64,000 bases of DNA from Spinacia oleracea (Eukaryota; Streptophyta; Magnoliopsida; Caryophyllales; Amaranthaceae), in contig NC_079489.1 of NCBI RefSeq assembly GCF_020520425.1, forward strand, positions 16,020,001 to 16,084,000, written 5' to 3'. A program made the translations under genes and the position numbers. Below the pieces are notes generated by a model. That model was given only the letters and a program-made list of their open reading frames with translations. It did not search any database and was not told the origin of the DNA. Positions 1-64,000 of this stretch are shown here, one piece after another; position 1 is the first letter of the stretch; the number at the start of each line of letters is the position of its first letter.

Positions 1-219
1 AGATACACCTTTTTGTTCATATGATATGTCACATATTTATATTTAGGACAACCATCTGGAAGAATTTTTTAATTCCTGTGTAAGATATCTTGATCTCCCT
101 AGAATTTTTGAGACATAATAACGCAAGTGATTGAAAATCCTGGGAAACAAGGCTTGTGATTTATGGTTCTATTCTTCCGTGTTCCATTTTTATAAATGTT
201 GTAGTTGATGCATTTTCAG

Positions 220-17625
<17,406 letters not shown>

Positions 17626-18576
17626 AGTATGCCGATCACTGTCCATTCCCAGTAGTTATCAACATGGGAGTTGAGACTGTTCGGAATGAGCTAAAGGTAA
17701 ACCGTAAAAGAGGTTATTCCCTTGCATAATGTTTCTCATTTTGATTTTGAGTTATAAATGGTTACTTTCAGAAGAGACTAAATTAGAAAGAAAAATATGG
17801 TAAATATCCCCTAATAGAAAAACAAGTGATAATAATTCTTGATGTAAAGATCCTTTATTGTACAAGTATGACAGGTATTTGTTTGTTCCCCAAATCTTTT
17901 TTAAGGACACATGAGATCAAATTTTATTTTCTGACATATTACATTGTTGGTGTAACTCAAGTGATAATATACTACTTTTGTAGGTCATGCTCGCCTCTTT
18001 GCGCTGCTAAAGATTGTACTCCGGTGGACATTTCTGAGCTTCGTAACAATAGCAATTTTTACCTTCATACCATGTTGCGCATCTGCTACAAATTTTGACA
18101 ATGAATTCAATAGGTTTCGTACTGGTTACAATTTCTCTATTCATTTATACTTGTAAATATGCGTTCAATCGTTCATCAAGCAATGTACTATATATAGTCA
18201 CAGACTTCCAGGTTCTTAAGAAATCACTGTGAATATTATATTTTTCAAAAAAGGGTTCTCAGTTTATACTGCCATTGGAGCAGGATTGCATAGCCCAAAC
18301 CTCACCTAAATAGTCATGGCTATTAGGCTAGGGCTACAACAATTGGTTGCTTTCTGTATTTTCATGCCATGCCGACCGGCTTTGATGCATCTTTATGGGC
18401 TACTTGTTAAGGTCGAATGGCATGGATCAAAACCAGCTCCTATATGTTAAGTCTTTGTACACTGTGATGGAGAAAATAGGAGAATTACACACTTTAGGAA
18501 GGACCTTTGTGAGTTGTAAAACCCACAAACCTGAAACCAAAACTAGGCTAAACAAGCCTAACCAAATTACTATTGT

Positions 18577-18851
18577 ATGTTCTCCTTCTGTTTCTAAATA
18601 AGTATCTTGTTTGGAGGAATTTACGATAGTTAAGAAAATTGAAAAGTGTGTAAGAAAAATGATTGAGAGTGTTTTTTTGGAGGAGTGATAAAGTGGATAA
18701 TTGTTTATTGATAAAGTATAACTAAAAGTAGATGTGGAGATGGAAAAGTGGTAAAATGTGTAAGAACAAAACAATCATGATTTATGAAAAAGTGAAAAAA
18801 GTATATGTCCATAAATAGAAACATGACCACTTATGTAGGAATGGATGGAGT
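18577..18851. mobile_element. Stowaway-like MITE (diverged)
   Basis: The left end 'tctccttctgtttctaaata' pairs loosely with the right end 'ataaatagaaac..ggatggag' followed by TA. The interior has weak complementarity. This is one of several related 'CTCC.TC.GTTTC' elements in the window. Confidence 0.55.
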
Positions 18852-19439
18852 AATGTTTAACCTCCATTTCTTGCTTTCTAAATATTGTAGATGGTATATT
18901 GGTATACATTTTTTTTTATGCAAAACGAGAGGTATGCCTCGAAAAGAAATAACCTAAAACAAAAAATACTACGGAGGAATAAAACGTGACATAGCCACAC
19001 CTACAATATCATCATGTAAAATACGACCTAAATTTAAAGGAGTGACTTGAATCAACTCAATTTTGTTGTTCTGGAACACCTTGGTTGGCCAAACAATCTG
19101 CGGCCCTATTTCCTTCGCGATAACAATGCATCATCTCTACTTCCCATCTTGATTTAGATGTAAGTTGCCTGCAAGCAAAATTTTCGTAAGCAAAATTATC
19201 CTTACTAATAAGCAAAATTTTCATTCCTTTGTAAGCTCTATATTGTTGTTTTAAGACAGTAAGAGTCTAGAGTAAAATTGAGATAGAAGTTATTATTTAA
19301 TCGTTTCAAATAGATTCTTGATATCCCAAGACTTTTGCTCAAACTTTTGTCATACCCACGCACTGAAATGATGGGGCCTTAGTATTCGATGAGGGTTTTG
19401 CTCATACTAGCACTAATCTTACTCTAATGAAGAGGCTTT

Positions 19440-19800
19440 AGGCTCCGTTTGGTTTGGTGTAAAACGTTTTCATTGTAAAATGGTTTTTCCGCTTGGTTTG
19501 GTGTAAAACGTTTTCATTCTAAAATGGTTTTCCATGGAAACCATTTTCTAAGAGAAAACACAATTTTAACCTAGTTTTCCTTTGTTTGGTTCCTTAAAGG
19601 AAAATGGGGGGAAGATGGTGAAGATTGAGGGAAAGAAATGAGAGGGAGGTAAAGAGGAAAGGAGGAAAAGTGGTTCCTTCCCTTTCAAATGGAAAATGTT
19701 TTTCCACCTTTAAGAGAGTTATGGAAATTTGTTTTTTATCCCTTGCCCAACTAAACAACGTAAAATGATTGAAAAAACATAGCCTAAATGAACACCTTAG
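19440..19800. mobile_element. MITE-like element with 'aaaacgttttcattytaaaatgg' repeats
   Basis: It begins 'ggctccgtttggtttggtgt' and holds a direct duplication of 'ggtttggtgtaaaacgtttt' about 50 bp apart. Near 19745 is 'cccaactaaacaacgtaaaa', a rough inverse of the start. The limits are approximate; this could also be a relic of two elements. Confidence 0.4.
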
Positions 19801-19841
19801 TCCCAGTTGAAAGTTTTTCGGAATATGATTTATACCGTTCA

Positions 19842-20725
19842 TCTATTACTTTATACTAAGTCAGACACCAGAAATGACACATGTCACTTCCTGGTGTAAA
19901 ATTTTCCCTCCTAAAACATTTTCCTAAAATATATATCTTATTTTATTTTATTTTATTCTCTAGACTTTTTATAAACTATCTGTGTATGGAAAAAAATATT
20001 AATTTATAAATTATGTTAATAATAGGTACCGCGTAAGAATCATTTTGCTAAATACTTTTTTATAATATTTTAGTCAAATCGGTATATTAATAATGGAAAA
20101 TATATTCACTCGATATGTCGGTCAAATTAGCATAATTACACATATATAAAATGAATATTAGATGAATAAATTTAAATGAGTATGTTTAAAAAAATTATAA
20201 TTATGCAGTAGTTTGGGAATATTTAGTTAAATATTTTGTATAAAAAAATGATCATAATTCGTGTGTGCACTGGATCAAATCTATAACTATTACTAAAGTA
20301 ATAACTGCTGAGGTCATTACTGTCCACATGGCAGCCTCACAAGAAAAAAATTCTCTCCAAAATATAAAGATGATGCCATTAATCTATGTTTTTGCATTCA
20401 ATTAATTATTAAGATGGGTTAGAATTTAATTTACACGCTTTTCAAATTCTAAAATAAATCTTGCACCACCACTCTCCATCTCTCTTTCTCCCTTATTACT
20501 CCGTATTGAAAATTAGAATTAGCATTATTAACCTCTGATCTCCTTCCTTCCATTTCTTTTTTCTCTTTTGTCGAAAATGCGTAAATTGCATTAATTTATT
20601 CTCTGTTATAGAGTACATATGACACATTATTTATTATGTAGCTTTGTTATTCGTAGTTTTTGTTGCATTAAAATGAGGGAAAAAAAGTTTCAAACAAACT
20701 GTGCATTGCACGGGTGTTAACCTAG
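19842..20725 (+). mobile_element. Non-autonomous Helitron (copy A)
   Basis: It starts A|TC (TCTATTACTTTATACTAAGT) and ends with the hairpin region gtgcattgcacggg, then CTAG|T. Near the 5' end is the palindrome 'caccag..atgacacatgtca..ctggtg', shared with copies C and D. AT-rich, no Rep/helicase ORF. The T after CTAG and the A before TC fit Helitron insertion into AT. Confidence 0.7.
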
Positions 20726-20912
20726 TCTAGTAAATAAAACTGTTACAGAGTATTGATTAGAATCACCCTTCAGCTAGTATGATACTCCGTAAATGAAAGT
20801 AGGTTTTACTGTTTTAAGAAAGAAGATTTGAGTGAGGAAGAACTGAAGAAGGAAGGCGGGAAAACTTTTTAGGTTTTAGACTTTTAGTTCCTTTATCATC
20901 AATCAAATTACG

Positions 20913-23900
20913 ATGGCTTCGTCCCAACAACTCTACTCTGAAATCAAACTTGCTGAATCTCAAATTCATCAAATTAGCAATAGTTTTCTTTCTCTCCAAT
21001 CTCAGTTCTCACAGCAATGGAAAACCCTACAAAATTCCTTGGGAAATATCCAAAATTCACTTCAAACTCGTTTCAAAGAGCTCGAATTAAAAGAGCAACG
21101 CCTCAATTCGCTTCAGAAGTTCATCGAAACTCGTCAGAAAGAAGTTGAATTTAAAGAATATCAACTCAATTCCACCGAAAAGTTCGTCTGCGATCGATGC
21201 AAAACTTTAGGGATGAAGGTAAGCGAAACTGGTAATGTAGTTGTTAAAATTGAACCTTCAATTGAATTTAGAGGAGATTGTAGTAATTCAGATGCTTCTA
21301 TTAAGCTGTTTGTTACAATGGATGGCAAAACCCTACAAATGTTTTTGAATGATAGGGTTGATGAACATGAATTTATGAGTGAAGAGGTTAAGAGTGCGCT
21401 TAAGTTATCAAGCGATCCTGCGAAACTGGTATTAGATGCTATGGAAGGGTTTTTTCGGCCACATTTGAGGAAGGGTAGTTGGGAGTATGAAGGAAATGTT
21501 GTTAGGAGTAGTTGCGTACTTTTGCTGGAGCAGTTACTGGAATTGAAGCCTAAAATCAAGAAGGCCGTGAAAGAGGAAGCGAGGACGTTGGCTGGTGTGT
21601 GGAGGGAGAAAATGAGGCTGGAGAGTGGGAATTACATGGTGGTATTGGGATTCTTGCTTTTGGTGGCTGTTTATTTGTTGTGGTGGGATTTCGACAAGGA
21701 AGAAATCAGGATTCTCTGTGAGGATGTTCAGCAGCATAGAGTGGTGGGTGAACTACAGTCTAGACTTGGGTTTCTGCAAAAGTGTGGTGGTGAGTTGCTG
21801 ATCATTGAAGTTTTCACCTTTCTTAAATTCTGCTTTTTTTTTTTATTGCATTATAGTATTTGGACTATAGTCTGGACGAAATGCATGATTTTCTTGTTGT
21901 GTTTTGTTCATAACCATATTTTGGCATATCTGGAAGTTTGTTGATAGCACAGTTGGTTTAAGGCAGTTTACATTGAAGTTGGGAATTGGGGTTTTGTAAA
22001 TTATTCGAGAATGTAATCTCTTGCTCCTGTCCTTATTATCCTAAAGAAGGGAGAAGTTAATGTGTTTTCGCATCTTTCACACCTGATTTTACAGCTTACA
22101 TTAGACCGAGCTTGTTATCTACTTAGGTGTTGTACTCCCATTTTTTAGCTTAGACGACAAATATGTGTTGGATATAGCCGGTTTCACAAACAAAACTGCC
22201 TTTACCTTCAAGTAAACAGGACATTGTATAGTTTCTTTGTCACCAACTGGCTGCTGAAGTAACTGCTAGATTTTCTAACATTTTACTACTTTTTTTTAGA
22301 GCTCTAATGCCTGTCTACTAATAATTATGTTTCACTTGCTAGTGAGCAGCAGGGCATCACAAGCTCAGAAAAATGAGCCATGTTCTCCACCTGGAAAGAA
22401 TGTGTTTGTTTCACCATCCATGGATCCTTCCATTGACCTTTGCACTTTATGCAAGGGGATGGATGGAAAAACCCTACAAATTTTCTTGAATGATAGGATC
22501 AATGAGCAAACTTCCATGGGTGAAGAGGTTCAGAGTGCGCTCAAGTTATCGAGTGATCCTGCAAAATTGGTACTGGATGCCTTGGAAGGTTTTTTCCATC
22601 CACATTTGAAGAAGGATAATATGAAGTGTGAAGGAATTGTTGTCAGGAGTAGTTGTGTACTGTTGCTAGAGCAGCTGATGGAACTGAAGCCTGAAATAAC
22701 AAAGGCGGTGAGAGAGGAGGCCAAGGCGTTGGCCGGCATTTGGAGGGAGAAAATGAGGGCGGAGAGTGGGAATTACATGGTGGTATTGGGATTCTTGCTT
22801 TTGGTGGCTGTTTATTTGCTGTGGTGGGATTTCGACACGGAAGAAATCGGGAGTCTCTGTGAGATTGTTCGGCAACATAGAGTAGTGGGTGAACTACATT
22901 CTAGACTTGGATTTCTGCAAAAGTGTGGTGGTGAGTTTCTGATCATTGGAGTTTTCACCTTTCATAAACCTTATAGTCTAGATGAAACACGTGATTTTCT
23001 TGGCTTGTTTTTTTCATGAAAATATATTGGCTTGGTTTGAAGTGTTAACATTATAAGTGGTCTAAAAGTAGTTTACATTTGAAGGTGGGAATTGGGGTTT
23101 TGTAGAGTATATGAGAACTGTAATCTCCTTTGCTCCTGTCTCTATTCTCCTAAAGAAGGGAGAAGTTGTTATTATCTTTTTCATATCTTTCATACCCGAT
23201 TTTTCAGCTTAGACTACATAATAGTCGTAATTATATTTCATAGCAGGTTTGGCAAACAAAAACTTCCTTTACCTTAAGTAAACAGGCCCCTGAATTGTTT
23301 GTTTCTCTCCAATTGGCCGGTGTTATAAATGCTAGATTTTCTAATATGTTAGTACTTGTTTATTTATAGCGTCGATGCCTGTCTAATGCTTTTGTTTCCC
23401 TTGTTAGTGAGCAGCAAGTCATCACAAGCTCAGGAAAATGAGCCCTATACTCCACCTGTACAGAAGGTACCATCCACGGATCCTGCCATTGAGCTTTGTG
23501 CTTTATGCAGGGGGGTGGATGGCAAAGCCCTACAAATGTTCTTAAATGACAGGATTGATGAGCAAACTTTCATGGTTGAAGAGGTTCAGAGTGCACTTAA
23601 GTTATCGAGTGATCCAGCAAAACTTGTACTAGATGCCATGGAAGGGTTTTTCCATCCACATTTGAAGAAGGATAATATGGAGTATGAAGGGGATGTTGTT
23701 AGGAGTAGCTGTGTACTCTTGCTGGAGCAGTTAATGGAATTGAAGCCTGAAATCAAGAAGGCGTTGAGAGAGGAGGCGAGGGCGTTGGCTATTGTGTGGA
23801 GGAAGAAAATGAGAGCAGAGGGTGGGAGTTACATGGTGGTGTTGGGATTCTTGCTTCTGGTAGCTGTATATTGGTTGTGGTATGATTTCGAAAAGGATGA

Positions 23901-26140
23901 ATTCGGGAGTCTCTTTGTGGTTGTTCAGCAGCATAAAGTGGTGGGTGAACTACATTCTAGACTTGGTTTTTTACAAAAGTGTGGTGGTGAGTTCCTGATT
24001 ATTTATTGCGTTGTAGTTTTATGTACCATATTCTAGGTGAAATGCATGATTTCCTTGGTGTGTTTTGTTCATGATCATATGTTAGCATGGGGTGGAAGTT
24101 TGTTGACATTATAGCTGGTTTGAAGGTAGATCACATTGAATAGGGCATTGGGGTTTTATGTACCATATTCTAGGTGAAATGCATGATTTTCTTGGTGTGT
24201 TTTGTTCATGATCATATGTTAGCATGGGGTGGAAGTTTGTTGACATTATAGTTGGTTTGAAGGTAGATCACATTGAATAGGGCATTGGGGTTTTATGTAC
24301 CATATTCTAGGTGAAATGCATGATTTTCTTGGTGTGTTTTGTTCATGATCATATGTTAGCATGGGGTGGAAGTTTGTTGACATTATAGTTGGTTTGAAGG
24401 TAGATCACATTGAATTGGGCATTGGGGTTTTGTAGAGTATACGATAATTCATAATTCTAGTCTCCTTGCTCCTTGTTATATCTTTCTGTGTCTTTTATAC
24501 TCTGTTTTTCAACTTAAAATTAGACAAGGCTTTTCAATTCTTGGATGCTGTGCTCCCATATTTTAGCTTAGATCAGTGTTACTTTATTCCCTTATTGTCC
24601 ACGAACTCTAACAGGGCGAATTAACATGAAAATGGTAAATTTTTGGCCTAATTTAACAAATTAGATTTTCTTAAGTAACCTGGTCTCTGCATTGTTTCTT
24701 TCTCTAGATTTTCAAAAAGGTTAGTATGTATCTTAAGCATCATAGCCTGTCTAATACTTATTGTTCACTTGCTAGTGAGCAGTGTGGCATCACAAGCTCA
24801 GAAAGCAGAGCCATATACTCCACCTGTAAAGAATGTGTTTGTTTCACCATCCACGGATCCTTCCATTGAGCTTTGCACTTTATGCAAGGGAATGGATGCA
24901 AATGGGTTGAAATCATTTTTAATGAAGCATGTAAAGGACCTGAAGCTATACCATGAAAAAGTTTTGGATTGTCTTCGAAGTGCTTCAGATCCAGCAAATC
25001 TTGTTTATAATGTAGTGCAGGATTTCTATCTAGAACTGAATGAATTTCAGGACGACACGAACATTTCATGTTGCAGTTTTTTGTTAGAGCAATTGATGAA
25101 ACTCTCACCACGTATTAATTATGTGCTGAAAGAAGAAATCATGAACTTTGCAGCTTGTTGGAAGGCTAGATTAGCAATGGAGAGTACCAATCCCTTTATT
25201 GTTTTTGGCTTTTTGAAGTTCTTAGCTGCCTACAGATTGTCGAGTTCCTTTCAAGCAGATGAAATTCTTTCACTATTCGATATATTCTGTGATAAGGGTG
25301 ATATCTATGGATTTGAACAAATTCCTGGTTTATGCCGTGCTCTGGGTTTGGAAGCAAAGATTCCAGGTAATTTGACCCTCACTCTTTGCTGACCTTAAAT
25401 AAGTTCTAACTAGCTTATGTATTATCCTTAATGTTGGCAATCAACATATTTAGCTACCAGTACCACCTTGTTTCTCTTCTTCTTTTATAGCCATCAAGTA
25501 TTGAGCATGCATATGTGATATGACTGAGTAATGAGGATATGACTGAGTACATGTACCAAGCGGCATTCCATATAACTGTAAAATGCTATCTATTTGATTA
25601 CATTGTTCAACGAACTGTTTAGCTAAATTTGTGGGGTTTTGTTGATGTACAGATCATATTCAATCTCTTATTAAGGAGAAAAAGCGGCTTGAGGCTGTTC
25701 GCTATATATGTGCATTTAATCTTGTTGGTAAGTTCCCTCCAGACCCTCTACTGAAAGCATACTTGGCATACACCGAGGCAGCTGCATTGGAGATGTGTAA
25801 GAAATTCAATAATTCGGTTAAGGCTCAGAACAAATGTGCAAAGAAGCAAATAAGTGCACTACAAAATGTAATCAGATGCATTTACGATTTCAACTTAGAT
25901 TCTGAGTACTCACCCCTACAACGCATTAGGCAACTTGAGCTAGAGAAGGAAGAAAGAAAATCCTCAAAGCTGGAAAAGAAGAAATCAAGAAAGCAGAAAA
26001 GGTCTGCTCCAACTGCTCCTTGTGCTGACCAAACTCATCTGCTACAGGGATGCAGTCAAGAAAAGCGTCCTCGTACTGACACTGTTGAAGAATCTGTTTC
26101 ACCCAATGTATCTGTTCCCGAGGCCTCCAACGTGAACTAA
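20913..26140 (+). CDS. FRIGIDA-like protein with four tandem core domains (5 exons)
   Basis: A member of the plant FRIGIDA/FRL family, whose founding member scaffolds transcription of FLC; the role of multi-domain members is less clear. Exons: 20913-21789, 22343-22930, 23408-23986, 24776-25366, 25653-26140; all junctions are phase 1 and the total is 1040 codons plus stop. Residues 5-85 form a charged coiled coil ending in the CDRCK region. FRIGIDA cores follow in exon 1 (~130-292), exon 2, exon 3 and exon 4, each with the order DGK/DAN.L..FL, LKLSSDPAKLVLDA, CVLLLEQL.EL.P.I..AV and MVVLGFLLLVAVY..WW. The fourth core is the most diverged and is the only one continued by exon 5, which carries the usual FRIGIDA end VIRCIYDFNLDSEY and a basic KKKSRKQKR tail that may be a nuclear signal. 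The start is the first ATG in a good coding frame after an in-frame leader. Confidence 0.9.
24021..24431 (+). repeat. 137-bp tandem triplication in FRIGIDA-like intron 3
   Basis: The motif 'atgtaccatattctaggtga' recurs at 24021, 24158 and 24295, a period of exactly 137 bp, with almost no differences between copies. The third copy runs into 'gttttgtagagtat', the intron sequence also seen in introns 1 and 2. A recent expansion. Confidence 0.92.
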
Positions 26141-26635
26141 CTGAAGGTTGGTTTTTGCTTTTGTACAGTAATTAGATAGTTTTTTTTGCTAGCCTTCCGA
26201 TTTGTAAATGGCGACACTCTCTGAGTTTTTGCTCAAGCTGTGCTTTTGTAAATGGGTGACACCCCCATGATGTTCTTATTGGTATAAAGCTTTGTTAAGT
26301 AATTATTTTATTCTAAGTGCCAATCTGTAATCCCAAATGGAAATATCAAATATAGCAGCAAATACTTGGCAAATCTCGTGAACTCTGAACGAGGTAATGC
26401 AGACTGAGCTTAATGATGGATTTGTCATAAGCCAAGAGTTACAGCATGGTTTCAGCATTTTTTGCCCATCTGATTCCAACTTTGAGTAATTTATGATTTC
26501 AAGGAACAATTCCATCTTTACTTTCACTCTCGTTACGTTGAACTTGTTTGAATAGCATCATAGCTTGATTATGATCACGTATAAAGGGATAATGATACCT
26601 CAACAAATCACAGCCCAAACACGAAAACCCGTCTA

Positions 26636-27454
26636 TGGCCCTGTATAGCTGTTTTCTATTAACTGATTTGACTAGCTGATTATATTAGCTGGTTTTATAA
26701 AAGTGTTTGGTAAATAGCTGATTCATGTTAGCTGCTTGATTGTGTAAATGACTAAAAAGGACCTTGTCCTAATTAGTTGTTGGATTTTATTAAAATAAAG
26801 TAGATTATATAATGAGTTTATTATATGTACTAACAAGTACTACTTATTTTGAACACTTTGTAATTTTAATTTTACGCCATTAACCGAAAAACAAAAACTT
26901 TGTAATGTTTACTTAAGTTTTGTCAAACTACATACCCTCCCCACCCACTAAATCAATAACGACCATCAATACAAACTAAACTAATTTTACACTCTCTAAT
27001 AATTATTAATTAACTAGATTAATTTTACACTCCCTAATAATTAATTCACATTAAATTAATTTCGCATTTTTCATTTTCTAGGTGGGCATTTTTCTGTTTC
27101 TTTGAATTAATACTTTTTTATTGTAGTATGTCTAATTAATTGCAATTTGTAATTTGCACCCAAAAAAAGTTGCAGCATAAATCCTGCTTATGGAAGGAAA
27201 AAATCATAGATGAGGGCTGAGGAACATAATATATAAAGGTTGGGGGCAAAGTTGTCTTTTAGTGTCCATTCAACAATCCTCTAAGTGTAAAAGCTCATAT
27301 ATGCAGCTTTTTTGAAATTAGAGTTTTGGGATCAAACCGCTATTTAAATCCGCTTACAACCAAACACGTGAATTAGCGGATTAAAGTGGTCAAACCTCTA
27401 ATAGTGCTCTAATCCGCTAAAAGCTCTTCAATCCGCTATTAACCAAACAGGGCC
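26636..27454. mobile_element. MITE-like element, GGCCCTG ends
   Basis: The left end 'tggccctgtatagctg' and the right end '..aaccaaacagggcca' are inverted and flanked by TA. The interior carries 'gattagcgg' and 'tttgactagctg' blocks shared with the elements at 13690 and 54662. About 820 bp, non-coding, and directly left of the solo LTR. Confidence 0.65.
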
Positions 27455-27464
27455 ATATGAACAA

Positions 27465-27469
27465 CAAGC
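27465..27469 (+). repeat. Target-site duplication CAAGC (left copy) of the solo LTR
   Basis: CAAGC directly precedes the TGTAACACCC start. The matching copy is at 42125-42129, beyond the nested element. Five bp is the normal Ty3/gypsy length. Confidence 0.9.
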
Positions 27470-30337
27470 TGTAACACCCTGACAATTCTCTCTTTTCTAA
27501 AACAACATTTTGATATAAAACGTAGAGAATTATCAAGGCATTATCGCCCGTGTGAAAACGTAACGGCTTATTCAGAATTTTGCAGCGGAAAACATAAAAC
27601 TAACTTTAGGTTTATAAATAATCGATTACATAGTTAATCCCAAAACCAATCAACGAAAATAAGATCAACTAACAAGTTTAAAGTCCAATTAAACAAACCC
27701 AAGTTAACTTAGCAAATCAAAACTAAATACAAGCTCTCTATTCCCGATCCCAATGATGCAACATCTTCAAACCTGCAGATAGACAATGCTTATTGATCCT
27801 TAGAGAATGCTCACCAAAGATTGGGTCATCACAGGATCAATAAGGCATAGCCATGATCAACATGCACAAGCAAAAGCACGTAATCAGCAAAGCTGAGTAC
27901 TACATACTAAATCAATAATAATCCTAACATGATTCTATTAAACGAACAATCCTAACATGGTACTAAATAAAACATAAGCAAGGATAATCAAGATATATTG
28001 ACTTGAAGACTATACTTGACCGAACTAGACCTTTGTATCATTAACATTATTTTAATTGAAATAGTCAATGGACTGAGTTGTCTACTAAAAACTTCTTCTT
28101 CTTCACTAAGGAAGACGAGGTACGGGCGCGACTCCGTAAACCCCAATGACCTGCGATATCGAGGGACTTTTTAAATAAAAATAGAACCGGTGATCAATCC
28201 GGCCCCAGAAAAATCCATAGGCTACCCATGACCCCAACTCCTGATTGTCCGTCACTTTAGACGTGCACAGTCTAAAGCTATTGCTACTCATTTTCACTTT
28301 ACATGACTTAACTTTTAATACTTGGTTATGACTCATCAAACATAAATATTATATTCAACAAGTAAACACAACTTCTTTTATCTTTGAATTAAACCAGTGA
28401 TCACAACATTCAACCAAGAGCCAATTCCAACTATTTTAATCCTTCCTTTATCCATATTTAAAAACCTTTATTAGGTATAAGGTTCAACTACCAAACAAGG
28501 TCCTCGGCCCTTATAAAGTAGTGAAAATCTAAAGAGGAACAACGATCAATAAAGACCTAAACCAATATTAAATAATATAAAGTTCCCCAAAACCAACATG
28601 CTTGCATCAATATTCCATGCTAACATGATTCAATTCTTATAAATAAAGTTCTATGCTCAACGCATTAATTCAACGACATTGAACATGAAATTCCAACATA
28701 AACAAGTTCATAAATACATTCATCATATTCTCAATACAACACACATCCAAGCACACAGGTATGTACGTACCTTGTGTAAACAAACTGATAGGCCACTTTA
28801 ACGAATTCAAAAGTCGCCCACAAAGAATTCTCCGCCTAAAAACAACCAATAAAATTCCCCAATCAATTTCCAACAATTTACAGCAATACTAAAGTATTCC
28901 AAATACATCCTAAACATATTTTGAACCATCCCCAATATCGAAACTTAACTAAATAACCTCCAAGCATAATAACTATTAAACTAATGATCCCAAATCGTTC
29001 TAAACTCCAATAAAACATCCCTTTTAAAATTTCCAGCAATATAAAATTATTTCAAACGTACACAAAACATAATCAACGTTCTTAAAATCATAAAAATAGT
29101 AGCTTTAATAATATATAATCATTCTATTATGATTTTAGAATATTAAAACCTTAAAAATTCATGCTTTAATAATTAAATTCCTTATTTCAATTCAATTACA
29201 TAATCTGAAAATTAAATTTATTATTTAAACATAATATATAATATGAAAATATAATTTAATCATGATAACTTATAATTTACATTCAAGGAGCATGAATTAA
29301 ATTAATAAAACTTCATTAAGACCCTAAATTAAACGTAGTTAATAAATCTGAAAATAATTAAATTAATTTCAACAACATATAATCTGAAATTTCATAACTT
29401 AATCATAAAAATCATAAGTTTAATTCAAGAGACATAAATTAAATTAATAAACTTAATTAAACATTTAAATAACTCAGGGTTTAAGAAAAACAACCAACTA
29501 AAGAGAAGAGAGTGGGCGGCCGGCGGTCCGGGGCACGGCGGCGCGGCAGCTGCTGGGTTGGTGGTTGCGACTGGTGGGCGGCGGTTGCTGTCGGCATAAA
29601 CAGGGCACGAATGAGTGCCACGAACGAAATAGAAAAAGAAAGAGAACGAAAGACAAAAAGAGAAGGGAGGATGGGCGAACTACCGTGCAACGACGGCGAC
29701 CTTTCGCGGCGACGACGGTTGGCGGCGAGGGAGGCTCACGACTTGGCTGCGCGAAACTTAAACAAGAGGGAAGCAATGGTGAGGGAGGACGAAAAATCCA
29801 TAAAAAGAAAAGAAGGAGCACGAAGAGAGAGAGAAGGAGAAGGGGGATTACCGGCGGCTGGCGAGGGACGACGGTGGTCCAGCGTGGGTGGCTGGACGGC
29901 GGCGACAAGGAGAGCACTAAGGTGTGAGAGTTCACGTGAATTCTTGAAGAGGGTTTGAGGGTTTTCTGCTTTTCTTTTCACGTGAAGGAGAGGAGAGGAT
30001 TGAGAGTTTTACATGAATTTGGAATATGGGTAAGGGATGTGGGTTTACTTATTTTGGGCTTTGCTAATTTGGGCTAGGATTAGAATTAAGTTTGGTATTT
30101 GAATTCAACACCGCTTAAGATTGTTTTCTAATTTCAATCGTGTTTTCGTAATTCAAATTCTTTTCAACATCAAATTCTAAAATTATTTTAATTTCACAAA
30201 CCGTTGAAATATTTAAAAGTATAAAAATAAATATTCGTTAATTACATTTTTATTTCTAAAATTCGTAAATTATATTTAAATATAATTAACAATACGTTAA
30301 AATATATTAATAAAATGTATAAAATTATGGGGGATTA
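27470..30337 (-). mobile_element. Solo LTR, same family as the gypsy element, minus orientation
   Basis: It begins TGTAACACCC, the complement of the LTR end GGTGTTACA, and runs to GGGGGATTA. The final CA is displaced to 42123-42124 by the nested insertion, so the LTR was about 2,870 bp. It is collinear with the complement of 39373-42117, including the 129-bp segment that the 5' LTR lacks. It has many substitutions and is clearly older than the nested copy. No internal region accompanies it, so it formed by LTR-LTR recombination. ORFs inside (for example 29481-29981, from the GC-rich part) are not genes. Confidence 0.92.
30333..30337 (+). repeat. Target-site duplication GATTA (left copy) of the nested gypsy element
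   Basis: GATTA precedes TGTAATCCCC; the right copy is at 42118-42122. It lies within the last bases of the solo LTR. Confidence 0.92.
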
Positions 30338-32953
30338 TGTAATCCCCCGTAATTTTATTATATTCTATTTATATATTTTAACGTATATTTAATATATTTA
30401 AATGTAATTTACGAATTTTAGAAATGAATATGTAATTAAAATATAATTATGTTATTACATTTTGAATATTTTAAATGATTTATGAAATCAAATTGATTTT
30501 GACTTTTACGTTAAAACGAATTAGGATTTTGGAATCACGTTCTATTGGAACTAGAAAGCAAATCCTAAATTCTTAATTCTACTCCTAGCCCACTTGAAAA
30601 GCCCAACCATTAAAACCCAAAAGAACTCAAACCCTCACCCAAAACAAATTCACGTAAAAAGAAAAATCAAGCCTCCTCTCCCTCCTTCAACTCCACGTAC
30701 AACATCCTCCCTGCAGTTTTCTCTCCTCCCTTCGTCCGCCGCTTCTGCCCAGCCACCGGACAACCATCACCGCCGGTAACTCTCTTTCTCTCCCCCTCGT
30801 GTTTCTTTCTCTCTTTCGTCGTCTTTCTCTCCTCACTCACTAACTCTTTGTTTTTCTTGCGAAGCACCACCAGTGCACGCAACAACCAGCCCTGTCGCCT
30901 GTTCCTAGCCGCCACCTACTCGCGCCGCCGGTCTATCGCATTATATTTCCCGGTAACCGCCTCTCTTGTCCTTCCTTCGTTCGTTCTTTTTCTCTGTATT
31001 TCTTGCTCTCCTCAATTGTGTTCCTGCTGTTGCACAGCCATCGCACGACCCAGCCACGTCGACGACAACCATCAACCCAGCCGCTGCCGCGCCGCCGTCC
31101 CCGGACCGCCGGCCGCCCACTCTTCCTCTTCTTTTGGTTAATTCCTTTTAAACCCTAAGCTAATTTAATTATTTAATTACGTTTTATTAATTCAATTTAT
31201 ATTTTTCTTGAGTTAAGTTTATGATTTTATGATTTAATTACGAATTTAAGACTTACTTGTTTGCATAATTAAATTATCAAATTTCAGATTACATAATTCG
31301 ATTGAAACAAGAATTTGAATTATTTAAGGCATGAATTTTAATGTTTTAATGGTTTTAAATCATGGTAGAATGAGTATGAATTATTGAAACTATTATTTTT
31401 ATGTTCTAAGCATGATAAGTTGGTTTTGGGAAGTTTGTAAACGAATTTATATTGCTGAAAATTTAAGTATGATATTTGCAAAGAGTTTTCAACGAATTTC
31501 AATCTTTAATTCAATAATTGTTATGCTAGGAAATCAAATATTCAAGTTTTGTTATTGGAGAAAAGTTCTAAATATGTTTAGGATGTAGTTAGAATGTGTT
31601 AGTATAGTTGTGAATGATTAGAAGTTGATTGGGGATATTTGTTGGTTGTTTTAGGCGGAGAATTCTCTTTAGGCGACTTTTGAAAGTGTTAAGGTGGCCT
31701 ATCAGTTTGTTTACACAAGGTACGTACATACTTGTGTGCTTGGAATGTGTGCTAATTGTTGAAACCATGTTGAATCTTGTTGTTGAACTTGGTTATGTTG
31801 ATATTATTGTTGAACTTGGTGATGTTGATATTATGGACGAACTGGGTTATATTGAATGTGCATGTTTAATACTGTTGGACAAACTTATTGAACTTATTTT
31901 GCACTATAAGAACTGTAACATGTTAGTATGGATGTTTGATACAAACATGTTGGTTGGGAACACTAGATTATTCTATATGATTGGGTTGGATCAATTGGTT
32001 GTTGTTCCCTTTCTATCTTTTCACTACTTTATAAGGGCAAAAACAGTTGTGAACAAATGTGAATTGTCTGTCTTATGTAATGGTTGAGTCATAACGGAGT
32101 CTCAATTTGTAAATCATGTAAAGTGAAACTGAATAGCAATAGCTTTAGACTGTGCACGTCTGAAGTGACGGACAAACAGGAGTTGGGGTTCATGGTGGTA
32201 GCCCATGGCCTTTTCTGGGACCGGATTGATCACCGTGTCCTATTTTTATTTAAACGTTCCTCGATATCGCAGGTCACTGAGGTTACGGAGTCGCGCCCGT
32301 ACCTCGTCTTCCTTAGTGAAGACTTCTGGATGGTCAACTCGGTCCATTGTCTATTTCAACTAAAATGATATTATGGTTATTAAGTCTAGCTTAGTCTAGT
32401 CAAGTATAATCGTCAAATTATTATGTTTTGTCTGTCCTTACTTATATTTATTAGTATCATGTTAGGGTTGTGGGTTTGATAGTATCATGCTAGGATTGTT
32501 GTTGTTTTAGTATGTAGTACTCAGCTTTGCTGATTACGTGCTTTGTTTGTGTGTGTTGATCATGGCTATGCCTTATTGATCCTGTGATGACCCATCTTTG
32601 GTGAGCAGTCTCTAAGGATCAATGAGCGTTGCCCATCTACAGGTTTGAAGATGATGCATCATTGGGATCGGGATTAGAGAGCTTGTAGTTCTATTCGTTT
32701 AATTAAGTGATTTAATTTGTTAACTTGGTTTTGAAATTTGTCGTACTATTCGTATTTCCTTAATTCAGTTAATTGGTTTGGACCTAATATGTAATAGATT
32801 ATTTATGAACCTAAAAGTTAGTTTCATGTTTTCCGCTGCAAAATTCTGAATAAGCCGTAACGTTTTCACACGGGCGATAATACTTTGATAATTCCCTACA
32901 GTTATATTTAAAAAGAGGTTATTTTAGAAAATGGGAATTGTTGGGGTGTTACA
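30338..32953 (+). repeat. 5' LTR (2,616 bp)
   Basis: Starts TGTAATCCCC and ends GGTGTTACA. It matches 39373-42117 throughout, except that the 129 bp present at 41074-41202 are missing after position 32038. The solo LTR retains this segment, so the 5' LTR has the deletion. It holds an AT-rich start, a GC-rich C/T block (30600-31150) and an AT-rich tail. Pro/Ser-rich ORFs in the GC block occur in all LTR copies and have no known domain. Confidence 0.95.
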
Positions 32954-32956
32954 AAG

Positions 32957-32968
32957 TGGTATCAGAGC
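32957..32968 (+). other. Primer binding site, tRNA-Met type
   Basis: TGGTATCAGAGC, 3 nt after the 5' LTR, is the standard plant LTR-element PBS complementary to the 3' end of initiator tRNA-Met. Confidence 0.95.
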
Positions 32969-33191
32969 TAAAGGTTTTACTGACATTTCGTGTCTACCTT
33001 TTATATCTTAGGCGCCTAACCAACTAATTAGTTACGTAAAAGTAATTTCGCACTAGTGAATAAATTTAAAGTTATTAGCTAGAAATGTTTGAATTTATTT
33101 TAATATTGACTCTTGAATCGTGCTTTGAAATACGTTTTTGGTTATGCGAATTAATGTATTTCGATTCTTTTGAAATTCAAATTAATATTTC

Positions 33192-33241
33192 AAAAAAAAA
33201 AAAAAAAAAAAAAAATTTACTGCTGCTGCTGCTACAGTACC

Positions 33242-33276
<35 letters not shown>
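33192..33276 (+). repeat. Two poly(A) tracts (25 and 33 nt) separated by a (TGC)n block
   Basis: A runs at 33192-33216 and 33244-33276 flank 'tttactgctgctgctgct'. They lie in the leader between the PBS and the first ORF of the gypsy element. Lengths may be unstable or mis-assembled. Confidence 0.85.
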
Positions 33277-33279
<3 letters not shown>

Positions 33280-33603
33280 AATTATTTATCCTTTTATAAT
33301 TATTCTTTTAATCCATCCAATTCTTATAAATCATTCTTGTTTTATTCTTTTATGCTTCAATGTTTGATATACTATGATTATTTTGAAAGTTGGGTAGTAT
33401 AGGAAAGGGCATATAGAATAGAATCATTGTGTCTGCATTATGTTTACATGATTGTAATTTCTCTACCTGCTAACTGTCGTGTCTTTCCTATGCTTTGCGA
33501 TTGATATACATTCTTACTCATTGTGTATTGTGGGATCATACGGTAAGTGAGAGTACTAATTACTAACATAGAAACTATGTTTAATTGTTATAGATCTCTA
33601 ATC

Positions 33604-34143
33604 ATGTCTGGCATGGAAGGAAATAGAATAGGGAGCAACTCTAACCCTATTATTCTAAGCGATGATGAAAATGAAATGGATTACGAGTCTGACATTAACA
33701 GTTACACCAGCCATGAACTTGTTCTGCGTCGAGTTTTAAGAGCAGGAGAACCTGATAGTGATGATGAAGCCCTTCGTGAATTTGATCGTGCTAGAGGGCA
33801 AACTAGGGTCGATATTTATCAAGCTGTTTTGAGACCTGAAAGCGATTCGGAGCCTGAGTTTGAGCATGAATTTGGGTTTGAGTTCGAACAAGAATTTGAG
33901 TTTGAGTTCGAACATGAATTAGAGGTTGAACCTGAGTTTGAGTTTGAGCCCGAACATGAACCTGAACCTGAGCCTGAGCCAGAGGAAGCTAATCATCAAC
34001 TTCAAGGTCTACGAAGATCCTCTAGGCCAAGAAAAGAAGCTTATTATTTTGATATGGATGACGATGATGAACTTAAATATGAGCTATTCACCCTAGAAGG
34101 TTATAGCGAGTCAAAGGACAAGTCTGATGATGTTTCCCTTTAG
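33604..34143 (+). CDS. Accessory acidic repeat protein of the gypsy element
   Basis: A 179-residue frame between the PBS and gag on the element's sense strand. I do not recognise it. The first 80 residues are acidic and include DDENEMDYESD. Residues ~100-145 form a degenerate E-F/E-P repeat (EFEHEFGFEFEQEFEFEFEH), followed by the basic patch RRSSRPRKEAYYFDMDDDDE. No zinc knuckle, membrane segment or catalytic motif is seen. The frame can extend upstream to 33547, but MSGMEGN at 33604 begins the compositionally typical part. Some plant gypsy lineages carry extra ORFs, but these more often lie 3' of pol. The repeat could also be a selection-free expansion. Confidence 0.6.
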   Translation: MSGMEGNRIGSNSNPIILSDDENEMDYESDINSYTSHELVLRRVLRAGEPDSDDEALREFDRARGQTRVDIYQAVLRPESDSEPEFEHEFGFEFEQEFEFEFEHELEVEPEFEFEPEHEPEPEPEPEEANHQLQGLRRSSRPRKEAYYFDMDDDDELKYELFTLEGYSESKDKSDDVSL

Positions 34144-34542
34144 CTTTGCTTACATATTTAGTTGTGTGTGAGAAAAATGTTGGACAATCCGCCCAACCAT
34201 AGTTTATGTTTATATCGTAGAACCTTTTTACTTTATTTTGAGAACAGGTGTGTGTTAATATTTAGGATTGTTATTGACATTCTTCTGAGGAATAAAAGTT
34301 AGATTATTGACTATCTAAAGATCAGAGTATTACGGGCACGCAAGGGGAATGTTTTCTTCTTTTATTCTAACTTATTATTCGCGATGATTGAAGTTATTCC
34401 TTGTCTCTCAGTTGAATGTTTTGCATGATTGTTCATTTCGTGTGCATTTTGAATGTTAATGTGATATTGCATTGCTAGAGGATAATGTAAGTAAAGTTTT
34501 GAACCTGAATTAGAGCATATAAATTTCAGGTCGCGCTCTAGG

Positions 34543-37500
34543 ATGGCCAATAATAGTGACCTAGCTGCTGCTATTCGCCTCTTGGCGGAAAAACTAACCC
34601 AGGAAAGAACTGAGCGTCCCGATTCTGCAGGGGACATGTTTGAAAGGCTTGCGAAAGTTAAACCACCATACTTTAAGGGGCAGGCAGACCCCACCTTCCT
34701 TGAAAACTGGATCAGGGAATTTGAGAAACTATTTGGTGCGGTAAACTGTCCTGAGCATATGAAAGTAGGCCAAGCTGTCCTCTACTTGAAAGATGAGGCC
34801 GACCTTTGGTGGAGGGAAAATGGGACTAGACTAAGCGCTGCTGAGGGATTCAATTGGGATTCTTTTATTGTTGCTTTGAGGGGGAAGTTTTATCCTCCTT
34901 TTATGAGGAAGCAGAAAGCCCAGGAATTTATCAACCTTAGGATGGGGAATATGACCATTGCTGAATACTACAGTAAGTTTATAGCTTTGTCGAGGTTTTC
35001 ACTTGAGGTGGTAGCTACTGAGGAACTAAAGGCTCAGAGGTTTGAGCAAGGGTTAACCGATGAGATCCAACTGGGATTAGGCGGGGAAACCTTTACGTCC
35101 TTAGACATTGTTTATGGGAGAGATGCTCATATCTACGGCCTTCAGACCAGGAGAGACAAAAAGAATATTGTTGTTGGGGATAAAAGGAAAGAGTTTAATG
35201 CTGGGGGAAGTCAGGGGAACTTCAAAAGGAATAGAAATGGAAATGGGAATGGTAATGGTAGTGGTAATGGTAATGGTAATGGTAATTTCCAGGGAAGAAA
35301 CAACCAGGGAAATAACTATAACAACAGAAACCAAACTGTCAGAGTGTACCACTGCAAGAGGTGCAACAACAACCACCCTGGGAAGGATTGTAAGGGGGAA
35401 TTGGTAATTTGCAACTATTGTCATAAGAAGGGACATAGGGAGTTTGAATGCTTCACAAAACAGAAGAGAGAGCAAAATAGTGTTGGGAGTAGTAACCCAT
35501 GGAAACCAGGGTTTAACCATTCGGGGAACCAAAGTTCGAAGCCTGCTGGGGCACCAAACAACCAGGGAAACCAAAACAAACCTGCCAATGGAAGCAACAA
35601 TAACAACAAGACTCCCGGAAAGCTGTTCGTAATGAGTAGAAATGAAGCTGAACGTTCTGCAGACGTAGTTTCGGGTACTTTCTCTATCAACTCCTTACCT
35701 GTTAAAACATTGTTTGATTCAGGGGCAACATATTCTTTTATTTCGACCTCTATTGTTAAAAATTTGAAGTTAGTAGATTTTGAGGCAATTGATTTACCTG
35801 TTAGTATGCCTAATGGTGCAACAATAAGGTGTGCGAAACTATTTAAGAACTTGCCTTTGAAGATAAAAGATTGCACTTTTCCATCTAATTTGATAGAATT
35901 TAGTTTGGGGGACCTAGATGTGATTCTGGGGATGGATTGGCTAAGCTTATACAAGGCCAGGATAGATTGCGAGATTCAGAAAGTAAGCCTAAAGAACCCT
36001 ACTGGGAAATCAATATCATATAGACGTTTTGGGAAGTCTAGGAACTTTGGGGTGATCTCCGCATTACAAGTGAGGAAACTGGTCAATAAAGGGTGTGAAC
36101 TATTTTTCTGTAGTGTCCAAGATGTGAGTAAGAAAGTTGGGGTAGAGATAGAGGATGTCCCAGTCGTAAGAGAATTTGTAGATGTATTTCCGGATGAGAT
36201 CCCGGGTATGCCACCGGCTAGAACCCTTGAATTTACCATAGAGTTAAATCCCGGAACTGCACCTATATCCAAAGCACCTTATAGGATGGCACCCCCAGAA
36301 ATGAGTGAGTTAAAGACACAATTGCAGGATTTGTTCGACAAGGGGTACATTAGGCCTAGTGCATCACCGTGGGGAGCTCCAGTATTGTTTGTCAAAAAGA
36401 AAGATGGGAGTATGCGGCTATGTATTGATTATAGGGAGTTGAACAACGTAACAATCAAAAACAAATATCCTTTGCCTAGGATAGATGACCTGTTTGACCA
36501 GTTGAACGGGGCAAGTGTATTCTCAAAGATTGATTTGCGTTCGGGATATCACCAATTGAGGGTAGCTGAAAAAGACATTCCTAAGACTGCATTTAGGACT
36601 CGTTATGGTCATTATGAGTTTACAGTAATGCCTTTTGGGTTAACCAATGCACCCGCCATCTTTATGGATCTGATGAATAGGATTTTCCATGAGTTCCTAG
36701 ATAAGTTTGTGGTGGTATTCATTGATGATATTCTGATCTATTCGAGGAATGAAAAGGAACATGACGAACATTTGAGGGTTATCTTGGAGACGCTTAGGAA
36801 GAACCAGTTGTATGCAAAGTTCTCTAAGTGCGAGTTCCGTCTGGAAAAGGTAGCATTTTTGGGGCATTATGTGTCAAAGGAAGGAGTCTCTGTGGATCCT
36901 GCCAAGATTCAAGCTGTGAGTGAGTGGCCTACCCCGAAGAATGTGTCTGATATTCGGAGTTTCTTAGGTCTAGCTGGGTATTATAGGAGATTTGTGAGAG
37001 ATTTCTCAAAAATAGCAAAACCCACGACCAACTTAATGAAGAAAGAATCAAAATTTGAGTGGAGCGAAAAATGTGAGGAAGCCTTCCAAATCCTCAAAGA
37101 ACGTTTAACCTCAGCACCTGTTTTAACCTTGCCTGATGGGAATGAAGGGTTTGAGGTATATAGTGATGCGTCGAAGAATGGGTTGGGGTGTGTATTACAG
37201 CAAAATGGGAAGGTGATTGCGTATGCGTCGCGTCAATTAAAACCATATGAGGCTAATTACCCTACCCACGATCTAGAGCTAGCTGCGATTGTTTTCGCTT
37301 TGAAAATTTGGAGACATTACCTCTATGGGGCAACATGTAAGATCTTCACAGACCACAAAAGCCTAAAATACATTTTCACCCAGAAAGATCTCAACATGAG
37401 ACAAAGAAGATGGTTAGAGTTGATCAAGGACTATGATTTGAACATCCAGTACCATGAGGGGAAAGCAAACGTAGTTGCCGATGCATTGAGTAGGAAATCT

Positions 37501-39090
37501 AGCCATAGTATGAATGTCTTGATAGTGCCTGAAGAGTTGTGTCGAGACATGCAGAGACTTAGCCTGGAAATAGTAAACCCTGGGGAAACCAAAGCAAAAC
37601 TGAGTGCATTATCATTGGGGTTGTCTATATTCGAGGAGATTAGAGAAAGTCAAGCTGGGGATGAGTGCCTAGAGAGAATCAAAGAAAAGATGGGTCAAGG
37701 GAAAGAAGTGGATTTCAAGATTCATGAAGATGGTAGTTTGAGGTTCAAAGGGAGATGGTGCGTACCACAAAAGTGTGAAGAACTCAAGAGACGTCTTATG
37801 GACGAGGGGCATAATACTCCATATTCTGTGCACCCTGGGGGTGACAAGTTGTACAAAGACCTGAAACAAATCTATTGGTGGCCTAATATGAAACGGGAAG
37901 TTGCTGAGTTTGTGTCTAGATGCCTAACCTGTCAGAAAGTCAAAATAGACCACAAAAGACCCATGGGGAAAGTTCAACCTTTAGAAGTGCCTGGATGGAA
38001 GTGGGATTCCATTTCTATGGATTTTGTTACTGCCTTGCCTAGATCAAAGAACGGAAATGATACCATTTGGGTGATTGTGGATCGTCTAACAAAATCAGCC
38101 GTGTTTATTCCGATTAAAGAGACTTGGAAAAAGAAACAGCTTGCAAGGACATACATTAAGCATGTGGTGAGGTTGCATGGGGTCCCAACCGATATTATCT
38201 CAGACCGTGACTCAAGATTCCTCTCGAAATTTTGGCAAAAAGTCCAGTTGAACCTTGGGACAACTTTGAAAATGAGCACTGCTTTCCACCCTGCAACCGA
38301 TGGTCAGACTGAGAGAACTAACCAGACTATGGAAGATATGTTGAGGGCTTGTGCAATTGACTTTAAGGGTAGTTGGGAAGACCATCTAGACTTGATCGAA
38401 TTTTCATACAACAATAGCTACCACGCAAGCATTAAGATGGCACCTTTTGAGGCACTATATGGGAGAAAATGTAGAAGTCCCACCTGCTGGAATGATTTCA
38501 GTGAAAATTTAGTCTTGGGAACGGAATTCATTGAAGAGACTGTCAAGAATGTGAAAATAATTCAGGCTAGAATTCAAGCTGCCCAGGATAGGCAAAAGAG
38601 TTATGCTGATTTGAAAAGAAGAGATGATGAATTTGCAGTAGGTGATAAAGTGTTCCTGAAAGTATCACCAACCAAGGGTGTGATGAGATTTGGGAAGAAG
38701 GGCAAGCTAAGTGCCAAGTATGTAGGCCCATATGAGATTCTGCAACGAATAGGGAAAGTAGCATACAAGTTAGCCTTGCCAATGGAGTTCGAAAAGATGC
38801 ACGACGTGTTTCACATTTCCCAACTAAAGCGCTATATCCATGACGAGCGTCATATCTTAGAGCCTGAGAGAATCCAGATTGATAGTAGCCTCACATACGA
38901 AGAAAGGCCTGTGAAAATCCTTGATAGAAAAGTGCGTAGTACACGCAATAAGGACGTCAGCATAGTGAAAGTGCTTTGGTCGAACCACGAGTACGAAGAG
39001 GCCACGTGGGAAGCCGAAGCTGAAATGAAGATCAAGTATCCGGAGTTATTTTCTGAGGTGAGTTACGAGGGCGTAACTCGTTTTCTTTAA
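34543..39090 (+). CDS. Gag-Pol polyprotein of the Ty3/gypsy element (1515 aa)
   Basis: A single open frame. Gag core ~1-200, with a Gly/Asn-rich linker near 225-260. The CCHC zinc knuckle spans C290 to C303 ([14 protein letters not shown]), after a second Cys/His cluster (CKRCNNNH). Protease DSGATYSF near 391. Reverse transcriptase with CIDYRELNN at ~627 and the catalytic FIDD box at 726-729. RNase H with [10 protein letters not shown] near 873. Integrase zinc finger H1090/H1097/C1127/C1130 and catalytic D1160, D1221, E1257 (D-D-35-E). A chromodomain-like end at ~1459-1505 ([22 protein letters not shown]). Gag and Pol share one frame without a shift. No stop or frameshift, so it is potentially functional. 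Start: first [11 protein letters not shown], just after the leader. Confidence 0.96.
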
Positions 39091-39099
39091 GGGGGGTAG
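39089..39099 (+). other. Purine tract just after the gag-pol stop
   Basis: The TAA stop runs into aaggggggtagaatg. It resembles the true polypurine tract 270 bp downstream and may be a duplicated or secondary plus-strand primer site. Confidence 0.4.
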
Positions 39100-39358
39100 A
39101 ATGCGATAGAAATTCGCGCTTTTTACCTATTTTTATGATATTTTATGCATTTCATGCTTATTTTAGCAACCTTTACATGTTGATGCAAGTAAATAGATTC
39201 TCCGCATAAGAAAATTGTGTTCTTGGGTATTGCAAGTAACTCTTAGTTGGCAAAAGAGTGCACAAGAGTGGCACAAAGTACTTCTACAATTAGAATAAGT
39301 TGAAAAGTTTGGAAAAATATGTGAATTTTCGTGCCAAGTTTCGGGACGAAACTTCTTT

Positions 39359-39371
39359 TAAGAGGGGTAGA
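39359..39371 (+). other. Polypurine tract
   Basis: aagaggggtagat ends 1-2 nt before the 3' LTR and is preceded by the perfect palindrome GTTTCGGGACGAAAC at 39339-39353. The position is as expected for plus-strand priming. Confidence 0.85.
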
Positions 39372-39372
39372 T

Positions 39373-42117
39373 TGTAATCCCCCGTAATTTTATTATATTC
39401 TATTTATATATTTTAACGTATATTTAATATATTTAAATGTAATTTACGAATTTTAGAAATGAATATGTAATTAAAATATAATTATGTTATTACATTTTGA
39501 ATATTTTAAATGATTTATGAAATCAAATTGATTTTGACTTTTACGTTAAAACGAATTAGGATTTTGGAATCACGTTCTATTGGAACTAGAAAGCAAATCC
39601 TAAATTCTTAATTCTACTCCTAGCCCACTTGAAAAGCCCAACCATTAAAACCCAAAAGAACTCAAACCCTCACCCAAAACAAATTCACGTAAAAAGAAAA
39701 ATCAAGCCTCCTCTCCCTCCTTCAACTCCACGTACAGCATCCTCCCTGCAGTTTTCTCTCCTCCCTTCGTCCGCCGCTTCTGCCCAGCCACCGGACAACC
39801 ATCACCGCCGGTAACTCTCTTTCTCTCCCCCTCGTGTTTCTTTCTCTCTTTCGTCGTCTTTCTCTCCTCACTCACTAACTCTTTGTTTTTCTTGCGAAGC
39901 ACCACCAGTGCACGCAACAACCAGCCCTGTCGCCTGTTCCTAGCCGCCACCTACTCGCGCCGCCGGTCTATCGCATTATATTTCCCGGTAACCGCCTCTC
40001 TTGTCCTTCCTTCGTTCGTTCTTTTTCTCTGTATTTCTTGCTCTCCTCAATTGTGTTCCTGCTGTTGCACAGCCATCGCACGACCCAGCCACGTCGACGA
40101 CAACCATCAACCCAGCCGCTGCCGCGCCGCCGTCCCCGGACCGCCGGCCGCCCACTCTTCCTCTTCTTTTGGTTAATTCCTTTTAAACCCTAAGCTAATT
40201 TAATTATTTAATTACGTTTTATTAATTCAATTTATATTTTTCTTGAGTTAAGTTTATGATTTTATGATTTAATTACGAATTTAAGACTTACTTGTTTGCA
40301 TAATTAAATTATCAAATTTCAGATTACATAATTCGATTGAAACAAGAATTTGAATTATTTAAGGCATGAATTTTAATGTTTTAATGGTTTTAAATCATGG
40401 TAGAATGAGTATGAATTATTGAAACTATTATTTTTATGTTCTAAGCATGATAAGTTGGTTTTGGGAAGTTTGTAAACGAATTTATATTGCTGAAAATTTA
40501 AGTATGATATTTGCAAAGAGTTTTCAACGAATTTCAATCTTTAATTCAATAATTGTTATGCTAGGAAATCAAATATTCAAGTTTTGTTATTGGAGAAAAG
40601 TTCTAAATATGTTTAGGATGTAGTTAGAATGTGTTAGTATAGTTGTGAATGATTAGAAGTTGATTGGGGATATTTGTTGGTTGTTTTAGGCGGAGAATTC
40701 TCTTTAGGCGACTTTTGAAAGTGTTAAGGTGGCCTATCAGTTTGTTTACACAAGGTACGTACATACTTGTGTGCTTGGAATGTGTGCTAATTGTTGAAAC
40801 CATGTTGAATCTTGTTGTTGAACTTGGTTATGTTGATATTATTGTTGAACTTGGTGATGTTGATATTATGGACGAACTGGGTTATATTGAATGTGCATGT
40901 TTAATACTGTTGGACAAACTTATTGAACTTATTTTGCACTATAAGAACTGTAACATGTTAGTATGGATGTTTGATACAAACATGTTGGTTGGGAACACTA
41001 GATTATTCTATATGATTGGGTTGGATCAATTGGTTGTTGTTCCCTTTCTATCTTTTCACTACTTTATAAGGGCGGAGGACCTTGTTTAGTAAGTTGAAAC
41101 TTTATGCCCATATACAGGGTTGCTCATGGTTAAAGGAAAGGTTGGTTAAGTTGGAATGAGTCTTGATTGATGCTTTTATGATCACTTACTTAATTCCAAG
41201 ATAAAAACAGTTGTGAACAAATGTGAATTGTCTGTCTTATGTAATGGTTGAGTCATAACGGAGTCTCAATTTGTAAATCATGTAAAGTGAAACTGAATAG
41301 CAATAGCTTTAGACTGTGCACGTCTGAAGTGACGGACAAACAGGAGTTGGGGTTCATGGTGGTAGCCCATGGCCTTTTCTGGGACCGGATTGATCACCGT
41401 GTCCTATTTTTATTTAAACGTTCCTCGATATCGCAGGTCACTGAGGTTACGGAGTCGCGCCCGTACCTCGTCTTCCTTAGTGAAGACTTCTGGATGGTCA
41501 ACTCGGTCCATTGTCTATTTCAACTAAAATGATATTATGGTTATTAAGTCTAGCTTAGTCTAGTCAAGTATAATCGTCAAATTATTATGTTTTGTCTGTC
41601 CTTACTTATATTTATTAGTATCATGTTAGGGTTGTGGGTTTGATAGTATCATGCTAGGATTGTTGTTGTTTTAGTATGTAGTACTCAGCTTTGCTGATTA
41701 CGTGCTTTGTTTGTGTGTGTTGATCATGGCTATGCCTTATTGATCCTGTGATGACCCATCTTTGGTGAGCAGTCTCTAAGGATCAATGAGCGTTGCCCAT
41801 CTACAGGTTTGAAGATGATGCATCATTGGGATCGGGATTAGAGAGCTTGTAGTTCTATTCGTTTAATTAAGTGATTTAATTTGTTAACTTGGTTTTGAAA
41901 TTTGTCGTACTATTCGTATTTCCTTAATTCAGTTAATTGGTTTGGACCTAATATGTAATAGATTATTTATGAACCTAAAAGTTAGTTTCATGTTTTCCGC
42001 TGCAAAATTCTGAATAAGCCGTAACGTTTTCACACGGGCGATAATACTTTGATAATTCCCTACAGTTATATTTAAAAAGAGGTTATTTTAGAAAATGGGA
42101 ATTGTTGGGGTGTTACA
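39373..42117 (+). repeat. 3' LTR (2,745 bp)
   Basis: TGTAATCCCC..GGTGTTACA; nearly identical to the 5' LTR except for the 129-bp segment 41074-41202. Followed by GATTA (42118-42122), then CA, the displaced end of the solo LTR. Confidence 0.95.
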
Positions 42118-42129
42118 GATTACACAAGC
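42118..42129 (+). repeat. Nested insertion scar: GATTA + CA + CAAGC
   Basis: In order: right TSD of the gypsy element (42118-42122), the last two bases of the older solo LTR (42123-42124), and the right TSD of that LTR (42125-42129). This fixes the insertion order. Confidence 0.92.
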
Positions 42130-42300
42130 GATAGTGAATGAATATTTTTGCTTATTCGCATTTTTACATATACATGAGGGGCATTTTTTTTTTATTGTTC
42201 CAGCCCGAGTTCCTTGATGAACAATGTGCAGCAAAGATGACATTTTTCACTATGACAAACTTATAGCATGTAGAATGTTACGATTCTTACTGATTTTCAG

Positions 42301-42489
42301 TTGGTGCAAATGCTTGTGGAGGAGGATTCCCAGGACATGCAGATTCGTTGGACGCTAGAAGAAATTAAGACCCTTGGTAAGGTTTTGTCCTGGTGCAGCG
42401 TTCTCAAAGTGGAACGGAAGCGGGTGGATCGAGCTCATAATCTTGCAACTGGAGCATCACAACTCACAAGACTTAATTTGCTTTTCTAA
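42301..42489 (+). CDS. Orphan ORF or terminal exon, unknown protein
   Basis: An open frame of 62 codons ending TAA, directly after a strong 3' splice site (ttactgattttcag). It opens LVQMLVEEDSQDMQ and continues IRWTLEEIKTLGKVLSW with protein-like composition. I do not recognise it. Before the LTR insertions it lay about 1.5 kb downstream of the FRIGIDA-like stop, so it could be the last exon of a lost or rearranged gene, or of an extended 3' transcript. GCN2 can be excluded because that protein ends normally at 17625. An internal 'cttggtaagg' could be a donor. Confidence 0.3.
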   Translation: MVQMLVEEDSQDMQIRWTLEEIKTLGKVLSWCSVLKVERKRVDRAHNLATGASQLTRLNLLF

Positions 42490-42695
42490 TTTCCAATAAT
42501 TTTGTTTAGTTAGTCTTTGTAAAAATTAAAAGAAATCTTATAATGTGTAGCAAATAGGGCAATTTTTATTTCTATGAAAAGTGATAACCGCGAGAATAAA
42601 ACAGTAAACGGTTAATGGGAGACATTGGTTTTGTAAGATGCTTGTAACAAGAAGTGGTTTACTTATTCAGAATAAACAATCTTATGAACATCAAA

Positions 42696-42767
42696 GCCCT
42701 TATAGCTCAGTGGTAGAGCGTCAGTCTTGTAAACTGAAGGTCCGTAGTTCGATCCTGCGTGAGGGCA
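42696..42767 (+). tRNA. tRNA-Thr (anticodon UGU)
   Basis: A 72-nt cloverleaf: acceptor GCCCTTA/TGAGGGC, D stem GCTC/GAGC, anticodon stem TCAGT/ACTGA with loop CTTGTAA (anticodon TGT at 42728-42730), T stem CGTAG/CTGCG with loop TTCGATC, discriminator A. A run of T begins 3 nt downstream, a pol III terminator. CCA is not encoded, and it does not look like the plastid trnT-UGU, so it is a nuclear gene. D-arm GCTCAGTGGTAGAGC and T-arm GTTCGATCC serve as A and B boxes. Confidence 0.95.
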
Positions 42768-42910
42768 CTTTTTTTTTCCCATTTTCAGTCTTTTGATGTC
42801 CATCTGTCTTGTTTTTTTTACTCCGTATTTTTTTTTCACTAACTACTCCGTATTTGTTGAAACGGGATACATACACAAATCTCCCCCGCCCCCTTCTAAA
42901 ATACACAAAA

Positions 42911-43611
42911 TCTATTACAGTATGTCACTTCATGTTGTAAAAAATTTCAGCCAAAATTTATTTTTCTAAAAAGTGTATCTATTTTATTTTAATTTTTATT
43001 CCCTAGCCTCTTTTCTAAACAATTTAAATATAGAAAAAAATATTAGTTTATAAATTATGAAAATAATAGATACCACGTAATAATATTTTCTAAATATTTT
43101 CTGATAATATTTTAGTCTAATCGGTACATTAATAATGGAAAATAAATTAACTCAATATGTTGGTCAAATTAACATATTACACATATAAACTACTTCCTCC
43201 GTCTCAGATTAGTTGTTACACTTACTTTTGGACAAAGTTTCAGGTGATAAATGGTTGTTTGGTTATCAATTGTTATTTTATTAAAAAAGTAGATGTGATA
43301 GGAGTTAGTGACCTGGGTATTTTTTAATTGAATGAGAGAGGGTGTGGGAACAAAAAAATATTAGTGAAAGGGAGAGATAATATAATAATTGTGGGGTCAT
43401 TCCTAATTTAGAAGTATAACAACTAATCTGGGACAGACGAAAAAGAAAAGTGTAACAACTAATCTAGGACGGAGGGAGTACATATATTAGATGAATAAAT
43501 TAAATTAATATGTTCAAAATGTAATAATTATGCAATAATTTGTGGGAAATTCATTTAAACATTTTGTCAAAAAGTTGATCAAAACTCGTGCATGCACAGG
43601 ATCTAATCTAG
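42911..43611 (+). mobile_element. Non-autonomous Helitron (copy B), carrying a MITE
   Basis: Starts TCTATTACAGTATGTCAC and ends gtgcatgcacagg..CTAG-T. Its body aligns by eye with copy A ('aacatattttgt', 'gataccacgtaa', 'ttttagtctaatcgg'). The 5' palindrome is half lost. A Stowaway MITE sits at 43193-43478. Confidence 0.65.
43193..43478. mobile_element. Stowaway-like MITE inside Helitron B
   Basis: Ends 'cttcctccgtctcagattag' and 'ctaatctaggacggagggag', flanked by TA on both sides. The right end is tandemly doubled ('acaactaatctgggacagac' just before the true end). Confidence 0.85.
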
Positions 43612-43669
43612 TATGACATAAAATTCAAGTTTAGATTCCCTCGGCTCACGGGTGTAAGCTAAGAGAGAA

Positions 43670-44393
43670 CTAGTTTAGGGGCCCATGCAACGCACGGCTA
43701 CTACTAAAGCAATTTATTATTTTAATAGTAACTAAAAGACTTGTGATATTAGGAAAACATGAAAGTAAAAAGGATATATGAAAAGGTATAAATTCAAAGT
43801 TGTGTAAAAAAAATATTCAAACGAACTAAATTTGCATATTACTATACAAAGTTAAAAATTATATTCGTTTACTTGTATGTAGAACGATCTAACAACGTTA
43901 ACCACACCCGAATGACTCAAGACTAATTTTCGAAAAGACCCGAGCATAACCGAGTTAGTCAAATACAACATATTTTGAATTGAGTAAAATCTTGATAAAT
44001 AAACTTATATGTTAGTCTACTTACCATGTATTATTATTTTAATTAACATTCTTACTTATCAGTTACCATGTATTATATTATTAATAGTAGACTAACATTA
44101 GAAGTTCATTTATCAATATTTTTTATATTTCTTATTAGATTAAAAAGTTAATACATAAATAAATTATATCATAAAGGAAAAAAATAATATTGATTTAGCT
44201 TTCCTCCAATAATATATTATGCAGTACACATCTATGGTAATTAAAATATATTTTTATCTTAGTTTCCTAAAAAAACGTAATGTAATTTATTTATTTTAAA
44301 GTAAAAAATTTAAAAAATATTTTGGCGGGAAAAAATCGCACCAGGAAATGACACGTGTCATTCCTGGTGTCTCTTTTAGTATATAGTAATAGA
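43670..44393 (-). mobile_element. Non-autonomous Helitron (copy C), opposite orientation
   Basis: On the minus strand it starts TCTATTACTATATACTAAAAG, then the palindrome accaggaatgacacgtgtcatt..cctggt (44339-44371 on plus). It ends cgtgcgttgcatgggcccctaaa then CTAG. It is back to back with copy B, with about 60 bp between them. Confidence 0.7.
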
Positions 44394-44518
44394 TATGTGA
44401 TACCTTTATGATTTAGAAACATGTCACGTCATCCACTCAGTTGTAAACCTTTTTAATGACAGTAAAAATGAGTAAAATCATAAAAGTCTTGTCATCTTAG
44501 TTATAATTTACTTGTGCT

Positions 44519-44533
44519 TTTCATACTCAACTC
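44519..44533 (+). repeat. 15-bp TSD (left) of the outer non-LTR element
   Basis: TTTCATACTCAACTC here and again at 45733-45747. Confidence 0.85.
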
Positions 44534-45140
44534 TTTTTTTTTTTGACGGGGAAGAACAATTTCATTAATAATCCGCCATACGGCATCTACAATAACAAAA
44601 TAGATCTGCATACGACAGATTCAAAGAAAATACATAACCATTACAATCAAAACAATTACTATTCTGCATCCTAAAGCACATCTCGTACTCCACCACTTCT
44701 AGCTTAACGCGAGCAGTGATTTTCGATGTTTTCGCATCTTTCCAAGTAGAGCCTTTCGCAATATGCGCCCGAATTGTTCTGATTGACGAGTTGATGATAA
44801 ACCCTAAACCTGTACGAATCCAAATCTCATTCCCAATTATTGAAACCCTAAAAAAATTCTCATCCATGGATGAGAATCAAGAACCTAGAAAACTCTAGGA
44901 AAAACCCAAATAAATTGGGAACAACCCAAGAATAAATTGGGAACAAATCAACCGAAAAAACAAAACAAGACAATACATAGGGAGAAAACAATGAAAAACA
45001 AGAATAAGGGTCGGAAATAGTCTAATATCCGAAGAAATTAGAATATTTCCGGCCTAAACGGCAAAGAAAACTAAAACCCTAAAATAGGAGAGAAGAGAGA
45101 AAAAGGAGAGAGAGAGAGAGAGAGGAGCGGCTCTGCCATT

Positions 45141-45691
45141 TTTTTTTTTTGAGAGGTAAGAAGAAGTACATTAGGAGGCCCGCCGCACGTGGGTAACTCC
45201 TAAGTAATCGTTAGAGACAATAGAAGATAAAGTGGGGCTAGTCCCCGGATCAATATACATAGTGTTTTGAATCAAATGACCGACATTAGCTATCCAGTCT
45301 GCCGCCTGATTAGCTTCTCTGTAGATGTGGGAGATGACCCAGGTGTCAAAGTGATGAGAGAGCAGGTCTTTGATATCTTTAATAATGTTGTCAAGTTTCC
45401 ATGGTGTTGCCCATATTCCCTTAACTGTATTTATGACCAAAAGGTTGTCCCCTTCTATAAGTAAGTTCTTGATTTGAAGATGAATTGCTTCTTGAATACC
45501 TTTGTGGAGAGTGAGGGCTTCCGCCATGTAGACTTGTGAGTTGCCGAGATTTGAAGTCGAGGCCTTTAAGTGTTGGCCCATATGGTCCCTGATGATGAAC
45601 CCTGCCGCAGCTGAGGAGCTTTTGCGCGATCCGTCGAAATTGAGTTTGAAATGATTTGGGGAGGTGGGAGCCAGCGAACTGTGATGTTGGT
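45141..45691 (-). mobile_element. Nested 5'-truncated LINE fragment with RNase H domain
   Basis: Flanked by the 14-bp TSD GCGGCTCTGCCATT (45127-45140 and 45692-45705). T10 at 45141-45150 is its poly(A) tail. The body encodes the RNase H-like (RVT_3 type) end of a plant LINE polyprotein. Confidence 0.85.
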
Positions 45692-45713
45692 GCGGCTCTG
45701 CCATTGCATTCAT
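45171..45713 (-). pseudogene. LINE-derived RNase H-like ORF with start codon from flanking DNA
   Basis: A 180-codon frame. Residues ~24-140 show the RNase H-like pattern of plant LINE C termini: KLNFDGS (first Asp), AEALTLHKGI (Glu), IEGDNLLVI (Asp) and REANQAADWIA. The first residues, MNAMAEP, are read from the outer element and the duplicated target, not from the LINE, so the ORF is an accidental fusion. Intact frame and catalytic residues suggest a young insertion. Whether it is transcribed cannot be told. Confidence 0.8.
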
Positions 45714-45784
45714 GTTATTAAAGGGCCCCCGCTTTCATACTCAACTCAAATACATCTAACTTGGTTTAAAATATACTTATTTTA

Positions 45785-46140
45785 CTTCCTCCGTCTCTTT
45801 TTGTTCTTTACGTTTTTCGTTTTGGGTATTTCAAAATGTTCTTTACATTTTCTTTTATATTATCACATAAATGACTTAATATTCTATCAAAATTTGTGTC
45901 CAACTATTATTTTAACCAATTAAATTCAATTGGTCATTTAGTCTCTCACACTTTCCTACGGGGACATTAAATTTTTTTCATTTCCCAATATCAGAATTTT
46001 GATAAAAGTGAAAACATTATAAATAAACGTAATTTCTCTTGTTTAAATAAAAAAAATTGAGAAATCTCGATGTAAATTAATTAATTATTAAAACGCGTGA
46101 AAAATACCAAACGTAAAGAACAAAAAAAAGACGGAGGGAG
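45785..46140. mobile_element. Stowaway-like MITE
   Basis: 'cttcctccgtctctttttgt' at the left, '..acaaaaaaaagacggagggag' at the right, flanked by TA. Inner arms 'gttctttacgttttt' and 'aaacgtaaagaac' pair. It ends about 380 bp upstream of the methyltransferase leader intron. Confidence 0.85.
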
Positions 46141-46793
46141 TATTTTCTTTTGATATGATCTTTATGGTTTGCGCTAATTATATTCAAAGTAAAAACCTCA
46201 GGACACAAACTAATTTGTAAAATTAATGTAGGGCAAATTTAGAAGAAAGAAAGACGGAGTGAGTTTTTTTTTTTTATCTTTCTTTTTTTCTTGTGCGGAG
46301 TGATTTTTTTTTTTTTTTTTATCGTGCCGATTGAATTTTTTTAATTATTTGTTATCATGCGGAGTGATTATATTTACCAAGATCTAAATGATCCAGTAGA
46401 CGACGGCCACAAGTCCCAACTGGTTAAAACTTTTAAACCTAACCATCGCCCTCTCTGATTTTCTCTCTTCACTGTTTTTTGGGTTTTTTTATTTTTCACC
46501 AAGTTCAACAATCATTAGCAGGTAATCTCTCTTGAAACTTGTCGCGTTTTCTAATTTTGTATTTGAATGCTGATTTTGGTTGTTAATTAGGATTAAAATC
46601 ACACCCTTTTTCTTTTCTAGGTCTTAAATCATTGCCAGTTTTTGTTGAATCCTTTTGATGTTGATAAAATCATTGCCAATTTCTGTTCAACTGTTTTGAT
46701 GTTGATTTAATTCAAAATACCATTGTACATTCGTGAATATAATTCGACAAATTTTGCCTATTGTTGAATAACAGGTGAAATTAATTTGTGATC

Positions 46794-47555
46794 ATGCCCT
46801 CAAAAATCGCCGATATTCGCCTTGTTGCGTCTCACCCAGAAGTTTATGAACCCTGTGATGATTCATTTGCACTTGTAGATGCCCTTCTTTCTGATCGAGC
46901 GAATTTGCTAAAACATCAACCCTCATTGTGTTTAGAAATAGGTTGTGGTAGTGGCTATGTGATCACATCATTAGCCCTAATGTTGGAGCAAGAAACTAAT
47001 AATGGGATTCATTATTTTGCAACTGATATTAACCCAGATGCAGTAGCAGTAACCTCTGAGACATTAAAGGCTCATGGGGTTCACGCCGAGGTGATGAACA
47101 TGGACATTGCCTCGGGGTTGGAGGATCGCCTTGCGGGGTTAGTGGATGTGGTGGTTGTGAATCCCCCGTATGTTCCGACCCCTGAGGATGAAGTGGGGCA
47201 AGGTGGGATTGTTGCTTCATGGGCAGGAGGAGAGGATGGGAGGAGTGTGATAGATAGGATATTGCCTGTTGCTGATAAACTTTTGTCTGAGAAAGGGTGG
47301 TTGTATATGCTTACTCTTGCTGCTAATAAGCCTTTGGAGTTGTGTGGTTTGATGAGGAGAAAGGGGTATGCATCTAAGATTATTGTTCAACGTTCGACAG
47401 AGGAAGAGAGTCTTCATGTTATTAAATTCTGGCGCGATCCTGATAGTGAAGTACAGATTAAGAAGGCAGCAGCTAACAGAGGAAATCCTACTTCTGTTTT
47501 CTCCAGATTTTCACTCTTGTCGTTCTCAGGGAATGGAAATGCTAGCTCTAAGTGA
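46794..47555 (+). CDS. HemK2/N6AMT1-type eRF1 glutamine methyltransferase
   Basis: A 253-residue AdoMet-dependent methyltransferase of the HemK2/N6AMT1/Mtq2 group, which in yeast and mammals methylates the GGQ glutamine of release factor eRF1 together with a Trm112-type partner. Seen here: VYEPCDDSFALVDAL at the N terminus, motif I LEIGCGSGY at ~49-57, acidic motif ATDINPDA near 77, and catalytic NPPYVPTP near 123, then a C-terminal strand with HVIKFWRD. Length fits the family, plus a short Ser-rich tail. The start is the ATG in 'gtgatcATGCCC'. A likely 5'UTR intron, GT at 46522 to AG at 46774, ends 19 bp before it. The coding part has no intron. Plastid or bacterial HemK/PrmC is less likely because the N-terminal helical domain is absent. 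Confidence 0.92.
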   Translation: MPSKIADIRLVASHPEVYEPCDDSFALVDALLSDRANLLKHQPSLCLEIGCGSGYVITSLALMLEQETNNGIHYFATDINPDAVAVTSETLKAHGVHAEVMNMDIASGLEDRLAGLVDVVVVNPPYVPTPEDEVGQGGIVASWAGGEDGRSVIDRILPVADKLLSEKGWLYMLTLAANKPLELCGLMRRKGYASKIIVQRSTEEESLHVIKFWRDPDSEVQIKKAAANRGNPTSVFSRFSLLSFSGNGNASSK

Positions 47556-47616
47556 TCCATTCATCAATTTCCGGGTAGAACAACTTGCAAGTTGCAACTA
47601 CTACATGGTTGCCTAG

Positions 47617-48715
47617 ACTGCATTCATTTGTAAATAGCTCTTGTATCAGCTAAATGATCAAGGAAGATTTATAATTTGGAATTTCCATGACAAATTGTTT
47701 GGGTTGGTTCAGTGATGAGCGATAATCTCTGCAAATACCATGTTGGCTATGAAGGGAAGGGTTAAAGGAGTACAAGTGAGTTGAGTTGCCTTAACTTACA
47801 GAACCAACAACGGATTTGCAACATTGGTGCTGTTATTGATCATGCTTTTGTGATTCCAACTGACTTTTTCAGAAGCTGTATTCTTCGGAAAGAGAACTGT
47901 GCGAAAAACAGTAGCTTGCTTGTATCAAAAATTGAGAATGTTGGGGAATCTAGAATCCTGAATTCCTTGCTTTATGTACAAACTTGTTGCAGCATAATTA
48001 AGGGAATTGATTAATGTACTACGTAGTATTTTCTTGCTAGTTTTACTTCACCTTTCTTCCGTTAAGACAGCTGTAGTGTTTTGAGACCAATTTTACTAAT
48101 TTGAGATTGATTACCACCATTCCCCATATGTGCAAGTTAATATCAACTTGCATTCTGATAAACAAAAGAACTTGCTTTGATAAATTTAACTGGTGTTTGG
48201 TGAATACTGTAGTAGAATATATCAATAAACAATATGGATTTCATTATTGTTTCTGTACGCAATACAAACAGAATCACTGGCAACAGAAATGCATAAATTG
48301 CAGGTGGTATTGGTGTGCTTAGCTCCTTTACCAGTGAAACATCAGAATGCTCTTAATTAAGTCATTAAAGAAGATTTCCAAAAACAAAAAAAAAAATCAT
48401 TAAGAAGATTTTTACAAGCAATAAGTTTAATTAGAGAAAAAAAATTAAGATTAGAGTAACAAAACTATGCTTCCTATTAGTAAGGAACTGAACAATACAG
48501 GTTATGAATACAGCTAATAGGTTCAAATGCTCAACTACAGTTGAATCTGCGAGTAGGGCAAGCATTTATGAAATCTAATAGGAGTAACATTTTTTCTAAA
48601 AAAAATTACACAAGGCTCCCCCTTTCTTCTTTACATCTTTAAAAAAATTGGATAAAATCATCATAGTTATGCAAGAACAATTAACCGAACTCTCCCCTAA
48701 ATCTGGTCATCAATC
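47617..48715. other. Intergenic: 3' ends of two converging genes
   Basis: AT-rich sequence between the methyltransferase (+) and ACR4 (-), holding their 3'UTRs. Short ORFs at 47781 and 48101 have no recognisable features. No transposon ends are seen. Confidence 0.6.
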
Positions 48716-51472
48716 CTAGAAATTATGCTTGAGGAACAAACTTTCCTGTGGAGAAGCAGGACCAATCTCTTCTTCCAAACTATTTAATCCCTCTGCACCA
48801 TTTCTTCCACTGCCAACAGTTTTGGACTCGGCATTCTTTGCATTTTCAACATCAGCTTCAGAAACAGAAGATTTTCTTCTCTGAGAAGAAGTGACACTTG
48901 GAAATGTAATCCATGACGGAGCTCTAAACTCAAACCGTGGATCCTCAGCTGACCCTACATCGGTATCTGAAGGGTTTGAAGATCTTTGGGATGATTTCTT
49001 ATGCATTCTGCTGCTTCCTAAAACTACCTCTGTTGGTAGTATAGGCTGCTCGCTACACGGGGTACCCATAAGAAGAGCAAGAGCTCGTTCTAAAGCTGTC
49101 GTGACTTTATCCATTGACGGTCTATCTTTCCCTCTCATTCTTACACATTTACAAGCCACATTCGCAATTCTTCTGAGAGCTTCCATTTCCAAGGGAGGTT
49201 TCAGGATAGGATCCAAAAGTGATGGCATGTCTCCTGCTTTTATCAGAGGAACTGCCCATTCAACTATATTCCCTTCTTCAAACTGCATATCTATAGCCTT
49301 TCTACCACTAAGTATTTCCAAGAGCAAAACACCAAAGCTGTACACATCAGATTTAGTAGTTAGGTAGTGAAGTCTGTAGTATTCAGGGTCAAGATACCCG
49401 AGAGTTCCTGCTGGGAGCTCAGCTAAAGGGGAACTGCTGTCTGCAGGGCCGAGGAGAGAGAGTCCAAAATCAGCCACTCGTGCATTGTGCTCTTCATCGA
49501 TGAGAATGTTCGATGACTTTATATCACGGTGTATCACAGGAGGACAAGCATACCCATGCAAGTATTCAATTCCTCGTGATGCTTGGACAGCGATGGTGAC
49601 TCTCCGAACCCAATCTAATTGCTCCTTTAATGACTTGTCTTTCGCATGGATGTGTTGGTGTAAAGACCCATGAGCCATGTATTCATAAACCAGAAGTCTT
49701 TCTCCTCCTTCTTCACAGTATCCTAGTAGATTGAGGAGATGAGCATGGTTCAATCTTGATAGCAAATCAAGTTCTGTGTGAAACTCCTTTGAGTTCTTCT
49801 TTTGATCAGAAGTCATTATAGCTCTCTTGACAGCTACTGTTGTTCCATCTTTCAAGACTCCTTTGAAGACACATGAGAAACTTCCCCTACCAACTATTGA
49901 CTCCTCTTTGAATCCACTGGTGGCTTTCTCAAGGTCTTCGTAGGAGAAAACTTTAGCTCTTCTGATCTTTAGCTCCTCCATCTCAGGCCTTATCTTCTGG
50001 TTATCTCTTGAAGATCCATTGTTTCCTCCATTTTTCTTTGATATCCAAATCCTGCTTTCTGAGCATTGACAGTTTCGAAGCTTGTATCGAACATATAAGA
50101 TTGCCAATAAAGACACTAGTATAGCCAAGAAGACAGCAAAAACAACCTCTGCCACTATGACAGGAAGCTGAATTGCCCAAAATTTCACATTTTTCTTTCC
50201 ACGAAAACTACCTGAACTAGCATTGGAGGAACAATTAGAGAAACAATCAGATGACACACAACTTGAACAGTTATATGCACATGACTGTATGTCAGATTGT
50301 TGAGTACATCCGCCTTTAAGATACATTTCATTGGGACAAGTATTCAAACAAGGCAAACATATATGATAATTTGAGTTTTTGCAGGTTGCTTGGCCTGATT
50401 TGAACTCATAGTAACCAGAAGTGCAGGGTGCAGGCTTGCATGGTCCAGGAGAGACTGCGACTGGAAGAGAGGCGGGAAACCCATATCCCCAACACATGGG
50501 TGAAAGAGATTTTTCAATGAGTATTCCACAATCAAAATAGTCACCAGCAACAATGGTGTAAACTTTGGCATCTTTTGGAGCTGGACTACCTTTATGCATG
50601 ATAAAACCCCAACAAAGCACACCGCGATCCAAACCCCTAATCCCACAAGCATGGAACCTTCCACCAGCAACAGAAAGCATTGAATCTTTTGGAGGTTTAT
50701 CCACACTGCTTGTTCCTGAATCAGCTGAGATCTCCTCTACAATGTTTAAGTTACTCCCCCAACAAAAGGCCCTAGAATCCACCCCTTCTAAAATGCCACA
50801 AACATGATATCCACCAGCTGCAATCATTTGAAACTTCAAATTCTTAGGAAGCAGGCTAAATACTCGGCTACTAGTCTCATCACCCCAGCAAAATACAGTT
50901 CGATTTTCAGCAAATAACCCACAATTAAATTCAGCACCAGAGGAAATGGACTTAATTTGCCCATCAAAAACATAATTTGAAGTCATGTTATAACCCCAAC
51001 AATCAACCAAAGAAGTGTTCCTAAGATCTCCTGTCAAGGGTGTCCTCAAACCACATAAATGATTATCACCAGCACTAATTTCAACATATCGAGCGCCCAT
51101 GTTCATGGGTTGAGGAACACCCATTTGAACAAACCCACTATTCCCCCAACAGTAAGGTTGATATGAGTCCATAAGTAGTCCACACACAAACCCATCACCC
51201 CCAACTAAACCTAGAAAACTGAGATGTGTCGGAGTCCCATATAGTATAGCTGCATTTGCACCATAACAGGCTGCAACATGAGACCCATCTGATTTCAACC
51301 CACAAAAAACAGGACCACTTTCACCATATGAAACAGCAATTGAAGACATTGAACCTAAACCAGAAACTAATAACCAAATATCTGAATAAACTACAGCAAA
51401 TACCAGAAATTTTGCTGCATATTTCAATACCGAAGAACACAAACATCTTATCAAACACCTGGTGGGTCCCAT
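48716..51472 (-). CDS. ACR4: ACR4/CRINKLY4 receptor-like kinase
   Basis: Single-pass receptor kinase of the CRINKLY4 family, which acts in epidermal differentiation and root stem-cell division. The 918-residue frame is intronless, as usual for the family. Order: signal sequence ~1-45 (FLVFAVVYSDIWLLVSGLG), seven RCC1-like 'crinkly' repeats to ~350 marked by CGL, CWG and AGDNHLCGLR motifs, a TNFR-like Cys-rich region ~360-425, TM ~432-460, then the kinase with G-loop GRGSFSCVFKG ~526, AVKRA Lys ~549, HRDIKSSN ~647, DFG ~668 and GTLGYLDPEYY. The C-terminal tail ends SLEEEIGPASPQESLFLKHNF, very close to Arabidopsis ACR4. Start: an in-frame ATG exists at 51568, but MGPTRC at 51472 precedes the hydrophobic signal properly and gives the family length. 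All catalytic residues are present. Confidence 0.95.
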   Translation of the reverse strand: MGPTRCLIRCLCSSVLKYAAKFLVFAVVYSDIWLLVSGLGSMSSIAVSYGESGPVFCGLKSDGSHVAACYGANAAILYGTPTHLSFLGLVGGDGFVCGLLMDSYQPYCWGNSGFVQMGVPQPMNMGARYVEISAGDNHLCGLRTPLTGDLRNTSLVDCWGYNMTSNYVFDGQIKSISSGAEFNCGLFAENRTVFCWGDETSSRVFSLLPKNLKFQMIAAGGYHVCGILEGVDSRAFCWGSNLNIVEEISADSGTSSVDKPPKDSMLSVAGGRFHACGIRGLDRGVLCWGFIMHKGSPAPKDAKVYTIVAGDYFDCGILIEKSLSPMCWGYGFPASLPVAVSPGPCKPAPCTSGYYEFKSGQATCKNSNYHICLPCLNTCPNEMYLKGGCTQQSDIQSCAYNCSSCVSSDCFSNCSSNASSGSFRGKKNVKFWAIQLPVIVAEVVFAVFLAILVSLLAILYVRYKLRNCQCSESRIWISKKNGGNNGSSRDNQKIRPEMEELKIRRAKVFSYEDLEKATSGFKEESIVGRGSFSCVFKGVLKDGTTVAVKRAIMTSDQKKNSKEFHTELDLLSRLNHAHLLNLLGYCEEGGERLLVYEYMAHGSLHQHIHAKDKSLKEQLDWVRRVTIAVQASRGIEYLHGYACPPVIHRDIKSSNILIDEEHNARVADFGLSLLGPADSSSPLAELPAGTLGYLDPEYYRLHYLTTKSDVYSFGVLLLEILSGRKAIDMQFEEGNIVEWAVPLIKAGDMPSLLDPILKPPLEMEALRRIANVACKCVRMRGKDRPSMDKVTTALERALALLMGTPCSEQPILPTEVVLGSSRMHKKSSQRSSNPSDTDVGSAEDPRFEFRAPSWITFPSVTSSQRRKSSVSEADVENAKNAESKTVGSGRNGAEGLNSLEEEIGPASPQESLFLKHNF

Positions 51473-52170
51473 TATACAACAAGCTAAGTCACAAAATCCG
51501 GCATTCCAAAGCCAAAAACCCCAGCCCCAGCAACAATCTTGTGTCTTAAGCAACAAACCAAATTCCAAATTTTGACAGCATGATAAAATTTTACCTCAAG
51601 AGTAGAAAACCCCAGTATAGATGCTGCCTTTTTTGCCCATTCCTCGAAGAACAGAAGCTCAAAATGGTGCAAATTTCACAAAACCCCAGTTTCAGAACTT
51701 CATTTTTTGCGCTTTTTAACACTGAAATGGTTAAATTTTAACAGTGCAAGTGTGAAAGATTGGATTTGCAAAGTGGGTTGATGAAAGTTTTCACCTTTTT
51801 GGATCAAAAAGTGTAAAAAACAGAGCTTTAATGGAGTTCATGATGATCAATACACCATTTATTTACCCAGAAAGATGTAAATTTTTGCACCTACCTTGTG
51901 TACTACTTACTTGTTTGCTGGAAAAGAATTCACAAGAATTAGAGAGAAGTATGAATTTGCTGCCACAGAAGAAGTGAGAGAAAGAAGAGAGAGAAAGAGA
52001 GTCATAAATGAGAGAGCAATGCAGGTTCTCAAAACGGGCAGGGGGTGTAGGTGAAGTCATTAAATGAGGGAGTTAATGCAAAAGCAATTTATTTTGGGGG
52101 AGAAATTTTGATTGATTTTTGCCTAGATTCCTGCACACATGGGCTTTTTGAATTAAAAAATTTAATTGTT
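51473..52170 (-). promoter_or_regulatory. ACR4 5' leader and promoter region
   Basis: No gene. On the minus strand there is a CT/GA-rich stretch (51970-52005) typical of plant 5'UTRs, and an in-frame upstream ATG at 51568 that would add 32 residues. A possible GT at 51597 could start a leader intron. No TATA box could be assigned with confidence. Confidence 0.45.
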
Positions 52171-52175
52171 TTTTT

Positions 52176-52580
52176 TATAGAGTATAAAACTAATCTTGGG
52201 CTTCAACCAAAAGTTTAAACCGATGGTTTTATACTCTATCACGCTTCCTCACACGAAAGTTCTTTGGGCTTGAAGTGTGGATGCAGCATAGGCCTCATCA
52301 TACCTAGTGCGAAATATTCCACTTTGCAAGGAGGGGTGGATGAGATTTGAACCCGTGACCTTTGCGTCACGTTGGCTCTGATACCATGTCAAGGGATCAA
52401 CTCAACCAAAAGCTTAAGCTGATGGTTGAAGCCCCAAGATTAGTTTTATACTCTATCAAATGATGAGACATATACTGCATCCACACTTCAAGCCCAAAGA
52501 GTTTTCGTGTGAGGGGGCGTGATAGAGTATAAAACTAAGCTGATGGTTGAAGCCCCAAGATTAGTTTTATACTCTATCAG
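52176..52580 (-). mobile_element. TRIM-like short LTR element cluster with tRNA-Met PBS
   Basis: The block 'tagagtataaaactaa / ttagttttatactcta' occurs at 52176, 52220, 52440, 52524 and 52560. On minus, an LTR-like unit TGATAGAGTATAAAAC..CCCTTGACA ends directly before TGGTATCAGAGCC (52374-52386 on plus), the classical PBS, followed by ~110 bp of interior. A purine stretch precedes another TGATAGAG unit. No ORF. Small LTR elements without genes are known as TRIMs. The right part has an extra rearranged unit. Confidence 0.65.
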
Positions 52581-52641
52581 TTTTCAGGTTTAAATTGGGA
52601 GGAAAACCTTCTATTCTCATGTATAGGGAGTATCATTATTT

Positions 52642-52804
52642 ACTCCATCCATTTTTAAATAAGTATTGTACTTCGTATTTATTTTTCATTTACAAAATAA
52701 TTTAGAGGGAGAAAAGTAGATGTTTTATTTGTCTTAGGACTAACAATTCTTCTAAAAATATCCATTGGAATGTAATTGTTGAAATTCTCTTCTAAATAAT
52801 GGAG
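52642..52804. mobile_element. Short Stowaway-like MITE
   Basis: Left CTCCATCCATTTTTAAATAAG and right complement 'ttctaaataatggag', both flanked by TA. About 160 bp. Confidence 0.6.
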
Positions 52805-52863
52805 TATTTCTTAACTTTCTATAGGAAATATTCCAATTTCCCCCTGTTTTTAAGTGTATTACG

Positions 52864-54511
52864 AATATTTTAGGAGTAAACAGGTCTAAAGGTCCCTAAA
52901 CTTTGCTAAAAGGAGCAGTTTAGTCCCTCAAGTTTCAAAAGGAGCAGTTTAGTCCCTTAAAGTGTATGGAATAAGCTATTTTTATTAACACCGTTACATT
53001 TTCCGTTAAGTTCAATTAAATAATAATAAAACTGATTTTAAATAAAGGGAAATCAATTTACATGTGTATAAAAGATTTAAAATAGCTTCTTTTGATTTTG
53101 ACTTAGCCTTTTCAACTTCCTTAGCCTTTTCATTTGCTTTTTCACCCTACACATTTCATCATAACAGAGCAATTTAACCCATGTTTTAGCTTGAAATTTG
53201 AAAGATGGTTATATGGTTTTGGGATTGAAAAAGGTGGGTTCTTTATATACATCTACAATAAAAATTAACAAAATATATTAAAAGGGATGCTAAAATATTT
53301 GATCTTGATTAATTCCGAGAAAGCAGAAAACAGAGATCTAATCCCCCAAACAAATAGATTGATCATTTGGTGGAATTTGTTACTTGTTGCTGTAAATTTA
53401 CTAGTGAGGGAATAATTAATTGGAATTCATTGAAGCTACTGACCGCATCCAAAACAAAAATGAACGAGGAATTGATTTCTAGTGTTTTGGGTGGGTGTCC
53501 TGTATTGGAGACATTGGAGGTGAGAGAATGAAGGTAGTTTTGATAAGCTAATGATTGACTCGTTAGTTTGAGGGTACTGAGGATTATTGAGGAGCAACTA
53601 ACAGAGGATGACTGCTCTTTGGAGATTTCGGGTCCGAATCTGCCTGGGCATCCATTGCTAGGAATTCTATGGCAAGAATACGGAGTAAAAGCGTAAAACT
53701 AACTCGTAAATTAATTCCTAATAAAACCCAGTGTAAGAATTAGGGGTCTAATCAGTGAGACCTTATTTATGTTTTAACCAATAACGATAATAATCGACAC
53801 TGTTTTGGAAGCTAAGCTGTAGTTTTCCATTAAAAAAGTTGTTTATTGTACTAAACCAAAGAAAATGCCGACCTATTTGCGCTGGTGAAGAGATACTGTA
53901 AATGATGTATCCAGCATTCGTAATCCATAAATACGTAGTATAACAATTCAATCCAATAGTAGATGAAATATTGATAAACATTATGCCAGTTTGACTAATA
54001 AAAGATAAATTATGACTTTAATATAATAATGAAGTATAATCGTGGATCAACTTATAATTTTGCAGTAAATTAAGTGACAGATGTAAACAAGTAAACTAAG
54101 TTGGTAGAACGGTTATGAATAAATAATTTTGCAGTAAATTAAGTGCAGTAAATTAAGATAATCGATCTAACTGTTATGAAAGTTGGTAGAACCTAAAAAG
54201 GGAAGCTGAAGGAGTGAAACGTTAAATGTGAAAAGGCAATGTGAAAAAGCTAAGTAAGTTGAAAAGGCTAAAAAGTAATCAAAATAAGTTGTTTTCTTTC
54301 ATTAATACATGTGTAAATTAATTTTCCTTTTTTTTTAAAGTAGTTTTATTATTATTTAATTGAATTTAACAGAAAAGGAAACGATGTTAACCAAATTAGC
54401 TGATTCCATCCAAAAGCAGGGACTAAACTGCTCCTTTTGAAACTTGAGGGACTTAACTGCTCCTTTTGGCAAAGTTTAGGGACCTCCAGACCTGTTTACT
54501 CAATATTTTAG
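52864..54511. mobile_element. Non-autonomous MULE with ~280-bp TIRs and 10-bp TSD
   Basis: The element runs 52874-54501 (1,628 bp) between copies of AATATTTTAG (52864-52873 and 54502-54511). The TIRs start GAGTAAACAGGTCT and can be followed for about 280 bp each (through 'agtccctcaagtttcaaaag' and 'caattaaataataataaaac' to 'tagccttttcaactt'). The middle (about 53160-54220) has no recognised transposase or captured gene. Long TIRs with a 9-11 bp TSD are the Mutator hallmark. Confidence 0.9.
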
Positions 54512-54661
54512 TGCACTAACTTACGTTATCAAAGTGGAAACTACATCGATAATTGATAAATTATTATTAAAGGGTGGAAATATATTGTTGTGTTGTGTTA
54601 TCGGACATACGCCTCTATTTATAATACAAACTAGAGATCATACGCTTCGTAGGTTTCCTAA

Positions 54662-55406
54662 TGGCCCTATTTGGTTAGGAGCTTTTAGATGTTAGCTGAT
54701 AACTGGTTTGACTAGCTGTTAGCGGTTAACTGTTTGCATTAGCTGATTTGACTAGCTGGTTGCATTAGCGATTTGTGTAAAAGTGTTTGGTAAATTAGCT
54801 GATAGTTGTTAGCTGTTTAATATATAAAATGACCATTAAGGAATTGACATACTTTATTTCTTATTAATATTAGACAAATAGTTTACTGTGTTAATTTTTT
54901 TCTCTTTATATTTTTCTAAACATTGACTAAATAAAATAAATTTGTTTAAAAAAAATTGTTCTTAATTTAAATTTTTTAATAATATATATTTTTCAAATAG
55001 AGAAATATTACTAATGATATTTCAAGCATGATTGCAATATACTCCAATTGCTTCAAAGTACTAATATAAAATTTATTACAACAAAAAATGAATATAGTAA
55101 ATAAGGTGAAATGAAAAAGAAAATGTGAGTAACGTTTTCAGGAGAAAAACATGTAGGGTACCAAGGTTGATAGTGGTTGTAATTATAGGCAATAGTAAGA
55201 CAAAATAGTTATTTTCATCAACTTTCTCAAACCTCTAATTGCAAAAAGCTCCTATATTGAGCTTTTTCAAAATTAGTTTTTCACCCCAAAACTCTCTTCC
55301 AATCCTCTCCTAACCAAACACTCCCGGTTAGATTTTTCTAAATGTCAAACCTCTAATTTACCCAAAAAAACTCTTTTTCTCTCAAACCTCTTCTAACCAA
55401 ACACCA
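54662..55406. mobile_element. ~745-bp MITE-like element (copy of 13690-14423) inside an LTR
   Basis: The ends 'tggccctatttggttaggag' and 'ttctaaccaaacacca' are inverted, and the interior follows the GCN2-intron copy closely. It interrupts an LTR whose intact relative is at 56780-56970, which serves as an empty-site control. Confidence 0.8.
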
Positions 55407-55578
55407 TAGGCTTCTATCTTATATCATATAGCTAAGATATAACACAACTCTACCACATACTTCGTACAATATTGTATCATCTAAGATAACTACGTTATCC
55501 TCAATATCCTCCCGCAATCGGAACAGAAGTTTCACGAACGTTGCGATTGGAGAAATATAAAAATATGATGTCATAGGC

Positions 55579-56140
55579 TTGTCATGTCGTGTCAAGGACT
55601 CCTATCGTTACTGTCGTTTCAAGGAGTCTTGTCGTTTCGTACAAGGAAAAAATGTCATATGCATGTCTTGTCGTGTCAAGGAGTCTTGTCGTTACTGTCG
55701 TTTAAAGAAGTCTTGTTGTTTCGTACAAGGGAAAAATGTCATATGCTTGTCCTGTCGTGTCAAGGACTCCTATCGTTACTGTCGTTTCAAGGAGTCTTGT
55801 CGTTTCGTACAAGGAAAAAATGTCATATGCATGTCTTGTCGTGTCAAGGAGTCTTGTCGTTACTGTCGTTTAAAGAAGTCTTGTTGTTTCGTACAAGGGA
55901 AAAATGTCATATGCTTGTCCTGTCGTGTCAAGGACTCCTATCGTTATTGTCGTTTCAAGGAGTCTTGTTGTTTCGTACAAGGAAAAATGTCATATGCATG
56001 TCTTGTCGTGTCAAGGAGTCTTGTCGTTATTGTCGTTTAAAGAAGTCTCGTCGTTTCGTACAAGGGAAAAATGTCATATGCTTGTCTTGTCGTGTCAAGG
56101 AGTCCTATCGTTACTATCGTTTCAAGGAGTCTTGACGCTA
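55579..56140 (+). repeat. 84-bp tandem repeat, ~6.5 units, alternating A/B types
   Basis: 'atgtcatatg' recurs at 55651, 55736, 55820, 55904, 55987 and 56071, spacing 83-85. Successive units alternate between 'catgtcttgtcg..' and 'cttgtcctgtcg..', a 168-bp higher-order unit. Each unit carries the shorter words 'gtcaaggagtc' and 'cgtttcgtacaagg'. Because 84 is divisible by 3, two frames stay open (55584-56135, 183 codons; 55579-56040, 153 codons). One of them is a Cys-rich repeat (SCRVK.S.RYC). Nothing suggests it is a real gene. Confidence 0.92.
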
Positions 56141-56159
56141 CGGACAAGGAAAACCAAAC

Positions 56160-56780
56160 TCTGTCTCACGACACAAAGAGAACCCAAATAACCATTTCTC
56201 ACAACACAAGGAGAGTCGAAACCTCTCTCACGACTGAAGGAGAATCGTTCATGTCTTATGACACAAGGAAGTAATTTCAAAACACTTAAAAAAATCTTAA
56301 TTTTGGATCAAGACTTATAAATCCTGCCGATGGGTCAAATTTCCCAACTCATCAGCCCTAACACAAGCTCGTACATGAGACGAGATTGACCGCATATAAG
56401 TCTCACAAAGTTCCATCTTAAAATCAATTGGTGATAGGTGGAGTAGCCCACCAATCTTATATGTTAATCAATCTCTCTCTACTGCTTCAATGTGGGACAA
56501 CTAGTCCCAACTCACATGTGGATCATACTCTTAACACTCTCTCACACATGTGAGCTCATCTTATTTCTTGCAATTTGGATTAGGTCACTACTTCCTCGTT
56601 GGGCCTTCTTTGGTCTTCCAACACGAGGTCAAATGGCCCCTACTTGGGGTAATTAATTTTGTTGAGTTTCTTGCTCCAAACAGATCTTCAAATCCTCTCC
56701 ATCTTGCATTCTTCAATTCACTGGCTCTCCCTTCTTGGGTGTTGATAATGGGCCAGGAACGGCAGCTCTGACTTCTTGGG
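56160..56780. other. Interior of the short-LTR element, no gene
   Basis: Contains degenerate 'cacgac/acaaggag' words trailing from the tandem repeat, and the common plant repeat phrase 'caatgtgggacaactagtcc'. ORFs are chance. Confidence 0.5.
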
Positions 56781-56970
56781 TGGAAAACATATTGTTGTAT
56801 TGTGTGTTGTGTTCTTGGGCATGCACCTCTATTCATAATACAAACTAGATATCATACACTTCGTAGGTTTACTAAGTCATATAGACTTCTATCTTATATC
56901 ATATATCTAAGATAAACACAACTCTATCACCAACGATATTCTATTATCTAAGATAACTACGTTATCCTCA

Positions 56971-57795
56971 ATAATAATCCAAAAGCGACAACTAAATATG
57001 AATGGAAGAAAATAATTAAAGCAATAATAAAAGGAACAGAGGGAGTGTAAGCCACCTTTTGAGCACATGTCCTTATAAAAATAACAAAAATGCATTTACT
57101 TAAGCTTTTAATTGTTAAAAAAACATTCACAAAGTGTATCAACTTTGCCTGCATTTTAAATTTGAGTTTCTAAAATAAGAGCTTTAGTGTTTTTCTATTG
57201 CAACATTTTAACTAGATTAAAATATATGGGTTTCGACGTTTCGTTATTTTACGTGTTCCGCTATTCATAAATCAAAGTTGAAATATTAATTTCAAAAGAG
57301 CTTATAAAAAGTAAAGTCGATATAGATATTTGATTATTTGAGCTAAACATCAAACTGGTCATAATTTATCCAATAGAAATTTAATTACCACTACGTACGA
57401 GTACTAATTTGGTGTGAATCATGAGTAAACATCAAGAAATCACTCCATATTTCTATTAAAGATATACGTAGTAGATACTACGTAATTAAAATTGTAATTT
57501 AGGATGATTTTTTAGTGGGGTTGTACAACGTCTTTGATTCTTTGAAGTTTTGTTGTCTTTCTATTAATATCTTGTTCTTTTATCATACGTTCAAAAGCTT
57601 CACAAATCACACTACGTAGGTAGTATTAGATCGAGGAATTGAAGGGTAGTGGGCTGAATTCTTCTAGTTGTTCATATGAAAACTACGGAGTACTCCGTAT
57701 GACCGTATTACAAATATGCTACGAGTAAGTCTTAGATGAGACGATTTTATACTACCTAATCATTCCGATTTGGTAGACATTAACGGTTTCCTCTT
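56971..57795. other. AT-rich region without recognisable features
   Basis: Several 'actacgtag' and 'tactccgtat' words, but no paired ends, domains or repeats that I can define. Confidence 0.5.
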
Positions 57796-58163
57796 AAGGC
57801 TCTATTTATTTCAACGGAAAATATTTTCAAAGGAAAATGATTTTTAAGGGAAAATGATTGTTTATGGAAAATAATTTTCAAGGGAAAGTAGTTTTCAATT
57901 CCTTTGTTTGTTTCCTTACAAGAAAAATTATAATGAATAAGAACATAGAATTTGAAATGAGAGGAGAAAAAAGAAAATTTAAGGGATTAGAGTAGAAAAT
58001 GTAGCATTCATTCTTTTCAAAAGGAAAGTTAATTGGTTTTCCCCAAAGAAAATTATTTTCCACCTATTGGGTAAATTGTTTTCCACCCTTTACAATACAA
58101 ACAATTGAAAATGGGAAAATCATTTTCCGAAAAGGTGTTTTCCGTCAAAAAAAACAGAGCTTT
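57796..58163. mobile_element. ~370-bp MITE with GGAAAAT repeats
   Basis: Left 'aaggctctatttatttcaac' then 'ggaaaa'; right complement 'ttttccgtcaaaaaaaacag' then 'agcttt'; flanked by TTA/TAA words. The interior is made of 'ggaaaatgattttc' pieces and is self-complementary. Distantly like the element at 19440. Confidence 0.7.
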
Positions 58164-58459
58164 AATGAGTTTTTTTAAAACATACAAAATGAGATTTATA
58201 TTACGAAATTAGCAGTTTAGTACGACATAAATAATGTTAGGTTATGAACAATCCAATTCACATGCGAAAAAACCATAAATTGCCAGAATCCAAATTAATT
58301 GTCACATAATCAATTAGCATAATTTAGTATACATACTATGTGATGCGTGCCTTCCCTACCTTCTCCCGAATCGAACAAGAACAAGTACAAAGCTCCAAAT
58401 ATCGCCCCTCCGTAGATAGTCCACAACACTTTCGGATCCGCCTTAGGTTCAACCAACTA

Positions 58460-59220
58460 GGATAAGGTATTATGCACTCGGGATGTCACTTTTATTGACA
58501 GGAAAAAATATTCAAGTTATGTGTTAAATTTATTACCATGGATCATATATTTATAGGAGAATATATAGTCGTATCCTACTAGAATTAGGATAACCAAAAC
58601 CCTTAGAATTATGATTTAAGTTAATCACAAACGCTTAAGACTTTAGGATAATCCCAAATTGTTAAGGCCGGTATTAGGATAGTCATAAAACTCTTAAGTA
58701 AGTAGGATTTAGGAAAACAGACAGCTCGTGGCCCAAGCTTTCTTGCCACCCACACCAAGCTCGCAGCTGTTATTGCTTCCCCATGCGTGGCTTGCTGCCC
58801 CATGTGTGGCTTGCTGTCCACGCTAGGTGTTGCTGTTGCCTTGTGCTCGGTTGGCTGCTCGCTGGTTTGCTGCTGCCCACGCGTAGCTCGCAGCCCATGC
58901 GATGGGCTGGCTCACTTGCTGGCATGTCGCTCATCGTGCTTCTGATTTATTTTCCGATTCCAGAATTTATTTGCGATTCGAACAATATTTACGTTTCTGA
59001 TAAAATTCCGATTTCGACAATATTTCCGATTTCGGCAGTATTTCTGATTCCGATAATATTTCCGTTTTCATCCGGCAAAATTTCTATTTCCATTAATATT
59101 TTCCGAAACGAACCATATTTCCGTTTCCGGTAATATCTTTGACTTCGATAATATTTATATTTCCGTCATGAACCATATTCCCGTTTCGGCAATATCTTAA
59201 TTTCCGGCAAATATTCTTTT
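58460..59220 (+). mobile_element. LTR remnant with GC-rich core and degenerate TTCCG repeat
   Basis: Ordered blocks: 'ggatcatatatttataggag', repeated 'ttaggata' words, a GC-rich 'gctgcccacgcgtagctcgc' part (58730-58930), then 58940-59215 with at least ten 'ttccg.ttcc..caatatt' units. This order is familiar to me from long Ty1/copia-type LTRs common in spinach and beet relatives (from memory). No terminal TG/CA pair or internal genes; the right side is cut by the next Helitron. Confidence 0.5.
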
Positions 59221-59224
59221 TTTA

Positions 59225-59893
59225 ATTATCTAATATGAAATTTTCTCCCCACTACGTATTATGTATTTTATATGTCGAATATGACAATTTGACCAAAATA
59301 TTTGATATGCTTAATATTTTAATTTGACCAAAATATTGAGTAAATATGTTTTCTATAATTGATATGTCGATTTGACTTAAATATTACAAAAATTGTCTAA
59401 TACCGTAATATTCTATAATCTTATATTTTTTTTCCCAGAAATAACAGTTTATACAAAGAGAGAGAAAATAAAATAATAAATAAAGTAGATTTTTTTTAAG
59501 AAAGGGTTTTTTGGCGGGAAAACTTTGCACCAGAAATGACATGTGTAATTCATGTTGTCTGTTTTAATATAATATACTACCTCCGTTTCATAAAGATCTT
59601 TACATACTGTTACTATTTGCACAAATATTAAGACAAAAATAAAAAAGTTGATTGAATATAATAAAATATGGATAAAGTAAGAGAATTGTATAAAAAGATG
59701 GGTGGGTGTAAGGAAAAAAAAAAGAATAAAGTAATAGAAATTGAGTGGAAAATTGTAAATATTGTGGGGTAAGAAAAGGTAAAGTAGTAAATTTTCATGT
59801 CAAAAAATAGAACAAAGTAAAGTGTACAGAATATAATGAAACGGACTTAAACGAAAAATGTAAAGATTATTTTGAAACGGAAGTAGTAATAGA
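59225..59893 (-). mobile_element. Truncated Helitron (copy D) with a MITE near its 5' end
   Basis: On minus it starts TCTATTACTA, then (after the MITE) 'gacaacatgaattacacatg' and 'ggtgcaaagttttcccgcca', as in copies A and C. The AT-rich body follows, but the hairpin/CTAG end is missing. Confidence 0.55.
59577..59886. mobile_element. Stowaway-like MITE inside Helitron D
   Basis: 'ctacctccgtttcataaaga' and 'attttgaaacggaagtag' are inverted, with TA flanks. It lies about 6 bp from the Helitron start. Confidence 0.8.
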
Positions 59894-60333
59894 TATAGAT
59901 TTTACATATTTTAACCATTTTTAATTAAAGGAACAGTTTGTATAACTTGTTGGATCAACTCGAAACCGATATTTTCGGGTCAAGAACATCCATTTCTTAT
60001 CCTAATCCAAAACCGAAATGATCCGACCCCCAAATAACCCAAACCTAAAGTTAACTTATCTAAACTCAAACTTGACACGACCAAGTGACCAACCAGCACG
60101 TTTGACATATACGTATATATAAACTCCCTATACATCGTATTTTTCTTTAACTACAAGGCTACGATTTCCTTTGTCGGTAAACGTAGGCAATACTAACTAA
60201 CAAATCATTTTTGAACCAAATTAAATTTACAGTAGACCAGTAGGTCCTTGTCTTAAATTTCTCCTAATCTTCCTCGCATCTTTTTTTTAAGGGACCCACA
60301 AGAGGGAGCTTAATTTAATAAATCAACCGAAGG

Positions 60334-60539
60334 AACATTTAGAACATTACACCAATTTTTTGTTGGTTCAGTGGTGATTAATTTGAGGCTGAACTTGATT
60401 GGGAGAACTCGTGTTCGATCATCCGCAACAATAATTGGGAGGGGACTGGAACTCATCCACCCACAACTCGCCCCGAATCCAGATTAGCCCTAAAGGTGAA
60501 CCGGGTGCTAACGCCAAAAAAAACATTTAGAACATTACA
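60334..60539 (+). mobile_element. tRNA-derived SINE with 18-bp TSD
   Basis: AACATTTAGAACATTACA occurs at 60334-60351 and 60522-60539. The enclosed 170 bp has an A-box-like 'ggttcagtggtgatt' (60365), a B-box 'gttcgatca' (60413), a body ending 'gaaccgggtgctaacgcc' and an A8 tail. The near-perfect TSD and intact boxes suggest recent retroposition. Confidence 0.92.
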
Positions 60540-61160
60540 AGGAAAATTGTCGTCCCATTTTCTAGTCCTAAACTCCCAAGGTTGAAATGGGCTAGATCAT
60601 GGACTAGTTTATTACCACTACGTTTAACAAACGACCAAGTAACCTTAACAAATTTAGAGCACAGAGCAAAAATGTCTTCCACCACCAAGAGGAAAGAATC
60701 GAATTGAAGTACCTTTCTTTTTTTAGCTACTTTTTCCGTCTCTTTTTAATTTTTACAATTTGGTATCATGAATGCGATTTAACAACTAATTAATTAATAT
60801 GGGTAAAGATTTTTTTATTTAAACAATGCAAACTACTTTCCTCAATACTCTCTTCGTACCCTAATTGGAAAAATAATATAGTTTATGATTGACATCTTTC
60901 ACGGGAGTTAAGGAATTGGAAAAATGGCATGATTAGCAATTAATATTGTTTTGCTTTACTAGAGAAATGCACAATTTATATTGTCTTTTAACCAAAAAAA
61001 AGACAAAGTTATAAAGGTGTGAAGGAGAGAGGAGATTTGTTGAATAATAAAATCAATAATCACAATTTTTCATGGTAGAAACATTAATTATGGCACATAT
61101 CTATCTCAATTCTATATTTTTAAGGCCATTTTCGTAAATTGTCTTTTGGGGTTCCCCTAT
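60540..61160. other. AT-rich region, no gene
   Basis: One isolated MITE-type end ('ctactttttccgtctctttt', 60727) without a clear partner; otherwise nothing recognisable. Confidence 0.5.
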
Positions 61161-61169
61161 AGAATAATA

Positions 61170-61531
61170 CTACCTCCATTTCTAAATGATTTTTAGCTTA
61201 TCATTTGTACGGTATTAAAAAAAATTGGTGAACATGTGATGGTGGGGGTAACAAGTGGAAAATGAGTGGCTATAAATTGCCCAACAATGTAAATTGGTGA
61301 AAATTAATATTTAAGTGTTGTGAGTGCGTAAGTTATGTTTGACTCCAATAATAAAATATTTCAACTTGGATGTTAGGGTATAAATGTAAATTTTATATGT
61401 AAAAAATGGAATAAAGTAAAGTGTAAAGAACTTTCAATTTTATATGTAAAAAATGGAATAAAGTAAAGTGTAAAGAACTTTCAGAAACGGACTAAATGGA
61501 AAGTGTAAAGAACTTTCAGGAAAGGAGATAG
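61170..61531. mobile_element. Stowaway-like MITE with internal duplication
   Basis: Starts CTACCTCCATTTCTAAATGA and ends '..caggaaaggagatag'. Near the right end a ~45-bp unit ('aaaaatggaataaagtaaag..aactttca') is repeated twice in tandem, then partly a third time. Confidence 0.65.
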
Positions 61532-61567
61532 TTAAAATACCTTCCATAACTTCATCATAAAATTGAT

Positions 61568-63009
61568 TAATTTAAACGGTTTTTTCATGAAATGCCCCTG
61601 AGGTTTCACGAAACGCACCAAATACACCCGCGCGTTTCGAATCACATAGTATACCCCTATTTAAACTTGAAGTGCACCAAATGCCCCTAGACTTAACGCC
61701 GTTAATATTCCGTTAGCATTATTGTACCTTTATACCCTTACTCACCCAATATTTTACATTTAACTATTTTTTTTAAAAACAAAATTCCTCCTCTCCTCCT
61801 CTTCTTCTTCTCTCTCCTCTCCTCCTCTTCTTCTGCCATTTTTCTTCTCGATTCTTTCTTTTGATATTTGCAAGTATGCAACAACACAAAGGGTATGAGA
61901 GATAGAAGTTGTAGATTACCAAAAAAAAAAAGTTAGAGAAAAGTAGTAAGCTAGTGTCAAGCTCTCTCGATGACTCGATCTCTTTAATCTGCAGCCCACT
62001 TTATTATTATTTCCATTTTTGGAAATTAAGTTATTGGTATCATTGAATTTTTGCAATTGACAACCTGCAAAGAGAAATTTCATTGTTGTTGACAAGATTG
62101 ATAATCTGACATTTTGTATGTTTTTGAAGATGATTGAGTCTGGTATAAACCAAAGGTATGACCCTTCATTTGTTAATGGAGATGCATGTTGTGGGAGGAG
62201 AAGAGGATTAGAATTGCGTATGCAAATTAGAATCGCGGATAGAGGGTCGACTTTAATCTGATTTATTCAGATGAATAAACCGTTAATTCTATTATAACCC
62301 AGGATGATTTTTGCATTCTTGTTTGATTTTTCAATTTTAATTTTGCATTCCATTATGGCTGAAATCGAAGAATTGGGGCTTAAAACCCAGAAATTGATTC
62401 AAGTAAGGCTGCAAAGAAAGCAATGAAAGATAAGGAGAGAGAAAGGAACAGAAGAGAGAAAAGGAGCCGCCCCCACCGCCGCAACCCTTTCCCTCATCTG
62501 TTACTTCCGCCGCAACCTCCGCCGTTACAATATCATCATCACCATTCGTCATCGTCTTAACCTTTCCCTTCTTCATCAAACTTCAATTCATGTTCACGAT
62601 TTCAATTCACTCGAAAATCTGGGTTCGAATATTTGGGGGTTTGAGTTAGCAATTGATATTTGATGAAAATGGTTTGAAGAAAGGAAAAATTGTGGTTGGT
62701 TTCACCATTTTGATACCCAGAAAAAAAGGGACTTGAGATTGAGAGGAGAGTGAGAGAAGAGAGGGGATTTAGAGTTAATTAGGGTTCATTAGGTGTTATT
62801 TAGGATTAATTAGGCTAATTAGTATTTAATTAGGATTAGTCGGATAAATTAAGAGTTAATGTTAACGGAGTTAGACTTCCGTTAAGTCTAGGGGCATTTG
62901 GTGCATTTAAGTTTAAATAGGGGTATATTATGTGATTTGAAACGCGCAGGTGTATTTGGTGCGTTTTGTGAAACCTCAGGGGTATTTCATGAAAAAACCG
63001 TAATTTAAA
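61568..63009. mobile_element. Non-autonomous MULE with ~150-bp TIRs and 9-bp TSD
   Basis: The element is 61577-63000 (1,424 bp) between copies of TAATTTAAA (61568-61576 and 63001-63009). The TIRs start CGGTTTTTTCATGAAAT and match for about 150 bp ('cctgaggtttcac', 'caccaaatgcccctagactt'). The interior, 61780-62800, has CT-rich and GC-rich parts and a minus-strand frame (62579-62337, Gly-rich) that looks leader-like. No transposase. Confidence 0.9.
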
Positions 63010-63079
63010 AGCGGGTTGTTTTATGACATTGAATTTAATTAATTTAAAAACTGATTATTTAATGCAAATCACCAATTAA

Positions 63080-63417
63080 TGGGGTGTTTGGTTAGGAGAG
63101 GTTTAAGACGACAAAAAAAGATTTTTGGATTTAACTAAATGTTTAATTTACCTTTAGAAAAGCTATCCGGAAGTGTTTGGTAAGGAGAGGTTTGGAAGAG
63201 AGTTTTGGGTTAAAAAGCTAATTTTGAAAAAACTCAATATAGGATTTTTTTGCAATTAGAGGTTTGAAAAAGTGAATGAAAATGAATTTTGTCCTAGTAT
63301 TGCCTATAATTACAACTACTACCAACCTTGGCAATCGACATTATTTATCTCCTAAAAACATTACTCGCACTTCCTTCTTCATTTCACCCTATTTATTTGA
63401 CTTGTATTTTGTTGTAA
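63080..63417. mobile_element. Partial MITE-like element (reverse of 13690-14423), cut by a Helitron
   Basis: 'ggggtgtttggttaggagag' onward equals the complement of the right half of the 13690 element. The match stops at 63417, where the next element's CTAG begins. Confidence 0.7.
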
Positions 63418-64000
63418 CTAGGTTTTTGACCCGTTCTACGCACGGGCTTTTTTTTAGAAAAATAACTAAAAGTACAGATAGTAAATACTCATACAAAGTA
63501 TTATACGGAGTACTACATAATTATAATAATTTTATTACGCCTGATAGCTAGTAAAAAAGAAAATCAATTACCACACTTACATTGTTAATTTGTTATAGAT
63601 GGTAACTAAAATGCGTTCTTCCAAATTGATCATGAAGTAAAAACTATTACTCCGTAGTGAATACTCACCTCATGAAAAAGAGCAAAATTCTCACTAAATA
63701 GAGAATGAAGTGAGAAAAAGTTCGGATGAATATCGAATAAAAGTTGTATAATGTACGAGTAGCTTTTTATAAATAATTTGAATACATCGTACATGAACAA
63801 CTCAAATTCTAACAGTTTGAGATTTCTCTCCTTATATCGGAGTAACTCACAATTAATAGATTAATGGTTTATATAGTAAATGTGGTGAATCATTCTAATT
63901 TATTTAAAGAAGGTTTTATTTAAGTTAGCGTAAGTTTTTTTTTCTCTCTATTCACAGACCCAAGTCAAGCAGAATTTCAAATATAAAAATAAAACACACA
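63418..64000 (-). mobile_element. Possible Helitron (copy E), 3' end at 63418, runs off the window
   Basis: On minus the end reads 'gcccgtgcgtagaacgggtc', then aaaaac and CTAG: a hairpin (CCCGT..ACGGG) 8-10 nt before CTAG. The 5' end is beyond the window. The body does not clearly match copies A-D. Confidence 0.5.

Follow-up and report, generated by a model that had tools for sequence, protein, structure and literature searches.

Insertion of Tekay elements into older elements of their own lineage (autoinsertion) has been published for potato, tomato and cotton, and same-lineage nesting is thus already known for this group (PMC6911290). The same survey places LTRs among the regions least targeted for nesting, with 5-bp target site duplications (TSDs) dominating (PMC6911290). 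In beet, the signals of the Tekay-clade element Bongo3 (SCHMIDT) include clusters ascribed to nesting (PMC3605345). The spinach locus described here resembles the Solanum and Gossypium autoinsertions, as the survey presents them, in that a younger element with a 5-bp duplication lies within an older one of apparently the same lineage; unlike those cases, it has a solo LTR as host, entered 2 bp from the tip (PMC6911290).

The window, the whole stretch of 64,000 nucleotides of Spinacia oleracea contig NC_079489.1 that was analysed, contains a young element of 11,780 bp on the plus strand (30338-42117), with GATTA on either flank (30333..30337 and 42118..42122, by sequence reading). The left GATTA is also part of the tip of an older solo LTR, which is located on the minus strand, inverted relative to the young element (27470..30337; 2,868 of 2,870 bp). 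The remaining 2 bp of this LTR (CA, minus strand, 42123..42124), severed by the young insertion, follow the right GATTA, and next to them is CAAGC (42125..42129), found by sequence comparison to equal the CAAGC at 27465..27469. The complete solo LTR (27470-30337 plus 42123-42124) measures 2,870 bp and is directly bounded by CAAGC on both sides. A sequence-only reading had proposed an insertion 2 bp from the end of an older, inverted solo LTR, and direct reading and a script confirmed to the base the succession of GATTA, element, GATTA, CA and the CAAGC matching that at 27465. Its further claim also held: excision of the young element together with one GATTA (30338-42122, 11,785 bp) restores the solo LTR tip, and both TSDs are intact. 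A 5-bp match is expected from base composition alone with p ~0.0015, so that two matched duplications at exact LTR boundaries exceed chance. The locus is a nested structure with both duplications preserved, and this arrangement fixes the order of the two insertions.

The LTRs of the young element, delimited by LTR comparison, span 30338..32953 (5′ LTR, plus strand) and 39373..42117 (3′ LTR, plus strand). Three nucleotides from the 5′ LTR lies the primer binding site TGGTATCAGAGC (32957..32968, plus strand), complementary to a tRNA 3′ end, which we take to be that of the initiator tRNA-Met. A single open gag-pol frame (34495..39090, plus strand) was found by domain search and structure match to carry gag, protease, reverse transcriptase (RT), RNase H, integrase and chromodomain, with 282 bp between its stop codon and the 3′ LTR. 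The gag, RVP_2, RVT_1, RNase H, H2C2 and SH3_Tf2-1 domains were all above the domain cut-offs; the integrase core rve (25.8 bits versus a cut-off of 32.6, E 1.3e-5) and Chromo (38914..39048, plus strand; 23.3 bits versus 25.1, E 6.1e-5) were under theirs, each in the correct order. The best solved match of the integrase piece was 7q5b (E 1.5e-35) from yeast Ty3, which likewise makes a 5-bp duplication but, unlike the spinach element here, goes to Pol III start sites (PMC8632968).

By description alone, Bongo3 of Beta vulgaris shares with the spinach element a 5-bp duplication, a tRNA-Met primer site, a single gag-pol frame and a group II chromodomain; it is 11,565 bp long with LTRs of 2,561 bp, compared with 11,780 bp and LTRs of 2,616 bp (5′) and 2,745 bp (3′) in spinach (PMC3605345). 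In beet chromoviruses the gap between LTR and primer site is at most 3 nt (PMC3605345). Open-frame analysis of the spinach element revealed an acidic open frame upstream of gag (33547..34143, plus strand; 198 codons stop to stop), whereas no mention of such a frame, in three wordings, was found in the text of that paper. Bongo3 also has a second purine tract over the stop codon and its main tract immediately before the LTR, whereas the spinach tract AAGAGGGG (39360..39367, plus strand, by sequence reading) stops 5 nt short of the 3′ LTR (PMC3605345).

The domain order from gag through protease, RT and RNase H to integrase, with a C-terminal chromodomain, is that of a Ty3/gypsy chromovirus. Comparison with Bongo1-3 found that the LTRs have the length of Tekay LTRs (~2.5-3 kb when complete) and that gag-pol ends before the 3′ LTR as in that clade. 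Both published Tekay chromodomain motifs, (K/R)-X-(L/T)-R-X-(k/r) and EEXTWEXE (PMC3350952), are present, as RSTRNK and EEATWEAE. The group II chromodomains of the Tekay clade are described as being without the first and usually the third aromatic cage residue (PMC3350952, PMC3605345). When the residues were placed by eye against the published descriptions, the first and third were missing from the chromodomain of the young element, which looks like group II. Chromodomain motifs, LTR length and frame layout together suggest that the young element is a Tekay-type chromovirus, and the locus would provide a base-exact example of such an element, young and with open gag-pol, nested in a sister LTR in a gene-bearing plant region.

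On the minus strand, the solo LTR starts with TGTAATCCCCC and ends with GGGTGTTACA. Its first 11 bases are identical to those of the young LTR, and base 12 is the first mismatch. It is a relative of both young LTRs, with which it shares ~73% identity along the full alignment; against the 3′ LTR at full length, identity was 73.4% over 2,635 aligned positions (K2P 0.33, 46 gap events), and the BLAST pieces against the young LTRs gave 77.6-82.4%, with 80-82% reached by local pieces only. By the 80% rule, members of one transposable element family are 80% identical or more across 80% of their length, and the solo LTR and the young element, at 73.4% over 2,635 positions, do not. The sequence-only reading had called them the same family, to be checked by aligning the solo LTR to the complement of 39373-42117; the alignment upheld their relatedness, at the level of lineage, but not one-family status. 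Judged from it, the two are to be regarded as sister families of one lineage and not as one family. Within the self-comparison of the window (pieces of at least 150 bp, E up to 1e-10), the internal region of the young element had no match beside the solo LTR. The solo LTR is older by the order of events; its CpG observed/expected ratio is 1.06 versus 0.93 and 0.90 in the young LTRs, so that it carries no CpG-depletion sign of great age.

Very probably, what we see is a recent, ordinary insertion into a solo LTR of a sister family, at an exact position set by chance. A chromovirus of the sister family would have inserted first, on the minus strand, creating the CAAGC duplications, and would then have lost all but a solo LTR when its own two LTRs recombined, a step that we infer was complete before the second insertion. 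Recently, integrase would have inserted the Tekay-type element 2 bp in from the 5′ tip of the solo LTR, by ordinary strand transfer and with joints staggered by 5 bp over GATTA; chance presumably decided the exact landing place within the usual broad integration preferences. The locus has what defines an autoinsertion, namely a younger element, bounded by its TSD, lying within an older one of the same lineage, the putative lineage of the solo LTR being assigned by LTR similarity alone. Tip-like sequence is not scarce: outside the young element and with the target site included, GATTA/TAATC occurs 134 times in the window and GATTACA/TGTAATC 10 times. In the published 5-bp target motif, G is allowed at the left and A is strongly under-represented at the right (PMC6911290); GATTA has the allowed left G but the disfavoured final A, and the motif thus gives no support. 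Palindrome targeting was rejected, the target site being average with a palindrome score of 4/10, which is reached by 30% of solo LTR positions and 26% of window positions.

If placement were uniform, the probability of leaving 2 bp or fewer at one or other tip would be ~0.002 for an insertion that hits the LTR and ~0.0001 across the window with the young element removed; both values are post hoc, as the event was chosen for its striking look. The sister LTR makes up 2,870 of the 52,215 other bases of the window, and uniform placement within the window would hit it at all in ~5% of cases. These tip-landing and LTR-hit odds count against the chance reading.

The sequence-only reading had offered chance or targeting by the chromodomain integrase. 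Chance is enough, and it is unlikely that silent chromatin on a solo LTR in a genic region attracted the integrase complex, favouring the LTR and leaving only the exact base to chance. Indirect support for group II chromodomains as heterochromatin readers comes from a chromodomain-YFP fusion found at heterochromatin and from co-localisation of the Tma chromodomain with TFL2; however, the factor with which plant group II chromodomains interact is reported there as not found (PMC3350952). A simple H3K9-methyl reader, and with it targeting by a histone mark, is weakened by the absence of the first and third aromatic cage residues (by eye) from the chromodomain of the young element. Tekay autoinsertion is evident in some species, but the lowest nesting in the survey was in LTRs and the integrase domain, though its text nowhere uses the term "solo LTR" (PMC6911290). 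Since the surroundings hold ordinary genes, a silent LTR could form a local island, yet the CpG ratio of the solo LTR is not reduced.

Much less probable still is that the integrase binds the terminal TGTAATCCCCC of its own lineage in genomic LTR tips as it does on cDNA and inserts alongside, which would make solo LTR tips landing sites. The target tip and the tip of the young LTR agree in their first 11 bases, within which the staggered cut falls, but this is a single event, the five other tips in the window bear no insertion (the other end of the solo LTR and four young LTR ends; five tips, four of them young, carry little weight), and no published case was found among the matches listed in the literature search. 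If a preference for GGGGATTA tips were true genome-wide, the integrase would treat its own terminal sequence as an address in the genome, and tip recognition would cause head-to-head LTR pairs to arise repeatedly. We know of no integrase that does so, and one would be new; nothing in the spinach window shows it. Nor, to our knowledge, do plant chromoviruses target Pol III genes. That the tRNA-Thr (TGT) gene at 42696-42768 (plus strand), ~570 bp downstream of both insertions, drew the insertion, as for yeast elements using Pol III genes, is scarcely credible, as Ty3 joins at -6 and -2 of the Pol III start site and a distance of 570 bp does not fit such placement (PMC8632968). Autointegration into unintegrated cDNA was rejected: a genomic CAAGC duplication of its own flanks the solo LTR, and ~27% of aligned sites differ.

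Tip insertion does not appear in the passages on a fungal element in PMC10787394. A search of viral_contigs with the LTR tip pattern matched 18 stretches; when the three LTRs were compared with these by BLAST (E up to 1e-3), three (L004, L009 and L016) gave a 21-bp match and 15 gave none. The three are mutually identical over the 141 bases compared, with non-LTR sequence outside the 21 bp. Relatives were encoded by 0 of the 22 viral_contigs stretches that fitted the pattern of the RT piece, and the protease/RT DNA piece had no match in plasmids, both being collections that may omit records from the window's own genome.

A single substitution in 2,616 bp and one 129-bp deletion separate the two young LTRs. 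At 1.3e-8, the substitution rate applied to LTR dating, the young insertion would be ~15 thousand years old (95% range ~0.4 to 82 thousand). The 129 bp are missing from the 5′ LTR at 32038/32039 and have a counterpart in the solo LTR at 72.5% identity; the length difference is therefore attributed to a deletion from the 5′ LTR, and the ends of this deletion, by eye, share no bases. Both LTRs of an element are copied from one template, and the difference should thus postdate insertion; we infer that the deletion arose afterwards, an assembly error at that spot being possible. Inter-element recombination as the source of the unequal LTRs was rejected, because GATTA flanks both ends of the element.

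Sequence comparison placed the LTRs of the young element (30338-42117, plus strand) at 30338-32953 (5′) and 39373-42117 (3′), both on the plus strand. As read from the sequence, its target site duplication GATTA was found at 30333-30337 and 42118-42122, followed by CA (42123-42124), the cut-off end of the older, inverted solo LTR, and then by CAAGC (42125-42129), which matches the other CAAGC duplication of the older element at 27465-27469. This order of GATTA, element, GATTA, CA and CAAGC had been described in the sequence-only reading and was borne out; so was the restoration of the solo LTR, since joining the flanks without the young element and one GATTA gave a 2,870-bp minus-strand LTR (27470-30337 plus 42123-42124) whose two ends are TGTAATCCCCC and GGGTGTTACA. 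The probability of one 5-bp match, computed from base composition, is about 0.0015, and two 5-bp duplications at exact LTR boundaries exceed chance. The insertion also brought two related LTRs directly against each other in head-to-head orientation (27470-32953), with no DNA between them. Together they make up an inverted repeat, diverged and about 5.5 kb long, with a TG at its centre between two perfect 9-bp arms; this repeat may be a source of hairpin RNA.

The two LTR types had been taken to be of the same family. Alignment of the solo LTR to the young 3′ LTR revealed 73.4% identity over the full alignment (K2P about 0.33, 46 gap events), and to the 5′ LTR 73.6% (K2P about 0.33, 44 gap events), with BLAST pieces at 77.6-82.4%; conservation was high at the 5′ end and across much of the last third, and identity dropped to 50-67% between LTR positions of about 150 and 900. 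The solo and young LTRs are related but do not strictly belong to one family. The young LTRs are separated by one substitution over 2,616 bp, which at a dating rate of 1.3e-8 gives an insertion age of about 15 thousand years (95% range about 0.4-82 thousand). A stretch of 129 bp is absent from the 5′ LTR (32038/32039) and present in the 3′ LTR (41074-41202); because its counterpart occurs in the solo LTR at 72.5% identity, the difference is read as a deletion from the 5′ LTR; by eye, the two ends of the deletion share no bases. As the CpG observed/expected ratio of the solo LTR (1.06) is not below the values found for the two young ones (0.93 and 0.90), its divergence probably arose mostly between sister families and not by long decay.

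The young element belongs to the Ty3/gypsy chromoviruses. It has one open gag-pol frame, which in four pieces gave Pfam family matches to gag, protease, RT, RNase H, integrase and chromodomain. Those to the integrase core and the chromodomain score below curated cut-offs, and an integrase piece matched the solved Ty3 integrase (E 1.5e-35). The 5′ LTR is followed after 3 nt by the primer binding site, TGGTATCAGAGC, the purine tract ends 5 nt upstream of the 3′ LTR, and 282 bp separate the frame end from the 3′ LTR. Size, long LTRs, frame end and the chromodomain motifs RSTRNK and EEATWEAE fit published descriptions of the Tekay clade (PMC3605345, PMC3350952), to which the element probably belongs. 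By eye, aromatic cage residues one and three are missing from its chromodomain, as they are from group II chromodomains (PMC3350952). For that group, the source counts the heterochromatic localisation of a YFP fusion and a shared localisation with TFL2 as indirect support for heterochromatin targeting; the interacting factor was not found. Between primer site and gag lies a 198-codon acidic, Glu-rich plus-strand frame with 24-bp repeats (33547-34143), whose sole Pfam match is far under its cut-off. Searches of viral-contig and plasmid collections yielded no relative.

Insertion at the tip of a related LTR had been suggested to reflect either chance or a targeting preference of the chromodomain integrase; we regard it as an ordinary event, exactly observed. 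Chance is much the likelier of the two, the indirect heterochromatin evidence giving insertion drawn by chromatin slightly more weight. Under uniform placement, 6 of the 2,871 insertion points in the solo LTR leave at most 2 bp at an end (about 0.002), and for the window minus the young element the corresponding figure is about 0.0001, both values being post hoc for a single event picked for its neatness. If, for illustration only, one tenth of the 1,491 nested pairs surveyed in 12 plant genomes (PMC6911290) are assumed to lie in LTRs of about 1 kb, about one chance tip hit is expected. The target has a palindrome score of 4/10, as high at 30% of solo LTR positions and thus no more than average, and the tip heptamer, with 10 sites outside the young element (target counted), is not rare in the window. 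GATTA agrees with the published 5-bp motif on the left side but not on the right (PMC6911290). The survey backs both random insertion and targeting. In it, recent and old Ty3/gypsy pairs show similar patterns, which argues for some targeting and, for nesting in general, against pure chance. Autoinsertion is already in the literature, with Tekay cases in potato, tomato and cotton and with shared niches and expansion waves discussed as reasons; nesting frequency was lowest in LTRs and the integrase domain (PMC6911290). The term solo LTR is absent from the survey text, so such hosts are not directly covered there. Searches of the open literature, judged mostly from listings, turned up no account of an insertion at an LTR tip. 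A plus-strand tRNA-Thr (TGT) gene at 42696-42768 starts about 570 bp downstream of the nested pair, which is too far for a Ty3-like mechanism (PMC8632968).

Outside the young element, 23 open frames of at least 110 codons were found, and 8 of the 10 scanned had a Pfam match. These include four tandem Frigida-like frames (20880-26137, plus strand), with repeat pieces 77-89% identical and a 137-bp unit present three times at 24016-24431; one frame at 46.8 kb that resembles a methyltransferase; part of a kinase at 4.5 kb; and a receptor kinase frame of 959 codons (48719-51595, minus strand), which has RCC1-like repeats and ACR4 as its best solved match (E 6.8e-136). Because of these Pfam-matched genes, we infer that the nested pair sits in a gene-bearing region of the plant genome. 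An RNase H-like RVT_3 frame (45174-45734, minus strand, E 2.5e-25) is perhaps a remnant of another retroelement. An 84-bp tandem unit occurs seven times at 55568-56153, with a better fit as 168-bp copies (95% matches), and two dispersed repeat pairs, 13707-14418/54694-55403 and 14093-14427/63077-63416, are 81-91% identical and unclassified.
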